IMG/VR virus record: IMGVR_UViG_3300033148_002840 | Coordinates: 1-54,369 of that record | DNA: 54,369 bases | Reading direction: 5' to 3' (one strand) | From: a virus | Shown here: positions 1 through 54,369 of the stretch, piece after piece | How positions within the stretch are numbered: position 1 is the stretch's first letter | How the letters are laid out: each line of letters opens with the position of its first letter | The notes under the pieces: model-generated | What the model was told of the DNA's origin: nothing | Seen by the model: the letters and a program-made list of their open reading frames with translations, nothing else | Database searches by the model: none | Program-made: the position numbers and the translations under genes

Positions 1-114
1 ATGGGGAGAGAGTTTCATTTGTTATGTCGGATGATCAGGAGGTAACATACGAGAAAGATGTTTGGTCACGCCGCTTTCCCCGTGGGTCTCACGAGGACCC
101 GCGCCTCTCAGTTT
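1..114. repeat. Terminal direct repeat (copy 1), marks circular genome
   Basis: Bases 1-114 are identical to 54256-54369. The repeat lies inside one open reading frame that continues in frame across the join. It is therefore best explained as the overlap left by assembling a circular or circularly permuted genome, not as a physical end repeat. Confidence 0.95.
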
Positions 115-335
115 TTGCCAGCTACGACGCAGCCCTGACCTTTGCAGAAGGGTTTGGTAACTACATGTTCACTAAACTTGTCTACAATGCAGATACTTAT
201 GTTTGTTGGGAGATTTGGCTTTGTGATTATGAGAAGACAGGGAGTTCTCCATCGGCGCGTCCTAAAGGCACCATCCGAACACCAGCCGTGCGACTCGTCC
301 AATGCAAGCTTTCGGGCCCCTCTTGGAATGGTTAA
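1..335 (+). CDS. C-terminal part of join-spanning duplicated-domain protein
   Basis: This is the 3' end of the gene that starts at 53730. The frame is open from base 3 and ends at the stop at 333-335. It carries the second copy of a domain of about 100 residues, with blocks GWKVVAR, LSVFASYDAALTFAEGFG, EIWLCDY and GTIRTPAVRLV. Each block matches one in the upstream half. An ATG at 24 would give a 103-residue fragment, but it lacks a good ribosome-binding site and cuts the domain, so I read it as internal. Function unknown. Confidence 0.85.
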   Translation, partial: GERVSFVMSDDQEVTYEKDVWSRRFPRGSHEDPRLSVFASYDAALTFAEGFGNYMFTKLVYNADTYVCWEIWLCDYEKTGSSPSARPKGTIRTPAVRLVQCKLSGPSWNG

Positions 336-368
336 GATTCTTACACGATGCGATAAAGGAGACCAATT

Positions 369-641
369 ATGAGCACCGAAAACGTACCAACCAAACGATG
401 TGATCGGTGTGGAGTTATGGAGACCAAACTTCGAGATGTGGTAAGTGTAGAATTAGTCCTCTCAATACATTCTGGGTACCAAGATGGAACTATTCCCATT
501 AAGAAGGCTCTTGATCTCTGCGCGAAGTGCCGGAGGCGCTTGGATAGTTTTGTCGCTCGTGCACTGGAGACTCCTTCACTCGATAAAATGCCCCCCATCG
601 AGGGGCCTAAATTAGTGGAGACTAATGATGACCACGAATAA
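369..641 (+). CDS. Small zinc-finger-like protein, 90 aa
   Basis: A CDRCG pair near residue 11 and a CAKC pair near residue 51 form a split four-cysteine zinc-binding knuckle. The middle holds a hydrophobic beta-type segment. The start is the ATG after AAAGGAGACCAATT, one of the extended ribosome-binding motifs shared across this arm. It overlaps the next gene slightly. I do not recognise a function; it could bind nucleic acid or host protein. Confidence 0.75.
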   Translation: MSTENVPTKRCDRCGVMETKLRDVVSVELVLSIHSGYQDGTIPIKKALDLCAKCRRRLDSFVARALETPSLDKMPPIEGPKLVETNDDHE

Positions 642-957
642 ACAGCAGGAGGCAATTACTAATTGCATAAGGCGGGTAGCGAAGGTCGATGACCGTTATC
701 TGCGGACCCTAGAGACGCGGTATCTCATAGAACTGCGCTCCCTGCTTTGGGATTTAATTGTGCAGATTGGTGGCCCCCATCAGCCCGCCAAATCTGCACC
801 ACCAACCAAGGCTGAGCAGATTCAGGAGCGTATCAAGCGGATCACGGTCGCAGATGACCGGTATCGTGTAACTCACGCCGAGCACCACCTAGCTCGTCTC
901 CGGGCTGAAATGTGGGACTTGCTCTATCTGCTCCAAAATGAGGACTGCAATGCCTAA
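628..957 (+). CDS. Helical protein with internal duplication, 109 aa
   Basis: The start is the second of two adjacent ATGs (625 or 628), overlapping the end of the upstream gene. The protein has two similar helical stretches of about 38 residues, at roughly 9-47 and 65-103. Both follow the pattern I-x-x-x-I-(K/R)-R-(I/V)-x-x-x-DDRY ... LRxxxWDLL. A Pro/Ala-rich linker joins them. This indicates a tandem duplication of a helical hairpin. No known family is recognised. Confidence 0.75.
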   Translation: MTTNKQQEAITNCIRRVAKVDDRYLRTLETRYLIELRSLLWDLIVQIGGPHQPAKSAPPTKAEQIQERIKRITVADDRYRVTHAEHHLARLRAEMWDLLYLLQNEDCNA

Positions 958-1339
958 TATAGCACGGTGGGATGATCCTGAGTTGACGGTAAAGGTGGCG
1001 TGGGCGATGGGCGTTGAAGCAGCAGCAGTGAAGGCCGGGGCCAAAAAGGGCCGATTGAACCGGCCTGCAAGATACAGCGATTTCTACATGGCATTGATAG
1101 CGCGAAATGAAGAGCCCTCGCCTATTGCTTCTAGGACATTGTTGTTGGAACGGTTGTTTAGGAACTTCTACAATGGTTGGCAGGCTGAGCGGTCGGAAAT
1201 GCTCGAAGAACATATTGCTCAGACGCTTAGCAACGCCATGCACCATGCGTGCATTGAAGCCGGCCCGACCGAGCGGGTATTCGAGGAGTTCACCGAGAGG
1301 CTGAACCTCGATGGTTGGTTCGTCGGGGCGAGCGAATAA
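950..1339 (+). CDS. Hypothetical helical protein, 129 aa
   Basis: The ATG at 950 is preferred over an in-frame ATG at 938, because GAGGA lies five bases upstream and the overlap with the preceding stop is then only a few bases. The protein is acidic and mostly helical, with aromatic patches (FYMALIARN, RLFRNFYNGW). No signal, membrane segment or recognisable domain is seen. It lies in the tightly spaced early operon. Confidence 0.7.
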   Translation: MPNIARWDDPELTVKVAWAMGVEAAAVKAGAKKGRLNRPARYSDFYMALIARNEEPSPIASRTLLLERLFRNFYNGWQAERSEMLEEHIAQTLSNAMHHACIEAGPTERVFEEFTERLNLDGWFVGASE

Positions 1340-1349
1340 GGAGAGCGAA

Positions 1350-1595
1350 ATGGACCCCAAGCAAGATATAGCAGAGATTCCTGAGCTACGGTGTGTAGCA
1401 GATCGCATCAGTACCCAATTGGCTATCACTGAGCGGATCGTCGGCGTTATCGCCAAGCGATTGCCTACTCATGTAATCCCAACAGAGCCCGGAAATAATC
1501 CCGACTTGAACACGCTTGCAGGTGTCCTGGAGGATGTCGAGTCGCGCTTTCGTGCCTTGATTGATGAGCTGGAAGGAATGAGTCAGGTAGTTTGA
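1350..1595 (+). CDS. Hypothetical small helical protein, 81 aa
   Basis: The ATG follows AAGGAGAGCGAA directly after the upstream stop. The predicted product is acidic with two amphipathic helices (VADRISTQLAITERIVGVI and LAGVLEDVESRFRALIDEL). This pattern is typical of small coiled-coil dimers in phage accessory arms. Function unknown. Confidence 0.7.
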   Translation: MDPKQDIAEIPELRCVADRISTQLAITERIVGVIAKRLPTHVIPTEPGNNPDLNTLAGVLEDVESRFRALIDELEGMSQVV

Positions 1596-1610
1596 TAAGG
1601 GAGCTTGATA

Positions 1611-1805
1611 ATGTCTGATGCACAAGTACGAGCTGTGGTCTTAGGAATGAAGATGGGCGAGGAGCTTTTTCGTGGGGCTCGCCGAAATGCCGCGAGCATT
1701 GAAGCGACTCGAAACGATTCAGACCGCTGTGATGAAGGTCAACCGATTGCGCCGGGAGTGGGGGGTGCTCAAGACGCAAGCGGCGGAGAAGAAGACACGC
1801 AGTAG
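1611..1805 (+). CDS. Hypothetical protein, 64 aa; second half doubtful
   Basis: The ATG follows AAGGGAG with a seven-base spacer. The first 25 residues look like normal protein, but the second half is low complexity (APGVGGAQDASGGEED). In the +1 frame an ATG at 1687 opens a 50-residue reading frame to 1839. It would encode a strongly amphipathic basic helix (LKRLETIQTAVMKVNRLRRE). Either two genes overlap here, or a frameshift split one helical protein. Confidence 0.5.
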   Translation: MSDAQVRAVVLGMKMGEELFRGARRNAASIEATRNDSDRCDEGQPIAPGVGGAQDASGGEEDTQ

Positions 1806-1981
1806 CTCTTTGACATGTGAATATGCGGCGGCGGCGTGAATAGACGACGGTAAAGTGGATAATCCGTCCTAGGTGTTCGCGGGCGTTCAGTGGGGTACAA
1901 GCGAGTCACCGCATTGCCCACCAAGAGCCGAGCCGTTTGAGCTGGGTCGCGACCAGCCCGCCGCATTTGAAAAGTGAATGT

Positions 1982-2052
1982 GCCCCGCTGGTGCAAGGGC
2001 AGCATCTCAGCCTTTCGAGTTGAGGATGTAGGTTCGAATCCTACGCGGGGCA
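1982..2052 (+). tRNA. tRNA-Glu (anticodon TTC)
   Basis: A full cloverleaf can be drawn. The acceptor is GCCCCGC (1982-1988) with GCGGGGC (2045-2051). The D stem is GTGC/GCAT. The anticodon stem TCAGC/GTTGA encloses the loop CTTTCGA, with TTC at 2014-2016. The T stem GTAGG/CCTAC encloses TTCGAAT. The variable loop is four bases. No CCA is encoded. The element sits alone in a 260-bp gap between small genes. It would read GAA codons, which are abundant in the phage genes. Confidence 0.9.
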
Positions 2053-2067
2053 GTAAAGGAGTTCAAT

Positions 2068-2331
2068 ATGCGATACCTCCCAATCCTGCTAATCCTGGCC
2101 GTCCTGGGAATCGGGGCGAGTTTACCCACCAGCACTCAGCCGGGCGTAATTGTTGGGGGCTGCTTGCTCCCAGAGCCTGCGGGCAACCAGATACTTGATC
2201 TACACTTTGACGTGTCGGGAACGTACATAACGGGCTGGACTCTACGAAATAGATTCGACGCCGATAGGGATGGGGATGTGGACCTAGAGGACTACGCGGC
2301 GTTTGCTGCGGCTTTTACGGGACCGAAATGA
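2068..2331 (+). CDS. Exported small protein with dockerin-type EF-hand repeat
   Basis: 87 aa. The N-terminus has a start, a hydrophobic run (LPILLILAVLGIGA) and small residues that look like a signal peptide. The C-terminus has FDADRDGDVDLEDYAAF, a DxDxDGxxxxxD calcium loop followed by a helix, as in one half of a type I dockerin. Such single repeats followed by a short Gly-Pro tail are widespread in planctomycete exported proteins. In a phage this suggests host origin and a role at the cell surface or in the periplasm. The start follows AAAGGAGTTCAAT, just after the tRNA. Confidence 0.75.
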   Translation: MRYLPILLILAVLGIGASLPTSTQPGVIVGGCLLPEPAGNQILDLHFDVSGTYITGWTLRNRFDADRDGDVDLEDYAAFAAAFTGPK

Positions 2332-2537
2332 CAGGGGATTATCCAGAATTACACCGAAAAGCATACATCTGTGCTGACGGGGGCGTCGCTCAGTTTATAC
2401 CAGTTTGTCCAATATGTGCACGATTTGTTAAAGCTGATCTCCAGGTATGGATGAACGAGCACGGCGAAGTGCGAATGCCAAATGCCACTTGTTCTCGCTG
2501 CGGTCGGGTGAATATGCCTTTTGAGGGATACTTCTAA
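2328..2537 (+). CDS. Zinc-ribbon protein, 69 aa
   Basis: The start overlaps the upstream stop as ATGA. CPIC (near residue 27) and CSRCG (near residue 56) form a typical two-knuckle zinc ribbon separated by about 25 residues. The rest is short and polar. It is one of many single-ribbon proteins in this arm. Function unknown. Confidence 0.7.
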   Translation: MTGDYPELHRKAYICADGGVAQFIPVCPICARFVKADLQVWMNEHGEVRMPNATCSRCGRVNMPFEGYF

Positions 2538-2560
2538 CCGAACTTTACGGGAGCGAAATA

Positions 2561-2752
2561 ATGACCACTCGTGAACTGAAACGTGCGATACGCAGACATA
2601 TGACGACGGCCAGGCAGCACGCTAGGATCGCAGCCGATTTACAAGACGGCGTGCCTGATCCAGATCACAACATACCAGACGATATATACTACGCATGGCG
2701 AGATATGGTTGACCGTTGCGATGCCTGCCACTCCTGGTGGAAGAACGCATAG
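2561..2752 (+). CDS. Hypothetical protein, 63 aa
   Basis: The ATG follows ACGGGAGCGAAATA. The basic N-terminal helix (ELKRAIRRHMTTARQHARIAA) is followed by an acidic middle and a CDAC pair near the C-terminus. The split charge suggests a nucleic-acid or protein-binding microprotein. Family not recognised. Confidence 0.6.
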   Translation: MTTRELKRAIRRHMTTARQHARIAADLQDGVPDPDHNIPDDIYYAWRDMVDRCDACHSWWKNA

Positions 2753-2790
2753 CCGCCGCGGCTGACGAAAGCGATAAAGGAGCCCCCATA

Positions 2791-2862
2791 GTGGACCTTA
2801 CTCTACTGTTAGTTGTGATAGTAATCGCGTTGTGTTTTATAGATTGGTTTCAAGGAGGTTAG
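2791..2862 (+). CDS. 23-residue membrane microprotein
   Basis: A GTG start sits eight bases after AAAGGAG. The product is almost one hydrophobic helix (LTLLLLVVIVIALCFI) ending in DWFQGG. The stop overlaps the ribosome-binding site of the next gene. It is short, but the placement, the Shine-Dalgarno and the pure membrane helix argue for a real single-pass microprotein, as in other phage accessory arms. Confidence 0.55.
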   Translation: MDLTLLLVVIVIALCFIDWFQGG

Positions 2863-2865
2863 CAG

Positions 2866-3072
2866 ATGATGATAGAGAATCGCGGTCAACCAATCAGGGG
2901 ATCATGCTTTTTCCGTGATTTCTGCGCTCATTGCGGCGAGCCCATGCGAGTCAAGAAAAGCGCCTTGGGCTGTAAGAATTACTGTCAGGATTGTAACGGT
3001 CTACCTGCCGCCCCGGCTCACACGGGTCTCTGCCAACGGCAACGGTATAAATTGGGCCATACTGATGGATGA
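2866..3072 (+). CDS. Zinc-ribbon protein, 68 aa
   Basis: The start is ATG 2866 or the adjacent ATG 2869, after CAAGGAGGTTAGCAG. FCAHCGEPMRVKK and CQDCNG form a zinc ribbon. The first knuckle closely resembles the CGVCGEPIRIK of the protein at 3830-4072, so the two are probably paralogues. Function unknown. Confidence 0.65.
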   Translation: MMIENRGQPIRGSCFFRDFCAHCGEPMRVKKSALGCKNYCQDCNGLPAAPAHTGLCQRQRYKLGHTDG

Positions 3073-3094
3073 TTAGAAAGGAAGGAGTCTAACG

Positions 3095-3382
3095 ATGGCA
3101 ACGATGGTTGACGTAGAGAAGCTGAAAGGGCGAATGGAGGATAGCCCTGCGTACCGACTCGGCGGTGTACTGCTTCCAAAAAGTCTGCTGTTCTGGATCG
3201 ACGAACTCGCCGTCGAAGTGCTGGGCACGCCCGACGTGCTGAGGGAGTCAAGCAACCAAACAATTATAGAGGCTCTACACGTTCTGAACGATGAGGTGGC
3301 AACTCGGCTAGGCGTAAAAATCATGGTGGACACATACGACGTACTCCAGGCGAAGAAGGAGAATCACGATGGCATGGCCTAA
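3095..3382 (+). CDS. Hypothetical protein, paralogue A, 95 aa
   Basis: It begins MATMVDVEKLK and contains the block IDELAVEVLGTPDVL. Both match the product of 3511-3837 (MAKMVDAEKLQ, IDRLSVEVPDTPDVL), and both end with an AKKE-type tail. The two genes are therefore a tandem duplication separated by a 52-codon gene. The start follows AAGGAGTCTAACG. Helical, soluble, function unknown. Confidence 0.7.
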   Translation: MATMVDVEKLKGRMEDSPAYRLGGVLLPKSLLFWIDELAVEVLGTPDVLRESSNQTIIEALHVLNDEVATRLGVKIMVDTYDVLQAKKENHDGMA

Positions 3383-3527
3383 GAGGGTGTGCCGTTGGCT
3401 GGCCTACAAGCTTCCTTGGTGCGTGGTCGAAAAAGCATATAACCGCTGGATGGGTTGCGGCGACCACAGTTGGGCGGATAAGTATTACGAGCCGGACTCG
3501 GAGAATCACGATGGCAAAGATGGTTGA
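3369..3527 (+). CDS. Small Trp/Cys-rich protein, 52 aa
   Basis: The ATG lies after AAGGAGAATCACG and overlaps both neighbours. The product is rich in Trp, Tyr and Cys (WPKRVCRWLAYKLPWC, NRWMGCGDHSW). Its ribosome-binding segment GGAGAATCACGATGGCA is repeated before the next gene at 3499, so the duplication of the flanking paralogues included this leader. No family recognised. Confidence 0.55.
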   Translation: MAWPKRVCRWLAYKLPWCVVEKAYNRWMGCGDHSWADKYYEPDSENHDGKDG

Positions 3528-3837
3528 TGCAGAAAAGTTGCAAAGGTTAATCCAAACGCTGAGCCTGCCACCTACTTGGGAGGGTCGGCGGTACATTTTC
3601 ACATATGTTGTGGCAAATGCTATCGACCGCCTCTCTGTTGAAGTGCCCGACACGCCCGACGTGTTGGGGGAGTTAAAGAAGTGGCTGGATGCAGAGGTGG
3701 CTCATTCGTATGAGGTGGCTGCTCGTAATAATGACCCACTGAAGGATTATTGGAAAAGCCGAATAGATGGTTTGCTCGGTGCGCGTACCAAACTGGCCGA
3801 ACTCCAGGCGAAGAAGGAGGAACCCGCTAATGGCTAA
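3511..3837 (+). CDS. Hypothetical protein, paralogue B, 108 aa
   Basis: Paralogue of the 3095-3382 product, with the shared N-terminus and the VEVxxTPDVL block. It has an extra helical stretch in the middle (KDYWKSRIDGLLGARTKLAEL). Its start overlaps the end of the 52-residue gene and uses the same GGAGAATCACG leader. Function unknown. Confidence 0.7.
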   Translation: MAKMVDAEKLQRLIQTLSLPPTWEGRRYIFTYVVANAIDRLSVEVPDTPDVLGELKKWLDAEVAHSYEVAARNNDPLKDYWKSRIDGLLGARTKLAELQAKKEEPANG

Positions 3838-4072
3838 AGGAATCACCCCCGCGTTGATAGCAAAGTACGGAGAGCCAGGGAGCATAATCCCTGGAACAAA
3901 GCACAGGCGAGCCTACTGCGGTGTTTGTGGAGAGCCCATTCGCATTAAGGCGCGGGGCCGTTATAGTCATGGAACCTGCGATCGGTGCATGGGAATGCGA
4001 CCGCGAACTCGTACGAGCACAGACCCCCGACGACAGGGTGATTCTAGTCACCGTGTTGTTGCGTCATTTTAA
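3830..4072 (+). CDS. Zinc-ribbon protein, 80 aa
   Basis: The start at the ATG after AAGGAGGAACCCGCTA overlaps the upstream gene by a few bases. YCGVCGEPIRIKARGRYSH...CDRCMG makes a zinc ribbon near residues 24-48. The tail is basic (RPRTRTSTDPRRQ), which fits nucleic-acid contact. It is likely a paralogue of the protein at 2866-3072. Confidence 0.7.
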   Translation: MAKGITPALIAKYGEPGSIIPGTKHRRAYCGVCGEPIRIKARGRYSHGTCDRCMGMRPRTRTSTDPRRQGDSSHRVVASF

Positions 4073-4083
4073 GGAGACTACAG

Positions 4084-4347
4084 ATGGGAATGTTAGTTCT
4101 ATCACGCTACCCGAATACCCCCCGTGATCTACTAGAAATGGAGTGCTCGGATGGAACCAAAATCGAGGTCCGGGTCTTAGAGGCGTTCGATGGTGGAAAA
4201 GGCGTAAAGGTTGGGATTACGGCGCCCAAGACCTGCGCCATCTATCGGTCTGAGGTACCAGAGTCTCGAAGAAAGCGCCCGCAGGCCGCAAAGGGCATCC
4301 GTGTGTTTCGTGTTAGGGTGCCTAATGGCGCGGGGGGCAAGACATGA
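4084..4347 (+). CDS. csrA: CsrA/RsmA-like RNA-binding translational regulator
   Basis: 87 aa. The N-terminus MGMLVLSR matches the CsrA first strand. The core VRVLEAF...VKVGITAPKTCAIYRSEV matches the conserved VxIGIxAPxxVxVxRxEV region. Arg55 sits where the RNA-contact arginine of CsrA lies. CsrA dimers bind A(N)GGA motifs in mRNA leaders and block or alter translation. The start follows AAGGAGACTACAG, which itself contains AAGGA, so self-control is possible. The C-terminal tail after residue 60 is longer and more basic than in bacterial CsrA. An alternative start is Met3. Confidence 0.85.
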   Translation: MGMLVLSRYPNTPRDLLEMECSDGTKIEVRVLEAFDGGKGVKVGITAPKTCAIYRSEVPESRRKRPQAAKGIRVFRVRVPNGAGGKT

Positions 4348-4670
4348 AATGGTCATATAAAGTTGTAATGACACCCTATTCCGATGGCGACTACTGCGTC
4401 AACTGGGGTGAAAAGGAGTTCAATGGACCGAAACTTCGATCCCATTGTGGGCAACCAGAGGTCCAATGTTCCGATGAGGTGGCAAATCAGATCATTGCGA
4501 TTCCGCTATTGTTGGCGGCATGTCGGCGATATATCAAGTGGCAAGATGAGTTGAACGCTGAGCGCCGCCCCCCATTGCCATTGTGCGACTGTGGAAAATG
4601 TACGCTTTGTCAAATGCGAGAGGCGGTTGCCGTCGCTGATGAGGAAGCAAAGGAGAAATCAGGTGAGTAA
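4344..4670 (+). CDS. Hypothetical protein with Cys-rich motif, 108 aa
   Basis: The start overlaps csrA by ATGA. The N-terminal half has beta-type alternation and the middle is helical (VANQIIAIPLLLAACRRYIKW). Near residues 81-89, CDCGKCTLC is a compact Cys cluster of zinc or Fe-S type, followed by an acidic helix. This architecture recurs in small phage proteins of unknown role. Confidence 0.65.
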   Translation: MKWSYKVVMTPYSDGDYCVNWGEKEFNGPKLRSHCGQPEVQCSDEVANQIIAIPLLLAACRRYIKWQDELNAERRPPLPLCDCGKCTLCQMREAVAVADEEAKEKSGE

Positions 4671-5157
4671 TACAACGTGGTTTTCATCGCACTATCTGGA
4701 ACGAGGCCACTATGATCTTATGTGCGTTAAGTGTGGTGACATTTTTTATCGCTTCGAGGGGGATTTCCCACCTTTATGCCCTAGGTGTGGGTATGCTGGC
4801 AATAAGGAGAAAAAAGACATGACTGAGAAATGGTATCTCAACGAACCCCGGGTTTTACGCCTGTATGAGGTTGTTTGCGCAGACTGCAATAAACGTTATA
4901 GAACTCCGGTAAGCAATGCGTTACCCAATGCGTGCCCTTATTGCGGGTATATGGGTCCCCCAACTATTACACAAGAGGAGTACGTAGAACTCACGTTGAT
5001 ACAGGCCATAAGAAAGGCTTGTGGGGCCCCCCACATTAACCTACGTAAAAAACTACGTGAGCGTGAACTGCTTGCTTATGATTTTGGCGCCCTCAATCTT
5101 ACACGAAAGGGTAAGGAAGCTTTAGAAGCATGGGAGCGCACCCATGAGAAATCCTAA
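4663..5157 (+). CDS. Double zinc-ribbon protein, 164 aa, with internal start
   Basis: A GTG start follows AAAGGAGAAATCAG. Ribbon 1 is CVKCG...CPRCGYAG and ribbon 2 is CADCN...CPYCGYMG, giving two copies of the same fold. The C-terminal half is helical and winged-helix-like (LIQAIRKACG, LRKKLRERELL, LNLTRKGKEAL). A perfect AAGGAG lies before an in-frame ATG at 4819, which would give a shorter product with only ribbon 2 plus the helical half. The gene may be two tandem genes fused by loss of a stop. It overlaps the polymerase start. Confidence 0.7.
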   Translation: MSNTTWFSSHYLERGHYDLMCVKCGDIFYRFEGDFPPLCPRCGYAGNKEKKDMTEKWYLNEPRVLRLYEVVCADCNKRYRTPVSNALPNACPYCGYMGPPTITQEEYVELTLIQAIRKACGAPHINLRKKLRERELLAYDFGALNLTRKGKEALEAWERTHEKS

Positions 5158-7537
5158 CTGTACGAAATGCGATCTACACAAAGGTGCCCACACCCCCTGT
5201 CTTTGGGGTCGTGGTGATCCCGGTGGTGTCATCATCTTCGGACAAAATCCCGGTGCCGTTGAGGACCGCGAGGGCAGCGTTTTCATTGGGCGGTCTGGTA
5301 AGCTTCTCGATATGTATCTAAAGGTGTCGAGGCTTGATAAGCATCCCGTCTATATCTCGAATGTCGTGAAGTGTTTGACGCCTGAAAATCGGCCGCCATC
5401 TGGCGCTGAGTGCAAAGCTTGTCGGGAGTATGGGGCCGAAGAAATCGAGCAGTGTAAGCCGCGGGCGATTTTGTGTTTGGGGCGGGTCGCCGCAGAGAGC
5501 ATCCTAGGGAGGAATATCGGGCCACTGTCAGCAGCCAGGGGGCAGCGCTATGATCTAAATGGGGTTCCACTATTGGTTACTTATCATCCCGCGTTTTTGA
5601 TGAGGCCGCAGGGGCGACGACTGGTTGATGAGGTTACTGAGGACTATCGGAGAGTGGAGGCGCTGCTTTCTGGGACGTTGCCGGAGGGAGACGCGGAGAT
5701 TGTTCCAGCGTGGGAAATGGACCCCGTTGAGCTTATGGGTGCGAAATCTCTAGTTGTGGATATTGAGACTACATGCTTAAATCCCCGAGAGGCTGGGGCC
5801 AGTATTTTACTCGTTGGGGTTGCAAACATCAATAAACCACGACGAGTGTTTGGCTTTCTTCCTTATTGTCCTCAACATGCTAAAGATGGAGAACTTTGGG
5901 TTAAGAAGATTCTTGAAGGCGCATATACGATCATCGGCCACAACCTAAAGTTCGACGCCAGTTGGCTGAAGATTCATTGGGGAATTGACCTGTTTAGCAA
6001 GGAATGGTTTGATACCTATTCGGCATGTGGGCTCATCTTTCCAGAGTCGCCGAGCCTCAGTCTCAAGGTAATCGGTCCAACTGTAACCGGAATTCCGTAT
6101 GATGAGACCCTAAAGGACTTTGATCCGGGGGACACAGCGAATCTGGAAAGACTCCTAAGTTACTGTGGCAAAGACGTTTACATCACTGGACTGGTGCACG
6201 ATTGGTGTCAACTGCGGTTGGCTAAGCGGAAGCCACTATTGGATTTCACACAAGAGTTGACGAGAACTGTCGCTAAGATGCAGCTATTGGGGGTGAGGAT
6301 TGACCCCAAGGCATTTGAGTCATTGGCTGTGGCAGTGCATAATAGACTGGATACTGCTGCTGAGGCTCTCGGTAAGATTCCGAATGATTTTGATGTCGGC
6401 CTCAAGCAGAAGAAGGATGGAAGTTGGGGGCTATCGACCAAGAAAACCTATGAGTATATCTTTTCGATACTTGGGCTACCAGTGGTGAAGTTGACGGCGA
6501 AGCGCAAACCATCGCTTGACGATGAGGCGCGTAGTGAACTGGAGGCGCTTGACCCCACGGGGTTTGTTAAACAGTATGGCACTTTTCGGAAGGCACAGAA
6601 GCTACTGGGTACTTATATTTTGGGGATTCAGAAGCATACCACGCTGCCACGATTGTACCCCGAGTTCCATATCGTTAAGGGAGATCGTGGGGGCACCGTA
6701 TCCGGCCGCATTACGGTTACAAAACCCGCCATACAGACTACCCCACGGGATGACCCTGAATTGGCCAAGCGTTTCAAGAATATTTATGTGGCCAGAACGC
6801 CAGGGAACCTGGTGATAAATGCTGACCTTGCGCAGATTGAACTGAGGATAGCTGCTGATCTCGCGAACGATGAAGCGATGCTTGCAATCTTTCGGAATGG
6901 GAGAGACCCCCATAAAGAGGCCGCGGCAAAGCTCTTTGGGGTTTCCTTCGATGAAGTTACAGATGGAATGCGGCAACGAGGAAAAACCGCCAACTTTCAG
7001 ATCATTTATGGGTGCTCTGCGTATGGGCTACAAACGGAATTGGCTAAGGCGGGCATTGTAGAATCTGTGCCATCTTGCCAAGATATCATTGACCGATGGT
7101 ATGCGGAATTTCCTGACATTAAAGCGTGGCAGGAAGAGTGGTTAGCTCGAGCGAGAGTAACTAAGCGCGTAACGACACCGCTAAAGCGCGTGCGAACCGT
7201 ACCTAATATCGCAGCGCATGGGCCTGCCGGTAGACACGAGGAACGAGAGGCGTTGAACTTTCCGATTCAGGGCGGGGCGACAGAGGTTTCGAACGTGGGA
7301 CTCATCTTAGTTGAACAGATGCCGAAAGAACCCCATGAACTTTCTCCTATGTTCGTGGTGTACGATTCGATCGTGTTTGATGTAGGGAGTGCTGACGAAG
7401 AAAGGGCTACCCTACTTGCATCTGGAATTGAGACACTTTTCTCTAGAGATGTTCCCCAGTATCTCACGGATAAGTTCGGTTGGAAACTAAAGGCCCCTAT
7501 CGTAATGGACGTTGAGATCGGAGACTGTTGGGCGTAG
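5144..7537 (+). CDS. polA: Uracil-DNA glycosylase / family A DNA polymerase fusion
   Basis: 797 aa. Residues 1-190 are a family 4-type uracil-DNA glycosylase, with an N-terminal CTKC pair and further Cys for an Fe-S cluster, GQNPGAVED, and TYHPAFLMRP as the His motif. Residues about 200-385 are a 3'-5' exonuclease (VVDIETT, GHNLKFD, YCGKD). The rest is a DNA polymerase I palm. Motif A is DLAQIELRIAA. Motif B is RGKTANFQIIYG, with Phe at the dideoxy-discrimination site. Motif C is VVYDSIVF instead of the usual VHDE. It would replicate phage DNA and read or remove uracil in cis. It overlaps the zinc-ribbon gene. Confidence 0.9.
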   Translation: MRNPNCTKCDLHKGAHTPCLWGRGDPGGVIIFGQNPGAVEDREGSVFIGRSGKLLDMYLKVSRLDKHPVYISNVVKCLTPENRPPSGAECKACREYGAEEIEQCKPRAILCLGRVAAESILGRNIGPLSAARGQRYDLNGVPLLVTYHPAFLMRPQGRRLVDEVTEDYRRVEALLSGTLPEGDAEIVPAWEMDPVELMGAKSLVVDIETTCLNPREAGASILLVGVANINKPRRVFGFLPYCPQHAKDGELWVKKILEGAYTIIGHNLKFDASWLKIHWGIDLFSKEWFDTYSACGLIFPESPSLSLKVIGPTVTGIPYDETLKDFDPGDTANLERLLSYCGKDVYITGLVHDWCQLRLAKRKPLLDFTQELTRTVAKMQLLGVRIDPKAFESLAVAVHNRLDTAAEALGKIPNDFDVGLKQKKDGSWGLSTKKTYEYIFSILGLPVVKLTAKRKPSLDDEARSELEALDPTGFVKQYGTFRKAQKLLGTYILGIQKHTTLPRLYPEFHIVKGDRGGTVSGRITVTKPAIQTTPRDDPELAKRFKNIYVARTPGNLVINADLAQIELRIAADLANDEAMLAIFRNGRDPHKEAAAKLFGVSFDEVTDGMRQRGKTANFQIIYGCSAYGLQTELAKAGIVESVPSCQDIIDRWYAEFPDIKAWQEEWLARARVTKRVTTPLKRVRTVPNIAAHGPAGRHEEREALNFPIQGGATEVSNVGLILVEQMPKEPHELSPMFVVYDSIVFDVGSADEERATLLASGIETLFSRDVPQYLTDKFGWKLKAPIVMDVEIGDCWA

Positions 7538-7547
7538 GAGATTAACA

Positions 7548-8087
7548 ATGTCACATGATTTTGGTTGGGCGTTTGAGCAGATGAAAAGGGGGGCGCACGT
7601 TTGTCTCCCTGCTGGTCGTGATAGTGATGAGTATTGGTATATCAAAGGTGGAAAAATATGGGTCCATCAGGACTCTCTCTCCGACGCCCCCCTGGGTTTT
7701 TGCATGGGACCAGTTATAGCGTCAACTAATTGGGAACTATACGAACCCAAACCCAAGGACGTATCACCCCCATTCAACGCTTTGGATGTAGCGCGATTGG
7801 TTGGGGAGGTCCCTACTGATGAGTTGGTGGCGATTCAAGATGCCGCTCGCGGGGAGCTAGCGAAGCGGGAGACCCCCCGCTTTTGCCACAGCTTTACATG
7901 GGCCGTAGGTAAACTGTTTGTTGGGCAGACAGTACAATATGTTAAATGGAATCGTTTAGCTTACGCTTGGTATGTGGCCCGAAACGGGCGGTTGTACCTA
8001 AAAGACAAATACGGTGGGGTAACATTTTGGTATCCTTCTATAGATGAGATGCGGTCCGTTAGCGGTTGGCGGTTATATACCAAGTGA
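7548..8087 (+). CDS. Tandem Tad2-like (DUF2829) protein, possible anti-Thoeris sponge
   Basis: 179 aa, start at the ATG after GTAGGAGATTAACA. Residues 5-68 (FGWAFEQMKRGAHV ... NWELYEP) have the DUF2829 layout: FxxAxxxxxxGxxV, a run of short strands, and a closing W-E/R-L-Y. Residues about 115-178 (FTWAVGKLFVGQTV ... GWRLYT) repeat it. Tad2 proteins of this family bind the gcADPR signals of Thoeris defence. A two-domain version is unusual. The family match is by pattern only, so the function is inference. Confidence 0.5.
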   Translation: MSHDFGWAFEQMKRGAHVCLPAGRDSDEYWYIKGGKIWVHQDSLSDAPLGFCMGPVIASTNWELYEPKPKDVSPPFNALDVARLVGEVPTDELVAIQDAARGELAKRETPRFCHSFTWAVGKLFVGQTVQYVKWNRLAYAWYVARNGRLYLKDKYGGVTFWYPSIDEMRSVSGWRLYTK

Positions 8088-8113
8088 TACCTTAGTGTCT
8101 GGGAGACAATAAT

Positions 8114-8284
8114 ATGGTTCCATTACTGAAAGTGATGATGATACTGTTTGCAGCGATCGCGGGATCGTTAGGTGTTTCAATTTTTCTCTATGACTTGCAC
8201 CCTTTATGGTGGGGATGGGTCATTGCATCCTATGTGGCATCTCTGCTCTTGGGATTTGCCGTAGAGGGCTTAGCATCAAAATGA
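8114..8284 (+). CDS. Two-helix membrane protein, 56 aa (holin-like size)
   Basis: ATG start, weak ribosome-binding site GGGAGACAATAAT. Two hydrophobic helices (LLKVMMILFAAIAGSLGVSIF and WVIASYVASLLLGFAV) are joined by a short polar turn (YDLHPLWWG). Size and topology suit a small holin or a membrane accessory protein. The position among early genes, away from the lysis genes, argues against a main holin role. Confidence 0.6.
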   Translation: MVPLLKVMMILFAAIAGSLGVSIFLYDLHPLWWGWVIASYVASLLLGFAVEGLASK

Positions 8285-8301
8285 CACTAACGATCCAAGG
8301 G

Positions 8302-8330
8302 TTGACAAAGTGGCATCGCGGGCCTAGAAT
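8302..8330 (+). promoter_or_regulatory. Near-consensus sigma70 promoter
   Basis: TTGACA (8302-8307), a 17-base spacer, and TAGAAT (8325-8330). The predicted transcription start, near 8337, is only about six bases before the ATG at 8343, so the message would be effectively leaderless. Confidence 0.75.
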
Positions 8331-8342
8331 TAGGGTGCACGC

Positions 8343-8636
8343 ATGACAACTCCCGACAATAAAAAGTTCGCCGCCTGGGTCCGGGAGCATCGCACGGTTT
8401 CAATGCGGGACGCGGCCTATTTGGGGGACCTGCGGTATGACTCTTGGAGGCATCTGGAGACTGGGAAATGGGTGCCTGTGGCACTCTACACCTTTTATCG
8501 GATTTCGCTGGGGCTGCAACTTCCGATTGCTGTAGTGTTGGCTGCGGCTGTTGAGTGTGGGCTACATAAAATTGGGCGACCACGGTTGTTCGATCAAGAT
8601 GCCCCAGGACTTTTTTCTACTACGGAGGACCTATAA
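8343..8636 (+). CDS. Small HTH-type DNA-binding protein, candidate repressor
   Basis: 97 aa. The N-terminal 65 residues look like a degenerate Cro/XRE-type helix-turn-helix. FAAWVREHR is followed by RDAAYLGDLRYDSWRHLETGKWVP, with TFYRISLGLQLP as the fifth helix. No ribosome-binding site precedes the ATG. The strong promoter directly upstream implies a leaderless message, like the lambda cI mRNA made from PRM. It could be the regulator of the three operators at 50026-50085, but that is untested. Confidence 0.6.
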   Translation: MTTPDNKKFAAWVREHRTVSMRDAAYLGDLRYDSWRHLETGKWVPVALYTFYRISLGLQLPIAVVLAAAVECGLHKIGRPRLFDQDAPGLFSTTEDL

Positions 8637-8959
8637 TGTTTAGTAGCCCGGCTACCTTAGAAACAAGAATCATTCAATGCGAGAAGAACATCATGGCGCT
8701 TATGGAGCATGTGGATACGCTCCGTTTACAAAAGGCCGTTTCTCCAATAGCTGACGACTGGAGAAAACTCATGGTACGTGAGCATAAAAGCGTTTTCATT
8801 GTTCTCACCGGCAGCCCAACAGATTTTAGTGATGAGATTCACGCCATCTTCACAACACAAGAGGTGGCAGACGCTTTTGTGGCTGCTCGCCCAGATGGTT
8901 ATTGCCACGTTGTCGAATGGGCAGTTGATGAGCCCGATATAAACTTTGGCAACCGATAG
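8636..8959 (+). CDS. Hypothetical protein, DUF7336-like C-terminus, 107 aa
   Basis: The start overlaps the upstream stop as TAATG, after CGGAGGACCTATA. The N-terminus is a coiled helix (RIIQCEKNIMALMEHVDTLR). From residue 52 a compact alpha/beta unit runs VFIVLTG...IHAIFTTQEVADAFVAA...VVEWAVDE. This layout is common in small phage proteins of the DUF7336 kind. The end of the gene carries a 14-base sequence repeated 40 bases downstream. Confidence 0.6.
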   Translation: MFSSPATLETRIIQCEKNIMALMEHVDTLRLQKAVSPIADDWRKLMVREHKSVFIVLTGSPTDFSDEIHAIFTTQEVADAFVAARPDGYCHVVEWAVDEPDINFGNR

Positions 8960-8972
8960 GGCAGTTGATGAG
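8919..8972. repeat. 14-bp direct repeat at gene end
   Basis: GGGCAGTTGATGAG occurs at 8919-8932, inside the 3' end of the preceding gene. It occurs again at 8959-8972, at the start of the nuclease gene. The copies are exactly 40 bases apart. Confidence 0.8.
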
Positions 8973-8979
8973 GAGGACA

Positions 8980-9519
8980 ATGGTGACTAAACCACTCATG
9001 ATTCTGGTTGACACCCGAGAGAAGAAGCCACTATCTTTTCCTGGGCTTTATGGCCGCAACGCAAAATCGGTCGCCGTTAAGGCCGCAGATTATGCCTTCG
9101 AGGGTCTAGAAGGAATAGTAGGAATCGAAAGGAAAGTCGGTATCGACGAGCTTGCGGCGTGTGTAACGCGGCGATCTGGGTGGTCCCGACTCGGCAGTCA
9201 ATTAAGGAGACTATGCTGTGAATACTCAATCCCAATCCTCCTCACGGAAGCCAGCGCCTCCGAGATCATGTTCGGAGAGCCAAAAAAGTCCACCCTGTCC
9301 GGGACCGAAATCTTCCGGCGAACCTTGTCCACCTGCCTGCGGTTCGGAGTCACGCCCATCTTTGCGGGGGGGCGCGTCGCAGCAAGTCGCATCGTCATTA
9401 CCATCGGGGACACCATCTGGGACCTCAAAAGGCGCCGTGTTCGAGAGTTCAACGCTATCGTCGCCGCTCGGGACCGTGCGATTGCCGTTATCAATATCGC
9501 CCAGTCGGCTAAAGACTAG
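8980..9519 (+). CDS. ERCC4-type nuclease
   Basis: 179 aa. LMILVDTREK at the N-terminus, DYAFEG and GIERKVGIDEL reproduce the metal-binding D-TRE and ERK core of the ERCC4/XPF nuclease fold. The remaining segment ends in a helical tail. Phage homologues probably cut branched DNA during recombination or packaging. The start may be ATG 8980, GTG 8983 or ATG 8998; the AGGAGG is close to 8980. The last 300 bases overlap the next gene in another frame. Confidence 0.75.
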   Translation: MVTKPLMILVDTREKKPLSFPGLYGRNAKSVAVKAADYAFEGLEGIVGIERKVGIDELAACVTRRSGWSRLGSQLRRLCCEYSIPILLTEASASEIMFGEPKKSTLSGTEIFRRTLSTCLRFGVTPIFAGGRVAASRIVITIGDTIWDLKRRRVREFNAIVAARDRAIAVINIAQSAKD

Positions 9520-10414
9520 ACAAGTGTGCCCGCGAAAGGAGTTCTATCAGTATGGGCTAGAGATTAGCCCACGGGGCATTAAGAAGGGGGCGTCGATTGG
9601 CACCCTAGTGCATACGTTTACGGAGACTGTCCGCGCCATGAAGTCGCATAAGATGGCGTTCGAGTTGGTGGAGCAAGACATTGAGAAGTTACGTAAGCGG
9701 GCGGTAGCAAGCGATTGGGAATCTGATATCTTGACGTATGCTGATGTGACCGCGAAGACTCGCGCTATGATACACGCCTATGCCGAGTTCTACGGTGAGG
9801 ACGATGAGTGGAATTGCCCGGACGTTGAGAGTTGGATTCAGGTGCCCAACTGGCCATGCGAGGGGATTAGATTTAATGGTCGGTTGGATGCGATGGCGGA
9901 AATTGAGCGGCGGGGGCTTGCACTAACTGAAACGAAGACGGGTACGCGGCTTGATCCCAATAGGTGGTCGCTAACTCCGTTTGAGGTCGCTGCCGTTATG
10001 TACGCTTATGCGTACAGAAAGATGTTCGGGAAGGCGCCATTTGGGGTCCTATGGGATTGGGTACGGACACCGAGTCTTCGCGTCAAGGCGGATGAAGGGA
10101 TTAACGAGTTTTCAGCGAGACTTCAGGCGGACATGTTGAAGCGGCCACTTGAGTACTTTTCGAGAGAGATCGTCCCCTTTGGGCCGAATGATATTGAACT
10201 TGGGGAGCGAGAGCAGCGACGAGACGCGCTAGACTTATTGGATGATTACTTGTACTGCTGTGAGTACGGTTTCGATATTAGAATATTCCGTCGTCGGTCT
10301 GAGAACTGCCTGCGATATGGGGCCTGCGAGTACCGACAGTTGTGCACGCAACCGATTACGCCTGAAATGCTAGATGAGTTTGATAAGAAGGAGAGGTATC
10401 ATGGCAAGCGTTAG
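9218..10414 (+). CDS. Cas4/RecB-like PD-(D/E)XK nuclease with Fe-S cysteines
   Basis: 398 aa from a GTG preceded by AAGGAGA. SPSRLKTRQVCPRKEFYQYG starts the nuclease domain at about residue 94. FNGRLDAMAEI and LTETKTG are the D and ExK motifs. Cys104 with Cys364, Cys370 and Cys376 make the four-Cys 4Fe-4S pattern of Cas4 and AddB nucleases. The first 93 residues are Ser/Pro-rich and are overprinted on the ERCC4 gene. A later start such as a GTG near residue 73 cannot be excluded. Likely role: DNA end processing with Sak4. Confidence 0.8.
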   Translation: MNTQSQSSSRKPAPPRSCSESQKSPPCPGPKSSGEPCPPACGSESRPSLRGGASQQVASSLPSGTPSGTSKGAVFESSTLSSPLGTVRLPLSISPSRLKTRQVCPRKEFYQYGLEISPRGIKKGASIGTLVHTFTETVRAMKSHKMAFELVEQDIEKLRKRAVASDWESDILTYADVTAKTRAMIHAYAEFYGEDDEWNCPDVESWIQVPNWPCEGIRFNGRLDAMAEIERRGLALTETKTGTRLDPNRWSLTPFEVAAVMYAYAYRKMFGKAPFGVLWDWVRTPSLRVKADEGINEFSARLQADMLKRPLEYFSREIVPFGPNDIELGEREQRRDALDLLDDYLYCCEYGFDIRIFRRRSENCLRYGACEYRQLCTQPITPEMLDEFDKKERYHGKR

Positions 10415-10715
10415 CCCTTACAAGCTCGTGAACCCTACAAGCCCCGTTAATCACTTCGTGTGTAAGTTGTGCGGTGAATATTGGGCCGGGCGTCTTGAGG
10501 AAACCCCGCCGACACAATGTAAAAGCTGCGGGGGGTCAATAGACGAAGTGCGTGATGTAGCAGGTTGGATTAAGTTTTGCAAGAAACGGATAGCGATCGC
10601 CCACGAAAAGGCCGCGGTGTTTGATTCATGGCCAAAAACGCATCCTGACCCTAGGTCTTTTTGGGTTGGATATGCGGCGGCATTAGAGGATGTGCTTATC
10701 ACATGTGAGGAGTAA
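10401..10715 (+). CDS. Zinc-ribbon protein, 104 aa
   Basis: The ATG after AAGGAGAGGTATC overlaps the nuclease end. CKLCG...CKSCGG forms a zinc ribbon at residues 21-43, and the C-terminal half is helical (VAGWIKFCKKRIAIAHEKAAVF). It lies among recombination genes but shows no catalytic motif. Confidence 0.65.
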   Translation: MASVSPYKLVNPTSPVNHFVCKLCGEYWAGRLEETPPTQCKSCGGSIDEVRDVAGWIKFCKKRIAIAHEKAAVFDSWPKTHPDPRSFWVGYAAALEDVLITCEE

Positions 10716-10719
10716 TTTC

Positions 10720-11187
10720 ATGGCAAGTAGCGTCGATAAAAATTATCCACTGTTTCCTGGAGATTTTGAAGAGAACGACCGAATAATGCTTATGGCGGTA
10801 TATAATATACGCCCGAAGATACACCCCTCCGATGACCACTTACCCCACCAGGAGGCGTTAAGGATCATCTCCAAACTTCTACGATTAAACACGATAGGCT
10901 TTCACCCCAATGGAGCCCCCTACCTTACTGGACGTGGCCATGCAGTTTTGAATGCCTTGCTTCACAACGGCCAAACCGAAGGGGAGATTAAATGCCCACC
11001 AATGCCTACGATGAAGTTCTCCCCAGAAGATATTCGCCAATGCCATGAGATCATCGCGAAATATATAGCCAATGAGCTATTTGGTTGGCCAAGCATTACT
11101 TATCAATGTTCGGGGGCAGGGGTTGGTGCGACAGTTGACCAAACCCTTCAAGAGTTATATGCGGCGTGTCGAAAAGGACCTTGCTAA
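10720..11187 (+). CDS. Hypothetical protein, 155 aa
   Basis: The start follows GAGGAGTAATTTC. The first 90 residues are helical with a winged-helix feel (DRIMLMAVYNIR...ALRIISKLLRLNTIGF...YLTGRGHAVLNALL). The pattern partly matches the product of 11187-11399 (LFRLKLVEYG...LTELGKLAL). The second half has scattered Cys and Pro. Possibly a DNA-binding protein. Confidence 0.6.
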   Translation: MASSVDKNYPLFPGDFEENDRIMLMAVYNIRPKIHPSDDHLPHQEALRIISKLLRLNTIGFHPNGAPYLTGRGHAVLNALLHNGQTEGEIKCPPMPTMKFSPEDIRQCHEIIAKYIANELFGWPSITYQCSGAGVGATVDQTLQELYAACRKGPC

Positions 11188-11399
11188 TGTCTCCAGACCT
11201 AAATGATCTCGACTGGAATATACTCACCGCGACCAACGACGAGAATCATCCTGCGGTCCGGGCGGACGAGACAAAGGCGATGATCTCTATCGGGAAGTTG
11301 TTTAGACTAAAGCTAGTTGAATATGGAATCAAGGGTAATTTGTTGCCGACTGAACTAGGAAAGCTCGCGTTAGCTGAAAAGGAGACCTTAGATGCCTAA
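11187..11399 (+). CDS. Small winged-helix-like protein, 70 aa
   Basis: TAATG overlap with the upstream gene. The layout is a helix (LDWNILTATND), a helix (KAMISIGKLFRLKLVEYG) and a beta-turn ending in LTELGKLAL. This resembles the C-terminal wing segments often seen in small phage regulators. The resemblance to the upstream neighbour suggests an old duplication. Confidence 0.55.
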   Translation: MSPDLNDLDWNILTATNDENHPAVRADETKAMISIGKLFRLKLVEYGIKGNLLPTELGKLALAEKETLDA

Positions 11400-12255
11400 G
11401 TTTACGGTTGATAGCCGAACCGTCGTGACCGCGGATACCACTAAGAAGAAGCTCGGCGATGTCTTCGAGACTTATAGCCCTAAACAGGCCAAAGTACAGG
11501 ACATCACTGCACTGGTGCATGGTGAGAGCGGCGTGGGTAAGACCGCATTTCTGTCTGGGTTTCCAAACCCGATCTTCATTTTCACGGAAGATAGCGGGCA
11601 GTTTATGGAGTGCCGACGAACGCTGGTCTACGCCTGGAAGGATTTCTGTAAAACTATTGTAACCTTGGAGAGATTGAAGTCTACCTTCAAGGATGAGGAC
11701 CCCCCACCCACGCTTATCATTGACACCGTGGACCAGCTCTATACCATGTGTGAGAATCACGTCTGCGAAGTGCGTGGTATGGAGTATCCATCAGATGCTA
11801 CCAGCGGGGCAGGTTGGGCGTACGTTGGTAATGAGTTTGCTCAGTGGTTCCGACGCGCCCGCGCACTCTTTGGCGGCGTTTGGATGACTACACATACCAC
11901 GGAACTTTATACGATAGATGCAGGCTTCGATGAGCGAAAGGGAAAAAAGGTTCCCGAGATGGGGAAGCGCGCATGGCGGGTTATTCGTCCACACCTCGCC
12001 GTAACAATCTTCCTCGATGCTGTGCGGATGCAGAACAAAGATGGCAAGCTGCATAATGCGCGGGTGGCTAAGATAAGCGTTGATCCGCACCACGCGGCAA
12101 AGAAGCGGCATGGGCTTAATCTCCCGGACCAGGTGTTGTGTCCTGATCCCAATGCCGGACACAATCCGGCAGGCCCCTTCTTAGATGCGTTTAAGCAAGC
12201 CCTCATTAAGGGCGAAACCATAACCCCCAGTACAGGAGGCCAATCAAATGGCTGA
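11392..12255 (+). CDS. Sak4-like RecA-fold recombination ATPase
   Basis: 287 aa. Walker A GESGVGKTAF is at residues 44-53. Walker B TLIIDTVDQL lies near 107, then a conserved sensor stretch MTTHTTELY. The length and single RecA core fit the phage ATP-binding proteins of the Sak4 group, which promote single-strand annealing with a phage SSB. The gene directly after it encodes a DUF669-like SSB, the usual partner arrangement. The start ATG follows AAGGAGACCTTAG. Confidence 0.8.
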   Translation: MPKFTVDSRTVVTADTTKKKLGDVFETYSPKQAKVQDITALVHGESGVGKTAFLSGFPNPIFIFTEDSGQFMECRRTLVYAWKDFCKTIVTLERLKSTFKDEDPPPTLIIDTVDQLYTMCENHVCEVRGMEYPSDATSGAGWAYVGNEFAQWFRRARALFGGVWMTTHTTELYTIDAGFDERKGKKVPEMGKRAWRVIRPHLAVTIFLDAVRMQNKDGKLHNARVAKISVDPHHAAKKRHGLNLPDQVLCPDPNAGHNPAGPFLDAFKQALIKGETITPSTGGQSNG

Positions 12256-12694
12256 GAACGAGGAGTTGGTAAGTCAACTATTGGATGAGCAGGACGAAAA
12301 GGATTTCGCAGTAGCGGGGTCTGGTATCCCCCTCGATGTGGGGGACCATACCGTAGATGTTGTGGCCCTTGAGGGTAAGACCACAGAAAAGGCGAAGGTT
12401 GTCACCCTCAGTATTGAAACCGTTGATGACGTGGGGCCGACGGGCGCTCCCATCAAGTTCACTTGTGATTATTGGATCGTGAACGAGGCTGGTCAGCGCC
12501 GGGACATTGAACTGGGCAGGCTTCGTAAGGAACTCGGTATTATGATGCGGGGTGCCGATTTAGACCCCACTGGACTGAGCGGGAATGATCGTTTGGCGGC
12601 CGTTCAGAGTGCGTTGCCCCTTCGAGTTGCCTTCAATGTGAAGCAATCCGGCGAGTTCAAAAACTGGAAGATCGTCAGAGTAGTCAGCGGTTAG
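12248..12694 (+). CDS. DUF669-like single-strand DNA-binding protein
   Basis: 148 aa. An acidic N-terminus leads into a beta-rich core (IPLDVGDHTVDVVALE, VVTLSIETVDD, IKFTCDYWIV) and a helical segment (LGRLRKELGIMM). The C-terminal strand is LPLRVAFNVKQSGEFKNWKIVRV. The layout resembles DUF669 proteins, which act as phage single-strand binding proteins next to Sak4-type recombinases. A second DUF669-like unit lies at 17586-18002. Confidence 0.65.
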   Translation: MAENEELVSQLLDEQDEKDFAVAGSGIPLDVGDHTVDVVALEGKTTEKAKVVTLSIETVDDVGPTGAPIKFTCDYWIVNEAGQRRDIELGRLRKELGIMMRGADLDPTGLSGNDRLAAVQSALPLRVAFNVKQSGEFKNWKIVRVVSG

Positions 12695-12701
12695 GACCAC
12701 T

Positions 12702-13940
12702 ATGTCCCAGGTATCGGAGGAGGGGGCGCAGACTGTTTGGACGCCCCCTCCAGGCCCGAATTTGCAGGACGTGCGAGATGCCTACAGGGAACTTCTATAC
12801 CTGGAGAAGGCGCATCTGGCGATGATTGATTATGTGATGGCGCTAGTGCTCGGGCAACGACTCCAGGGGGAGAATGTCTGGTCGTATATTATTGGGCCTC
12901 CGAGTTGTGGGAAGGGGGTCCTGTTAGATGGACTCCGGGGGGAGCGTGGTGATAAAGGCGTCGATGACATTGTTTGGTTGTCGCAGATGTCGGACGCCGC
13001 ACTCGTATCCGGGTATAAGAAACCGGGCGCAAAAAAGAGCCCGGACTACGGACTCCTTCCAAAGTTGAACGGCAAGATTCTGGTGATTAAGGAGTTGACG
13101 CCATTACTGACCACGATGCCGCAATCACGGGACAAAATACTAGGGCAGTTCCGCGATGCCTACGATCAGTTCTTTGCAAAGAAGCATGGAAATGAAACCG
13201 ACATCAGTGGCTATTATTCTAAGTTCGGGTTTATCGCTGCGGTAACACCGGAGATCGACAGATTTCGGTCCGCGATGCAAGCGCTTGGAGAGCGCTGCTT
13301 GGCGATTCGTTGGCCGCCATATGGTAACTTACGGGCGCTAGCTCGAAAGGCAGCACTCGCCAATGACACGCCACTGGCGGACAAACAGAAAATTATGAAG
13401 CCTGTTAAGACCTTCTTGGAGAAGCGGCCTGGGTGCCTCTCTCGGGATGTTGTGATTAGTCCAGAGTTGTTGGATAAGATTATTGATCTTGGGATGTTGA
13501 CGGCACGATTGCGGTCTACGGTAGCGCGGAAGGATAGCGCTTTTGGGGAGCAAACGGTACTTTATCGCCCGGAGCCAGAGGTCAGCCCGCGACTTGTTAA
13601 GCAGCTTGTTGCGTTAGCTAAGGGGATCGCGGTTTCTCGGGATCGACACTATGTTATCGAGGACGATCTATGGTTGGTGCGGCAAGTTACTCGGGGGTGT
13701 TTAACCAAGAGAACACTACAGTTATTGGATACTATTCATGGGACTAAAGCCGCCACAGTGAAATATCTTCATGCCGCTACGGATGACAGCTATTCAACAC
13801 TGGCGAGAGATGTTGGGGACTTGGTGATGTTGGGGGTGCTACGAAAGACTCGCGTTGCTAAAGAGAACTATTACTCGTTTATTGACGAGTATTTGAAGTT
13901 GATTGATGATACGGGGTATTTTGATGATGGGATTGAGTAA
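12702..13940 (+). CDS. P-loop ATPase, replicative helicase-like
   Basis: 412 aa. Walker A is GPPSCGKG near residue 67, and a Walker-B-like strand GKILVIKEL lies near residue 127. ERCLAIRWP near residue 205 follows the core, as in SF3/AAA+ phage primase-helicases. The C-terminal third is winged-helix-like (KATVKYLHAATDDSYSTLARDVGDLVMLGVL). No primase zinc finger or TOPRIM is visible. It is likely the DNA-unwinding motor of the replisome, but the exact family is unsure. Confidence 0.65.
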   Translation: MSQVSEEGAQTVWTPPPGPNLQDVRDAYRELLYLEKAHLAMIDYVMALVLGQRLQGENVWSYIIGPPSCGKGVLLDGLRGERGDKGVDDIVWLSQMSDAALVSGYKKPGAKKSPDYGLLPKLNGKILVIKELTPLLTTMPQSRDKILGQFRDAYDQFFAKKHGNETDISGYYSKFGFIAAVTPEIDRFRSAMQALGERCLAIRWPPYGNLRALARKAALANDTPLADKQKIMKPVKTFLEKRPGCLSRDVVISPELLDKIIDLGMLTARLRSTVARKDSAFGEQTVLYRPEPEVSPRLVKQLVALAKGIAVSRDRHYVIEDDLWLVRQVTRGCLTKRTLQLLDTIHGTKAATVKYLHAATDDSYSTLARDVGDLVMLGVLRKTRVAKENYYSFIDEYLKLIDDTGYFDDGIE

Positions 13941-13952
13941 AGGAGACTCATT

Positions 13953-14165
13953 ATGACCAAAATTACGCTATGTGTGACACCCGAACCAAAGACACGGTGT
14001 ATTGGGGACCTTCCAGTAGGGACGTGTTACAGTCGGGAGCATGAGTTATTTATTAGACAAAAGGGACCGTATGCTTTGCGCCTGGATGATATGGAGTCCG
14101 TACAGGTTCATTTATATTCTGATATAGAACGGGTCTTTGATAGCGTTACGATTACTGCGGAATAG
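13953..14165 (+). CDS. Hypothetical beta-rich protein, 70 aa
   Basis: The start follows AAAGGAGACTCATT, the shared leader motif. The alternating hydrophobic strands (ITLCVTP, LPVGTCYS, LFIRQKGPYALRL, VQVHLY) suggest a small beta barrel. It is placed between replication and nucleotide genes. Function unknown. Confidence 0.6.
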   Translation: MTKITLCVTPEPKTRCIGDLPVGTCYSREHELFIRQKGPYALRLDDMESVQVHLYSDIERVFDSVTITAE

Positions 14166-14178
14166 AAGGAGCCACCCG

Positions 14179-14508
14179 ATGGCAGAGTATAACTCTTTGA
14201 CTGCGTTGTCCCAGAGTATTCATGCTTGGGCGCATAGAAAGGGATTCTACACTGGGGAGCATCGACCCCCGTGTGTTCATGTTGGAGGGAATCGCCTTGC
14301 CGTTTTGATGTTGGTTGTTACGGAATTGGGGGAGGCCGCAGAGGCCATTCGTCGGGATGATGAAAGTAATTTTAGGGAGGAGATCGCTGATGCTATCATC
14401 CGTCTGTTGGATTTAGCGGCCGCAGATGGGATGGATATTCACCAGGAGATAGAGGATAAAATGGCCTTTAATGAGCAACGTCCGGTGCGGCATGGAAAGG
14501 TTTGTTAA
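14179..14508 (+). CDS. MazG-like nucleotide pyrophosphohydrolase
   Basis: 109 aa, start at the ATG after AAGGAGCCACCCG. The all-helical fold carries VTELGEAAEAIRR and FREEIADAIIRLLDLA, the ExxE and ExxD metal motifs of the MazG/all-alpha NTP pyrophosphatase family. It would hydrolyse NTPs or dNTPs to monophosphates. It lies beside an HD phosphohydrolase and a DUF1599-like protein, forming a nucleotide-handling block. Confidence 0.8.
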   Translation: MAEYNSLTALSQSIHAWAHRKGFYTGEHRPPCVHVGGNRLAVLMLVVTELGEAAEAIRRDDESNFREEIADAIIRLLDLAAADGMDIHQEIEDKMAFNEQRPVRHGKVC

Positions 14509-14522
14509 GAAGGAGACCAATA

Positions 14523-15182
14523 ATGCCCTGGATACAACTAAATGACGGTACTAAAATTGATTATGGGAAACCGGAGTTTCTCACTGAGAATTGGGGGACG
14601 ATCTTCGTGGCGGCGGTCGCTTCAATTGCGCAGCAGGTCCGCTTTCAGGGGCACACTTATCCCTGTTTAACGGTTGCTGAGCATAGTATGGTTGCCGCGG
14701 CCATTAAGCCGGAGATTGTTGGGATTGATCCCGAGGATAAGGTTGCTGTTGTGGAGTACCCTATTCGGGCGCTACTGCACGATGTATCTGAGGCATTCTT
14801 TTCTGATATACCAGGGCCCGCGAAGCTACACATGTACTGGAAGGTCGGAAAAAAATATGCGCCATTGCGGGAGTTCATGGGTCGTTTTGATGATGCCATT
14901 GGGAAGGCCTTCGAGTTAGCCCCGCCCCTTATCACGGAGGCAGTCGGCCGTGGGGATAAGATTGCAACTGCTGTTGAAGGGGTTGCAGGGCTTTCAGAGA
15001 TTACCGATAAGTGGACGGACGGGTATTTCGATGAGAGGGTTGTTATTCCGCCCAGGTTTCTTGACCGTAAGAGTCGAACGGTAACGGACATTATGGCTGA
15101 GTATTTTCTGGCATTTCAAGGGTACAAGGCTGATATGACGCTAGCGCGGAGACAAGAGAAATTGGAAGGAGACCAAAAATGA
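14523..15182 (+). CDS. HD-domain phosphohydrolase (YfbR-like)
   Basis: 219 aa. The first His is in TVAEHSMVAA near residue 53. ALLHDVSEAFFSDIPGPAK near residue 85 gives the HD pair and the following Glu and Asp, as in YfbR-type 5'-deoxynucleotidases. A late Asp lies in TDKWTDGYFD. It probably removes phosphate from deoxynucleoside monophosphates, acting after MazG. The ribosome-binding site is AAGGAGACCAATA. Confidence 0.8.
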   Translation: MPWIQLNDGTKIDYGKPEFLTENWGTIFVAAVASIAQQVRFQGHTYPCLTVAEHSMVAAAIKPEIVGIDPEDKVAVVEYPIRALLHDVSEAFFSDIPGPAKLHMYWKVGKKYAPLREFMGRFDDAIGKAFELAPPLITEAVGRGDKIATAVEGVAGLSEITDKWTDGYFDERVVIPPRFLDRKSRTVTDIMAEYFLAFQGYKADMTLARRQEKLEGDQK

Positions 15183-15613
15183 CCGGAGAGCAATTCGATA
15201 GGGTTGTAGAGGAAACTCTACAGAAGTGTAAGGGAATTCGGGAAGCTAAGGGGGCAGATTACACTGATGGGCGAGACCGCCTCAGTAACTTTAAGGAGAT
15301 TGCTCAGTCGTTAGGATTGACGCCATTACAGGTATGGGCGGTCTACTTTATGAAGGGCATCACCGCGATTCTTCGCTATGCAAATCATGGAGTGTTGGAA
15401 TCGGAGCCCATTGATGCCCGGTTTCAGGATGCGATCAACTACCTACTACTTGGACAGGCGATTGTTAAGGAGGCCGGGCTTGAACCCATGCACACGAATG
15501 GTTGGCAGTTTACGGGCCAAGTGGCTCCTGGCTTTCAGGTATTAAGTGGGGGCAGCCTTGCAAAAAGACCCAACCAGGCAAGGAAGAGGGTAAATGGTGA
15601 GACAGATGAGTAA
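15179..15613 (+). CDS. DUF1599-like (nucleotide-modification-associated) protein
   Basis: 144 aa. The N-terminal helix with KGADYTDGRDRLSNF is followed by VYFMKGITAILRY and the strong signature ARFQDAINYLLLGQAIVKE. This matches the pattern of DUF1599 / nucleotide-modification-associated domain 1 proteins, which sit with phage nucleotide genes. The start overlaps the HD gene by four bases after GGAGACCAAAA. Confidence 0.7.
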   Translation: MTGEQFDRVVEETLQKCKGIREAKGADYTDGRDRLSNFKEIAQSLGLTPLQVWAVYFMKGITAILRYANHGVLESEPIDARFQDAINYLLLGQAIVKEAGLEPMHTNGWQFTGQVAPGFQVLSGGSLAKRPNQARKRVNGETDE

Positions 15614-16781
15614 ATTCTGGACACAAAATGAAACCAATCTCTTAAAAGACTATTGGGAGAGTGATCCTAATAGGGTCCTTACCACACTCAATAGAACCCG
15701 AGAGGGTATTCGTCATAAGGCGCGACAGTTGGGACTAACGCAAGCGGCGATTGCCCCAACTGAACCCGTAGATATTGATATGGAGGCGCGCCTTCAGGTC
15801 GCCCATGCGTCCGTTCGGGAGGGGCAGCGCACCATTCAACTATTGAAGAAGTACCTAGGGGAGGCGCTTGAATACCGCGATGAGTTGATGGATGCCTGCC
15901 GGACATTACCGGTACCCAAATCCCCACCACAGTTACCTAAACCCCATAAGAGCACGCACCCCTGTTCTATTGTATCGTTGATTAGTGACTGGCATATCGG
16001 GGAGAAGGTTAGCGCCGAGGAGACCCAAGGGTTCGGTGGGTTTGATCTGGCTATTGCGGAGAGACGGGTCGCAGAGTTGGGCGATACGATTATTCGTTAC
16101 ACACAGGCGCAACGATCTGCCTACCAAATCGAACACTGCGCGGTCTTGGTTCTGGGTGATATGATTTCTGGAGAGCTGCATGAGGATTTTGTGAGGACTA
16201 ATGAGCTGGCGATTGCGGAGCAGCCCGCGAGAGCCGCGGGGCTCCTGGCTGAATATCTGAATCGGCTCTCCGGCGCATTCAAACGTGTTGATGTCTATAT
16301 CATACCAGGAAATCACGGCCGTAGCCAGAGGAAGCCCCCGTCTAAGCTCGCGGTGGTCTCAAATTATGAGTGGACTATGCAGCAAATCCTGTGCGTTATG
16401 CTACGGGATAACCATCGGATTAAGATTACGGCGTATAAGAGTGCGATGGAGGTCGTGCACGTTACTGGACACAGATTTTTGATTATGCACGGAGATGGGA
16501 TTGCAGCTTATAAGAGGACACCATTTTATGGGTTCCAGAATCTTGTGAGTTCAGAGGCGCTGAAACGGTTGGGCACTGATCGCTGGTTCGACTTCGTGAC
16601 TATTGGGCATTGGCATGTGCCCGCAGACTTTGCTGGGAAGCTCTTTATCAATGGGTGCCTGTGCGGGTATACTGAGTATAATCAGAAGCAGAGTCACCAA
16701 CATTGTGGGGCATCGCAGGTAGCCTTTTTGCTGCACCCGAAGCATGGGATATTTAATAGGATTGTGGTTAAGCTTACGTAA
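15594..16781 (+). CDS. Metallophosphoesterase with N-terminal Myb-like domain
   Basis: 395 aa (or 391 from ATG 15606). Residues about 5-50 (FWTQNETNLLKDYW...TREGIRHKARQLGL) form a SANT/Myb-like helix-turn-helix. From residue 121 comes a calcineurin-like phosphoesterase: ISDWHIG, VLGDMI, IPGNHGR, IMHGDG and GHWHVP give all metal ligands. It probably cleaves DNA ends or nucleotides. The DNA-binding head suggests that DNA is the target. The start overlaps the upstream gene. Confidence 0.85.
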   Translation: MVRQMSKFWTQNETNLLKDYWESDPNRVLTTLNRTREGIRHKARQLGLTQAAIAPTEPVDIDMEARLQVAHASVREGQRTIQLLKKYLGEALEYRDELMDACRTLPVPKSPPQLPKPHKSTHPCSIVSLISDWHIGEKVSAEETQGFGGFDLAIAERRVAELGDTIIRYTQAQRSAYQIEHCAVLVLGDMISGELHEDFVRTNELAIAEQPARAAGLLAEYLNRLSGAFKRVDVYIIPGNHGRSQRKPPSKLAVVSNYEWTMQQILCVMLRDNHRIKITAYKSAMEVVHVTGHRFLIMHGDGIAAYKRTPFYGFQNLVSSEALKRLGTDRWFDFVTIGHWHVPADFAGKLFINGCLCGYTEYNQKQSHQHCGASQVAFLLHPKHGIFNRIVVKLT

Positions 16782-16794
16782 GAGGAGACTACTA

Positions 16795-17088
16795 ATGTGC
16801 ATTATCTTAGGATTCGGTCATGTGGAAGGGGGGGAGCGCACAAAGATCAGGGCGGCGTTACTCGATCATGCAAAATGCGGCCGTACTGTTTCAGACATCT
16901 TGGCGATCTGGAACGACAAGGCCGACGAATACGATGACCTACCGCGTGGCGAAGCTCCAGAACGATATACACGCATCTTTTGTTATGGTGGTAAATTGCA
17001 CTTCCATCATATAAACCGCAATCACCCCTTTTCGCCTGACGGCTGGGCCTTACTGCAAGTGAATGAGCCTTTTGACGTAGGAGACTAA
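16795..17088 (+). CDS. Hypothetical protein, 97 aa
   Basis: The start is the ATG after AGAGGAGACTACTA. Short hydrophobic N-terminus (CIILGFGHVEGG), then a helical HTH-like stretch (RAALLDHAKCGRTVSDILAIW) and a beta-rich end. No family recognised. It overlaps the Lar-like gene by one base. Confidence 0.6.
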   Translation: MCIILGFGHVEGGERTKIRAALLDHAKCGRTVSDILAIWNDKADEYDDLPRGEAPERYTRIFCYGGKLHFHHINRNHPFSPDGWALLQVNEPFDVGD

Positions 17089-18002
17089 TGATGTCTATTG
17101 AATTGAAGCCGTGTCCAAATCCAGAATGTAGAGAGAAGAAGCCCAATCTGCGAATCGAAGGACACGAAGATGGTATCAGGTACGTCGAGTGTCATCATTG
17201 TGGCATGACCGGGCCTTCATCCTTTGGGAATAGTTTCTCGATTGGGTTGTGGAACAACCTGCCCCGTGAAGATAGCGAGACTGATAAGATATTGGCTGAT
17301 ATGGATCGAGATATAAAGGAGGCAGCAACCGCAGCCTTTTGTCCGGGGTTTTTCTCGCCCCGCGAAGACAAGACCGAGCCTGTCAAGCCCGAGAGGAAGT
17401 GCCCGCATTGTGGAGGTAATGTTATCCGTGGCTGTAATAGCGATGCGCAGTGGTGCCAATGTACCAACTGCTTTGCAGCCAGTCCTCACTGTTATCTCCT
17501 AAATGAAGCCTACGATGCGTGGTGGGCACCATTCAGGGCGCGAGATGTCGCGCCGGTTAACAAGAAGGTTGTAGAGGATAAACAAATGGCTAACCTGAAT
17601 GGATTTGACGCGCGCACTGTGGAACCCACCGCCAATTTTGAGCCAATTCCGGCGGGCAAGTATCTGGCAGCCATCACCGCCAGCGAAATGAAAACCACTA
17701 AGAAAGGTGACGGCGGCTACCTGCAACTGGAGTTCACCGTCCTCGACGGCGACTGCAAGGGCCAAAAGGTTTGGGATCGGCTGTGCATCAATCACCCAAA
17801 CGGCCTGACGCAGAAGATCGCAAGGGGCAATCTCTCGGCGATCTGTCGGGCGGTTGGGGTGATGCAGCCTTACGACTCGGTCGAACTTCACAACCTGCCG
17901 CTGTTGATCACCGTCAAGCTCAAGAAGTGTGAGGACACCGGCGAGCTGACCAACGAGGTCAAGGGCTACGCCAAGAAAGAGACGGCCGCCAGTCAGTCGT
18001 AG
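17088..18002 (+). CDS. Two Lar-type zinc ribbons fused to a DUF669 SSB-like domain
   Basis: 304 aa. Residues 5-60 (LKPCPNPEC...CHHCGMTGP...IGLWNN) and about 104-150 (CPHCGGNV...CTNCFAAS...AYDAWW) are Lar-like ribbons. Lar-type proteins counter restriction in some systems. Residues 167-304 are a DUF669 domain (GKYLAAITASE, YLQLEFTVLDG, LCINHPNGLTQKIARGNLSAICRAVGV). The last part has clearly more G/C at third codon positions than its surroundings. An ATG at 17586 with GAGG upstream could make the DUF669 part alone. A second copy of the ribbon end lies downstream, pointing to an insertion. Confidence 0.75.
   Translation: MMSIELKPCPNPECREKKPNLRIEGHEDGIRYVECHHCGMTGPSSFGNSFSIGLWNNLPREDSETDKILADMDRDIKEAATAAFCPGFFSPREDKTEPVKPERKCPHCGGNVIRGCNSDAQWCQCTNCFAASPHCYLLNEAYDAWWAPFRARDVAPVNKKVVEDKQMANLNGFDARTVEPTANFEPIPAGKYLAAITASEMKTTKKGDGGYLQLEFTVLDGDCKGQKVWDRLCINHPNGLTQKIARGNLSAICRAVGVMQPYDSVELHNLPLLITVKLKKCEDTGELTNEVKGYAKKETAASQS
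17508..17551 (+). repeat. Gene-end repeat, copy 1 (inside Lar ribbon)
   Basis: 44 bases encoding AYDAWWAPFRARDVA. Matches 18023-18066 with five mismatches. The two copies bracket the DUF669 module. Confidence 0.85.
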
Positions 18003-18022
18003 CTGGTTCTCAGCGCCCCACT

Positions 18023-18066
18023 GCCTACGCCGCGTGGTGGGCGCTATTCAGGGCGCGAGATGCCGC
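18023..18066 (+). repeat. Gene-end repeat, copy 2 (orphan Lar tail)
   Basis: 44 bases encoding AYAAWWALFRARDAA in an open frame that continues as WKSLERMNRKLLK and stops at the next gene's ATGA. This looks like the original C-terminus of the Lar-type gene, stranded after the DUF669 module. Confidence 0.85.
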
Positions 18067-18105
18067 CTGGAAATCGTTGGAGCGTATGAATAGGAAACTT
18101 CTAAA

Positions 18106-18466
18106 ATGATCCTACAGGCTGCTGTCCACCATATACCACTAGCGGATAACTCCGTGGACTTGGTATTCTGCTCGCCGCCCTATGAGGATGCGAGGACCTA
18201 TGACATTGATTTCTCGCTGAAGGGGGAAGCCTGGGTCGCGTGGGCGATTCCCGGCTTCATGGAGTGTTTGCGAGTTTGTCGGGGGCTGGTTGCCTGGGGG
18301 AATCGTGCTTGACCCATTTTCGGGTAGTGGAACTACACTAGCAGTAGCCCTGAAGAATGGCCGCAGAGCGATTGCATCCGATCTGAGATTCAGTCAGGTG
18401 GAGTTGACGGTGCGTCGCGCCAAAGAGGCTCAAATAGCCAACGGTTCCTCAGCACCAAACCTGTAA
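18106..18466 (+). pseudogene. DNA methyltransferase (N4/N6 type) with internal deletion
   Basis: The first frame (18106-18312) has ADNSVDLVFCSPPYEDARTY, the catalytic motif IV, then stops. The C-terminal SAM motif [16 protein letters not shown], followed by [11 protein letters not shown], sits in another frame from 18305 to the stop at 18464. Normally the two motifs are separated by roughly 100 or more residues of target-recognition sequence. Here about 50 residues remain, and the junction GLVAWG/IVLDPF is out of frame. An internal deletion is the simplest reading. The tail overlaps the convergent gene by 77 bp. Confidence 0.8.
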
Positions 18467-18731
18467 TCAGCGACGCCAAACAATCAATGTCGTCTTCGTT
18501 GTCATCTATTTCTCGCATCGTTGGAGGGAGCAGTTTTAGTCCCGCGACGGCGTGAATCCACTCGTGAACAGCGCGCTGGACATGAACTGCTGGAGCGCCG
18601 GATGGGGATAGCGTAATCTTCATGTCTAGCTTATCGACCTGACCGACGCAGCCCGTTCGATCAGCAAACTCAGCATCGTGGACCAACGTATGTGGGAATC
18701 CGCAGACATCGAAGGTCTGGTCGTTGGGCAT
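18390..18731 (-). CDS. HExxH metallopeptidase-like protein, 113 aa
   Basis: The start is the ATG preceded by [25 protein letters not shown] at residues 55-65 is a gluzincin-type HExxH zinc site, and [15 protein letters not shown] downstream offers acidic third ligands. Small zinc peptidases of this type could be self-processing, anti-defence or lytic. No signal peptide is seen. It is the last gene of the leftward virion operon and is convergent with the broken methyltransferase. Confidence 0.65.
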
Positions 18732-18744
18732 CGTATTACTCTCC

Positions 18745-18870
18745 CTATGTCTTTTTTGGGGGTTGCCGGGAAGTATTCCGATTGCCCCGACCGCCACCGG
18801 ACCCGTCTCGCCTGCGAGTACCGCCGCAAGCCCCTCGTGAGCCTCTGCCTGGATGTCCACGTCTAGCCAT
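18745..18870 (-). CDS. Arg/Gly-rich basic microprotein, 41 aa
   Basis: The ATG lies seven bases after AAAGGAG. The stop falls in the ribosome-binding region of the downstream gene. The composition is extreme (GHPGRGSRGACGGTRRR, GGGRGNRN), like RGG-type nucleic-acid-binding tails. It could be real, since the spacing on both sides is perfect, or a chance frame. Confidence 0.45.
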   Translation of the reverse strand: MARRGHPGRGSRGACGGTRRRDGSGGGRGNRNTSRQPPKKT

Positions 18871-18882
18871 AACCATTCTCCT

Positions 18883-19638
18883 TTATCGCTCCTGCCAAAC
18901 AGTGAAAAAATCCATTCCTAGCGTTTCCGCGTTGCTGGTGCCATTCCGTACAGACATATGGGCACGCATCATAGCATCTAATCCGCTAATCGTTATGCTA
19001 TGCGTAGCGCCATATACAAAATCTCCCCCGTCGTGCCCTACATATGGCGTGAGGATGCCCGTAACACCATCATGCGGATCATAATCGAAGCCCACCACGT
19101 CCCAGGTGTTATCGGTGTAGGTTCCTAACGTTGTCGTTGTGCTCTTAGATGCACCGTTGGAGGTCAAGAACGACCACACGCTAGCCATTGTTCCGGCGGT
19201 CTCAGTAACGAACAGGAACGCGCCGTCATAAGTAACATCGTTTGGCCCCGCGCCGTCCTCATCAAGTATTTCACCAGCGCCGTGTGACCCTAGGCCAACT
19301 AGAAAGCTGGCGCCGCCGACTTTGGCGAGTCGAGTTCTGGCCTGGAAACTGACCCGTTTATTCGTCTGGAATTTCCAATGTGCATGTGTGGTGTGTAGAC
19401 AAGCATCGTGGGTGTCATCGCCGTGTGTCGTAATTTCAACTACACCGCAAAGATCGTCGGCATTTTCTTGGGTTGCTGGATGGTGATCTTCAAGGAAAAA
19501 TTCGCCTGGTATGTCAAGTTCCTCATGGAAATCTCGGTGGTATATGCTGACTAAGTGATCGGGTAGCGCACGCGCAATCGTAAACTGATGGGGTGTATAT
19601 CTTCGTGGGATGTTTATTGTAATTTCGCGTAGCGTCAT
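18883..19638 (-). CDS. Putative tail-fibre or spike receptor-binding protein, 251 aa
   Basis: Start at the ATG after GAGGAAGCC. The sequence is beta-rich with a jelly-roll/concanavalin-like look: WKFQTNKRVSFQARTRL, YDGAFLFVTETAGT, WDVVGFDYDPHDG, ITISGLDAMMRAHMSVRNG. It is the distal gene in the virion operon, next to another beta-helix protein, which is where host-recognition proteins lie. Exact fold unconfirmed. Confidence 0.55.
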   Translation of the reverse strand: MTLREITINIPRRYTPHQFTIARALPDHLVSIYHRDFHEELDIPGEFFLEDHHPATQENADDLCGVVEITTHGDDTHDACLHTTHAHWKFQTNKRVSFQARTRLAKVGGASFLVGLGSHGAGEILDEDGAGPNDVTYDGAFLFVTETAGTMASVWSFLTSNGASKSTTTTLGTYTDNTWDVVGFDYDPHDGVTGILTPYVGHDGGDFVYGATHSITISGLDAMMRAHMSVRNGTSNAETLGMDFFTVWQER

Positions 19639-19646
19639 GGCTTCCT

Positions 19647-20216
19647 CTAGGCAACGACGCCGGACACCCAACCTCTACGGTATGTGTTTAAGGGGACACG
19701 GCGCCATCGCGCTGCTTGAAAGATAATGTTGGTATTCCCGCCCAGGTTCATGCTGCCATAGGCCACAACCTGATTGCCGCCACTAGCGTCCAACTGAATA
19801 ATCGTGCCGCCCAATATTACGGCCTGGCCACTGACGGTTAAGGTAAGCGGGCCTATTTCGCGTCCCGTGATTTCCATGCGCCCGGTAACAGTCAGAATAT
19901 CCATCGCACAAGGGCCAGCGCCAGACTCCACAATACAGTCACCACCTACTACTAGGGTATCTGCCGTACTGCCAGCAGTTATTGCCCCATTAGTGCCAAT
20001 CCGGCAATCCCCCCCAACCGTTGAAGTCTGGTCGAAAATCCGCAAGGCGCCATTTTTGATTAACAATGATGCTGCTGCACCTGCACCAGCGACAAGATTA
20101 ACGGTATAGCCGCCGTCGATAATTACAGCATCGCCAGCACCCGGCGTGGCGCCCTCCTGATCCCAGGTCGTGCCCACGCTATACATCCCATCAGCTATGC
20201 TGGTGAAGGTCGCCAT
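19647..20216 (-). CDS. Beta-helix-like tail protein, 189 aa
   Basis: Short repeating strands rich in G, T, V and I (VIIDGGYTVNLV, LLIKNGALRIF, GDCRIGTNGAITAG, LTLTVSGQAVILGG) stack as a right-handed beta-helix or spike segment. The protein starts MATFTSIADGMY. It probably forms part of a fibre or base structure with its neighbours. Short for a full tailspike. Confidence 0.55.
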   Translation of the reverse strand: MATFTSIADGMYSVGTTWDQEGATPGAGDAVIIDGGYTVNLVAGAGAAASLLIKNGALRIFDQTSTVGGDCRIGTNGAITAGSTADTLVVGGDCIVESGAGPCAMDILTVTGRMEITGREIGPLTLTVSGQAVILGGTIIQLDASGGNQVVAYGSMNLGGNTNIIFQAARWRRVPLNTYRRGWVSGVVA

Positions 20217-20226
20217 CTAATACCTC

Positions 20227-20820
20227 TTATACCTGAACGCTAACGAGCACTTCGTCGATCAAACCCGTCCAAGTATCTGTATAGACTGCAATGCGGTCGT
20301 ATCCCTTAGGGTCTATTTGTAGCATGGCCTCAACGTCGTCTTCATTGTCGTAAGCAATGGCCCCAATGGTGTTCTTGACGAGGGTGTTGAAACTTTGGGC
20401 CTCATACCAATTTGCAGACGTGGCGACTCCCGTACAGGGGTGCGTGGCTGACTTACTAGTTCCGAACGTGACGGGGACCTGTACGGCGAGGATACCCTTA
20501 GCGCCCAGGACCCCGGTGTACGGTTTCGGCCACATATAGACGTAGAGGTTCGCCGTGGCTGCATCGCAATCGTCGGACGTACCATTGTCGATTGCAAACG
20601 CCCGCAAGATCAAAGAGGGCGCACCCCCAATCACCTTATAGTTGGCCATGTTTGCCATCTTGAGGTCGGTGATAAGGTTCTCATCGCCACCAGCCCGCGT
20701 GACGTGCCGTAGTACAACGGGCGGCGCGGGAGCGTCCCTCAACTGTACTTTATTACGGGCGCCTCCACGTAGGGTGTCAAGACTCCCCGTAAAGTTCAAA
20801 ATCTCTGGTATCTGAAGCAT
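20227..20820 (-). CDS. Virion-associated protein, 197 aa
   Basis: Starts MLQIPEILN after AAGGAGGAGAGAG. The mixed beta sheet has several aromatic strands (LYVYMWPKPYTG, ILAVQVPVTFG) and an acidic loop (DNEDDVEAMLQI). It lies between the large ejection protein and the fibre-like genes, so a tail-tip or fibre-base role is likely. Confidence 0.5.
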   Translation of the reverse strand: MLQIPEILNFTGSLDTLRGGARNKVQLRDAPAPPVVLRHVTRAGGDENLITDLKMANMANYKVIGGAPSLILRAFAIDNGTSDDCDAATANLYVYMWPKPYTGVLGAKGILAVQVPVTFGTSKSATHPCTGVATSANWYEAQSFNTLVKNTIGAIAYDNEDDVEAMLQIDPKGYDRIAVYTDTWTGLIDEVLVSVQV

Positions 20821-20834
20821 CTCTCTCCTCCTTA

Positions 20835-23800
20835 CTATCGTATCAGAGCGGAAGCGGCGGGGCCTGCTGTCTGGAGAGCCCGGGTGAGCCGGTCCATGTC
20901 CTGATATCTATTATAGCGTCGAAAGTCCTGCCGGGAAATAGCCAACTCTGGGAGCATTGGGTAGCGTTTTTTGTAGTCTGCTCGGATGCCATCCGCGGCC
21001 TCTGTATCAAAGTTCGTTAGAGCGTGTGCAAGCCTACGCCTATAGAGGCGGACGTTATCCCGCATTCTAAGGAGTTGCTGGAGTTGGAGGCGCTGACGAG
21101 CGTTCATTGAGGGATATAGACCCATCGCCACCAGGTATTTGTCACCCGGTCGGTGTTGCATAATGGCTCGGCCTGTATCATCATAGAGGACATCGCCCTT
21201 AAACTGATTGATTACGCGAGCGACGCGCGTTAGAGGGAGGCCACCGGGGACTAGCACGCGAGGGAATGGTATCTGACCGACATAGGGGACCTTTATGGGT
21301 TGTATCGCGTCTACGTCCCCAGTGACCATGAATTTGGCGAGGCCGATTCCGAGGCTCGGGATAGGGGGGATCGGTAGCGGGTAAAATGGCGCATTGGGGG
21401 GCGGCACGTTAATGAAGCCGGGGAGGGTCGCACGAGATACGTCGATCCCCGCCACGTCTCTAAAGAAGTTGAAGAGGCCCAGAGAGGCGGCAGTGGTGCG
21501 AGCCATCGGACCCCAGTTGCGCCCGCCGAAAGCGCGTTGGAGACCACCGGCTAAAGCGAGTTCCTTGTCGGACATTGCGCCCTTGATCGTAGAGTCTACG
21601 AGGTAGTTTATTGAGCGTACGGGGAAGGTACTAAACTGCCGTAGGGTGGGAGGGAGTTTCCCGAGGACCGGACTTGTCGCCAAACGATGCGGAATAAACT
21701 GGGTATCGGATACTACTTGGCGACCGTACCACTGTCGGATCATTTCACGACCTTCAGTGGTGGCGGTCATAAACTTTGGAAAGTGCTCACGATAGATGCC
21801 ACGTGCGAGTTCGGTGTTTACCTTATGGCGAGCGCCGTAAAAGGCCGCTAGTCGATTGAAGCGCTCGGCGCCAGTAAACAGTGATAGGAGCGCCTTATTG
21901 AAGCCTTCAACATAGCCCCCGATGCCACGACGCTCTACGGCACCCCAAGCCATATCTGGAATATCGAAAGCTCTGGGGTCTATATCAAGGCCCGCGGCGG
22001 AGAACTCCGGTGCAGAGGTTTTCCATGCGTTAGCGGTGGCTTGCCGACGGGACATACCACGGATGCGGTTCATTAAGCGAGCGCCGGTAAAGGCTTTCAG
22101 TCGCGTGGCTGATTCCTTAACCCCGAGGAGACCCGGCCCCCAACCCAATTCAGAGAAGGTTATCAGCGGAGTCTGAAATAGGTTTACGATTGCGGAGCTG
22201 GGACCGGATAGAACGCTAGCGTATACCCAGTTGGTTAGAGCGCGCTCGCGAAGCTTCACATTGCGGAAGCTGGCCTGTTTTTCCAGCCAGTCAGCGACCT
22301 TTATACCGGCCGCACTTTTGGGTCCAAGGGATTTAATCCAAGAGGATGCCTTGAGTGCGAAGTTCGGCCAGAAGGCAGACATTATGAGTTCGTCTTCGCT
22401 GAGGTCGCCAACAGTCCCCCGAATGTATTCGGAGACGAGGTTACCGACGCGCTTCTTATCGGGAGACATTAAGTGGTTGCGAAGTGGTTGCCAGCGGGGC
22501 TCGTCGAGAACCTTTTGGGCTTCGACGATCATTTGGTTTTGGAGGGGAGCGGTGTGTGCACTGCGCTCCGCAATCGTGGAGTATTCACTATTGAGGGTAC
22601 GGAGTTTTCCGGCGGCGCTGATAGCACGACGTTCGACGGCACGAACCGTTGCAATTGGTGCCCCCTGTCGTGCGCGTGAAAGTTCGCTGCGGAGGGCCGC
22701 GAGTCGTTGCTTCTGCGTGGCAATTTGTTTACTGAGGACGCCGAGCGCAGCAGGTGGGGTCTCAATTAGGCCAGCACCATGTACTAGGGCAGCTTCGTAT
22801 TTCGAGATGGGTTGAGCGGCGGCAAAAGTTTTGGAGGCTCGTCGAATGTACTCGTAAGTAATCTGGTCAATGTCCCAGACTAGATTTTCGGGGGTAGTTA
22901 TCGACTTACGGCTCATAAGGGAGGGATTGAAGACCGTACTGCCCCCATTGTTCAGCCAGCTTTGGAAGCCCTTCATATCGAGGACAACGTTATCGCCCTC
23001 TCGCCAGACCCATTTGCCCACATCCGTCATGTCAACACCTGGGCGATTTAGCAGTTGAAGCATCTCACGGGAGCGGGTCTTATGGCGGAGGGCAACGGCC
23101 ATCTGCTTGGGATTGAGGGTAAGGTGGTCGCCCTTTTGGATCATCCAGGGGAGGTACTTATGGATGTAGCCAGCTTGGCCGATTTGAGTGAGTTTGGTGC
23201 CGCGGACTCCCCACTTCTTAGAGATCATTTCCCAAATGGGGTCCATGATCTCACTGCGCCAAGCGTTGGCGGTGGCCTGAAGTTTGGGGGTCAACGAAAA
23301 TGAAGGGTCTTGTACCCAACGACCCAATATCTCTTTCTCTTGGGAGGATAAGGTGTTGAATAGGCGCATTCGCTTGCCCTCGAAGCCCATTGATAGGTCA
23401 CCGGGGACACGAGTATTGCCGTAGAGAAAGCGAGTTATACGTTGACTGACAAGGGTGTGCATCTTAGGAAGCTTCGTTCCTGCAAGATGGGAGTGGTAGG
23501 GCCTGAAGACTAGGGATAGACCAGAGATTCGGCGACGGAGTTCTTCAAAGCGGACGGGCACCTTATCGGCGGTGAAGGCCCGCGGAGGGTTCCGCTTTGC
23601 GATCATCATCGAGGCGAGAAATATGGGGTCGGTTGCCGTGTCTACAAAGAACTTAGCGACGCCTTCCTGGAGACCGAAGACACGAGTCGCAATCGTTTGC
23701 ATGTCCTCGGGGAGGGCGCTCTCGGGACTGACGAGGACACGAACCGCCCGGTTGAAGTCCTTAGTGGTTAGAAGGGTAGCAACCGTTGGGTTGACCCGTA

Positions 23801-23840
23801 GCATGGTGGTCAACATATTCGTAATGAAGTCTACGGCCAC
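20835..23840 (-). CDS. Large internal/ejection protein, 1001 aa
   Basis: The largest gene of the window. It is mostly helical, with a coiled-coil around residues 375-430 (LSKQIATQKQRLAALRSELSRAR). Its C-terminal half resembles large phage polyvalent or ejection proteins (LRQFSTFPVRSINYLVDSTIKGA). Such proteins lie last in the core block of podoviruses and are injected with the DNA, often forming a channel. No lytic transglycosylase motif was seen, though it could be hidden. Confidence 0.65.
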   Translation of the reverse strand: MAVDFITNMLTTMLRVNPTVATLLTTKDFNRAVRVLVSPESALPEDMQTIATRVFGLQEGVAKFFVDTATDPIFLASMMIAKRNPPRAFTADKVPVRFEELRRRISGLSLVFRPYHSHLAGTKLPKMHTLVSQRITRFLYGNTRVPGDLSMGFEGKRMRLFNTLSSQEKEILGRWVQDPSFSLTPKLQATANAWRSEIMDPIWEMISKKWGVRGTKLTQIGQAGYIHKYLPWMIQKGDHLTLNPKQMAVALRHKTRSREMLQLLNRPGVDMTDVGKWVWREGDNVVLDMKGFQSWLNNGGSTVFNPSLMSRKSITTPENLVWDIDQITYEYIRRASKTFAAAQPISKYEAALVHGAGLIETPPAALGVLSKQIATQKQRLAALRSELSRARQGAPIATVRAVERRAISAAGKLRTLNSEYSTIAERSAHTAPLQNQMIVEAQKVLDEPRWQPLRNHLMSPDKKRVGNLVSEYIRGTVGDLSEDELIMSAFWPNFALKASSWIKSLGPKSAAGIKVADWLEKQASFRNVKLRERALTNWVYASVLSGPSSAIVNLFQTPLITFSELGWGPGLLGVKESATRLKAFTGARLMNRIRGMSRRQATANAWKTSAPEFSAAGLDIDPRAFDIPDMAWGAVERRGIGGYVEGFNKALLSLFTGAERFNRLAAFYGARHKVNTELARGIYREHFPKFMTATTEGREMIRQWYGRQVVSDTQFIPHRLATSPVLGKLPPTLRQFSTFPVRSINYLVDSTIKGAMSDKELALAGGLQRAFGGRNWGPMARTTAASLGLFNFFRDVAGIDVSRATLPGFINVPPPNAPFYPLPIPPIPSLGIGLAKFMVTGDVDAIQPIKVPYVGQIPFPRVLVPGGLPLTRVARVINQFKGDVLYDDTGRAIMQHRPGDKYLVAMGLYPSMNARQRLQLQQLLRMRDNVRLYRRRLAHALTNFDTEAADGIRADYKKRYPMLPELAISRQDFRRYNRYQDMDRLTRALQTAGPAASALIR

Positions 23841-23849
23841 GGGTGCTCC

Positions 23850-24713
23850 TTAGATTACAGGTTGGATGGCCTGGAGCCAGGGGTTTACTTCTTGACCGGC
23901 GGTGCTTATGGATTGAAGCTCCTTCATGGCCTTGATAAGCTGGATAACTTGGGTCATTTCTTTGACGTTGGCTATGCCCCCACCACCCTCTAGGCCGCCA
24001 CTTTGGAGGAGTGCCGCGATGTCTGGCTGGCCGCCGGGAGCGCCCGGCTGTCCAGGACGCCCCCGGGCGCCAACTTGTAGGGTCTGGGGGGGCTTTCTAC
24101 GCTGGAGGGCAGCACCACCAAGTGTGGCACCCATTATACCGTACATTACTTTTTGCCCGGTGGGGAGGGCCTGGAACTTACGGACCCACGATACTGGCCA
24201 CTCCCCCTTCGCGGCAGCAGCAGCCACATCTTCACCTCTAGTGATCGTAGCTTGGAGTTCTGCGAGGGCTTCTGGAGAGCGCCCCGCAGCCGCCTCTACT
24301 CTAGCTAATGTCTCTGTACGACCGCCACGCTTAACGGTAGCCATTACGCCTCTATCTTTAACGTAGCTTTTGGCGCCCGAGACTGCCTTAGAAATCTTCT
24401 GGGTTATTGCCTTATCGCCACCGCCGATGCGCTGCATTGCCGCAAGGTGTTCTTTTTTGATGCCGCCAGGGAGTTTACCCTGAATGAATAAGCGTAGAAT
24501 CTCGAAAACGCTACCATCTCGTCCGGCACGGGACGCGGTTCCCTTGAGATTGGAGATTGCTTTGAGGATTTGTGTTTTGTAGGCGCGTGACCCAAGGAGT
24601 TTAATCACTCGTGATAGCGCAAACGCTATGCTGGCACCCCCCCGCATTACGGTAGGCGCAGCGATACGAGCAACAGATGCAGAAAGCGGTCCGGCAACAA
24701 GTGGAATCGGCAT
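23850..24713 (-). CDS. Internal virion protein, 287 aa
   Basis: A basic helical N-terminal half (VIKLLGSRAYKTQILKAISNL) is followed by a glycine/proline-rich region (GARGRPGQPGAPGG). The C-terminus is a helical tail (VKEMTQVIQLIKAMKEL). Hydrophobic patches occur near both ends. It sits between two coiled or helical proteins in the core block, so an ejection role is likely. No enzymatic motif seen. Confidence 0.55.
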   Translation of the reverse strand: MPIPLVAGPLSASVARIAAPTVMRGGASIAFALSRVIKLLGSRAYKTQILKAISNLKGTASRAGRDGSVFEILRLFIQGKLPGGIKKEHLAAMQRIGGGDKAITQKISKAVSGAKSYVKDRGVMATVKRGGRTETLARVEAAAGRSPEALAELQATITRGEDVAAAAAKGEWPVSWVRKFQALPTGQKVMYGIMGATLGGAALQRRKPPQTLQVGARGRPGQPGAPGGQPDIAALLQSGGLEGGGGIANVKEMTQVIQLIKAMKELQSISTAGQEVNPWLQAIQPVI

Positions 24714-24717
24714 CTAA

Positions 24718-25746
24718 TTATCTCCTAGTCTCGGGGGACGGAACAGGGCCTCGTCGCGTTGGGGTCACGCCAGGAGAAGCTGGAAATGGAATATCCTTCG
24801 GCCAGGACCCCTTCAACAAAGACAACAACATAGCTTGCGTTCGTGGGTCGCCTCCCCTTTGGGCCTCTTGCTCGACACGCCGAACCGTAGCGGAGTGGCG
24901 AGAAACATCACCTTCTACGAGCATCGCTAATGCGAGGTCTACTTGGTCTTTATCTACAAAGGTCGCTGATCCCAGGTATCTCCCAACTATTGGAACTTGC
25001 GCCCCAAGAGCTTGACTGGCGCGAGTGATAATGTCACGCTGCGCCACAGGGGTCTCGGACAGACTAAAACTTACCTTGTCTGCCATTCGTGGAGAGAAGT
25101 CCGCCATTGCGGCGCCAATGGTGCCCTCCGAGAAGCCTTGTGCTTTTAGGTGGTTACGAAGATCGCTTCGATACCAATTGAACAGCTTGGTGGCGGTTTC
25201 AGTGGGCTCATCGCCATGGTATGCGGCACCTCGAACATTCGTGGCGATGTTGCTGGCCATGTCAGGAAAATGGCGCCACTGTTGGATAGCGTGGGTAGCT
25301 TCAGAAATGGATCGCTCATCAAGACCCGCCTCCTGTCGAACACGGTAGGCGCGAGAGCCTGCGGTACTTGCTGTATATGCCTGCATCATTAGACTGGCGC
25401 GAGACATAGCTGTGTTTTGTTGAGAGGATTCAAGGGCGCTCTTTTGGAGATCGTAACTGCGACGTTGGGCCTCTGTGGTAGCAGCAAAACGTTTATCCTC
25501 AATGACGGAGGCTTTATTGGCCAACTTTAGTTGGAAATTTCTATTCTCTCGGGCTTCCTCTCGGATAGCTAGAGCGCGACCCTCTTCGATCTCAAATCCC
25601 CGCTCACCAAGGCGCACCTGGGCGGCAGTTCGCTCTCGCTCGATTTGAGCTTGTTTGGATGCGATTGCAAGCTGGGTGGCCATCGCGATGAGTTGCTGGT
25701 TCCCTTGCATTTGCATCAGGTCTCGTTGGCTTATGTCTCTAGGCAT
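24718..25746 (-). CDS. Coiled-coil internal virion protein, 342 aa
   Basis: Residues about 15-115 form a long charged helix (RERTAAQVRLGERGFEIEE, IREEARENRNFQLKLANK). The rest is helical and polar. It resembles the helical core proteins of podoviruses. The start MPRDISQRDLMQMQ is close to the upstream stop. Confidence 0.55.
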   Translation of the reverse strand: MPRDISQRDLMQMQGNQQLIAMATQLAIASKQAQIERERTAAQVRLGERGFEIEEGRALAIREEARENRNFQLKLANKASVIEDKRFAATTEAQRRSYDLQKSALESSQQNTAMSRASLMMQAYTASTAGSRAYRVRQEAGLDERSISEATHAIQQWRHFPDMASNIATNVRGAAYHGDEPTETATKLFNWYRSDLRNHLKAQGFSEGTIGAAMADFSPRMADKVSFSLSETPVAQRDIITRASQALGAQVPIVGRYLGSATFVDKDQVDLALAMLVEGDVSRHSATVRRVEQEAQRGGDPRTQAMLLSLLKGSWPKDIPFPASPGVTPTRRGPVPSPETRR

Positions 25747-25767
25747 GATTATACCGCCTTAACTTTA

Positions 25768-26604
25768 CTACATTCGTTCTTTGTACCATTGCGCAAAACC
25801 GCGCGGGCCATACCCGGGTTTGTTGCCCAGAATAATACGCATTATCGTATCAAGAGGGTCGCTCTTTTTTGCTTTTTTTGGGGCGCGAGTTACTTTCTCT
25901 TTAAGGGCCTCCTTCGCCTGTAGAAGTGAAGCATCCGGCCACCCAACGCTTCGTACTGTTCCCTTTCGGGTTTCCCAAACAAGGGGATCGCGGGTTACGG
26001 CGTTCTCTACTGCTTCTGCCTGGGATGGTTGTGTCGTAGGGGGCGCCGCTAAAGATGCCGTTGCTGCAATCTGTTGCAGCCCTTTACCGAGCCAATCTAC
26101 AGTACCCCTAACTTTTTTGGATAAGCGCTCGCGCGCTTTCTTTGTTGCAACCTCCGTGTATTGGGTAGCGGCGCGTTTACGTTTACCAGCCGCCATTGCA
26201 CTGATTGCTTCCTGCAACTTATCAACCTTTTCTGGCGCTGGCGATGCTTGGTCGCCCCTCCCAAACCCTTTGATCGCTGCAAGCATCTCCGGGGTCCAAT
26301 CTCGAATGGGCTTCTCTGCGACGTGGAAACCCGTGAATGGCGCCTGCGCGGAACCAAGACGTGGCATGGTGCCGCCCTTCCCATATGTGCCCAACAACTG
26401 CGGCGCCATTAGAATGTTCTGGGCAGTACGCATTGATTGGGCTTCACGGACGGCTGCTTGCTGCGGGGTGATCCTAGGGCGCCTTCGTCGCTGTCCAAGT
26501 TGCATGAGCGCCGCCAGTAGACGATCCTGAGACATACCGGCGGGAACGTCACCAATCAATTGGTTGACTACGCCCGGCATTGTTAACTCTTGAAGTGTTA
26601 GCAT
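25768..26604 (-). CDS. Internal virion protein, 278 aa
   Basis: The start follows AGGAGGTAAACAAG. The basic, repetitive and low-hydrophobicity sequence has Lys/Arg clusters (AAGKRKRAATQYTEVATKKARER, RAPKKAKKS). These suggest DNA contact inside the head. It belongs to the set of proteins encoded between the nozzle-like gene and the large ejection protein. Confidence 0.55.
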   Translation of the reverse strand: MLTLQELTMPGVVNQLIGDVPAGMSQDRLLAALMQLGQRRRRPRITPQQAAVREAQSMRTAQNILMAPQLLGTYGKGGTMPRLGSAQAPFTGFHVAEKPIRDWTPEMLAAIKGFGRGDQASPAPEKVDKLQEAISAMAAGKRKRAATQYTEVATKKARERLSKKVRGTVDWLGKGLQQIAATASLAAPPTTQPSQAEAVENAVTRDPLVWETRKGTVRSVGWPDASLLQAKEALKEKVTRAPKKAKKSDPLDTIMRIILGNKPGYGPRGFAQWYKERM

Positions 26605-26616
26605 CTTGTTTACCTC

Positions 26617-27276
26617 CTAGAAATAAGCGCCCCGGCGACGAGTGCTTTGCCCTTGCGTTTTGCGCTTTCGGAGTAGTGCCATCAAAGGCCCCAGCATTTG
26701 GTCGGCGCCCATATGAGGCTCCTCAAAGCCTAGAAGCATCTGGGCGGCACCTGCGTGAGCGCCCGCGGTATATGGCGCGGTGAGTTCTGCGCCACGTTGC
26801 CCGAACTCCGCACCCAAGCGAGCGTACTGCCCGGAAGCTTGTTCTTGGGCGCCCAATCGTTGCTCGGTAAGTTGTCTACCAAGGTCTTGTTTGCTTCGTT
26901 TGTAGTATCGGGAGCCCGGAGAGATACCAGCACCCCGCATCGCACCACCAAGTTGCGTCATTGAGGAGGCTTGACGGGCGCCATATGCCTTAGCGATGTC
27001 AGCGAGGCGACGGGACTCTTCACCACGAAGGAAGCCACTGGAGGGGAGGGATTCCTTAATGCGCTCGGGCACGGAGAGTGTTAGACCCATTGCGGAGCGG
27101 AAACGGTCCAAACCGCGTTGCTCACGGCCTTGCATTTGGCCCATAAGATCGGAGAGAACACCCATGCCACCACTCGCTTGTGGCTGCCTCTGTAGAATAT
27201 AGTCGGGGACCTGCCCAGGGCGGCGCTTTCGCTTGCGACCAACCCCAGTGGTGAGTTGTCCTGGTAAGTACGCCAT
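26617..27276 (-). CDS. Internal virion/membrane-active protein, 219 aa
   Basis: The start is the ATG after GGAGGGAGAG. A basic N-terminus (GRKRKRRPGQ) precedes a Gln/Gly/Ala-rich helical body (YGARQASSMTQLGGAMRGAG, GQYARLGAEFGQRGAELT). Composition and size resemble small ejection proteins of T7-like phages. A catalytic role is not visible. Confidence 0.5.
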   Translation of the reverse strand: MAYLPGQLTTGVGRKRKRRPGQVPDYILQRQPQASGGMGVLSDLMGQMQGREQRGLDRFRSAMGLTLSVPERIKESLPSSGFLRGEESRRLADIAKAYGARQASSMTQLGGAMRGAGISPGSRYYKRSKQDLGRQLTEQRLGAQEQASGQYARLGAEFGQRGAELTAPYTAGAHAGAAQMLLGFEEPHMGADQMLGPLMALLRKRKTQGQSTRRRGAYF

Positions 27277-27296
27277 GCTCTCTCCCTCCAAGGAGA

Positions 27297-29273
27297 CTAC
27301 GGTATCATGCTCGCCTGTTTCATTATAGTCAGGCCGGGGTCCTCAGTATAGCATAGTCCTATGGCTAAAATATCAAGGCACGGAAGAGTTCCTGGAAAAG
27401 ACATTTGTAGATCGAAGGCCCTTCCTGCCAGATTACAGACCTGGAAGCGCCCGGCGACACCATCATCGGTGTAATCATCTGGGTCCTTCTGCACACGGAA
27501 TGTTAGACGTTTGCCGACCACGCCGGTTTCAATGCCATTGTCTACATAGATGTCTACGGTAATGGAGTAGTAGTCGGCGGATTCCAACCACTTGTTCGTA
27601 TTGTGCGCCTCAACAAGAAGGTAAACAGCGCGAAGTTGCTTGATGGCTAGTGGGTTCTTTCCGTAGAAGCTGGGAAGACGAATGCGGCCACTGGTGTTTA
27701 TCATTGTGGATAGCAGGGCCCCAGCATCATACGCGGAAGGAACCGGCCATATATAAGATGCGGCACTCTTTGCATCAATGACATACATAACGTTCTTGCC
27801 ACCGATAGAAGCCGTGTTGATCATGGGACCGGTCATCACCCCTGAGACCCCATCCGTAAATGCAGAGATACCCTTCCAAGTCCTATCACTCATACAGTAA
27901 GATACGCCGCCGGGGTCCTGATCCGCACTACTACTAAACCAATTCAAGGTGTTTGTGGAGGGGTCGTAGCCACCATAAATTGTATAGCCCTCACGAATGG
28001 CTTCATTTATCCACGGCCAAACCTCACGGCCAATTGGCTGTGGTGTCCCCCCCGCAACGTCCATCACGAAGAAACAGTCCGTTCCCATCCAAGCGATGTA
28101 GTTCAGGAACTTAAAGACGGAAGTACGGTGAAAGGTGCCTACACCAGCACCACCGATCTGCTCGGTAGAGAGGGCGGGACCGGCCCGCTGCACGCGGACA
28201 ACAGAGTGTTTCATTATGGCAAATGCAGCACCACGAACCTGAACCCAAGTAACGAATTGATCGCCAACGTCGGAGAGTGTTAGGCGATTTTTGGCGGGGA
28301 AGGCTTCTATTTCTTCGATGTCTGTGCGAGAGAAGGCCATTTCGTTGGATTTGAGGGCGCCGTAGTTTCCGGTTGCCGTTCCCTTACCCCCGAGGATCGC
28401 CACTCCTTCAACGATGCAGGCTTCTAGACCATTGGGGGGGAGACTCTTATCCTTATCTTCTTCGTAGAGGTAGTCTTGACGTTCGAGTACGGGGTCTGAC
28501 ATTGTGAGGTAAACGGTCCCTGTACCGTCTGCGAGATCACCAGTGTCATCAACGCCTACTATCTTCTCTAAGAAGAAGTGGCGGCCCGTTCGTGAACAGG
28601 TACGAAAGATTTCAACGTGGGTCGCTCGTGCAGGAACGCTCGTTAGTGCGAAGTCTAACCGTATGATGTCACCGTTGGATACGTCCATGACTTCTTCGCC
28701 GTCGGTGGTATCCGCAACTGCATAGAGGAGACTTGAGCGGGCGTTCTTTGCGGAGTCATAGTAGCGGACGGCAACTTGACAACTGCCCTCATCGACATCG
28801 CTGCTTTTTTCGGTGCCCTCGGGGGTTGCTGACATAATGATGAGGGGAGAGGGGGCGGGGATGCCGATATTTTGGAAGTCGCCGTCCCGCCAGATTTGGG
28901 GGGCACCGGTGCCGTTCGCGGCTACAACCATATTGTCCCAGACGCCGAAGCCCGCAGACCCTAATGTTGATACTGTTGTTGTCCCCTGGGCAGTTTTGTA
29001 TTTTACAGTGGATACGTCACTGTATATAAGTCCAAAGGGGTTCCTACCTGCAATGTCAAGACCGGAAGCCGCACCTTTTACTATGGTCTCGGGGAGCGCA
29101 GTACCCGAGGGGCGCCTTCCCGGATCACGACGGAGTAGATTTCCTACACCTGGAAGGAAGCCATAAAGCTCGCGGGCACGATTGTCACTACGGACAAGAC
29201 GGTTGGCGTACATATCGAGCGTCATGTTGCCGCCAATCGTTACGTCTTTATCGCCGTACTTAGCGCTGGCCAC
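27297..29273 (-). CDS. Beta-rich tail protein, probable nozzle (tail tubular B-like)
   Basis: 658 aa, continuous beta strands resembling a propeller (LIYSDVSTVKYKTA, GFGVWDNMVVAANGTGAPQIW, IAWMGTDCFFVMD). Its size and its place directly before the internal proteins match the nozzle subunits of short-tailed phages. A stretch near residues 200-215 (YDSAKNARSSLLYAV) begins a second sheet domain. The assignment rests on position and secondary structure. Confidence 0.55.
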   Translation of the reverse strand: MASAKYGDKDVTIGGNMTLDMYANRLVRSDNRARELYGFLPGVGNLLRRDPGRRPSGTALPETIVKGAASGLDIAGRNPFGLIYSDVSTVKYKTAQGTTTVSTLGSAGFGVWDNMVVAANGTGAPQIWRDGDFQNIGIPAPSPLIIMSATPEGTEKSSDVDEGSCQVAVRYYDSAKNARSSLLYAVADTTDGEEVMDVSNGDIIRLDFALTSVPARATHVEIFRTCSRTGRHFFLEKIVGVDDTGDLADGTGTVYLTMSDPVLERQDYLYEEDKDKSLPPNGLEACIVEGVAILGGKGTATGNYGALKSNEMAFSRTDIEEIEAFPAKNRLTLSDVGDQFVTWVQVRGAAFAIMKHSVVRVQRAGPALSTEQIGGAGVGTFHRTSVFKFLNYIAWMGTDCFFVMDVAGGTPQPIGREVWPWINEAIREGYTIYGGYDPSTNTLNWFSSSADQDPGGVSYCMSDRTWKGISAFTDGVSGVMTGPMINTASIGGKNVMYVIDAKSAASYIWPVPSAYDAGALLSTMINTSGRIRLPSFYGKNPLAIKQLRAVYLLVEAHNTNKWLESADYYSITVDIYVDNGIETGVVGKRLTFRVQKDPDDYTDDGVAGRFQVCNLAGRAFDLQMSFPGTLPCLDILAIGLCYTEDPGLTIMKQASMIP

Positions 29274-29638
29274 TATTTAGTCTCCCCAAAAGGGGGCGTT
29301 GGTCCTAACTTTCGTACCGCTTGGCTAATACGTTTGGCGGGACTGGGTAGAAGCAGCGCGATTATCGTGATAGCGGCTGCAATTGCTAAGATTCGCCCCG
29401 TCCAACTCTCATGGGTGATGATTGTGGTGCTTCCGGGGCTGCCACTTACTGTAGGACCCCCAATTTCATCAAAGATGGTGGCATCACCGCCCGCCTTCTG
29501 GTCTGTGTGTTTTTGGGATTGACCGAGGCCCGCTTGATTTTGGGGTTCTCCGAACTGGGAGAGGAGAGCGCAACCCGACAACAGAAGGAATACGACGGCT
29601 ATTTCAATTACTATCAGTCGCATTTTATTCACCGTCAT
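29273..29638 (-). CDS. Spanin-like lipoprotein with C-terminal membrane helix
   Basis: 121 aa. The N-terminal hydrophobic run ends in the lipobox LLLSGC, giving lipidation at Cys23 and an outer-membrane anchor. Residues 24-80 are polar. Residues about 83-98 (ILAIAAAITIIALLLP) form a transmembrane helix, and the basic tail is cytoplasmic. This is the topology of a unimolecular spanin, which fuses inner and outer membranes at lysis. An alternative start is Met6. It overlaps the next lipoprotein gene. No separate holin or endolysin is obvious nearby. Confidence 0.6.
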   Translation of the reverse strand: MTVNKMRLIVIEIAVVFLLLSGCALLSQFGEPQNQAGLGQSQKHTDQKAGGDATIFDEIGGPTVSGSPGSTTIITHESWTGRILAIAAAITIIALLLPSPAKRISQAVRKLGPTPPFGETK

Positions 29639-30212
29639 TGCCTGACATAAAGTCCCGTAGCAATTCGATTAAAATGTCGATCTTGGATTCAAGGGATTGG
29701 GAGCCGCCGGTCGTGTCCGCGGTACTAGATTCTACGGCTTGGCCGGAAGTGCCGCTCATCTGAGCGAGGAGCGCTTGTTGGTATTGGAGCATGAGTTCGA
29801 GAGCGGTTCGGACAGTTTGGTCGGCCGTGGTCTCTTGGACCTGGGAGCCATCGGCTTCACCGCCCTGGGAACTGTCACCCCATGCACGAAAGACTAGATT
29901 TAGGTTCATGGTATGAGTGGCGCTAGCTCCGGAGGCGGACGCAAGCTCTTCGCCATCGTCGCTAACGACTGCGGAGGCGAGGACGGGAGGATCACTCTCA
30001 TAACCAACGTTACCGGCGTTCAGCACTTCCGCAAGTCGTTGGGGAACGTTCCCATTAAAAATGTAGAAGTTGCGCACATCATTGGCGGTCTCCTGGGGTA
30101 ACTCCTGCGCGACGGCGCTTGTCTGTTGAGCGAAGGGCTCGGTATTCTGGGCACAACCAAACGCAGCAAACAGCAGTAGCCCAACAATAAATGAATAGAA
30201 TAGTGTTCTCAT
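29625..30212 (-). CDS. Outer-membrane-type lipoprotein, 195 aa
   Basis: Start at the ATG after AAGGAGACTAGTA. The signal sequence FIVGLLLFAAFGC gives lipidation at Cys20. The mature part is Ser/Gln/Glu-rich and partly coiled, with helices TVRTALELMLQYQQALLAQM and LESKIDILIELLRDFMSG. It may be a second lysis or surface-exclusion lipoprotein. The gene before it encodes a membrane-anchored coil. Confidence 0.6.
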   Translation of the reverse strand: MRTLFYSFIVGLLLFAAFGCAQNTEPFAQQTSAVAQELPQETANDVRNFYIFNGNVPQRLAEVLNAGNVGYESDPPVLASAVVSDDGEELASASGASATHTMNLNLVFRAWGDSSQGGEADGSQVQETTADQTVRTALELMLQYQQALLAQMSGTSGQAVESSTADTTGGSQSLESKIDILIELLRDFMSGNDGE

Positions 30213-30214
30213 TA

Positions 30215-30466
30215 CTAGTCTCCTTGCTTTTCCATGTCTTTTCGTATCCAATTGATATCCCGCTCCAATACGCTTAATCTGGCGGGTATCAACTGCACGA
30301 TTTCGGTTAGTGACTTTTGGGTGTTTTCGAGTGTGGATACTCGGGAGATCGTGGAGCCCCAGGCAACTCCAATTCCAATGAGAATCACGGCAACCGTGAT
30401 GATCCATGGAATGGGGTTACGAAGCCAGCCCCGAGAGTTCGCATTAGTGTGGTTTCCGTTGGTCAT
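30215..30466 (-). CDS. Membrane-anchored coiled-coil protein, 83 aa
   Basis: One transmembrane helix near residues 18-38 (IPWIITVAVILIGIGVAWG) is followed by a predicted coil (ISRVSTLENTQKSLTEIV and LSVLERDINWIRKDMEKQ). The topology fits a pinholin-like or inner-membrane lysis accessory. The stop lies inside the next gene's ribosome-binding site, so they are translationally coupled. It overlaps the DUF115-like gene. Confidence 0.55.
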   Translation of the reverse strand: MTNGNHTNANSRGWLRNPIPWIITVAVILIGIGVAWGSTISRVSTLENTQKSLTEIVQLIPARLSVLERDINWIRKDMEKQGD

Positions 30467-31301
30467 AAAGGCCCTCCGAGCGTTCGTGATCTATGTCGAT
30501 GTTGCCCCATTCCTGGAGGGCTTGGGCGACGGCCTCATCGTAGGACATCCGGGGGAAGGCCGTTAGAGAGCTTCCTTCCGTACAATTATACACCGTGAAT
30601 CCTACCTTGTCAAAGTAGGGGCGGAGAGCCGTAAGTCGTGTGTTGACAAGGGTATACATCTGGTTGTTTCGATCGGCGGTGTGCTGGTCACGGGTTTGTG
30701 CGAAGTGGTAGGGTCTACCGGGAGACATTTTGAAGTCGGTGCCCAGGAGATAGACCGTTTTGATGCCCAGGATGTAGAGGAGCTTGAGAGCGGGAAGGAG
30801 GACGCTACGGCCCGGGAAGCCACCTTCGGGCGTGCCCCCCCAACAGAAGGAGTCCTCAACGAGGAAGTCCGCGGCCTTGAATATGTTGTTTCGCATGAAG
30901 AAGAAGACCCCAGGGCATTTTTCTATGGTGGTGGCCATTAGTTTCCACGCATCGCTGTCGAACACCTTTCGGTCGGCGTTAACCGCCGGGGTGAATTTTA
31001 GGATGGTGGGATCGAGCCAAATGGAGCGGAGGAATTGACAGGGGGAATCGAGGCCGACCCAAAGATGGGGGCGAATGGTCTTGGGCGCGTTGTTCATGGC
31101 TGCAATCAAGACTCCTGGGACCTGAAGTTTAGTTGTGTCTACGCTCTTGAGGGATGGGCCGCAGCCGACCAAGAACGCACTATGGCCCGCATAGAGTCCA
31201 TCGAGATTTGTGGGTCGGAATCTACTGGTGTAGAGCGCGGAGTGGATATTGGAGTGCTTAGCTATGATCTCGTGGTCGCGGGTATGCGGGCGAGCACTCA
31301 T
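30444..31301 (-). CDS. DUF115-like (MptE/Maf-type) glycan or flagellin-associated enzyme
   Basis: 285 aa. GHSAFLVGCGPSLKSVD near the N-terminus and a downstream LGIKTVYLLGTDF resemble DUF115 proteins, a Rossmann-like family linked to glycosylation. The N-terminal domain of the glycosyltransferase at 44398-45723 is of the same type (FIIVGKG, ASEIVYIGCDG). An odd find amid virion genes; possibly a virion sugar modifier. Catalytic role not established. Confidence 0.65.
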   Translation of the reverse strand: MSARPHTRDHEIIAKHSNIHSALYTSRFRPTNLDGLYAGHSAFLVGCGPSLKSVDTTKLQVPGVLIAAMNNAPKTIRPHLWVGLDSPCQFLRSIWLDPTILKFTPAVNADRKVFDSDAWKLMATTIEKCPGVFFFMRNNIFKAADFLVEDSFCWGGTPEGGFPGRSVLLPALKLLYILGIKTVYLLGTDFKMSPGRPYHFAQTRDQHTADRNNQMYTLVNTRLTALRPYFDKVGFTVYNCTEGSSLTAFPRMSYDEAVAQALQEWGNIDIDHERSEGLYDQRKPH

Positions 31302-31471
31302 TTCTCGGAGTCCTTAGAGAAGTTGTCGGCGAAGTATTCGTCGAGTTTGCCCTCGAAGATTTCTTCCCATTGGGCGTTGACATAACGGGTCACGAATTTA
31401 GATGTGATGAAGGCCGTTATGGCGCAGCCGAGACCGAAGATTACGATGTCTTTGAAGAGAAGAGTGGTCAT
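31298..31471 (-). CDS. Single-pass membrane protein, 57 aa
   Basis: ATGA overlaps occur on both sides: it starts at the upstream stop, and its own stop overlaps the next start. Residues about 9-27 (IVIFGLGCAITAFITSKF) form one transmembrane helix. The rest is acidic and cytoplasmic or periplasmic. It may be part of the lysis cassette. Confidence 0.65.
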   Translation of the reverse strand: MTTLLFKDIVIFGLGCAITAFITSKFVTRYVNAQWEEIFEGKLDEYFADNFSKDSEK

Positions 31472-31731
31472 TTTACTGCCTCCCAGCGAGGTGGGTTATC
31501 GGGGCATTTGCTACTCGCCCAACCGATCTTCCAGGGTACGCGACAGCCGCACAGGGCGCAGCGCTTGCCGCTTTTGGTGCGGTAGTGCTCGCATTCTGCG
31601 CATATTGCATCGCGGGCCCGGCGGGTTGCTCGGTCGGCGTGGGTAAGACCGCTGTTAATATGACGTTTAGTTTCACTAGCTAAGCCTACTCCTAAACGAA
31701 GGGCTCGTTTTACTTGTGGCGACTGTCTCAT
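31468..31731 (-). CDS. Zinc-binding Cys-rich protein, 87 aa
   Basis: A basic N-terminal helix is followed by CAECEHY...CALCGCRVPWK...CPDNPPRW, a zinc-binding knuckle set near residues 43-80. The pattern resembles small phage zinc proteins found near virion genes. The start overlaps the upstream stop by ATGA. Confidence 0.65.
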   Translation of the reverse strand: MRQSPQVKRALRLGVGLASETKRHINSGLTHADRATRRARDAICAECEHYRTKSGKRCALCGCRVPWKIGWASSKCPDNPPRWEAVK

Positions 31732-32333
31732 GCTGCTCGTCCTGCTCTATGTGCGCATTGGCCATCCTTAGCGGCGATGGGAATCTGGCCAACACAATCG
31801 CAATCTGCTGAATCAACTATGTTGTTACTAGAAGCATCAATGGCGTCGCAATCTATAGGAGGCGTAATAGCTAGAAAAGCATTGAATAAATAGGCCCCGT
31901 CGGTAGGTAAACCAAGCGGTTTATACATTCGCGCTTCCAGCTCGTAATGATCGACCTGGAAGACAATGTGGACCTGAAGCGTCCAATCAGAGCAGCCACT
32001 GGTTAATGCAACTTCCGACATATAATAACACGGGTAGTCGGGTTGCTGTTCGAGTTCCCATGTTCCATTCAACAGAACCAACGCCGCATCAATGCACTCA
32101 AATGGACAGTCCGCATCATCACCACTTGTACATTTGACCACATCGGTAAACGTCAAAGTAAAATACTTAGGCGTTGTACCTGTATTACAACGTTCACAGC
32201 CGTCCCCAGGAGGATTCTCCCAACAACAAGCAGGACATTTCCCATCCCCATTAAACAACGCCCCCTTACCGCTGGACAAGACGCCGCCCTTGCCGCTTGG
32301 TAACACTATACCTGCACCAGGTGTATTGGCCAT
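31728..32333 (-). CDS. Cys-rich virion-associated protein, 201 aa
   Basis: Start MANTPGAG after AAGGAGGCTTGCTAGTA. A Gly/Ser-rich N-terminus leads to CPACCWENPPGDGCERC and a beta-rich body with many Cys (VVKCTSG, CPFECIDA, SGCSDWTLQVHIV). Disulfides suggest an extracellular virion part. I believe similar Cys-rich proteins occur in planctomycete prophage regions. Exact role unknown. Confidence 0.55.
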   Translation of the reverse strand: MANTPGAGIVLPSGKGGVLSSGKGALFNGDGKCPACCWENPPGDGCERCNTGTTPKYFTLTFTDVVKCTSGDDADCPFECIDAALVLLNGTWELEQQPDYPCYYMSEVALTSGCSDWTLQVHIVFQVDHYELEARMYKPLGLPTDGAYLFNAFLAITPPIDCDAIDASSNNIVDSADCDCVGQIPIAAKDGQCAHRAGRAA

Positions 32334-32335
32334 TA

Positions 32336-33079
32336 CTAGCAAGCCTCCTTGATTTCCGCCTCGTTGATCCAACCGATTACCAAGTTGCCGCTAGCATCAT
32401 AAGAAGCGAAACCGTAGGTGGCCTTTGACATCTGGCCAAGGCTCTGTCGCACAAACTTATGGTTGCCCGTCGTTGGATTGACGCCGGTGCCTAATTCTGC
32501 GCCAGTTATCGCGTCCGTTACAGTGTACGTCCAACTGGTCGCAGCAGATTCGGTTCCCGCGTCGCCGCCCGTTTGTGAAAGTGTAATAGGAAACACATGC
32601 CCAACTTTAATATTGTACGCCTGAAACCAATACTCATCGCCGATCTCTCGCACGTGAACAATGGTGTCATTCTGAACGTGGTCCTTGAGTTGAGTGTTGG
32701 CGTCCTCCGCGAAGTTGTAGGCGGTAACAGATTTCCCCCCCGACTTCGCTGTCCAGTTACTATACCCCGATGACGACTGCTCTTGTTCGACTACAGTATA
32801 CGACCAGGGGCCGGAACCCGAGTTAGCTGTAATCTTCCCGGGCCAGGATGTAGTCGTTGGAGCATCGGGTGACGGGTCCCAAGAAGGATCAGGTGGCAAC
32901 AATTCACCTATGGTGCCCGGTTTGGCGTGGCCGGGCCGCCCACCGGGAACTATCATATCCTTTTCGGGAGATACGGGAATCTTGCGAACTACGTTCATAC
33001 GTAGACCTGGATCGCCCGAGTTTTCGTTGGGGTTAAAACGCCCGATGCCAAGTTGTTGAAGTTGGCCAACGCGGATCAC
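32336..33079 (-). CDS. Virion-associated protein, 247 aa
   Basis: A Pro-rich N-terminal region (ELLPPDPSWDPSPDAPTTT) precedes a beta-rich repeated block: WSYTVVEQ and a later TSWTYTVTDA with related flanks. A head-decoration or tail-accessory protein is plausible. The gene lies between adaptor and Cys-rich genes. Confidence 0.5.
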   Translation of the reverse strand: MIRVGQLQQLGIGRFNPNENSGDPGLRMNVVRKIPVSPEKDMIVPGGRPGHAKPGTIGELLPPDPSWDPSPDAPTTTSWPGKITANSGSGPWSYTVVEQEQSSSGYSNWTAKSGGKSVTAYNFAEDANTQLKDHVQNDTIVHVREIGDEYWFQAYNIKVGHVFPITLSQTGGDAGTESAATSWTYTVTDAITGAELGTGVNPTTGNHKFVRQSLGQMSKATYGFASYDASGNLVIGWINEAEIKEAC

Positions 33080-33082
33080 AAT

Positions 33083-33766
33083 TTAGCCCTCCCACGGATC
33101 AAAACTATCGAAGCCTTCCGCCATTGGAGGGGCAGGCGCTGGGTGATTTCTGCCCTGGGTGTCTCGAATGCGACCAATTAGATCAGATAGGGCGGCATTG
33201 TATCGTCGGAGCATTCGCTCATGGATGGGGCCTTCCATTGAGGCTGATAGATCGCACGCTACACAGAGAGCGAGGACCTTCTTATCCAGGGTGTCGTTGC
33301 CATCATCCGTAGGTTGTGTAAAGGCCGCTTTTTGGATGTACTCTAGAACCCAGATTTCTCCTGTGGTGCCATCATCGTTTATGGGTGTCGGATACACATA
33401 GAGTAGTGGGGTCGTGGGTCCTGTAATCCAACAGCCCCGCTCTCCGGAGTAAGGACTCGTCGGAAATAGCTCATCGAGGATGTTATCCTTGTCAGGGTAC
33501 GTAGTGCTAGACCGCTGCGTGAGGCGAAGGAAGGACCGAAAATCACTGGGCAATGACGTATACGGGATGTCATCATGTAGGTACACATTAGTGGACTTGT
33601 ACCCAATGAAGTTCTCAGAACCGAAACTAGAGCGCACGATCTCCTCATTGATTTGATCGACAGCCATATCGACGAAAGGCTCGAGGTTGGTGGCTGCTGG
33701 GAACCGCCCTAAGATTGTTGGATCGTCGATGAGATTCCGAACGATGTTGAGTACAGTGATTGCCAT
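33083..33766 (-). CDS. Head-tail adaptor-like protein (tail tubular A type)
   Basis: 227 aa. N-terminal ITVLNIVRNLIDDPTIL is followed by sheet-forming segments and IWVLEYIQKAAFTQPTDDGNDTL. This is the usual layout of T7 gp11 / P22 gp4-type adaptors. It lies a few genes after the coat gene, as in other podoviruses. One-base overlap with the upstream gene. Confidence 0.65.
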   Translation of the reverse strand: MAITVLNIVRNLIDDPTILGRFPAATNLEPFVDMAVDQINEEIVRSSFGSENFIGYKSTNVYLHDDIPYTSLPSDFRSFLRLTQRSSTTYPDKDNILDELFPTSPYSGERGCWITGPTTPLLYVYPTPINDDGTTGEIWVLEYIQKAAFTQPTDDGNDTLDKKVLALCVACDLSASMEGPIHERMLRRYNAALSDLIGRIRDTQGRNHPAPAPPMAEGFDSFDPWEG

Positions 33767-34209
33767 TATCGCGCACTCCGGGGTTCATTTTTGGCGGTGC
33801 GGGTAGCTACCGCGACAGCCCCCAAGCGCTTCTTTGTGATGCCGTATTTGCGCAGAGAACTCTCCACTAATGGATCAATCTTTTCTCGGTATTGCTCTTT
33901 GGCTGCGTCATCCGCGGCGACCTGTTGTTTGAACTCGGCCTCCGCGATCTGGGATGTGGTCATATGCCGCCACTTGTAGAAGCTTTCCCGGAGGACGCGA
34001 TAGTCGTCATCGGTTGGTTCCATGTGGGGAGCCGCGAACCATAGACATCGGGGATAGAGTTTGTATGGGATACCGCGCCGGAACCCCTCTTTTGTTGGAG
34101 AGCCTGGAACACGGAAAAACGCGCCGTAGCGACCGTGGCTCTTCATCCACACCCAAATAAGCCGGGGGTCAATACTATGGAGCTTATCTGTAAGCAGAAA
34201 AGCCTTCAA
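33766..34209 (-). CDS. Hypothetical virion-region protein, 147 aa
   Basis: An N-terminal aromatic region (LIWVWMKSHGRYGAFFRVPG) is followed by a charged helix with many Gln/Glu/Lys (MTTSQIAEAEFKQQVAAD) and a basic tail. The context is head completion; no direct family match. Confidence 0.5.
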   Translation of the reverse strand: MKAFLLTDKLHSIDPRLIWVWMKSHGRYGAFFRVPGSPTKEGFRRGIPYKLYPRCLWFAAPHMEPTDDDYRVLRESFYKWRHMTTSQIAEAEFKQQVAADDAAKEQYREKIDPLVESSLRKYGITKKRLGAVAVATRTAKNEPRSAR

Positions 34210-34283
34210 GGATCACCTCCTTAAAGTTATCCCCGCCCGAGCCCGCAATCCAATGGGTGACCGGGCGGGGACCAAAGCCAACT

Positions 34284-34751
34284 TTAACGCGCATACGGTA
34301 CAGGCTCAACGGCCAGAGTCATTACAGGATTGAGTACCGTATCACCAACGCCTACCCCAAGAATACTCATAATGTAGATCGTCGGACCATGCAGTACCTT
34401 CCTGCGAGCAACAATGGGACGAACCCCAGTGACGATGTGATACTTGTTTGCACTATCAGTCAACGTCACTGTGTACTCCGTGGCGGCGTCACTAGATGCC
34501 AGTGTTGGACTGTCATCGTTATCGACATCGTTCTCCGCGGAGTAGAGCGTCATAACCATCGTATCCGCAATGGTTGCACCCTCAGTGATATTCTCGAAGC
34601 CATAATCAATCCGCCTCAAGTAATGCTTATAGGGTACAAAAATTGCGAGGCAACGCTTCGCTGTGTTTACATCGAGAGCGGCACCTCCAGACTGCGCGTG
34701 AAATACCTCCAGGAACTTAAACCAAAGGGGGTCTTTAGGATCATTAGGCAT
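34284..34751 (-). CDS. Small virion protein after the coat gene, 155 aa
   Basis: Beta-rich sequence (GATIADTMVMTLY, ATEYTVTLTDSANKYHIVTGV) with an acidic, Asp-rich middle. The position directly after the major coat suggests a decoration or minor head protein. The start follows AAGGAGGGTACTCAA. Confidence 0.55.
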   Translation of the reverse strand: MPNDPKDPLWFKFLEVFHAQSGGAALDVNTAKRCLAIFVPYKHYLRRIDYGFENITEGATIADTMVMTLYSAENDVDNDDSPTLASSDAATEYTVTLTDSANKYHIVTGVRPIVARRKVLHGPTIYIMSILGVGVGDTVLNPVMTLAVEPVPYAR

Positions 34752-34765
34752 TTGAGTACCCTCCT

Positions 34766-36235
34766 TTAGCTCACGCTATACTGGTCGGAAACCTCTTCGA
34801 GTAGGGTCCAGACCGCGTTATTGAATGGCGCCTCGGACGCGAACTCCGCGTAGACACTGAAGGGCGCTTCCATCAGTGAGGAGCGCTGTGTAGCGCCCGC
34901 AGAGCTGCCCGCTTGGTAAGATACCGGGCTAAAGACACCACTGGGGCCGCCACCTGAACCCGTCAGATCGTTAATCCATTCGACGCCTTCAAGGCCGTCC
35001 GGTGTATAGCGAACGTTCGTCGGCTCATGGATACCCCACGCGCGTTCTGGCGTGGCGATTCTTGACGGTTTGATCGGGATTACGGTCTCACCAAAGGTGA
35101 CGTTATCACCTGTGGACTTACCGCCACCCGCCGACAACACACCGAGACCCGCAGAAGGTGACCACATCTGCATACCCTTGAGGGCTTCGGCGCGAGCGTG
35201 ACAGACACCCATTGAGGTGACGATCACGGTTGGGAGTTGACGGCCAGCCGTCCACATCTCAGTCAGCAATCGCTCAAACATGAGATTGCTGGCAGGACGC
35301 TTGTTGGTGCCACCTCCATTATCGACCCAGGCCCGCAACTCAGGGTTGTTGGTGAGATCGAGATTGAAGACGGTGCCGGTGTTTACGATCCAGTCCGGCA
35401 GACCAGAGCAAGCATTGCTGTTGGAGCCTGATGGGTCCGCCATGTAGAGACCATACTCCGTTGCCGTGGACAGCGTAACGGTCGTCGTACCATCCTCCGT
35501 CAGAACCAGGTCCACGGTTCCATTCGTAGACTTCGGGTTCACGGATTGGATGATGAAAACACCACCGGAAAGCTGACTATAGGTGGCCGTTGCGGAGATA
35601 GACACACGTTGACCGCGACGGAAGCGACCCGGAGGTGCATCCGTCAGTGTAATAGTATTCGTGTAGTCATTGTTAGGCGTCAGGTCGTTGAACACAATGT
35701 TGGAGCCGGGATCATAAATAGTCCCCAACTTCGCAGACTTGCCTACGTGCATTAGGGTAGCCATGTCTTGGGCGACGTTGAACGCCTGATCGGTGACAAC
35801 CATTGTTGCGATGTCGCCGAGGGTTGGACCCAGAGTCATACCCTTCAACTGATTGATGTCTAGTGCGCAATTGCCCATCAGCCACTTAAGGTAGATCATC
35901 TGGGTTAGGAATGTAGGTTGTGTCGCCTTACCCGCGCTCGGAAAAACCGTAGTTTCGGGAAGCATCGGAATACTGCCAACACCACCAGTGGCATGATTAA
36001 GCCCGTGGAAGTATTGGACACCGGAGCGTCCCATCCGAATGCGGTGCTTGGCAACGAAAGTGCCCGCACTGCCCGCAGCAGGGGTCGTGTCATCACGGCC
36101 CAACTGAGTCACCGCCTTGGTGTTCAGTTGCATGTTACGAGTAACAGGATCGACGTGACTCAGCACTTCAGTTAATGCTGGAGCAAGTCGCTCCTTCAGT
36201 AGCGGGCTGATTACCTGAATCGGGTAAACAGCCAT
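34766..36235 (-). CDS. Major capsid protein (HK97-fold)
   Basis: 489 aa. The gene order of portal, scaffold, then this protein is characteristic. The sequence has a helical N-terminus (LLKERLAPALTEVLSHVDPVT) and a spine-helix-like segment (TLGDIATMVVTDQAFNVAQDM). An inserted beta domain at about 215-260 (FRRGQRVSISATATYS) is followed by the A-domain-like VIVTSMGVCHARAEAL. Expected to form the shell. Confidence 0.8.
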   Translation of the reverse strand: MAVYPIQVISPLLKERLAPALTEVLSHVDPVTRNMQLNTKAVTQLGRDDTTPAAGSAGTFVAKHRIRMGRSGVQYFHGLNHATGGVGSIPMLPETTVFPSAGKATQPTFLTQMIYLKWLMGNCALDINQLKGMTLGPTLGDIATMVVTDQAFNVAQDMATLMHVGKSAKLGTIYDPGSNIVFNDLTPNNDYTNTITLTDAPPGRFRRGQRVSISATATYSQLSGGVFIIQSVNPKSTNGTVDLVLTEDGTTTVTLSTATEYGLYMADPSGSNSNACSGLPDWIVNTGTVFNLDLTNNPELRAWVDNGGGTNKRPASNLMFERLLTEMWTAGRQLPTVIVTSMGVCHARAEALKGMQMWSPSAGLGVLSAGGGKSTGDNVTFGETVIPIKPSRIATPERAWGIHEPTNVRYTPDGLEGVEWINDLTGSGGGPSGVFSPVSYQAGSSAGATQRSSLMEAPFSVYAEFASEAPFNNAVWTLLEEVSDQYSVS

Positions 36236-36256
36236 ATGTAATCTCCCTGGTGGGGA

Positions 36257-37177
36257 TTAAAGCTGCCCGATAGACTGTTGTTCGAGGGCGGCTCCTATCC
36301 TCACCGTTTGATCTGCTGACCACTTTGCGTACTCAGGGGAGACCTCCATTGAACCCTCCTTAAACATGGGAGGGGCCTTCTCCGTTTGGGGCGTGGTAGC
36401 AGGGCCAGCACCCATTGGAGAGGGAAGCACCGCGCCCGGAGGCGCCGGTGCCGCGGGGGTCGTACCTGATTGCCCGGTCAGGGCTTGGGAGATTCCAGTG
36501 AAATCCTGTTCAATTAAGGCGAGTCCTTGAGATAAAATTTCCGGGGATGGTTCCTCGTCTCCACACAATTCTGCTAGTTTTGACTGTAGCGCATTGATGA
36601 CCGGAGCGACAACTCCGCCACTTGCCATACGAGCAAGTGTCGGATAACGGGCGTTTCCTTCCGGGTCCTGTTCCTGTGAAACTATGGTTTGTACGGTTTG
36701 CTGTAGGAAACCCTGTTTGAAGTGCGCGAGCATGGGGAGCATTCCGCCCATCTGTTCCATGATGGATAGTTGCTCGGGGCTTAACTGCGGGCCTTCCGCG
36801 CTAGGAGTGGCTTCCTCCGGGGGCGTCTCCCCAATAGCGCTCTGCGCCATCTTTCGGGTGAGTTCCGCAACAGCATCGGGGTCTCCTGACTGCAACTTTT
36901 GGAGCGCCGCGAGGCCATCCTTGCCACCAATGGCACGCAAAGTGTCGTGCGCTTCGATCATTTCGCGGATCGCTGCACTTTGCTGTGTGCCATCAGCCCC
37001 CGCCCAATTTACGGTATCAGATAGATTTAGGGGCTCCTGCTCTGGGGGCGCAGCCGCCGGGGAGGCGACAGGCGTCGAAGCAGGCGCCGGAGTGGCGGGT
37101 TCCTGTACTGGTACTGACGCTACATCCTGAATAGGGGGGGCATCCTGTACGTTAGGTTCCTGTGTGGGGTCTGCCAT
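36257..37177 (-). CDS. Scaffolding protein
   Basis: 306 aa, very rich in Pro, Ala, Gln and Glu, with an acidic disordered N-terminus (VQDAPPIQDVASVPVQEPA). Helical segments follow (LRAIGGKDGLAALQKL and LSIMEQMGGMLPMLAHFKQ). These features and the position between portal and coat genes are standard for a phage scaffold. Confidence 0.8.
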   Translation of the reverse strand: MADPTQEPNVQDAPPIQDVASVPVQEPATPAPASTPVASPAAAPPEQEPLNLSDTVNWAGADGTQQSAAIREMIEAHDTLRAIGGKDGLAALQKLQSGDPDAVAELTRKMAQSAIGETPPEEATPSAEGPQLSPEQLSIMEQMGGMLPMLAHFKQGFLQQTVQTIVSQEQDPEGNARYPTLARMASGGVVAPVINALQSKLAELCGDEEPSPEILSQGLALIEQDFTGISQALTGQSGTTPAAPAPPGAVLPSPMGAGPATTPQTEKAPPMFKEGSMEVSPEYAKWSADQTVRIGAALEQQSIGQL

Positions 37178-37215
37178 TTCTCTCTCCTCCTCTTTCCTGT
37201 TAGATTATACTAGTG

Positions 37216-39081
37216 TTAAGCTTCCGCGGCAAGTTCCTCTCCGAGGGCTTCCGCATCTGACATTTCTGCGATTTCGTCAATGTCTGGACCGGCGGGGTCT
37301 CCTGACATTTCTATGGCATACTCGGTCATACGTTGCACAAAGGCCGCTTTTACCTCGGGAGCAGCAGCCAAATTGAACATGGGATCGGATACAAAGTCCT
37401 TGAATACACGGATCACACGGGGGACATCCACGAATTGTGGCATGGGTTCGGGGAGCTGTCCGGGTAGTTTCCAATCACCCGCGAGGACCTGGCATTCACT
37501 CATGGCGAGGATTTCAGAGTTGGTTATGAGGTCTACACCCGGTAAATTATAGTTGATGGCGGCCAGACCCCGACGGAATTCTATGGGGTCTATGGCTTGC
37601 GTATTGAGCATTCCGATGAGGTCCTGGACGGTGTCTTCTGTGGCGTCTGTCGTGATCGAACCGGGGAGAACCTGAGTTTCTTGGGAGGCTAATAGTTGCG
37701 GGGTTACGGACATCGTTAGCGGAAGATTAAAGGTGCCCAGGTAGCTCATTATGCGCTCATCTTTGGGGTCCCATTTGCGGGCGGCCATCTGGAGTACCAT
37801 TCTACTAAGGCCAGTAAGGACGTCGCTTACTTCACGGGCGGGCTGCGAGGAGGGAGCGCCGGTCTCACGTTTAAGGAGTTGGAGGCCAGCAAAAGAATCC
37901 ACGCGACCGGGGGCATCCCCTTCGGTGAGTTCGGGCTGGTTGGCCATGCGACGGATCATATCGGTAACGGTACCCATGAGAAGTTGGCCGCGAGGGCTCT
38001 GGCGAGCAGACGATACAGTATGGAAGGGTTGCGTGCTACCGAAGATGTTATGCGAGCGATATTGAACGACGGGGGATGGGTCGTTGCCCTTGAGGTCGTT
38101 CATTACGATGGAGCCCTCAGGCGCTAGTGTGAAGTTCTTTTCTTGGATGCGGGCACGAATCTCTAAGGAGAGTTGGCGATTGAGTTCACGGTTGAGTTGC
38201 GTGATCGGCCACACATAAGACATCCCGAACCAGTTATTTAGAGAGGGCGCGAAGCGGCCGGTAACTATGGGTAGCGCGCGCTCGTGTGGACTCTTCCAGT
38301 AGTCGAGTTGGCCAGCACGGGCGGCAAGCTGCTCGTGGACTACAATGGCCTCTTCACCTTGAGGGAAATCGGGGTTCGGTAGTGAGTAAAACCAATGTAC
38401 CCAGACGCCCTTCTTCAGTAGGGGGTGGTGGGACTCCCCGGAGCCGCTTACTGATGGGGAGCCGCCCTCGCCCTTTTCCAGCTTATCGGCAAGTTCTGGG
38501 AAGACCGCCTGTACCCAACTTTTTGGCATCACGCGGGAGCGAATGATTCCCGTCATGTCGTTATCTTGGAGGACACCACCGGGGACTGGGTAGAGTTCCC
38601 ACGCGGGGACGGCGCCAATTCGTATCTGTCCACGACCAGCCTCGGCGTTGGGGTCCCAAGAGATTTGGAAGGCCGCAGTCCCACAAACATGAAGAAACCG
38701 AATGAACGCACAGTACTCTCGTGGGAAGTTAATTGAGTCCTGTTCGATGAGGGACTTGAGGACGGCTTCTTGCATACGAGATGCAAAGATCGGCCCAGGT
38801 GCAAGATTTCTGGGACTGACCTTTATTTTAGGTGGAGATTGTATCCAACGGCTCAAGGCGCGAAGATAACGATTGTGGACCTCCATTATGATGGCGCGGA
38901 CCTCGCCGGGCTTGGGGTCTGCAAGACGGCGAACGGTTCGAGATTCCCGGCTTGCTTTTATCCAGTGGTCGCCATCGAGCATCGCAATGTTGACCTGCCA
39001 TTGGTGCTCGGGGTCCTTACGGGCAGCATAAGAGTCCCGTTGAGACTTCTTGACAAAGGTTACAAGGTCCTGATCGTTCAT
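37216..39081 (-). CDS. Portal protein
   Basis: 621 aa. The helical N-terminus (HWIKASRESRTVRRLADPKPG, NRYLRALSRWIQSPP), a wing-type domain with IRIGAVPAWELYPVPGG and a C-terminal stem match P22-like dodecameric portals. It is placed after terminase and before scaffold. It docks the terminase and the adaptor. Confidence 0.85.
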   Translation of the reverse strand: MNDQDLVTFVKKSQRDSYAARKDPEHQWQVNIAMLDGDHWIKASRESRTVRRLADPKPGEVRAIIMEVHNRYLRALSRWIQSPPKIKVSPRNLAPGPIFASRMQEAVLKSLIEQDSINFPREYCAFIRFLHVCGTAAFQISWDPNAEAGRGQIRIGAVPAWELYPVPGGVLQDNDMTGIIRSRVMPKSWVQAVFPELADKLEKGEGGSPSVSGSGESHHPLLKKGVWVHWFYSLPNPDFPQGEEAIVVHEQLAARAGQLDYWKSPHERALPIVTGRFAPSLNNWFGMSYVWPITQLNRELNRQLSLEIRARIQEKNFTLAPEGSIVMNDLKGNDPSPVVQYRSHNIFGSTQPFHTVSSARQSPRGQLLMGTVTDMIRRMANQPELTEGDAPGRVDSFAGLQLLKRETGAPSSQPAREVSDVLTGLSRMVLQMAARKWDPKDERIMSYLGTFNLPLTMSVTPQLLASQETQVLPGSITTDATEDTVQDLIGMLNTQAIDPIEFRRGLAAINYNLPGVDLITNSEILAMSECQVLAGDWKLPGQLPEPMPQFVDVPRVIRVFKDFVSDPMFNLAAAPEVKAAFVQRMTEYAIEMSGDPAGPDIDEIAEMSDAEALGEELAAEA

Positions 39082-39362
39082 TTTGGTTCCACCGAGACTG
39101 GTTTGAACTCCGCGGCGAAGTCCTCCGGGGGACGGACCGAGAAGTTACCGGAGGCCGCACGAATCACCCAATAATCTTTTGTGGCGGAGTCAACACCATT
39201 AAGAGTAGCTACAAAGATGCTGCCCTCAAAACGGCCGCGAACGCCGTAGCTCGGCCACACTTTTTCGCCGAACTCGGCGCGGAGCATTAGTGCCGATTCT
39301 TCAGTTCCGGTGAACTGTAGGGCGACGATCTCGGCGCTCTCTTTTGGTTCGTAACTAGACAT
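39078..39362 (-). CDS. Hypothetical head-region protein, 94 aa
   Basis: A compact alpha/beta protein (EIVALQFTGTEESALMLRAEF...FEGSIFVATLNG...DYWVIRAASGNFSVRP). The end pattern FVAT...YWVIR resembles the small phage protein at 46686-46949, which has a similar VVSAVQFQPG start. It overlaps the portal start by four bases. Confidence 0.6.
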   Translation of the reverse strand: MSSYEPKESAEIVALQFTGTEESALMLRAEFGEKVWPSYGVRGRFEGSIFVATLNGVDSATKDYWVIRAASGNFSVRPPEDFAAEFKPVSVEPK

Positions 39363-39537
39363 GTTTCTTTCCCCTTCTCCGTTGTTTAGCTCGGAGAGCC
39401 GCGTCAGCTAAAATGAACTCGCGGGCCACCTTTTGTGGGATACCGAGACGCTTAGCGAATGCCGGGTCGTGCGCGGCGGCTCTCATTGTACGAGCTTGTT
39501 TAGCGGACTTGGTTGGCAAGGCTTCTCTCCCCTCCAA
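39355..39537 (-). CDS. Small basic protein, 60 aa
   Basis: Highly basic (KSAKQARTMRAAAHDPAFAKRL, AALRAKQRRRGKKHV) with helical content. Possibly a DNA-contacting or packaging accessory protein. It begins one codon before the stop of the upstream membrane protein. Confidence 0.6.
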   Translation of the reverse strand: MEGREALPTKSAKQARTMRAAAHDPAFAKRLGIPQKVAREFILADAALRAKQRRRGKKHV

Positions 39538-39834
39538 CTACGGCATACTAATAGGTTCCCCGCCCGTGTCCACGGGCTCCTGTCCGATAGCGGGTTGAAT
39601 GTCGGTGGCCTGCTCTTCAGCGAGTGCCCGGATTCGCTCCTCAGAGATACGGTGCAGAAGCGCGGGGTCCGTAGTACTAGATGCTTGGACGAGGCGCTCG
39701 ATGGCGTTGCGTTGCCCCCGTTGCTCTTTGTAGACGTAGCCAACGAAGCCGAGCGCAATTATAATGAGACTAGCGGCTAACGAGGCGACTGCAATCCCTG
39801 CAACCACAAGTAAAATACCGGTAGTATCCATCAT
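39538..39834 (-). CDS. Membrane protein with cytoplasmic tail, 98 aa
   Basis: A single long hydrophobic segment (ILLVVAGIAVASLAASLIIIALGFVGYVY) is followed by a charged helix (EQRGQRNAIERLVQASS) and a Pro-rich tail. Possible start at 39834 or 39831 after AGGAGATAG. A holin-like function is possible; the neighbours are packaging genes. Confidence 0.55.
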   Translation of the reverse strand: MMDTTGILLVVAGIAVASLAASLIIIALGFVGYVYKEQRGQRNAIERLVQASSTTDPALLHRISEERIRALAEEQATDIQPAIGQEPVDTGGEPISMP

Positions 39835-39841
39835 CTATCTC

Positions 39842-41656
39842 CTAGGGTAAGGATAGCGCGTCTTCTTGAACGCGACCCATAGAACGCTGTTTGCGGCGTT
39901 GGACGGCCGCATAATAGCCCACGTCTCCTGCATTATAGACGTGTACAGGGTTCAAGCCCATCGCTTCCATTTCCTCCTCTGTCGGGAGGTTATCGGGCTC
40001 CTTGGACTCCTCACGACCGAGACCAGCGCCAAGTGCCTCCAAAACATTTACGAGGGCATCCAGCATATCATCATGCGTTTGACCCAAGCTTTCCGCGGAG
40101 AAGGTCTGAATCTGTCGGATGAGGTCTTCTTGCCCGCGCGCCCTCAGTTTAATTCTATTCGCGTCAAACCGCCATTGCAAGCCCAAGATTCGGACGCCCT
40201 TGCCCATCGCTTTACCATAGTGCTCTAGGGTACGAATGGTGGGGACGTGATCCTTGCGGGCTCTGGCCTCCCGAATGTGGTCTTGTACGAGGTCTAGAGC
40301 GAGCTTTTGAAAGGCGTTGGTTTCTATGCCTAGGACTACAGCTTTGAAGCGGGCCGCAATCATCAAGGCACGGAGAAGGACGCGACCGGGGTGCTCACGT
40401 CCTCTCCAGGTATCTAGGACCCATAGGGTGTTATCGGCGTCAACGCCCCCTGTGATTATGGAGGAGTAGTCCGCGGTGGTCCGACGCGAGATGGCAAGGT
40501 CTACGCCCACACCAACCAGGAGACGTTCCTTCCAATCAGAATAGGACTCCTTTTTCTCGGTAAGGACATTAAAGGTGAAGCGTTTTTCGCCTTCGTCGAG
40601 GACGCGATAAGTGTGCCGAATGGGACGGAAATCAAGGGTGGAGGCCTCACCGCGAGCGGGCTCATTTTGGTATTCTGCGTAAAATGATGCCAGTCCGAAG
40701 CCCTGCACACGGCCATCCGGGGAGCCCCCTCCCATCATATAACGAATGTCTTTCATGGGGTAGCGATCTGGCCACGCAGATGTGTCCTCACCATCATCGC
40801 TTTTGGTAAGTAGCTTATAGATGCCAGTCGCGTATCCACTGAACCGCGTATCCTCATGGTGGACTACCCGATAGAGAAGAGCCCTGGGGACCAGCAGAGT
40901 GCCAATCCAAGACAGATGGCAGCTAGTTGAAACAATTGGCAGGAAAGTCTGAAAGAACCAATGATCGAACTTGGCTAAGAGGGCATCGCTGCTAACGCCC
41001 TCATCGCGCTCGGGATCATCGAGGATGGCCCATGTTGTACGCAGGCCACGTTGGTGGGAGCCAACCGAGAAGTTCTGTACGAGCGCTCGGTTGGGTAGTT
41101 CTAAGCGGCCAGGGCTCCAAGCTCTACCGGAGAAACGCTTAGCTTTGAGGCGACCCATATCGGGCTCGAAATCACGCATGAGAAGTTCATTTTCCTCGAA
41201 CTGTAGCTGCATGGAGGCCATACGGAGGTTTCCGAGGCGTTCATTTGACATTACAAGGAGGACTTCAGTTCGCGGGCGGGAAAGCATCAGGAACATTGGC
41301 AGTCGCCAGCTAAACTTTGTGCTCTTTGCGGAGTCACGAAAACCTGCGATCGCAGAGCGGTAGCGTGATGAGATCAACAGGTCCCACTCATGGTGCATGG
41401 GAGCGTTCTTAAAGGTATAGAGGTGTTTGTTTCCGGACCACCCTTTGAGGTAGTATTCCTCGAACCAATTGAGGCAGAGCGCAAAGAGATTGGGGTTAGC
41501 TATACGCAAGAATGGGGAGTCTAAGTCCGCCCAGAGTGAGCAGGCGGCGACACGGGCCTGCCGACGGCCGTCCGCGGTCAGGTGCGGGTAGTCATCAGGC
41601 AGTGGAAAGAGGTCGCCCTTAGTTCTATGAACTTTTTGTGTCTGGGGGGTCGTCAC
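39842..41656 (-). CDS. terL: Terminase large subunit
   Basis: 604 aa. The ATPase domain has the Walker-A variant AGFRDSAKST and Walker B AILDDPERD. The nuclease domain has GVGVDLAISRRTTADYSS, LGIETNAFQ and THDDMLDAL, giving the conserved acidic residues of the RNase-H-like terminase fold. It cuts and pumps DNA into the procapsid. It overlaps the upstream small gene by 32 bp. Confidence 0.9.
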   Translation of the reverse strand: MTTPQTQKVHRTKGDLFPLPDDYPHLTADGRRQARVAACSLWADLDSPFLRIANPNLFALCLNWFEEYYLKGWSGNKHLYTFKNAPMHHEWDLLISSRYRSAIAGFRDSAKSTKFSWRLPMFLMLSRPRTEVLLVMSNERLGNLRMASMQLQFEENELLMRDFEPDMGRLKAKRFSGRAWSPGRLELPNRALVQNFSVGSHQRGLRTTWAILDDPERDEGVSSDALLAKFDHWFFQTFLPIVSTSCHLSWIGTLLVPRALLYRVVHHEDTRFSGYATGIYKLLTKSDDGEDTSAWPDRYPMKDIRYMMGGGSPDGRVQGFGLASFYAEYQNEPARGEASTLDFRPIRHTYRVLDEGEKRFTFNVLTEKKESYSDWKERLLVGVGVDLAISRRTTADYSSIITGGVDADNTLWVLDTWRGREHPGRVLLRALMIAARFKAVVLGIETNAFQKLALDLVQDHIREARARKDHVPTIRTLEHYGKAMGKGVRILGLQWRFDANRIKLRARGQEDLIRQIQTFSAESLGQTHDDMLDALVNVLEALGAGLGREESKEPDNLPTEEEMEAMGLNPVHVYNAGDVGYYAAVQRRKQRSMGRVQEDALSLP

Positions 41657-41939
41657 TAGGGTCGTCCTCTAGGGTTCCTATGCTATCGCGCATTCGATTA
41701 ACGCCGGGCTCAATAGGGTCTGGAAAGATGTCGAAGTCAATTAGCGTCATAATGTCACTTTTGGCAACGCGGAGGATATCATCGGCCTCGAATAGATTGC
41801 CGCCGTCCGGGTCTTGCAGGAGGCCGCCACTTCTCGCTAGCGTCATATCGCCAAGAGTTTCCGCTAGAACGATGCCCACTGCCCATTTTGTGCGGCCGTC
41901 CGGTTGCCCGACTCTAGCCACTCGGAGTTTCATCGCCAT
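41625..41939 (-). CDS. Hypothetical protein, 104 aa
   Basis: Starts MAMKLRVARVG after AAGGAGTCAACTG. An N-terminal beta/alpha segment (RTKWAVGIVLAETLGDMTLAR) precedes an acidic C-terminus (EDDPSDDPPD). The acidic tail overlapping the terL start may help couple translation. Function unknown. Confidence 0.6.
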   Translation of the reverse strand: MAMKLRVARVGQPDGRTKWAVGIVLAETLGDMTLARSGGLLQDPDGGNLFEADDILRVAKSDIMTLIDFDIFPDPIEPGVNRMRDSIGTLEDDPSDDPPDTKSS

Positions 41940-42204
41940 CAGTTGACTCCTTACTAGTCGTACGTTTAACCGGCGAAGGGACTGTTGGCTTCCGGGATAC
42001 TGGTGGCTTCACCTTGGGGGCATCATCCTTCATCAAGCGCTCAATAGCAGCCAATACCACAATACCGGGGAGCATTAAGGCCGCAGTCCGTTCTGGCTCG
42101 GGTACATTCGGTAGTACATACTTATCTAAGAAGCGTTCGAAGCTAGTCGGCGTCAACTTCTGCGGATTCGACATCAATGATAGGAGTCTCTTCTCCAGGT
42201 CCAT
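41914..42204 (-). CDS. Hypothetical packaging-region protein, start uncertain
   Basis: From ATG 42204 this gives MDLEKRLLSLMSNPQK, then LTPTSFERFLDKYVLPNVPEPERTAALMLPGIVVLAAIERL. A hydrophobic helix (ALMLPGIVVLAAIERL) is followed by a basic Pro/Lys tail. The longer frame up to 42342 needs a GTG start and lies wholly over the neighbour. A later ATG at 42174 is also possible. None has a good Shine-Dalgarno. Confidence 0.5.
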   Translation of the reverse strand: MDLEKRLLSLMSNPQKLTPTSFERFLDKYVLPNVPEPERTAALMLPGIVVLAAIERLMKDDAPKVKPPVSRKPTVPSPVKRTTSKESTDGDETPSG

Positions 42205-42829
42205 TATCGTCTGGGCTGACTTGCCCCCCTGACCTCCCGCCAGTAGGCGGAACGAGAACCCGACTAGCCTCGACCATCCTGCTCCGAACTGACCCCGGAA
42301 GCTCTGGCGAACTAAGTCCTGTATTCGTTTGTTTTCTAACACGGGCGGTTATCTCCTTTATTTCGATTACCATATCGTCCATAGCGCGGCGTTCCCCGAC
42401 AGCGAGCCGGAGACTATCGCGCATTGCTTTGCTGCTGGACATTCCAACAGCCGCTAATTTTGTTTGATTGACTGTACGCATCGCGGCCATCGCGGAGCGT
42501 GGGTCCTCCTCCCAATTCTCGATAATGCCCTTGAGGACGCCCATCATATAGAGAGCAGAGAGTTTGTTACGTTTGCAGGCCGCTTCAATGACCAGTGGAT
42601 TGAAGGAGTTTTGGAGGCGATCAGCCGCCAGTTGCTCAAGTTTGGTAACTGCATCCGGTGGAAGGGGCTTCCCCTCTACGATGACCGCATCGTCGCCCTC
42701 GTAGGCCTCTAGCCGCTTTACGAGCTCAACTACGGCCGTGGGGTCCTTCAGCGTCACAGATGGAATGTAGAGGTTCCCAGGGGGGTCCTTGGCGATCGGA
42801 GCAATATCTATGGATTTCTTGGCTGCCAT
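42143..42829 (-). CDS. Putative terminase small subunit, 228 aa
   Basis: First gene of the virion operon. Acidic and helical, with LVIEAACKRNKLSALYMMGVLKGI, LRLAVGERRAMDDMVIEI and a disordered Ser/Gly/Asp tail. A DNA-binding N-terminal HTH is not evident. The assignment as TerS is by position only, two genes upstream of terL; it may instead be another packaging accessory. The start is ATG 42829 without a strong ribosome-binding site. Confidence 0.5.
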   Translation of the reverse strand: MAAKKSIDIAPIAKDPPGNLYIPSVTLKDPTAVVELVKRLEAYEGDDAVIVEGKPLPPDAVTKLEQLAADRLQNSFNPLVIEAACKRNKLSALYMMGVLKGIIENWEEDPRSAMAAMRTVNQTKLAAVGMSSSKAMRDSLRLAVGERRAMDDMVIEIKEITARVRKQTNTGLSSPELPGSVRSRMVEASRVLVPPTGGRSGGQVSPDDNGPGEETPIIDVESAEVDAD

Positions 42830-42942
42830 CAGTAAATCGTACCCCAAAATGCACTCGAAAGCAACTCCATTCCAGTCGTTTTATACATTACTCGCATGTC
42901 TTAAACCCCCTATAATCGTCTAAAAACGGCACCCAATTTCAG

Positions 42943-42982
42943 AAAAAAAGCCCGTAACCCCCTTCTGCTCAAGGGGTTACGC
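42943..42982 (-). terminator. Rho-independent terminator for cargo operon
   Basis: Read leftward, CGTAACCCC...GGGGTTACG is a nine-pair stem, extendable by two pairs past one bulge. GGC and seven T follow (the A-run at 42943-42949 on the plus strand). It ends transcripts coming from the sulfotransferase gene. Confidence 0.8.
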
Positions 42983-43012
42983 AAAAACAGTACTTTCCTT
43001 TTCACAAAACTA

Positions 43013-43068
43013 GGGGGGGTAGGGTAGGGCGGGCGGCCTATATACTCCCCCACTCCCCCATCCCTCCC
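43013..43068. promoter_or_regulatory. Opposed G-quadruplex motifs (possible packaging/regulatory element)
   Basis: Plus strand 43013-43033 has G-runs of 7, 3, 3 and 3 with one- or two-base loops. The C-runs at 43047-43068 (5, 5, 3, 3) give a second G4 motif on the minus strand. An AT-rich core containing TATATA lies between them. The two blocks could also fold as an imperfect hairpin. Confidence 0.6.
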
Positions 43069-43200
43069 TAATATCCTGAAAAGGATGGTGGGTGAATCGT
43101 TGTAAACACTTGTGGACACTGGAGTTATGGATTTTTAGATCATTTGCGATGGCCGTTTCTAGGCTCTGGTGGGGGGATTTCGGACTAGCTAGCATTAAAC

Positions 43201-43815
43201 TCATGGCCTCCACTCTCGGCTGTACCCAAAGGTATTGAAATCTTCGTCGCACCACTCACGGATGAGAGCGGCACGCTCCTCATTCATGTAGTGTGTCCAG
43301 GACTTTCTTGCATGAGAAGGATTCGACACGGGAACTTTAATGTCTGGCTGCCAAAATGGCAACGTTATAAGGTCCCTCTCTAGAGACTCCAAGCGCAGCG
43401 TTCTGTCGAGTTTAACATCGCGCAGCCATCGCGTTTGCGTGATCGCAAGATGTCGCCCTACAAGCATATGAGGTTTAGTCAACAAGAAGTGTAAAAACTT
43501 CGTGAAATCCGTGGTGCCTAATTCCACGTAACAATACTTCTGTTTGAGGGTCTTTGTCGGGTCTACGGTTGTTGACCACCAAAGGGAGACCGCGCGAGCA
43601 TAGGGATTCCGCACAATTGACCATGTAAAGAGGTCGCGGTACTCCTTGGGCACTACATTAGAGTGGAATGGCCTTGGGCGAGAGCCTTTTTTTAGTACCC
43701 CATTTACCAAAAAGTAGCCATCCGGGAACACCTTGGGGAGTAGCTCCCACATACTATTGGTGGCACATTTGGTCGTGGAGACGAATACGAATTTATCGTG
43801 TGGGCTAATAAACAT
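43201..43815 (-). CDS. Sulfotransferase (PAPS-dependent)
   Basis: 204 aa. The 5'-phosphosulfate loop TKCATNSM is at residues 15-22, and the 3'-phosphate motif SIVRNPYARAVSLW at 66-79. Both fit the sulfotransferase family that modifies carbohydrates. The last cargo gene before the terminator. It likely sulfates the sugar assembled by the neighbouring glycosyltransferases, using host PAPS. Confidence 0.85.
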   Translation of the reverse strand: MFISPHDKFVFVSTTKCATNSMWELLPKVFPDGYFLVNGVLKKGSRPRPFHSNVVPKEYRDLFTWSIVRNPYARAVSLWWSTTVDPTKTLKQKYCYVELGTTDFTKFLHFLLTKPHMLVGRHLAITQTRWLRDVKLDRTLRLESLERDLITLPFWQPDIKVPVSNPSHARKSWTHYMNEERAALIREWCDEDFNTFGYSREWRP

Positions 43816-43816
43816 A

Positions 43817-44395
43817 TTAGGGTCTCACAAAAAACCAGGTCATTGTCTCTGGGGGGCCGAGAAGCAGAGAACCAGGGTTGTTAGAGAGATATTTTTCTAC
43901 TGCTTGCCGGACACGCCAATTAAAGGTCTTGGCGTGTCTACGGGGGTTGTCTATATCGTGTCCACAAACCACGCCACCATGTTTTACCTTTGGAGTCCAT
44001 ACTTGAATGTCACTGAGAACTTCAGGATATTGGTGCCCGGCGTCAATAAATACGAAATCGAAGAAATCAAGGGGAAAATCTTTTGCCGCAAGTAGGGAAG
44101 GCTTTTTAACTACGGAGCGTCTATTGCTAAATGGTGATGTTTTATCTAGGGCTTCTCGGTGCACTTTATCCCACCACTTTTGTGGGCGGAACCCCTCTCG
44201 CAATTCACAATCTAATGTTTGATTGGTTTTCCACGTATCAACCATTACAAGATGTAAATTTGCAAAAGTGGTAAGGAGCCACTTGGATAATGCACCACGG
44301 TAGACGCCTATCTCAGCAGCATTTCGCACATCTTTTGGCGCCCAATTAAGGTGATCTTTGATGGCGTGCGCTACATCTTCTTGCGGCGTAGTCAT
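43817..44395 (-). CDS. Class I SAM-dependent methyltransferase
   Basis: 192 aa. AEIGVYRGALSKWL is a SAM-binding motif I (ExGxxxG), and VMVDTWK provides the acidic end of strand 2. FDFVFIDAGHQYPEVLSDIQ and HGGVVCGHD complete a fold like the Methyltransf_24 group seen in glycan clusters. It probably O-methylates sugar residues. It lies one base from the sulfotransferase gene. Confidence 0.8.
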   Translation of the reverse strand: MTTPQEDVAHAIKDHLNWAPKDVRNAAEIGVYRGALSKWLLTTFANLHLVMVDTWKTNQTLDCELREGFRPQKWWDKVHREALDKTSPFSNRRSVVKKPSLLAAKDFPLDFFDFVFIDAGHQYPEVLSDIQVWTPKVKHGGVVCGHDIDNPRRHAKTFNWRVRQAVEKYLSNNPGSLLLGPPETMTWFFVRP

Positions 44396-44397
44396 TA

Positions 44398-45723
44398 TTA
44401 TACTTTCCTCCCGCTACTGCCTTCGATGCCCCACAGGTGGACGGCATAGGGGTCTTTCTTTCCAAGCATCTCTATACGGGCGGCTTCGGGCGCTTTCCAA
44501 AAGGCCCGCGCTTTCTCACGTTCCCGCCAGGACCACGGATAAAAATAACTCCACGGTAGGATGCGCATATCACTATCGCCGTTTTCTGTAAAGAGTCCAG
44601 TTAGCATACTTGGTCCGAAGCGTGTGCGAGGGCGGCGCTCCGTCTCCGGCGTTATCTTCGGTATTCTGGCAAGGCACCGCATGAACGCATTACTGTGGCG
44701 AATAGCACCCATACACCCATTGGTTAGCTTCTTAGAGCCCTCGTGGAGTGTAGTCCAGGCAGGTCCCTTCTTGCGCAGCGGATCAAAACTTTTACGTGTT
44801 ATAAGATCAGTATTGAGGGTGACACCACCATAATGATAGAGTAGCCAACAGTATAAGATATCGGCGCGTTGACAAAGTTGTTCACAACTAGACCATGCGG
44901 GGACCAAATCATCCTGAAATGTTGGGGGGCGCCCCGTCCACAGATTGATCTTCCAACGAGGATTATGCGCTCGAAAGGCGTCCATAATACCTTGAAGCCA
45001 ATTGGGTTTAGGCCCCAACCACACAAAGTGCGCGATCCGTGGTATAATGTTGGGTAAATCGGCGTCCTGAACGTACGTGTAGTCAATGTCTAATAGTTTG
45101 CACTCTTCTTCTTGCAGGTTGCGGAGTTCTGGAAAGATACCTTGCCCTCGACCACTGGATAGTATGGACAATCGGGGATCATAGGGACTTCCTAGTTTAG
45201 AAGGAGTGTTTCCGTCGCACCCAATGTACACGATCTCGGAGGCGCCACAAATCCACGCGAAATGTGTGGCTAGATGACACACGCTTCCGGCCTTATATAA
45301 TGACCCGGACACAGCCGCTTCCTCTCTAGAGAGTTTGAGTAGACTTTTATCCTTGTATCCACTCCAATCATATCCAACGATTGTGCCATGTTCAGTGGGA
45401 TTGAGGTCCCGCGCGAAGATACGACCTCGATTGTGAATGTGTTCGATGCCTGCTGGCGGGTTCTTGGTCGGTCCCTGGGGTAAGACAAGTGTACTCGTTC
45501 TATTCGATGTGAGGAGCACCTTCATGGATTTGTGGGCCGTTACCAAGAAAGTCTCAATGGATTTAGTCACCTTATCTTCTAGGAGGACAGCATCATTCAA
45601 GAAGATGATGGGGTCCGTTATCTTCGTTAGGTTCTCATAGTCGTAGGGGGTAATGCCCTTACCCACAATTATGAATCGGTAACCAGCGTACTTATTGAGA
45701 TAATCTTTGAGAGTTAGCATCAT
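44398..45723 (-). CDS. DUF115-like domain fused to a GT32-type glycosyltransferase
   Basis: 441 aa. Residues 1-224 are a DUF115-like Rossmann domain (YRFIIVGKGITPYDY, ASEIVYIGCDG). Residues 225-441 are a sugar-transferase domain (IAHFVWLGPKPNW, ADILYCWLLYHYGG). The DxD metal motif reads NTD at 304-306 in VTLNTDLI, so its first Asp is replaced by Asn, although the second is kept. Fusion of these two domains is not a common phage architecture. The start is 45723 or 45720. Confidence 0.75.
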   Translation of the reverse strand: MMLTLKDYLNKYAGYRFIIVGKGITPYDYENLTKITDPIIFLNDAVLLEDKVTKSIETFLVTAHKSMKVLLTSNRTSTLVLPQGPTKNPPAGIEHIHNRGRIFARDLNPTEHGTIVGYDWSGYKDKSLLKLSREEAAVSGSLYKAGSVCHLATHFAWICGASEIVYIGCDGNTPSKLGSPYDPRLSILSSGRGQGIFPELRNLQEEECKLLDIDYTYVQDADLPNIIPRIAHFVWLGPKPNWLQGIMDAFRAHNPRWKINLWTGRPPTFQDDLVPAWSSCEQLCQRADILYCWLLYHYGGVTLNTDLITRKSFDPLRKKGPAWTTLHEGSKKLTNGCMGAIRHSNAFMRCLARIPKITPETERRPRTRFGPSMLTGLFTENGDSDMRILPWSYFYPWSWREREKARAFWKAPEAARIEMLGKKDPYAVHLWGIEGSSGRKV

Positions 45724-46388
45724 TCACTCGCTCTTGGGGCGCCAACTTCACGAAAAGTCTTAAATAGGTGCAGCCCAAATGGGGGAACCCCATCTACCCA
45801 CTTGGATTTAGTGCTATCTAGAAGGATTTTGCGCTCCGTTAGGGATGCTTTCCAAAACTTCCTACAGTCTTCAGGCTCCGGTAAAACATTGAAATAGTGT
45901 GCGGGGAGAAGCTCCATCATTCCATGAGAGCAGCAGTAGTGTACTAGCCGGGCACCCCTCCCTGTATGGTGTTTGGATAGTTGCTCCTCACGCTTCATGT
46001 AGACATCAACCAAGAATCTGAAGGCCGCGCATCCCTGTTGCCCACCTAAGACGCCATTATAACAGGCGTTCTTAGTTTGATGCCAGGCATAGGTAAACGC
46101 CGTGTACTTCAATAGCGGGTTGAATGATCGGAAGGTTATCACATCGGAGTCAACATAGACGCCGCCGTAAGTCGAAAGCAACCAATATCGTATTATGTTA
46201 CTCTTCTTTGAGAAGATGGGGTTTTCATCACACCGACAGCGGAGGGCCGTTGGGAACCTGTCAGGAACGTCCTCCCACAATTTTACTTCCCAATCGGGGT
46301 GAAATTGTCGAAAGGTCTCCATGTTCGCGGTCGCCCATGCAGGGGGTGGCGACCCCAACCAGATGAAGTGACATAGTTTTGGGATCAT
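45720..46388 (-). CDS. GT32-type glycosyltransferase, 222 aa
   Basis: MIPKLCHFIWLGSPPPAW at the start and NIIRYWLLSTYGGVYVDSDV, with an intact DxD motif (DSD at 80-82), define a sugar-nucleotide-dependent transferase. The sequence is related to the C-terminal half of the next gene, so the two probably act in turn or on different linkages. Starts at MIPKL rather than the upstream ATG-less frame. Confidence 0.85.
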   Translation of the reverse strand: MIPKLCHFIWLGSPPPAWATANMETFRQFHPDWEVKLWEDVPDRFPTALRCRCDENPIFSKKSNIIRYWLLSTYGGVYVDSDVITFRSFNPLLKYTAFTYAWHQTKNACYNGVLGGQQGCAAFRFLVDVYMKREEQLSKHHTGRGARLVHYCCSHGMMELLPAHYFNVLPEPEDCRKFWKASLTERKILLDSTKSKWVDGVPPFGLHLFKTFREVGAPRASE

Positions 46389-46389
46389 T

Positions 46390-46668
46390 CTAAGGGTCCC
46401 CACTCTCGGTTGGCTCCTCCTGAATTATACCCTCTCGTAAGAGATAGTAGTAGAACGCTTCCAAGAGACACGATGGCGACCAACTTGCCAGGTGGGGTGC
46501 CGTCAATTCGCAGCCATGTAGCGCCATTGGTTCACCGGAGGCGATCTTTCGTAGGAAGTCTTCCCAGTGTTTGGGCATCTGTGCTCCTCCAAGGTCATCG
46601 ACGTTACTGTTCGTTATGGTACCATTCTGACTACCTAAAATTCTAGGCAACAGTGGCTTAACCCGCAT
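46390..46668 (-). CDS. Hypothetical cargo-operon protein, 92 aa
   Basis: The start is the ATG after GGAGATAACATA. A helical C-terminus (HLASWSPSCLLEAFYYYLLREGII) follows an N-terminal basic stretch. No catalytic motif. It lies directly upstream of the first glycosyltransferase gene. Confidence 0.55.
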   Translation of the reverse strand: MRVKPLLPRILGSQNGTITNSNVDDLGGAQMPKHWEDFLRKIASGEPMALHGCELTAPHLASWSPSCLLEAFYYYLLREGIIQEEPTESGDP

Positions 46669-46685
46669 TATGTTATCTCCAGGCA

Positions 46686-46949
46686 TTAGCAAGCGGCGTG
46701 CTCCAGGGGCTCATACAGCGTGAGGAAGTCACGTTCCTTGACTATCGAGCGATAGCCATCCTGATCGGCCACAATCCAATCCCCAGGTTGAATTGGAATT
46801 GGCATAACGATATGGTCAACATTATCGGATATGAGTCTGTAGACCGTTCCCGCAAGAGCACTTCGGTCCTCTAAGACACCAGAGATTCCCCTACCAGGCT
46901 GAAACTGTACTGCACTAACTACCTCTCGACTTCGGAACTTGGCCATCAT
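46686..46949 (-). CDS. Small phage-type protein, 87 aa
   Basis: VVSAVQFQPG...IPIQPGDWIVADQDGYRSIVKERDFLTLYEP is a compact beta unit common among tailed-phage proteins of unknown role. The start follows AAGGAGCCTA. A likely paralogue lies at 39078-39362. Confidence 0.65.
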   Translation of the reverse strand: MMAKFRSREVVSAVQFQPGRGISGVLEDRSALAGTVYRLISDNVDHIVMPIPIQPGDWIVADQDGYRSIVKERDFLTLYEPLEHAAC

Positions 46950-46964
46950 TAGGCTCCTTTAAGT

Positions 46965-47003
46965 TCAAGGTATCTCCAAGCGCAACGTACTCAATACGTT
47001 CAT
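46965..47003 (-). pseudogene. Orphan second copy of protease 3' end
   Basis: ATG overlapping the upstream stop (ATGA) opens a 12-residue frame MNVLSTLRLEIP that ends in TGA. Its last residues equal the end of the protease (LNVLGALRLEIP). At the DNA level, 46969-47000 matches 47351-47382 in 29 of 32 bases. Confidence 0.75.
46969..47000. repeat. Gene-end repeat copy 2 (protease)
   Basis: 32 bases matching 47351-47382 at 29 positions. The copies flank the gene 47000-47347. Confidence 0.85.
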
Positions 47004-47347
47004 ACTTCTACAACCATAAGATTGTACTTTTCCGTTGGCACTGATGGCTTAAAGTTTGGGTACAACGCCCGCACGTCAAAACAATGCTTGGTAAACTTAA
47101 CTGGGTACTTTTTCAACAGCCACCGAGGAAACCAGCGGTCCTTAAAAGCCTGCCACCAATCAGATGGGTGCGATATAGATAGAGCGTCTACCCGTTCGCC
47201 CCAGACGAACCCACGAACCTGCGCAATGATGTCACCTGCTGCGTGTTCCAGGAAGGTGGCCTCCGTCTCACATAGATAACGATCGAGTCTTTGGCTGAGT
47301 CCAACACAAAATTTCTCCAGGCGGACTGTTCTGAAATCGGAATTCAT
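47000..47347 (-). CDS. Hypothetical protein flanked by repeats, 115 aa
   Basis: MNSDFRTVRLEKF...LCETEATFLEHAAGDIIAQVRGFVWGERVDAL, then SDWWQAFKDRWFPRWLLKKYPV. An N-terminal helix and a Trp/Arg-rich block near residues 65-80 are clear. The gene lies between the protease end and an orphan copy of that end, so it looks inserted. The stop/start overlap with the protease is TAATG. No known function. Confidence 0.65.
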   Translation of the reverse strand: MNSDFRTVRLEKFCVGLSQRLDRYLCETEATFLEHAAGDIIAQVRGFVWGERVDALSISHPSDWWQAFKDRWFPRWLLKKYPVKFTKHCFDVRALYPNFKPSVPTEKYNLMVVEV

Positions 47348-48408
47348 TATGGTATCTCCAAGCGCAACGCACCTAATACGTTGAGCGCCGTGTTTGCGAT
47401 CGTTATCTGTTCGGAGCCAGCAAACAACAGGCCAACGAGCGTTGCGCGGCCGTGATCGCTACCTATTGTTACGATTGCACTACCGGAATCGCCGCCCTGA
47501 CTCATAGCGCTCAGTAGAATCTGGTCCTCGAAGGTTGCAATCTTTCCACTACCGTAGTTGACCTTGACGGTAGCTCCCGTGTACTGTACGACGCCGGTTG
47601 TGGTTTCCGTGGTGCGACCCCTCTTGTATACTATATCGCCTGGGAACGCGGGTGCAAAGTCATCTATTGGTGACCAGCCCGTTCCAACAAATTCATCGGT
47701 GATATCATCGAGTTTTGTGGGCATTGCATAGGCGGCGTCTACTAGATTTACGTCGCTTCTAATCGAGGTAGCAATGAGACGAGTTTTGCGGCCCGTAGCC
47801 CACAATACGAGATTCATAACCTTGGTAGCAGCCTTAACAACGGGGCATTTATTAGGCTCCTCACTGAATGATATCGGAATGTACCCGTGTAGCGTTCCAA
47901 TTCTACTAAACGCGGCGAAACCACCATCCGCAGGTCCGGGCTGCAAAATGGCGTCCCCGATCTTGGCGGCATTACTATTGGCTAAGACATGGTTATTGGA
48001 GACAATGACGGGGACTTTTGTGCCCCCCGGGCGCGCAACGAATCCGAACGTCCCGGCTGTAATGTCCTTGTGTCCGATACTCACCCCTGGGAATGCCGGT
48101 CGATGTCGCTTCTTGAGATTAACTGCTTTTGGGGACGCGCTGAGCGCCCAAATGTCACCAACTTCGACGACATCCGTTCTATATGGATGCAGTTTAAGTC
48201 CGCACTCCAATGAGACTTGCGTTGGGATCATTGTCTCCGTGGTTAGCGCACTAGGCGGCAGCTTCTTACGTACAAAGAATACTACAGCTTGTATACTGGT
48301 GGGACGACCACCGCGCTTCTTAGTACCCTTGGCGACCCCTACGATATTGGAGTCGGTCAGGAGTTTACGAATGGTGGCGCTTTTTGCGAATTGGGAATCG
48401 GACTTCAT
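47347..48408 (-). CDS. Chymotrypsin-fold serine protease, 353 aa
   Basis: SNNHVLAN (His140), NLVDAAYA (Asp224) and GGDSGSAIV (Ser308) give the classic triad order of S1-type trypsin-like peptidases. The ordered beta segments around them (VPVIVSNNHVLA, TTGVVQYTGATVKVNYG) fit the double beta-barrel. An N-terminal 100-residue extension lacks a signal peptide. A phage-encoded S1 protease could process virion or host proteins. The leader carries four 8-bp repeats. Confidence 0.85.
   Translation of the reverse strand: MKSDSQFAKSATIRKLLTDSNIVGVAKGTKKRGGRPTSIQAVVFFVRKKLPPSALTTETMIPTQVSLECGLKLHPYRTDVVEVGDIWALSASPKAVNLKKRHRPAFPGVSIGHKDITAGTFGFVARPGGTKVPVIVSNNHVLANSNAAKIGDAILQPGPADGGFAAFSRIGTLHGYIPISFSEEPNKCPVVKAATKVMNLVLWATGRKTRLIATSIRSDVNLVDAAYAMPTKLDDITDEFVGTGWSPIDDFAPAFPGDIVYKRGRTTETTTGVVQYTGATVKVNYGSGKIATFEDQILLSAMSQGGDSGSAIVTIGSDHGRATLVGLLFAGSEQITIANTALNVLGALRLEIP
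47351..47382. repeat. Gene-end repeat copy 1 (protease)
   Basis: 32 bases in the last codons of the protease, repeated 382 bases downstream at 46969-47000. Confidence 0.85.
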
Positions 48409-48422
48409 ATCGTGGTCTCCTC

Positions 48423-48454
48423 TAGTGCTCTAGTGCTCTAGTGCTCTAGTGCTA
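48423..48454. repeat. Four tandem 8-bp repeats in protease leader
   Basis: TAGTGCTC repeated three times plus TAGTGCTA. On the minus strand they lie 15 bases upstream of the protease start, between a TATATA-like box and the ribosome-binding site. Confidence 0.9.
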
Positions 48455-48533
48455 TATATGCCTAAGACCTGCCACTCACTGCCATCATCTCTATTACCGC
48501 TCGTTACAGGGTAGACACTCTTGGGTTTAGGCA

Positions 48534-48734
48534 TTAGGCACCGTCCCTTACACGCTGTAGGAGGTCTATCCTGCCAATGGTCTTGCCACACTTCACGCAA
48601 TAGTAAGCATCATGGTATGGCACCGGCTCCAAACGACCACCACAAACTGAAGCCACTGCCCGACACCGAGGAAGATCACCCTCGCCCGCATCCAGGCGAG
48701 CCTGCGCCTCCAAATATGTCATCTTCTTGGCCAT
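48534..48734 (-). CDS. Zinc-ribbon protein, 66 aa
   Basis: MAKKMTYLEAQARLDAGEGD, then a single CVKCG knuckle late in the protein and an earlier VCGGRL near residue 30 as the other ligand set. The gene overlaps the end of its upstream neighbour by 59 bp. Function unknown. Confidence 0.55.
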   Translation of the reverse strand: MAKKMTYLEAQARLDAGEGDLPRCRAVASVCGGRLEPVPYHDAYYCVKCGKTIGRIDLLQRVRDGA

Positions 48735-49005
48735 GAGTTTCCTCGCAGAACTCTTTTGTTTGATTTATGAAGTCTTCCCAATTCTTTCCACATTCTGGGC
48801 ATCCACCAATCGACTGCATATATTTTGTTGAGAAGATCGTCCCGCACATCGCACACTGGACGACGCCTCTCCTGATTCGTGTGGGACTAAAACGAAGGGG
48901 TGCTCCAGATTGCCGTGCATTTAGGTCGATCTCCACGATAATGTCGCTTTGGTACCCTATTTTAGGCTCTAAACCCCAAATTGTCAACGCAAAAAGCGGC
49001 CCCAT
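48676..49005 (-). CDS. Zinc-ribbon protein, first gene of leftward cargo operon
   Basis: The longest frame gives 109 aa with CAMCGTIF...GGCPECGKNW, a clear zinc ribbon at residues 51-75, and an acidic/Gly-rich tail. A leftward promoter with its -10 at 48959-48964 lies inside the frame. The true start may therefore be downstream, for instance a GTG near 48936, with no visible ribosome-binding site. Confidence 0.6.
   Translation of the reverse strand: MGPLFALTIWGLEPKIGYQSDIIVEIDLNARQSGAPLRFSPTRIRRGVVQCAMCGTIFSTKYMQSIGGCPECGKNWEDFINQTKEFCEETHGQEDDIFGGAGSPGCGRG
48959..48987 (-). promoter_or_regulatory. Leftward sigma70-type promoter of cargo operon
   Basis: Minus strand TTGACA (plus 48982-48987), 17-base spacer, TAAAAT (plus 48959-48964). 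Predicted start near 48952. Confidence 0.65.
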
Positions 49006-49106
49006 TTACTCATTAGGAATCAATTACTAATCGGCCAGAATTTAGTATTTTGCTGTTTTTGGCTACTAGTGGGCACTTTTCACTTCAATCGTCACATGGC
49101 CACAAT

Positions 49107-49159
49107 AAAAAACCTGCCCTTGATGCGCGTCACCCTTGTAGGGGAGAGGCGCGGCAGGT
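49107..49159 (-). terminator. Leftward hairpin with T-run (terminator or attenuator)
   Basis: On the minus strand ACCTGCC (plus 49153-49159) pairs with GGCAGGT (plus 49112-49118), with a GCGC pairing inside. A run of T follows (A-run at plus 49107-49112). Confidence 0.6.
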
Positions 49160-49254
49160 GTGTTACTATCTTTATACGGTGCAGAAGGCCCGCGGTCAAC
49201 AGGAATATCGGAAAAAGTCCCAAGTTTTAGTAAAATTCTTGGTGTTTGCCGGTC

Positions 49255-49280
49255 TGGCCTAAAATTCAGGCCACTTTTTT
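49255..49280 (+). terminator. Rightward rho-independent terminator
   Basis: TGGCCT, loop AAAATTC, AGGCCA, then CTTTTTT. It ends rightward transcription before the early promoter. Confidence 0.65.
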
Positions 49281-49422
49281 GTGAAATTTTGGGGGCCCGG
49301 CAAAAAATACAGGGGCGTCGAATGGGGCGAGAGGTGATAAATCTCTACTATCGGCAAAACGTTATGGGCCTGTACCCCCCACCGTTTGTCGCATTATGCA
49401 CCCGATGCACATTGGACACCGC

Positions 49423-49546
49423 ATGTCGGGAACCAGCCCCCGTTGTGCACACCGCACACCCCAGGACAGCCCATGTCGGGAATCTTGCCCACGGTTGGTA
49501 ATCATTCCGACACTGCATGTCGTGTATGGTAGGGGGCCGACGACAT
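49423..49546. repeat. ATGTCGGGAA motif cluster
   Basis: ATGTCGGGAA at 49423 and 49473, exactly 50 bases apart and embedded in longer similar blocks. An inverted TTCCGACA is at 49505, ATGTCG at 49517, and the complement CGACAT at 49541. Confidence 0.6.
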
Positions 49547-49687
49547 CCAACATCCGGCATCTACCCGCCGCCAGGTATCCGGGCGACAAACAGACTCCGA
49601 TATCCACCAGTCGGACCTAACAACTATCTAACTCGTCGATCATAAGTGCCTAGTGGGTAAGGGTTTACAATTATTCTTGAGATTACC

Positions 49688-49716
49688 TTGACAACCGGCG
49701 AATCATGTTGTAGGCT
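49688..49716 (+). promoter_or_regulatory. Rightward early promoter
   Basis: TTGACA (49688-49693), 17-base spacer, TAGGCT (49711-49716). The first gene starts at 49766. Confidence 0.6.
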
Positions 49717-49765
49717 TAGAGTGTTCATTGACAACAACATACACTAACGCAAAGGGGTAATGATT

Positions 49766-49864
49766 ATGGACACAGAAGAAGTGACAGTATCCGACGACCT
49801 GGTTGACGAGCTCGGCGATATACTCACGGCGCCAGCCGATCAAAATGACGATAATACGGTGTGA
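49766..49864 (+). CDS. Acidic microprotein, 32 aa
   Basis: The ATG follows AAAGGGGTAATGATT. A very acidic product (TEEVTVSDDLVDELGDIL, DQNDDN) with one amphipathic helix. First gene after the promoter. DNA mimicry or inhibition of a host protein would fit such charge, but nothing supports a specific target. Confidence 0.55.
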   Translation: MDTEEVTVSDDLVDELGDILTAPADQNDDNTV

Positions 49865-49880
49865 ACATCCGTTGTGCGGG

Positions 49881-49966
49881 AGTGCCTAGCACCTATCCAC
49901 CAGCTCCAAACGGCCCCGGAGTTGGAGTAGGCGGGCGAAAGACGGGTTCGATTCCTGTCGGGCACT
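49881..49966 (+). tRNA. tRNA-like or decayed tRNA element
   Basis: The 3' part is convincing. The T arm ACGGG/CCTGT encloses TTCGATT (49942-49958), and GGGCACT pairs with AGTGCCT at the 5' end (one G-T). The middle does not form a normal anticodon arm: CTCCAA/TTGGAG leaves a 12-base loop. It may be a tRNA mimic, a decayed tRNA, or an attachment-site-like fragment. Confidence 0.3.
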
Positions 49967-50025
49967 ATGACGATAAAAAGAACATAAATCCTTATGAGAT
50001 GGGCACTTACGAGCGCTGTAAAAAG

Positions 50026-50041
50026 TGACAGATGTCTGTCA
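50026..50041. promoter_or_regulatory. Operator-like palindrome O1
   Basis: TGACAGATGTCTGTCA, seven-base arms with a TG centre, perfect. First of three sites spaced 22 bp. Confidence 0.75.
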
Positions 50042-50044
50042 GAA

Positions 50045-50073
50045 TTGTGACAGGAATCTCCCAAAATTATGAC
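50045..50073 (+). promoter_or_regulatory. Promoter inside the operator cluster
   Basis: TTGTGA (50045-50050), 17 bases, TATGAC (50068-50073). The -35 overlaps O2 and the -10 overlaps O3, so a bound repressor would block it. Confidence 0.45.
50048..50063. promoter_or_regulatory. Operator-like palindrome O2 (degenerate)
   Basis: TGACAGGAATCTCCCA. It keeps the left half and five of seven bases of the right half of the O1/O3 consensus, exactly 22 bp after O1. Confidence 0.6.
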
Positions 50074-50085
50074 GGATTTCCGTCA
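50070..50085. promoter_or_regulatory. Operator-like palindrome O3
   Basis: TGACGGATTTCCGTCA, perfect seven-base arms. 22 bp after O2 and 44 bp after O1. Confidence 0.75.
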
Positions 50086-50152
50086 CTTGTAAACCCTTGT
50101 GCGACAGGGGGTTAGGACAGTGTGGAAATGTTTACACAGAGGGGCACGACCA

Positions 50153-50404
50153 ATGATCTATGCAGAGCTATTATCAAAACCCGGCGGTTTGCCAGTAAGG
50201 GGCAGCGAGACCGTTTTCCTAAACATGGCAGAACTGGCCGCAGCCGACGAACGGCAACGACAGTGTGGCAAGTGCTATTCTGGCGCCCTGGCCACCAATA
50301 TTGCCTTAAACCGACACCGACACAACCGTTGCATGTGGTGCGGGGCGAAAGTGGGGAGCGACCACGTTGATTGCCAAGTTGGGCGAATCAGTAACACAGC
50401 CTAG
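50153..50404 (+). CDS. Zinc-ribbon protein, 83 aa
   Basis: The start follows AGAGGGGCACGACCA. CGKCYSG and CMWCGAK form the ribbon at residues 38-62; the N-terminal part is helical. First full gene behind the operator cluster, so probably the most tightly controlled early gene. Possibly a DNA-binding early regulator. Confidence 0.6.
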   Translation: MIYAELLSKPGGLPVRGSETVFLNMAELAAADERQRQCGKCYSGALATNIALNRHRHNRCMWCGAKVGSDHVDCQVGRISNTA

Positions 50405-50419
50405 CCGGATAGACGTAAC

Positions 50420-50440
50420 GCCTGCGCATAGGGTGCAGGC
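50420..50440. other. Intergenic hairpin
   Basis: GCCTGCGC, loop ATAGG, GTGCAGGC (one G-T). Lies 20 bases before the ATG at 50461. Confidence 0.5.
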
Positions 50441-50460
50441 TAACGAATAAGGGGCGAATT

Positions 50461-50778
50461 ATGCAAACATACCACAATCTACAGACACCAATCCCATTAG
50501 GCTACGACGGACCGCTATCTGTGCGCGACGTAAAGCGATGGCTACAGCATGGTCCCACCGCTTGGCCCGGTGGCGACCCACTATTTTTCATAACCAGTGA
50601 TGGCGCCGCCCTAGCGTTTTCGACAGTTCGGGCAGAATGGCCACTAATATGTTCGGCGATTCGAGACAACCGCCCGGACGGTTGGCAGGTAGTAGCTGTC
50701 GCTGTGAATTATGAGGACGGCGCCCTGTTTGATGCGCACACCGAGCAACGTATTGAGTGCGCGTATGGCGCTGACTAA
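50461..50778 (+). CDS. Hypothetical protein, 105 aa
   Basis: The start follows AAGGGGCGAATT. LSVRDVKRWLQHGPTAW precedes a beta-rich segment (LFFITSDGAALAFS) and WQVVAVAVNYEDGALFD. No known motif; soluble and compact. Confidence 0.6.
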   Translation: MQTYHNLQTPIPLGYDGPLSVRDVKRWLQHGPTAWPGGDPLFFITSDGAALAFSTVRAEWPLICSAIRDNRPDGWQVVAVAVNYEDGALFDAHTEQRIECAYGAD

Positions 50779-50794
50779 CATAAGGAGCTGAATT

Positions 50795-51091
50795 ATGAGC
50801 ACGAAACAAAATGCTCTAGCGTATACCATTGTCGACGGCGTGGTGCGGCAGGTTCGCGTCAGCAGCAACGGCAACCTAGTCGATGCCTGCGAGCCCAGCC
50901 GATGCTACGCACTAGCACGATGCCGTCTGCACAGCCAGCCGTGGCCGCCAATATATCCCACCGCAGACGCCGCAGACGCCGTACAGGACGCTGTAATTGC
51001 TGCCTGTACGCATGACTGGCGCGTGCTAAGCCATGAAGAGATAGAATGTCGCATCTGCAAAACAGTGCGGCTCATCCCGGATGTAGATTGA
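50795..51091 (+). CDS. Hypothetical Cys-containing protein, 98 aa
   Basis: AAGGAGCTGAATT precedes the start. The protein has many Cys (DACEPSRCYALARCRLH, ECRICKTVRL). The C-terminal CxxC with an earlier ACTH could hold a metal. The middle is Ala/Asp-rich. Unknown function. Confidence 0.6.
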   Translation: MSTKQNALAYTIVDGVVRQVRVSSNGNLVDACEPSRCYALARCRLHSQPWPPIYPTADAADAVQDAVIAACTHDWRVLSHEEIECRICKTVRLIPDVD

Positions 51092-51129
51092 CAACATTAA
51101 CCCTAGCCCGGCTAGGCGGAGGATTGCAC

Positions 51130-51333
51130 ATGATAGGAGCTAGACCGATGCGATTAGGAAACACAGCAAGGGCGCGATTGTTGTACTCGGACGGGCGGAT
51201 TGAACACTACACTGACCAGCGGTTATGCCTGGCGGTGTGGTACGCCTTGCCCAAAGGGATACGGGCTGCGTTCCGGGGCGCTGGTGACACCCAGCCCGTT
51301 TACCCTTGGGATTGTGTGGATAGACTCCCGTAA
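51130..51333 (+). CDS. Hypothetical basic protein, 67 aa
   Basis: GGAGGATTGCAC precedes ATG 51130. An alternative ATG at 51148 follows AGGAGCTAGACCG. RLLYSDGRIEHYTDQRLCLAVWY suggests a small beta sheet. A 15-base palindrome (CCTAGCCCGGCTAGG) lies 20 bases upstream. Confidence 0.55.
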   Translation: MIGARPMRLGNTARARLLYSDGRIEHYTDQRLCLAVWYALPKGIRAAFRGAGDTQPVYPWDCVDRLP

Positions 51334-51362
51334 TGGTGCGGGTGTGAATAAGGGGCGAAATA

Positions 51363-51593
51363 ATGATTACACTAGGGTTGATGGTGCGTGACCGGCAGAC
51401 TGGTGAAACCTTCCATATCGGGAATAACCCGCCGAGAAAATGGTTGTTGCGGCACTTTTGCCGACAGCACGCGACTAAAATCTACCGATATACTAAAGAC
51501 GGACGGCGTCGGCACATTGGGTATATCATCGCAGGGCGGTGGTTGGATGTCTTTCGGGTATGCTCATGGAAAGAACCAGAAGGGGTGAAATAA
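51363..51593 (+). CDS. Hypothetical basic protein, 76 aa
   Basis: ATG after AAGGGGCGAAATA. Strongly basic (NPPRKWLLRHFCRQHATK, DGRRRHIGYIIAGRW). A helix followed by a beta hairpin might bind nucleic acid. One-base overlap with the next gene. Confidence 0.6.
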   Translation: MITLGLMVRDRQTGETFHIGNNPPRKWLLRHFCRQHATKIYRYTKDGRRRHIGYIIAGRWLDVFRVCSWKEPEGVK

Positions 51594-51778
51594 TGTCGAC
51601 ATTAGGTGACGCTAACGCAGCTAGTGAAGACGCAGTAGGTCTAATGGATTGGTTGGCTGATAACCCAAATGCGTTTACTCCTGTGGATCACCGCAAGGCA
51701 ATTACTGCCCTCTGTCTGGTGTACGACGCCGCAATGGCTATCGTTGATGCGGAGTACAAAGAGCTTGGAGAACAATAA
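51593..51778 (+). CDS. Hypothetical acidic helical protein, 61 aa
   Basis: The start follows AAGGGGTGAAATA. The product is mostly one helical hairpin (DHRKAITALCLVYDAAMAIVDAEYKEL). Function unknown. Confidence 0.6.
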   Translation: MSTLGDANAASEDAVGLMDWLADNPNAFTPVDHRKAITALCLVYDAAMAIVDAEYKELGEQ

Positions 51779-51779
51779 C

Positions 51780-52157
51780 ATGATAACGTATAGCGAGTTT
51801 CAACCCACTGTGTTCGATTCAAAGGGCGCATTTTTGCCCGATCGACAGGACTGGATAGTAGTGCTGGCCGGTCGCACACGAGACAGCGGGGCGCTAGAGC
51901 AATCTAATTTCGCCACGGCGCTAAAACGGTTGGGGGGTGAATCCAATAGTGTTGAGGTGCATCGGTTTGATCATTGGACGGTTGGTTGGTTAGAGATTAT
52001 TCTCGTTGAGAGGGGATCGGATCAGGTGCACATTGCGGACGCTATTGAGGACGCGCTAGCTGATTACCCTGTGCTTGACGATGACGACTATGCAGACCGC
52101 CAAGCAGAGGAACTTCAGGAGCAATCAGACTATGAAAACTGTCCAACTACATCTTGA
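51780..52157 (+). CDS. Conserved phage-type protein, 125 aa
   Basis: QDWIVVLAGRTRD...EVHRFDHWTVGWLEIILVERGSDQVHIADAIEDALADYPVLDDDDYADRQ is a compact alpha/beta unit that recurs in phages and plasmids with unknown function. The start is ATG 51780, overlapping by one base. A long acidic tail follows. Confidence 0.65.
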   Translation: MITYSEFQPTVFDSKGAFLPDRQDWIVVLAGRTRDSGALEQSNFATALKRLGGESNSVEVHRFDHWTVGWLEIILVERGSDQVHIADAIEDALADYPVLDDDDYADRQAEELQEQSDYENCPTTS

Positions 52158-52338
52158 CGAACAAGACACGCTTGACTTGATTGCGGACCTAAAGGGTGCA
52201 CTCAAGCTGGCGAGGCGGAGTGCGGCCCATCGGACGGTCTGGCGACAAGGTAAAGATGGGCGAGTTTTCATGTATGTTGATGTTCCGCTTGTGGATTGTA
52301 TTGATTGCTGTCTAAAGGAGGATTCAAGTTATGGGTAA
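52132..52338 (+). CDS. Hypothetical protein, 68 aa
   Basis: Starts inside the preceding gene after CAGGAGCAATCAGACT. KTVQLHLDEQDTLDLIADLKGALKLARRSA is followed by a beta end with a CIDCC motif. The Cys pair may bind metal. No family. Confidence 0.55.
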   Translation: MKTVQLHLDEQDTLDLIADLKGALKLARRSAAHRTVWRQGKDGRVFMYVDVPLVDCIDCCLKEDSSYG

Positions 52339-52516
52339 ACAAGAGGATTTCAATCAGGCGGAAAGCATCCTGTTTAACTTTGTCAAGGTGGTGCAAGCCG
52401 CTGGTGGACGTTCCGAGCTAGAAACTGTCTGGCCGGAATTGCTGCCTGTGTACAATGATGCTTTTGGCTTAATGATGGTAGCTGCCATGCAAAAAGATGC
52501 CCAGGAAAAGGCATAG
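52331..52516 (+). CDS. Hypothetical helical protein, 61 aa
   Basis: ATG after AAAGGAGGATTCAAGTT. ILFNFVKVVQAAGG and FGLMMVAAMQKDA are its helices. Small, soluble. Unknown. Confidence 0.6.
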   Translation: MGKQEDFNQAESILFNFVKVVQAAGGRSELETVWPELLPVYNDAFGLMMVAAMQKDAQEKA

Positions 52517-52529
52517 TGTGGTGTTGTCT

Positions 52530-52579
52530 GTCGGGCGGCGCCCCGGTGTAACGCCCCTTGCATCGGGGTTGCTCCCGAC
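52530..52579. other. Structured intergenic RNA hairpin
   Basis: GTCGGG/CCCGAC outer stem and CCCCGGTG/CATCGGGG inner stem (8 pairs, one G-T), joined by an internal loop. Lies 40 bases before the ATG at 52619. Could be a leader regulator or a simple processing element. Confidence 0.5.
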
Positions 52580-52618
52580 TGGATGAATTGGAATCTAGGG
52601 GCAAAAGGGGTATAAACT

Positions 52619-52894
52619 ATGGCGATAGAACCGGAACCTTATTTGTGGATGCAGGAGAATGAAGTCAGTGCACAGGCGGAGTGTGGTTGCGAGCTACACT
52701 TTCTCCGGGGTCCAATGGATGCGGCTTATTTCCAGTGCCCGCTGCACGCCGCTGCCCCGGACCTGCTGGCGGCGTGCGAACACTTCGAGGCAGTCTATGG
52801 GCCTGACCGAACATTCTACGAAATGCAACAGACAATGAAGATGATCCATGAGGCCATTGCTAAGGCCAAGGGGGTGAAAGCATGTTCGGAGTAG
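52619..52894 (+). CDS. Conserved phage-type protein, 91 aa
   Basis: AAGGGGTATAAACT precedes the start. The segment CPLHAAAPDLLAACEHFEAVYG is a recurrent stretch of tailed-phage accessory proteins. CGCELHFLRG and the CPLHAA His/Cys set may bind metal. Role unknown. Confidence 0.65.
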   Translation: MAIEPEPYLWMQENEVSAQAECGCELHFLRGPMDAAYFQCPLHAAAPDLLAACEHFEAVYGPDRTFYEMQQTMKMIHEAIAKAKGVKACSE

Positions 52895-53088
52895 CAACAA
52901 AGCGGCAGTTAGTGGGGCGAAAGCACGTGGCGAATACGGCGTGGCGTTACTGGACACGGGGGCGCGGGGTGTTGTGTCCCGTCTGTGAACATGAGTTTCC
53001 GGATCGGGCCGGTGCAATGCGTTGCCTAATGAGCCATGATCCGGAGCTACAAGCGATGTTCGGGGAATTGTTGGCTATGAGGAGATAG
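52882..53088 (+). CDS. Zinc-binding protein, 68 aa
   Basis: CPVCEHEFPDRAGAMRCLMSH is a C2H2-like zinc finger (CxxC ... H). The N-terminal half is basic (ATKRQLVGRKH). A DNA- or RNA-binding microprotein is plausible. The start follows AAGGGGGTGAAAGC. Confidence 0.65.
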   Translation: MFGVATKRQLVGRKHVANTAWRYWTRGRGVLCPVCEHEFPDRAGAMRCLMSHDPELQAMFGELLAMRR

Positions 53089-53092
53089 TCGA

Positions 53093-53260
53093 ATGAGTAA
53101 GGAACTACCATTCATTAGAATTGAAGTGCGGGACGGCGTTGCGGAAGTTGTTACTAAGACCGAGGGCGTTGAGTTGGAACTAGCGGACTATGATAGTCAC
53201 CCCGATGTTCTCTCGACTTTTGACGTGTATGACGTTGTTGTTGAGGGCCGCAGCCCATAA
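53093..53260 (+). CDS. Acidic small protein, 55 aa
   Basis: ATG after GAGGAGATAGTCGA. Acidic, beta-type product (FIRIEVRDGVAEVVTKTEG, STFDVYDVVVEG). No family recognised. Confidence 0.6.
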   Translation: MSKELPFIRIEVRDGVAEVVTKTEGVELELADYDSHPDVLSTFDVYDVVVEGRSP

Positions 53261-53361
53261 CGGTTTTGAAAAAATCTCGTTGCCTTTGTGGGTATGGGTG
53301 CCTAAAATTAAGAAACCGCAAGGACCAAAATCGAGATGCGACCATTATCTACAGGAAATCT

Positions 53362-53655
53362 ATGGCCATCGTTAGGCATGATATTCAGACCACGCAGGGT
53401 TGGCGGGTCGTTCGCGCGAGACCCATCGGGCAGAGCTTCTTTGCGTATGTGCCCAAAGAGCGTCGCTACAGAAAACTGCGGTGGGCACTTTCGCACCGGG
53501 GAACGGGGCTATTAGTGGGGCCGTATCTTAGGACACTAAAGGCGTGCCGATTGAAGGTGGCGGCCTTGGAGAAAACCGAGGTGAACTGGATGACGTTGAC
53601 GGCGCCCAAAATTGAGGTCGCTGAGACAACACAACGGGTAATAGACGCGCCCTAA
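53362..53655 (+). CDS. Hypothetical basic protein, 97 aa
   Basis: The ATG at 53362 after CAGGAAATCT is preferred to a TTG-started extension. TQGWRVVRARPIGQSFFAYVP has the same opening shape as the GWKVVAR and GYKVVTR units of the join-spanning gene, so a distant relation is possible. The remaining part is basic and beta-rich. Confidence 0.55.
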   Translation: MAIVRHDIQTTQGWRVVRARPIGQSFFAYVPKERRYRKLRWALSHRGTGLLVGPYLRTLKACRLKVAALEKTEVNWMTLTAPKIEVAETTQRVIDAP

Positions 53656-53667
53656 AAGGAGTTAGAT

Positions 53668-53688
53668 ATGAGAGCATTGGCGTGTTGA
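53668..53688 (+). CDS. Six-codon leader-peptide-like ORF
   Basis: AAAAGGAGTTAGAT precedes ATG AGA GCA TTG GCG TGT TGA (MRALAC). It has a better ribosome-binding site than many real genes, but it is very short. It could be a leader peptide upstream of 53730 or the remnant of a lost gene. Confidence 0.3.
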   Translation: MRALAC

Positions 53689-53729
53689 TTCTACGGAGTA
53701 GCTTCCAACGGTGAATGGAGAAGGTAGCC

Positions 53730-54369
53730 ATGTATAAGCTTAGATGTCCAGAATGTAAGAAAACAGATAGATTTCAGGTTGAACAACAGCATGATACAGC
53801 GCGTGCGGAATGCGGGTGGTGTGAATATGTATGGTATCCCCGCTGCCTGCAACCCACCAAGCGGGCTTGGAAACGGGGTTATAAAGTTGTGACTCGTCAT
53901 GGAAGCGGCCAACTGACGTCCTTCTTTTCCGGCACAAAAGACACAGTACTATATCATAAGGGCATCGTAGCCCGCCCGAACGAGGGGTATGGAAAGCTCT
54001 CTGTGTTCGATAGCTTTGAACATGCTAACACTTTTAGATTACAGCACTCCTATCGGGAAAAACTAGAGGGGCAGTCGCATGAAATATGGTTGTGTGATTA
54101 CATGGGGGAGGCCATTGCGGGTGCGAAATCAATCCCAATCGGAACCATACGAACGTCTGCGGTGCGTCTCATAGAGCGTAGGTATCCTGCTCCCCCATCC
54201 GTTCCCCCCAATGTGGTTATATATAGGGGGTGGAAGGTCGTTGCGCGCTGTGGAAATGGGGAGAGAGTTTCATTTGTTATGTCGGATGATCAGGAGGTAA
54301 CATACGAGAAAGATGTTTGGTCACGCCGCTTTCCCCGTGGGTCTCACGAGGACCCGCGCCTCTCAGTTT
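53730..54369 (+). CDS. N-terminal part of join-spanning duplicated-domain protein
   Basis: The start follows GGAGAAGGTAGCC. The full product is 286 aa when read across the join to 335. Residues 6-29 (CPEC...CGWC) are a zinc ribbon. Residues about 50-150 are domain copy 1 (GYKVVTR, LSVFDSFEHANTF, EIWLCDY, GTIRTSAVRLI). Residues about 165-275 are copy 2. The repeat is clear at protein level but the domain itself is unknown to me. Confidence 0.85.
   Translation, partial: MYKLRCPECKKTDRFQVEQQHDTARAECGWCEYVWYPRCLQPTKRAWKRGYKVVTRHGSGQLTSFFSGTKDTVLYHKGIVARPNEGYGKLSVFDSFEHANTFRLQHSYREKLEGQSHEIWLCDYMGEAIAGAKSIPIGTIRTSAVRLIERRYPAPPSVPPNVVIYRGWKVVARCGNGERVSFVMSDDQEVTYEKDVWSRRFPRGSHEDPRLSV
54256..54369. 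repeat. Terminal direct repeat (copy 2)
   Basis: Second copy of the 114-base end repeat. Removing it gives a unique length of 54,255 bp. Confidence 0.95.

Follow-up and report, generated by a model that had tools for sequence, protein, structure and literature searches.

How does a phage gene for a single-stranded DNA-binding protein (SSB) of the DUF669 family come to share one reading frame with a zinc-ribbon gene, the end of which appears a second time behind it, and what is made from this arrangement? The window, by which we mean the whole stretch of DNA that was analysed, is an IMG/VR virus record of 54,369 bases. It is probably a complete phage genome, because a perfect 114-nt direct terminal repeat is found at 1-114 and 54256-54369. 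The phage codes for a DNA polymerase, a Sak4-like protein (11392-12255) and a terminase; PADLOC gave no match. Our preferred answer, which we hold with a probability of roughly 0.7, is that the zinc-ribbon gene acquired a foreign DUF669 SSB gene within its 3' end via short-homology recombination, and that this end was duplicated in the process.

The zinc-ribbon gene and its repeated end

The ORF at 17088-18002 (304 aa) sits at the right end of a rightward gene block. Its zinc-ribbon part, with a gene body at 17088-17507 on the plus strand, holds two Cys-rich segments that resemble zinc ribbons (CPNPEC/CHHC and CPHC/CTNC), both of them within the first 166 residues. The first-pass annotation, made from the letters of the DNA alone, had assigned this gene to Lar. 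In favor of that name, residues 1-57 match the Lar-like family phrog_599 (E-value 4.9e-5); against it, PF14354, the Lar family of restriction alleviation, reaches 17.0 bits, under the Pfam cut-off of 28.6. The name ‘Lar-like’ is the furthest that these profile scores allow, and for the sake of simplicity it is the one used in the following.

In the Lar-like gene, and in its frame, a 44-nt block is found at 17508-17551 (plus strand, AYDAWWAPFRARD), and it returns after the DUF669 part at 18023-18066 (plus strand, AYAAWWALFRARD), just as the annotation had noted. The two copies are identical at 39 of 44 positions, start 515 nt apart and have a longest exact run of 17 nt. This repeat is far above chance: its self-BLAST E-value is 1.8e-8, the next best 44-mer match to it elsewhere in the window reaches 24/44, and the best 44-mer match in 100 first-order Markov windows was 27/44. 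The similarity ends abruptly 5' of copy 2. When the base changes are read from the copies, three of the four changed codons are non-synonymous. Between copy 1 and the leader of the DUF669 gene lies a left spacer (17552-17573, plus strand), which showed no DNA match to 80 relatives among the matches listed; a right spacer (18003-18022, plus strand), in which homology with DUF669 DNA peters out near 18006, precedes copy 2. No RNA structure was found at the junction (z 0.41).

The frame of copy 2 differs from that of DUF669. It holds no ATG, GTG or TTG before 18077 and stays open through to a TGA at 18107-18109, so that the tail indeed runs on to a stop after the second block, as had been claimed. 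Joining of the flanks (17088-17507 and 18023-18109) produces a single open frame of 168 aa with an ATGA overlap, the TGA overlapping the ATG at 18106 with which a DNA methyltransferase gene starts. Because the joined flanks restore this 168-aa frame with a stop that overlaps the next gene, we take copy 2 as the probable original gene end, continued by its remainder at 18067-18109 (plus strand). The methyltransferase gene (N6/N4 type, 18106-18466, plus strand) is itself broken: its fragments at 18106-18312 and 18290-18466 cover positions 1-42 and 181-218 of a profile with 221 positions, and the middle (43-180) is missing. Just past these fragments, long leftward genes begin on the opposite strand. 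Since the methyltransferase is without the middle of its domain and the leftward genes start just beyond it, the insert site is a module border with more than one rearrangement in its past.

Copy 2 might also be explained as what is left of a tandem Lar-like paralogue lacking its 5' part, in which case the DUF669 gene would lie between two paralogues and its gain would have involved no duplication. Such a history would agree with the copies being 11% diverged, tandem paralogues do occur in the same phage (3095-3382 and about 3512-3832), and one of the related loci described below (L039) carries tandem zinc-ribbon genes, Lar-like by eye, at 3550-4059 and 4099-4545, downstream of its DUF669 gene. 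However, only some 44 nt are repeated, with the sharp 5' limit mentioned above, and the copy 2 frame joins exactly with the upstream gene and with the methyltransferase start; a paralogue remnant therefore seems unlikely to us. As an IMG/VR record, the window probably stems from a metagenome assembly, and a chimeric joint had to be considered as well. Copies that differ at 5 of 44 positions and have no exact run above 17 nt make a k-mer collapse unlikely; besides, a single gene frame results when the flanks are joined, and the record has its direct terminal repeats of 114 nt. An assembly artefact is thus scarcely credible.

Identity and origin of the DUF669 insert

The DUF669 gene occupies 17586-18002 (plus strand) and codes for 138 aa, with a complete OB core and a missing C-terminal tail. 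Its leader (17574-17585, plus strand) carries a GAGG at 17574-17577, 8 nt ahead of the ATG, and the DNA similarity of several relatives begins precisely at 17574. PF05037 (DUF669) is matched with 64.2 bits (cut-off 21) and the SSB family phrog_6015 with an E-value of 3.4e-42. The predicted model (41 sequences) has a mean pLDDT of 87.4, and the best match of its fold is PrgE (Z 11.1, 122 residues, rmsd 6.0; Foldseek E-value 1.6e-6), one PrgE entry being DNA-bound and the lower-ranked structure matches including unrelated OB folds. Altogether, an OB-type ssDNA-binding fold is predicted for the DUF669 part; a sequence search of solved structures gave nothing useful.

According to the first-pass annotation, the 138 enclosed codons should stand out by their third-position GC content (GC3), and they do. 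GC3 is 0.763 in the DUF669 part (17586-17999, 138 codons), 0.524 in the zinc-ribbon part and 0.41-0.635 in the 37 other ORFs of the window that were tested, one of which had a wrong end assigned and was flagged for an in-frame stop. None of 1023 sliding 139-codon windows reached 0.763, so that the codon usage of 17586-18002 is not normal when set against its neighbours. The insert lies between the phage as a whole (pooled GC3 of 0.554) and its relatives (median of 0.868, 80 loci).

These relatives come from a profile search of viral contigs, in which at least 579 were found and the best 80 of them kept. Forty of the best 80 were aligned, and they are 62-83% identical to the window's copy. In all 80 related loci DUF669 is a separate gene with the same start residue (77 ATG, 3 GTG). 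Among named phage records, 391 had a match, and the 40 listed align from residue 1 with an identity of at most 48%. In the case of the neighbouring genes, the Lar-like part (three queries) and the first methyltransferase fragment each matched none of the 80 loci, the second fragment matched one (weakly, L053), and the Sak4-like protein matched 63 within the fetched flanks. In the DUF669 region of the relatives, the tail frame gave five weak matches; these were discounted, as this query itself starts inside DUF669. At the DNA level, none of the 60 matches listed begins before 17574 or extends past 18009, so that in these the similarity to relatives is confined between the two repeat copies; a stretch of 53 nt in the 3' part of the insert (17935-17987) is identical to the relative L017. 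Judged by its composition and by its relatives, the insert is foreign.

Two of the related loci show features of their own. In L053 (3885-4943), no stop interrupts the DUF669 frame over the 247 codons before its start, which could reflect a real fusion or be due to chance, the DNA being rich in GC. In L071 (3468-4249), a boundary sequence roughly 70 nt long occurs in three copies at gene starts, flanking two small genes.

An empty site, i.e. a relative without the gene and with a single repeat copy, was found in none of the searches for relatives. These comprised a search of phage DNA with the window; searches of viral contigs with the 304-aa ORF, an exonuclease-like protein, a degenerate repeat pattern, the DNA polymerase, a capsid-like protein and a portal-sized protein (our own label for a protein that adjoins the terminase and has no family match); and searches with the zinc-ribbon protein against phages and with the zinc-ribbon DNA against plasmids. 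Against genome contigs, the zinc-ribbon protein gave one weak match of 18 residues in a Lentisphaerae contig, which was not used. No close relative of the phage came up in these searches. Neither did the relatives found include the same fused gene without a tail copy, a case that the annotation had named as contrary to its reading. Because no empty-site relative was found, comparison does not settle gain versus loss.

The proposal that a gain event left behind a duplicate of the target's 3' end is nonetheless supported by the foreign GC3, by the stand-alone gene in 80 of 80 relatives and by the restored joined frame. What we infer as to direction (gain), mechanism and the role of Sak4 is the following. 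The ancestor would have carried a 168-aa Lar-like gene with a double zinc ribbon, its TGA overlapping the start of the DNA methyltransferase. One foreign phage SSB gene (DUF669), lacking its last codons but accompanied by some 12 nt of leader sequence from its old surroundings, would have been joined into the 3' end of this target, with a 44-nt part of the target end left on both sides of the join. The Lar-like gene would have lost its tail and stop and would now run in frame into DUF669, with the original end persisting 3' as a remnant. The most likely route would be recombination with the DNA of another phage at short imperfect homology around this end, in a slightly shifted register, a reaction that the Sak4-type annealing protein of the phage could promote.

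Other observations speak against this reading. Neither spacer (17552-17573 and 18007-18022) has a known source, and a recent one-step duplication would not give copies that are 11% diverged. The 53 nt identical to L017 weakly hint that the copies had already diverged when they were joined. More than one event is possible as well, because the broken methyltransferase next door shows other rearrangements.

Tail loss and the likely gene product

The DUF669 proteins of the relatives have 149-173 aa (80 of 80) compared to 138 aa in the window, and all 80 carry P-x-W or PW within their last 12 residues, a motif that is absent in the window protein. The TAG stop (18000-18002, plus strand) is aligned with a CAG (Gln) codon of the nearest relatives. 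Because this TAG precedes the tip that all 80 relatives have, the insert appears 3'-truncated on its junction side. A reading of the TAG as Gln was considered and is not supported: the single tRNA detected is a tRNA-Glu, with no suppressor tRNA, and 7 of the 26 larger ORFs end in TAG. Past about 18006 the similarity to relatives is not significant, and 18003-18022 was matched or beaten by 189 of 500 shuffles. If copy 2 is taken to start in the old DUF669 end (shared ACGCCGC..GTGG), 18003-18036 can be compared, for which 21 of 500 shuffles scored as high, the comparison being made with 31 of the 80 relatives that were chosen as holding a given motif.

Of 60 residues shared without exception by the ten nearest relatives, 2 differ in the DUF669 core, the leave-one-out values for those relatives being 0-9; the length of its terminal branch is unremarkable (rank 47 of 81). 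The SSB core was apparently retained under constraint after the loss of its tail. This matters as an example of an acquired SSB gene that can be kept, with a seemingly constrained core, after the part that recruits partners is gone. For the stimulation of Sak4 in phage HK620, the DUF669 SSB requires its last six residues (PMC5928155). Like HK620, the phage analysed here combines an SSB of the DUF669 family with a Sak4-type protein. In HK620, however, the SSB gene is next to sak4 and its tail is needed, whereas here some 5.3 kb separate the DUF669 gene (from 17586) from the Sak4-like gene, and the tail is absent, so that both HK620-type traits of a Sak4 partner, the conserved C-terminal tip and a gene next to sak4, are lacking. 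By this comparison, the tail-less SSB may still be able to bind ssDNA, whereas its recruitment of Sak4 would be poor.

Directly 3' of the Sak4-like gene lies an orphan ORF of 148 aa (12248-12691). In phages, the place just after sak4 is often that of an SSB gene. Tested as a second SSB, this ORF reached an hhalign probability of 1% and a pLDDT of 37.6 in its predicted model, and its product had no match to phage proteins at E 1.

To describe the product of the locus itself, both parts of the ORF have to be considered. A Lar-SSB fusion might have been selected, with the zinc ribbons standing in for the lost SSB tail as the partner-binding part and a functional product of 304 aa. That the frame is open across the Lar-like and DUF669 parts, and that the DUF669 core has not decayed (2/60 invariant residues changed against 0-9 in the relatives), would agree with this. 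On the other hand, DUF669 still has a GAGG and a start of its own, one join in three would be in frame by chance, and the fused gene is present in no relative; we consider a selected fusion quite improbable. More likely, the 304-aa fusion is read-through of a gene that is without its stop. Because its own GAGG is placed 8 nt before the ATG and all 80 relatives start there, a separate SSB product from DUF669's own start is likely, with or without some read-through product. Following the presumed gain by short-homology recombination, this product would be a tail-less SSB core that binds ssDNA and recruits partners poorly.

A second site and known gene cassettes

The region 46969-47382 has the same layout as the Lar-like/DUF669 site. 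Here, the target is a protease-like gene (47347-48408, minus strand; phrog_20754 protease, 8.3e-48), the 3' end of which holds copy 1 of a 32-nt repeat (47351-47382). One gene is interposed (47000-47347, minus strand; phrog_26218, function unknown), followed by copy 2 (46969-47000, minus strand), a duplicate of the protease gene end that is identical at 29 of 32 positions and has its own TGA in frame after it. The flanks, when joined, restore frame and stop. As for the protease-like gene itself, its only matches in the phage collection are one uncultured phage of 484 kb and two archaeal spiravirus records.

In 87 records with 816,834 bases, the window among them, we looked for genes that are followed by one other gene and then by a repeat of their own end. 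This gave one match, namely this second case, and none in the other 86 records (762,465 bases), a result that is indicative only, as the rule was written after the cases had been seen, the ORF caller was crude and the first case is missed (both its parts being one ORF). The records surveyed did not include L001 and L088.

Two sites in one genome, with a layout resembling that of elements which restore gene ends, bring to mind the insertion of a mobile element or of a site-specific cassette in which a substitute for the target 3' end is included (integrative element, homing element or ultra-small transposon). The 471-bp insert, however, consists of DUF669 only, with no integrase, transposase or nuclease, and no inverted repeats are found at its ends. 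Moreover, instead of being restored, the upstream gene continues into DUF669, and the differences between the copies are mostly non-synonymous (3/4 changed codons at the first site), unlike those of a recoded tail. We regard such an element as very improbable. Going further, one process might repeatedly add single genes at 3' ends in this phage and leave a 30-45-nt duplicate of the target end, as at its two sites and in agreement with LRRHood and YungJamal (see below). This would be a general short-homology mode driven by the phage's annealing recombinase, which here would have yielded a tail-less SSB joined to zinc ribbons, possibly one that competes dominantly with full-length SSBs for ssDNA. 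As a generalization this is doubtful.

The pickup of single genes by phages is debated between homologous recombination at short shared stretches and illegitimate joining. Scars that are readable on both sides are useful for this debate, and here two with the same layout occur in one genome.

Repeat-flanked gene cassettes are already known in phages. In the mycobacteriophage LRRHood, genes 43-46 are foreign genes with a 29-bp direct repeat that is single copy in relatives (PMC3029335). The repeat stands once within the end of the gene preceding them and once ahead of the gene that follows; according to the authors, the route of gain cannot be reconstructed. In two other mycobacteriophages, YungJamal gene 60 (imperfect 24 bp) and Corndog gene 14 (17 bp) are single genes with short direct repeats at gene ends or junctions and one copy in relatives (PMC4351075). 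The authors of both accounts favor or consider recombination with partner DNA (PMC3029335, PMC4351075), and in lambdoid phages mosaics are concluded to arise mainly from homology-driven recombination that tolerates divergence (PMC3945230). Following this work on LRRHood, YungJamal and lambdoid phages, short-homology recombination was adopted as the likely route for the DUF669 site, the partner being left unspecified.

The DUF669 site has in common with LRRHood a foreign gene between direct repeats, one copy of which lies in the upstream gene's end. It differs in that LRRHood involves four genes, 1.35 kb and a known empty site, whereas here we find one gene, an imperfect 44-nt repeat, no known empty site and a target without its stop. 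With YungJamal and Corndog it shares the single gene flanked by short repeats, and imperfect copies there resemble the 39/44 and 29/32 pairs seen here. In YungJamal, the changes of the upstream copy leave the protein nearly intact, whereas here they mostly alter the protein. Overall, flanking direct repeats, one of them at the upstream gene end, and a gene that is foreign by composition and relatives are traits of the LRRHood/YungJamal type. The DUF669 site is therefore a further case of this kind, a clear but ordinary scar of gene pickup.

Some other repeats were seen in the genome. Diverged tandem paralogues are found at 3095-3832 (3095-3382 and about 3512-3832), with a small gene in between. 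In this third, different place, an identical 17-nt stretch is found at 3358 and 3500, at gene starts. Finally, two adjoining ORFs at 44398-46403 (minus strand) have about 30% identity across 215 residues.

Follow-up and report, generated by a model that had tools for sequence, protein, structure and literature searches.

Genome plan and the leftward operon

The analyzed window, i.e., the whole 54,369-base virus record IMGVR_UViG_3300033148_002840, shows 114 bp of direct identity between its first and last bases. Such identical ends most likely mean that the record is a full phage genome, circularly closed and approximately 54.25 kb in length. Rightward early genes were recognized as family A DNA polymerase, exonuclease, AAA ATPase, DUF669, and uracil-DNA glycosylase family genes. 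The leftward virion genes, including an SU10-type adaptor family, span approximately 42.8 kb to 18.4 kb, and the terminase large subunit (39842-41656, minus strand) is the first recognized gene of this block. A candidate for the major capsid gene (34766-36235) was assigned by position only. Neither IMG/VR nor the phage records yielded a close relative of the phage, and single-protein IMG/VR scans with the 441-aa fusion described below, GT32, terminase, and DNA polymerase gave no matches. PADLOC showed marginal matches only.

Upstream of the virion block, a single leftward operon was found, in which all ORFs are open on the minus strand and tightly packed from the protease gene (48408) through the sulfotransferase gene (43201). 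Adjacent ORFs over this interval overlap by a few bases or sit 1-2 bases apart, except for a single 50-base gap. The protease gene and a 115-aa ORF share 1 nt, and the two GT32 genes share 4 nt (45720-45723); the next two junctions downstream leave 2 nt and 1 nt between genes. Purine-rich Shine-Dalgarno-like stretches precede several cassette ORFs.

A promoter-like site, TTGACA-N17-TAAAAT, with an 11/12 match (48959-48987, minus strand) is the candidate start of the operon, and an intrinsic terminator, i.e., an 11-bp stem and T7 (42953-42981, minus strand), separates it from the terminase block. In 9-kb shuffled strands with the same dinucleotide make-up, a promoter match of 11/12 and a terminator stem of at least 10 bp each occurred in approximately 2% of the strands. 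The fusion gene contains, on its opposite strand, a second promoter match of equal quality. Because the promoter-like site falls within the longest form of ORF 48676-49005, either that ORF starts later or the promoter is unused; the true start of the ORF is probably downstream of the promoter. The leftward unit with its own promoter and terminator, as described in the original prediction, was found again. Its position outside the virion genes held in part, i.e., the terminator lies between, but only about 350 bp separate the operon end from the terminase-containing block on the same strand. Having its own promoter-like site and terminator, the cassette may differ from the virion genes in the timing of its expression, which would count against a role in the particle.

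Before the protease gene, two small zinc-ribbon-like ORFs were predicted on the minus strand, at 48676-49005 (longest form) and at 48534-48734 (from sequence families). The protease (47347-48408, minus strand; 353 aa) was assigned as a trypsin-like (clan PA) serine protease with a His/Asp/Ser triad, matching phrog_20754 at 6e-48. All three residues were kept when the protein was aligned with its relatives from a huge phage and Aeropyrum coil-shaped virus. A role as prohead protease was considered and rejected, since the protein matches no recognized prohead-protease family and is elsewhere unlinked to the three-domain core treated below. The following minus-strand ORFs are of 115 aa (47000-47347, phrog_26218) and 87 aa (46686-46949, phrog_6363), both matching phage families of unknown function, and of 100 aa (46390-46692), for which no relatives were found by Pfam and PHROG comparison.

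Enzyme domains of the cassette

The stand-alone GT32 glycosyltransferase of 227 aa (45720-46403, minus strand) matched the Gly_transf_sug/GT32 family at 2e-11, with 44.9 bits against the PF04488 cut-off of 23. The next gene (44398-45723, minus strand) encodes a 441-aa fusion, in which an N-terminal domain (N-domain, residues 1-225) and a GT32 domain (residues 226-441) were recognized by Pfam and homology. The latter alone scored 20.7 bits (7e-4), under the same cut-off of 23, and the two GT32 domains are homologous, with 30% identity over 215 aa (E=6e-25).

Of the GT32 relatives compared (24 from phages and one from a bacterium), 25/25 have the DxD motif and the Asp of (A/S/C)DxxR, and 24/25 have the Arg. 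In the 227-aa enzyme, DxD is intact (DSD) and the Arg is kept, and Asn replaces the Asp of (A/S)D. In the GT32 domain of the 441-aa protein, NTD (NxD) replaces DxD and Tyr replaces the Arg. With both the Asp of DxD and the Arg missing from this domain, it is unsafe to count two active transferases, and judging from these residues the catalysis of the domain is probably lost. The domain may be a scaffold, or the real catalysis of the 441-aa protein may be located in the N-domain. The two GT32-like enzymes of the original prediction are thus two by homology, but with one degenerate active site two active ones are doubtful.

The predicted structure of the fusion showed a mean pLDDT of 84 and a pTM of 0.82. 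In this predicted model, the fold of the GT32 part resembles Och1, YeGT, SetA, and PaToxG, and weakly the PBCV-1 capsid glycosyltransferase. Among the viral matches to the fusion are proteins of uncultured Caudovirales, with the names MptE-like or DXD glycosyltransferase, which align over much of its length. The N-domain itself is only weakly DUF115/MptE-like, with 14.6 bits against the PF01973 cut-off of 34.6 (E=0.029) and a short core match in profile-profile comparison (E=9e-4, probability 23%). With a sub-threshold Pfam match and a short profile core, the DUF115 label given to this domain at first should be used with care. The N-domain profile also matched TAL effectors, but no stretch passes by itself, and these matches resemble artefacts of repeats.

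A second DUF115/MptE-like gene (30444-31301, minus strand; phrog_4603, 'alpha-2,3-sialyltransferase') was found inside the virion gene block. Its DUF115/MptE-like identity is clearer than that of the N-domain, and direct homology between the two was not found.

The SAM-dependent methyltransferase (43817-44395, minus strand; 192 aa) was assigned to Methyltransf_24 (Pfam, 2e-16), with 61.1 bits against the PF13578 cut-off of 26.3. It also matched phrog_2675, labelled 'DNA methyltransferase', which favors a role on DNA; but Methyltransf_24 is, to our knowledge, not a DNA methylase family, and this counts against such a role. In the bacterial scan, one relative of the methyltransferase was found, and a distant GT32 was present in 1 of the 46 genomes of that bacterium's phylum.

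The last gene of the operon (43201-43815, minus strand) encodes a Sulfotransfer_2-type sulfotransferase of 204 aa, recognized by Pfam, with 24.3 bits against the PF03567 cut-off of 22. Its 5'-PSB-like KCATNS and 3'-PB-like RNPYARAVS motifs align with other phage sulfotransferases. The predicted model had a mean pLDDT of 74, and its best PDB matches were nearly all sulfotransferases, none below E=0.1. The methyltransferase, the PAPS-type sulfotransferase, and the protease were all named in the original prediction, and the family matches agree with these names.

Relatives of the N-domain, GT32, and methyltransferase trio

Relatives were searched in IMG/VR with an alignment of three GT32 sequences, as a seven-sequence GT32 alignment was too diverse. 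The scan found 80 viral loci, which with named phages and one bacterial locus formed 25 clusters. A motif-pattern search gave one match. In two loci, the N-domain, GT32, and Methyltransf_24 are encoded by one ORF, i.e., L024 (740 aa) and L027 (650 aa). L025/L026 encode, in this order, an N-domain, a GT32-methyltransferase fusion, and a second N-domain. In the maximum-likelihood GT32 tree, whose support values are rough, the fused GT32 of the window clustered with L024 and L027 (93/88), and both GT32s of the window formed one group with the fused forms (five in all; 94/90). The methyltransferase and N-domain of the window were also nearest to those of L024-L027 among the loci fetched. The GT32 grouping and these nearest neighbors together indicate that the trio has a common history. 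As read from these alignments, the window carries the trio in split form, plus an extra GT32.

In phmmer searches of the trio-bearing loci, neither the sulfotransferase nor the protease was found, and a profile search did not find the sulfotransferase there either. The Pfam sulfotransferase search of the whole trio-bearing records had no control that gave a signal, and it is not read as absence. By these homology searches of the loci, both genes are outside the shared core. The linkage of the genes in relatives, on which the original prediction had staked itself, was accordingly found for the core, but the sulfotransferase and protease are unlinked to it. Other phage Sulfotransfer_2 genes occur, either singly or in islands. 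In L035, a sulfotransferase and GT32 are placed less than 1 kb apart. L013 carries a row of glycosyltransferase-like, NeuB-like, DUF115-like, methyltransferase, sulfotransferase, and NeuA-like genes, identified by eye from translations, with its sulfotransferase identified by profile.

Head and packaging genes are common neighbors of these modules. In L025-L027, terminase, Mu-type portal, major capsid E, and Gp36-type genes immediately precede the module, and in L024 a major head/protease gene lies 3.4 kb ahead of it. Among the 38 loci in the lineage of phage ct2t2046, GT32 adjoins an FkbM methyltransferase in 36/38, and terminase is downstream, from approximately 1.2 kb, in 33/38. In a second lineage, terminase is 2.6-4.2 kb downstream in 8 of 11 loci. 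These counts describe a pattern and not a statistic, because each lineage is one event, the contigs are fragmentary, and the head-gene references are few. The terminase of the window had no match in the records of the trio-bearing or ct2t2046-type relatives, so the phage backbones look different. In L032 and L035, GT32 was placed among other carbohydrate genes, and no head gene was recognized with the few references used.

Proposed function and comparison with known systems

Virion glycosylation has been experimentally established in few phages. The assignment of the operon to glycan assembly, made in the original prediction, is well supported, since other phages inherit the N-domain, GT32, and methyltransferase together and carry them as fusions. 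The operon enzymes should build a methylated sugar chain, which is probably sulfated too. A GT32 transferase, probably the 227-aa enzyme, and the 441-aa fusion would add sugars from host nucleotide-sugars (UDP-sugars). The Methyltransf_24 enzyme would then O-methylate the chain with host SAM, and the sulfotransferase would sulfate it with host PAPS. Genes for nucleotide-sugar synthesis, PAPS synthesis, or nonulosonate synthesis were not recognized in this phage.

Because the core recurs beside head genes of unrelated phages, the cassette most likely decorates the virus particle. This was one of several roles offered at first, and the head-gene linkage in relatives and the precedents described below favor it among them. 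In hydropathy analysis, no membrane-like hydrophobic segment was found in any cassette protein. We give about even chances to the specific reading that the cassette assembles a phage glycan, with its soluble enzymes modifying a virion protein inside the host cytoplasm. The acceptor would be a capsid or tail protein; we infer this, and likewise the sugar and the occurrence of sulfation. It is a more tentative idea, and on balance a doubtful one, that the trio is an unrecognized mobile module for capsid glycosylation, moving between unrelated head gene sets and extended here by a sulfotransferase, which would give the first phage particle with a sulfated and methylated glycan. Searching sequences for the trio could help to predict which uncultured phages have decorated particles. 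With the sulfotransferase, sulfation of phage particles becomes a concrete and testable idea, with possible meaning for surface charge, adhesion, and clearance.

The cassette could also alter the host surface glycan during infection, by superinfection exclusion, receptor masking, or mimicry, like serotype-converting phages. Transfer of sugar, methyl, and sulfate is typical tailoring of surface polysaccharides, the operon has its own promoter-like site and terminator, and some GT32 loci sit among capsule-like genes, i.e., GT1, GT2, GT25, pyruvyl transferase, and cytidylyltransferases. However, no flippase, polymerase, or bactoprenol-linked transferase, as in gtrABC-type serotype conversion, was recognized by Pfam in the phage ORFs, and the cassette proteins show no transmembrane segment. 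No integrase family was recognized in this phage either, and it is in lysogeny that a phage gains most clearly from seroconversion. With the trio adjoining head genes in relatives, we consider an action on the host surface unlikely.

The genes might instead be horizontally acquired cargo, decaying or neutral, with the degenerate GT32 as a sign of decay. The GC content of the cassette is lower than that of the virion genes (0.49 vs 0.55), and the fusion GT32 has lost two active-site residues, the stand-alone GT32 one. On the other hand, every ORF is intact and tightly packed, several have Shine-Dalgarno-like sequences, and DxD is intact in the 227-aa enzyme. The cassette GC is near that of the early genes (0.515), and the module is nearest to other phage copies, though bacterial genomes were hardly sampled. 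We consider decay or neutrality improbable. Hypermodification of phage DNA bases with sugars against restriction, as in T4-type and related phages, is very improbable, because no thymidylate-synthase-like hydroxymethylase or similar base-modifying Pfam family was found among the 52 other ORFs and the solved GT32 relatives act on proteins or glycans, even though DNA-hypermodifying phage glycosyltransferases are known (Pyle 2024, in the citing passage of PMC12619734) and nucleotide glycosylation and sulfation in phages were proposed in PMC10829341.

Known systems share parts of the cassette assigned here to particle decoration. For the mycobacteriophages Che8, Corndog, and Myrna, we know of no described DUF115-like/GT32/Methyltransf_24 fusion or sulfotransferase. 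According to the citing passages in PMC12363180 and PMC12619734, these phages glycosylate capsid/tail proteins with their own transferases (Freeman et al. 2023). Glycosyltransferases are phage-encoded both there and here; the virion-protein acceptor is established in those passages, whereas here it is proposed from genes. In Mycobacterium phage Phrappuccino and Microbacterium phage Rasputia, a GT32-type gene is annotated beside further glycosyltransferases and a methyltransferase, as in the window. Unlike the window, they have no annotated Sulfotransfer_2-type gene and no N-domain fusion, and Rasputia has a PAPS-reductase-like gene; the stretch covered has no annotated head genes.

Like the window, phage ct2t2046 (MW202462) and its relatives in IMG/VR have a divergent plan, with GT32 and methyltransferase in a leftward late block a short way upstream of terminase. 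They differ in an FkbM-type methyltransferase, no N-domain, no recognized sulfotransferase, and no detectable terminase similarity. The loci L024, L025/L026, and L027 carry the same three domains, nearest in sequence to those of the window, but fused in one or two ORFs, beside other head genes, and with no recognized sulfotransferase or protease of the window's kind.

Maf (DUF115-type) transferases perform cytoplasmic O-glycosylation of flagellin, a self-assembling surface protein (PMC4065374, PMC11339370). Unlike in Maf systems, the N-domain of the window is weakly related to MptE/DUF115, and nonulosonate synthesis genes were not recognized in the phage. PBCV-1 also encodes a capsid transferase, to which the predicted model of the fusion has a weak fold match, but PBCV-1 is a eukaryotic virus and the sequence identity in the fold alignment is approximately 11%.

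In partial coverage of the literature, no paper on such a trio beside head genes or on a sulfotransferase extension was found. The original claim that no phage system with this set had been described holds for the exact set only, as the core trio is present in other phage contigs, and the Rasputia and Phrappuccino cassettes and the L013 island come close. Phages are already known to carry glycosylation cassettes that combine glycosyltransferases with methyltransferases. What appears to be added here is a conserved and sometimes fused trio beside the head genes of unrelated phages, together with a putative sulfotransferase extension.

Record ends, non-coding features and an early protein

The window carries an exact direct repeat of 114 bp at both termini (1-114 and 54256-54369), and the record therefore probably represents a circular genome in full. 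A tRNA-like sequence on the plus strand (49875-49965), with a T-arm, GACGGGTTCGATTCCTGTC, and acceptor-like pairing, AGTGCCT/GGGCACT, was recognized by eye between the divergently oriented genes. No tRNA was called at this locus by ARAGORN or Rfam. It was considered a putative degenerate tRNA or attachment-site remnant. Of the early proteins, the plus-strand product of 7512-8087 showed weak similarity in its C-terminal part to Tad2, i.e., Thoeris anti-defence, under the cut-off (E=1e-3).

Protease gene

The protease gene (47347-48408, minus strand) is common to the window, a huge phage, and the archaeal Aeropyrum coil-shaped virus (locus L112), where approximately 2 kb separate it from a gene for a putative glycosyltransferase. 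Directly upstream of its start in the window, the unit GAGCACTA forms a short tandem array (48420-48460, minus strand).

Other possible glycosylation genes

Within the virion gene block, a DUF115/MptE-like gene (phrog_4603; 30444-31301, minus strand) is possibly a further glycosylation gene. In the phage locus L013, a glycan island (7705-13464) comprises NeuB-like, NeuA-like, two DUF115-like, methyltransferase, and sulfotransferase genes in a single run, and is a candidate for phage production of a sulfated nonulosonate glycan.

Follow-up and report, generated by a model that had tools for sequence, protein, structure and literature searches.

A small gene bracketed by an imperfectly duplicated protease gene end in a viral genome: a probable scar of recombination between phage lineages

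The window, the whole stretch of viral DNA analysed here (54,369 bases), was found to carry a small gene, designated X, between the 3'-end of a protease gene and an imperfect second copy of that end. The repeat is probably the scar of a mosaic recombination between phage lineages that share the protease gene and differ downstream of it. A preliminary description of the locus had proposed gene gain by a repeated mechanism that inserts a cassette at gene 3'-ends and rebuilds them. The bracketed gene is real, and recombination best explains how X was gained, but a dedicated repeated mechanism was not supported, and a known recombination signature, already described in other phages, takes the place of the proposed new mobile mechanism.

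The protease gene end, its copy and gene X

On the minus strand, positions 47351-47382 (copy 1) and 46969-47000 (copy 2) are identical at 29 of 32 bases, and both copies read in the protease frame up to a stop. The repeat and the stranded mini-frame are as first described, with the correction that copy 1 stops short of the end of the protease gene (47347), omitting the final four bases (A TAA), and so takes up 32 of the last 36. The placement of X exactly between the copies was likewise confirmed: it starts 4 bases past copy 1, its start overlapping the protease stop in TAATG, and copy 2 begins at the final base of the X stop codon TGA (47000). The features of the locus are:

47347..48408, minus strand: target gene, encoding a NAL1-like trypsin-fold serine protease of 353 aa (phrog_20754, weak Pfam matches)
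47351..47382, minus strand: repeat copy 1, the protease 3'-end encoding NVLGALRLEIP (then TAA), including the GGAG that precedes the start of X
47000..47347, minus strand: gene X, 115 aa, presumed incoming gene (PHROG match to phrog_26218, a family of unknown function)
46969..47000, minus strand: repeat copy 2, the stranded protease end encoding NVLSTLRLEIP, then TGA
46965..47003, minus strand: 12-codon mini-frame MNVLSTLRLEIP and stop, ATG to TGA, holding copy 2, its ATG overlapping the X stop
46686..46949, minus strand: next gene downstream, 87 aa (weak matches to phrog_6363 and phrog_419), with its own AAAGGAG upstream

A genome-wide self-comparison gave the pair an E value of 4.5e-4 and ranked it fourth among direct repeats, leaving aside the end repeat formed by the identical first and last 114 bases of the window. 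An end repeat of this kind usually denotes a complete genome. Dinucleotide shuffling of the 2 kb that follow the protease gene, repeated 1000 times, gave a best match of 22/32 and a mean of 17. The 19-base core of the repeat, CGTTGCGCTTGGAGATACC, occurs twice in the window with up to 3 mismatches allowed, and no exact match to it was found in the viral_contigs database, which may omit records very near the window. A role as a common regulatory element or as a widespread attachment core is therefore unlikely.

The protease matched phrog_20754 (protease) at 6.1e-48 and, weakly and under their cut-offs, the Pfam families NAL1_N, Nal1_C and Trypsin_2. Its relatives came from 71 viral loci, at least 80 bacterial or archaeal loci and 6 phage or plasmid records (157 hits examined), and 146 of them were testable, their gene end being complete and followed by at least 500 bases. 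Among the matches listed, none of these 146 carries a copy of its own 3'-end downstream, the best reaching 22/32. The relatives listed are at most 47% identical to the window protease (36-46% for the bacterial loci, at least 80 in number) and are therefore unfit to serve as an empty site. No relative was found with protease and X in this order and lacking copy 2, or with the protease joined straight to the downstream gene at high identity.

Alignment up to the stop was possible for 156 of the 157 relatives, in which V-F-S-A-L are the residues most often seen at the end where the two copies differ. Serine occurs in 51 of the 156 at the position where the copies have G or S, and alanine in 75 and threonine in 7 where they have A or T. 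The window sequences VLGAL (copy 1) and VLSTL (copy 2) are each one residue away from a VLSAL-like ancestor, and as each copy keeps one commonest residue, their shared ancestor was probably VLSAL. Departures of one residue in both copies would be expected for two lineages, or for drift on both sides; judged by its residues, the pair would not indicate a useless copy decaying away from an unchanged functional one.

Gene X gave no Pfam match at E values up to 0.1, and no integrase, transposase, homing nuclease or recombinase domain was recognised in it using Pfam and PHROGs; its AlphaFold2 model had a mean pLDDT of 54.9, too poor to judge the fold. Relatives of X are present in 16 viral loci, most of which carry a motif close to SYPxDWWQAFKxRWFP. 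Within the DNA available for each locus, X had no match in the 71 viral protease loci and the protease had none in the 16 X loci, and the neighbours of the X relatives differ across the five loci with gene lists (L002, L003, L005, L006 and L084). X is a gene independent of its neighbours, with separate relatives in other viruses. A scan of bacterial genomes for X confirmed 0 of 18 candidates, and no similarity was detected between X and its downstream neighbour (46686-46949), which leaves paralogy of the two unsupported. A simple scan of 46850-47500, with the sigma-70 consensus only, returned no promoter-like and no terminator-like site.

One X relative, in L092 (2391-2762), lies directly before a frame reading TFTLRPYQLDAEAA. 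In L002 (8787-8992), the start of the TFTLRPYQLDAEAA gene is doubled, 155 bases apart, behind an extra small gene. By our reading, the doubled start would be a start-type scar and L092 its insert-free relative.

Megablast of positions 40000-54369 against phage records gave no match, protein-pattern scans of viral_contigs with the protease and with the terminase confirmed no relative, and terminase matches in phage records were all below 60% identity. The genome also contains tandem paralogues (3095-3382 and 3511-3837), and by eye the region 2866-4072 is a set of mirrored paralogues in the order zinc-finger-like gene, gene A, small gene, copy of gene A, copy of the zinc-finger-like gene. Just upstream of the protease start, a perfect 8-base tandem repeat, CTCTAGTG, is present in 4.2 copies at 48420-48453. 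Downstream of the protease region (43204-46403) lie two glycosyltransferase-like genes, one of them under cut-off, a methyltransferase gene and a sulfotransferase-like gene.

The Lar/DUF669 locus and surveys of boundary repeats

The preliminary description had assigned the same mechanism to a second bracketed gene of this genome, at a locus with these features:

17508..17551, plus strand: repeat copy 1, within the Lar-like reading frame, 39/44 identical to 18023-18066
17586..18002, plus strand: DUF669/SSB gene between the Lar repeats, 138 aa (PF05037 at 2e-18, phrog_6015, tail comparison)
18023..18066, plus strand: repeat copy 2 of Lar, from which the old Lar tail runs on to a TGA at 18107-18109

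Here the Lar-like frame (17088 onward) reads into the DUF669/SSB gene and the old Lar tail is left behind. The target end was thus stranded and not rebuilt, which does not fit a mechanism common to both loci. The two repeats are also unlike each other, the best 12-mer match between them being 8 against a shuffle average of 8.1, and their lengths 44 and 32 bases.

All 81 DUF669 relatives are at least 149 aa long, compared with 138 aa in the window, and the best 20 of the 81 carry a C-terminal PPW or APW tail (typically NTPPWKR) that is missing in the window copy. For the SSB of phage HK620, Hutinet et al. 2018 (PMC5928155) report that cooperation with Sak4 depends on the final six residues. To judge from the DNA, the DUF669 join was probably made between CCGCCGTGG of the relatives and GCCGCGTGG of Lar, apparently at a microhomology, which is short, and the ~25 bases ahead of the join are poorly conserved. 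A Sak4-like annealing protein is encoded in 57 of the 81 DUF669 loci, always at most 523 bases upstream of DUF669, and was not found in the other 24, some of which are short contigs. In the window the Sak4-like protein is encoded at 11392-12255, 5.3 kb from the DUF669 gene, and no family match was obtained for the gene that follows it immediately (12248-12694). As the window DUF669 gene is short, has no tail and lies 5.3 kb from Sak4, it appears to be displaced, and its right join illegitimate. After the stranded Lar tail, a short frame at 18106-18309 matches DNA methyltransferases (phrog_67), and another at 18290-18466 looks by eye like a further DNA methyltransferase part (DPFSGSGTT).

Direct repeats were surveyed in 151 non-redundant records (1.50 Mb, window included), 27 of 178 loci having been dropped beforehand as redundant. 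The 46 pairs over threshold were classed by eye for the 11 displayed pairs and from the table for the other 35 (21 inside one ORF), the latter including those of L106 and L142 and a perfect 26-base pair in L026 (385-410 / 2239-2264). By our own reading, end-type repeats are those of the window protease, L026 and L070, with L077 added from protein comparison, and start-type repeats those of L002, L024, L030 and L051. The pairs of L033 (palindromic) and L101 (low complexity) were discarded after reading. Among the non-redundant X loci, no listed pair brackets X besides that of the window. The same search of bacterial loci gave 35 pairs in 0.49 Mb, which are unclassified and hence do not serve as a control.

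The presence of boundary repeats at gene starts in the 1.5 Mb of records speaks against a specificity for 3'-ends. At the protein level (89 records, score at least 38), copies were not more frequent for gene ends (8/1037) than for interior segments (14/1971), and no 3'-end bias was seen. At the DNA level (94 records, at least 25/32 within 2 kb), copies were found downstream for 2/878 ends (window protease and L070), upstream for 0/878 ends, upstream for 4/878 starts and for 1/2634 interior segments. These counts are small, come from a greedy and crude ORF caller and include paralogues, the L084 start hit beside X representing two paralogous genes. There is thus a slight excess at both kinds of boundary, and not at 3'-ends alone, which leaves the odds of the readings weighed below unchanged. 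As boundary repeats occur on both sides of genes, selection among random joins fits better than an element targeting 3'-ends.

Two further end-type loci are described here for their anatomy. In L070 (6664-7789), three consecutive small genes end in nearly identical ARELLG-coding sequence, just before the next start. In L077 (6600-7140), a gene resembling, by eye, a tyrosine recombinase gene ends in PAQLMEVR, and this end recurs after a 146-aa gene, the same anatomy as in the window.

Origin of the repeat

One direct parallel was found in the literature searched (Pope et al. 2011), most subscription journals lying outside the search, and earlier general descriptions of such scars may exist. The relevant passages of Pope et al. 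2011 (PMC3029335) state that in Island3 the last residues of gene 68 duplicate those of gene 67, with no homologues of gp68 reported there at the time, and that in LRRHood a 1.35 kb insert lies between 29-base repeats from the end of gene 42, given in these passages as absent from phages outside subcluster C1. On re-examination, the repeats at the ends of Island3 genes 67 and 68 were identical at 57 of 65 bases. The 5' part of gene 68 shares 203 contiguous identical bases with phage Malithi (Fishburnevirus), in which the inserted gene comes after the homologue of Island3 gene 67. Brujita has one repeat copy and no insert, and is 97.1% identical to Island3 at the end of gene 67 and 96.6% from copy 2 onward. 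Copy 2 of Island3 is marginally nearer to the gene-67 end of Malithi (59/65, with 46 of the first 50 bases) than to that of Brujita (57/65, with 44 of 50), so the recipient there was not simply Brujita. The pattern is that of entry through a shared gene and exit by a join inside a second copy of the gene 3'-end. A source lineage for the Island3 inserted gene can now be named, Malithi and its relatives supplying gp68 homologues. In LRRHood, the repeat at the end of gene 42 is identical at 29/29 bases, and Salacia has a single copy without insert.

At the window locus, incoming DNA with the order protease-X would have entered through homologous recombination, within the protease gene or at its end. 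Its exit at the end of X would have been an illegitimate, nearly homology-free join to the protease 3'-end of the other lineage, just upstream of the stop. The resulting order is that of the protease gene, X, the stranded protease end and the gene downstream; had the join fallen beyond the stop, a gene would have been cut. It is proposed that the two copies differ because they stem from two diverged lineages, or through later drift, and that the product survives because the target retains its full 3'-end and both neighbours retain a ribosome-binding site. The mirror event, the joining of a segment with protease end and downstream DNA after X, would leave the same, indistinguishable trace. For Island3, the sequence pattern itself shows a donor-like relative, entry through the shared gene and illegitimate exit. 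For the window itself we infer donor, direction and selection, and as the repeat core has no exact match in viral_contigs, no donor is named. The Sak4-like protein of the window is a plausible agent of the recombination. De Paepe et al. 2014 (PMC3945230) describe recombination of diverged sequences by phage annealing proteins, and Hutinet et al. 2018 (PMC5928155) the annealing of single strands by Sak4 together with its SSB.

X could instead have been inserted into a single ancestral protease end at a staggered or overlapping break, closed by non-homologous joining with duplication of the 32 bases, which would then have drifted by point mutation. The geometry would be identical to that of a recombination scar, and such an event is in keeping both with the 29/29 repeats of LRRHood, which the passages of Pope et al. 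2011 (PMC3029335) place in subcluster C1 only, and with window copies that are each one residue off a VLSAL-like ancestor. However, the Island3 copies match different lineages and not one decayed original, and the ~10% divergence of both window repeats is equally consistent with divergence of lineages; we regard this origin as rather unlikely. The repeat might also be the relic of a tandem duplication, in which X once had a second protease gene behind it, of which deletion spared only the last codons. Tandem paralogues do exist in this genome, but the self-comparison shows no further protease match between the copies, X has independent relatives in other viruses and is unrelated to the next gene, and X had no match in any of the 71 viral protease loci, all of which makes such a relic very improbable.

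The site-specific insertion of X, or of its vector, in gene ends that are rebuilt in the process, in the manner of integrase/attB systems or homing endonucleases, would account for the exact fit of X between the copies and for a second bracketed gene in the same genome, and end copies are indeed somewhat commoner than interior ones at the DNA level (2/878 against 1/2634), though start copies are commoner still (4/878). It is nevertheless hard to credit for an insert in which no integrase, transposase, homing nuclease or recombinase domain was recognised, with copies that are not identical, two repeats unrelated in sequence and length (29/32 and 39/44), a core without exact match in viral_contigs, a Lar end that is not rebuilt and boundary repeats of the start type; the repeated end-rebuilding mechanism of the preliminary description is not supported on these grounds. 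Chance, or a conserved regulatory or ribosome-binding sequence, has next to no probability: a GGAG does precede X within copy 1 and a second start has CTGGAGATAACATAATG (46666-46682), but shuffles reach 22/32 at most, the match is in frame up to the stop, and even with 3 mismatches allowed the window holds the 19-base core no more than twice.

Starting from the preferred reading, a recombination scar, a broader rule may be ventured tentatively. In packed operons a new gene might be kept only if the join overlaps, so that two copies exist of both the stop upstream and the ribosome-binding site downstream. On this view gene gain would have left a widespread, readable record in imperfect end duplications, each copy marking one parent lineage, and clean loss of the gene would be possible by recombination between the copies.

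Comparison with known systems

Transposon insertion was rejected for the window, no inverted repeat of at least 16 bases having been found at the insert ends and the duplications, 32 and 44 bases, not being constant. Integrase-borne elements that recombine into gene 3'-ends leave a copy of the gene end on either side of their insert. The window locus differs from these in that no integrase was recognised, the repeat is imperfect and no recurring core was found. Morons are single genes located between phage genes that bring their own promoter and terminator. X is similarly one accessory gene between two phage genes, but it overlaps the protease stop and has no promoter- or terminator-like site by the simple sigma-70 scan.

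Genes 43-46 of LRRHood resemble the window insert in being flanked by a short direct repeat from the extreme 3'-end of the upstream gene, and differ in that the repeat is identical (29/29) and the insert, of 1.35 kb, holds four genes. Island3 gene 68 is, like X, a small inserted gene between the 3'-end of the upstream gene and an imperfect copy of that end. It ends in frame inside copy 2, whereas X has its own stop, and donor-like and insert-free relatives were found for Island3, whereas the window locus had no near relative in the searches. Island3 shows that scars of this kind can be resolved to the point of naming a source lineage, and should the overlap rule hold generally, duplicated gene ends would serve as markers of gene gain in individual phage genomes.
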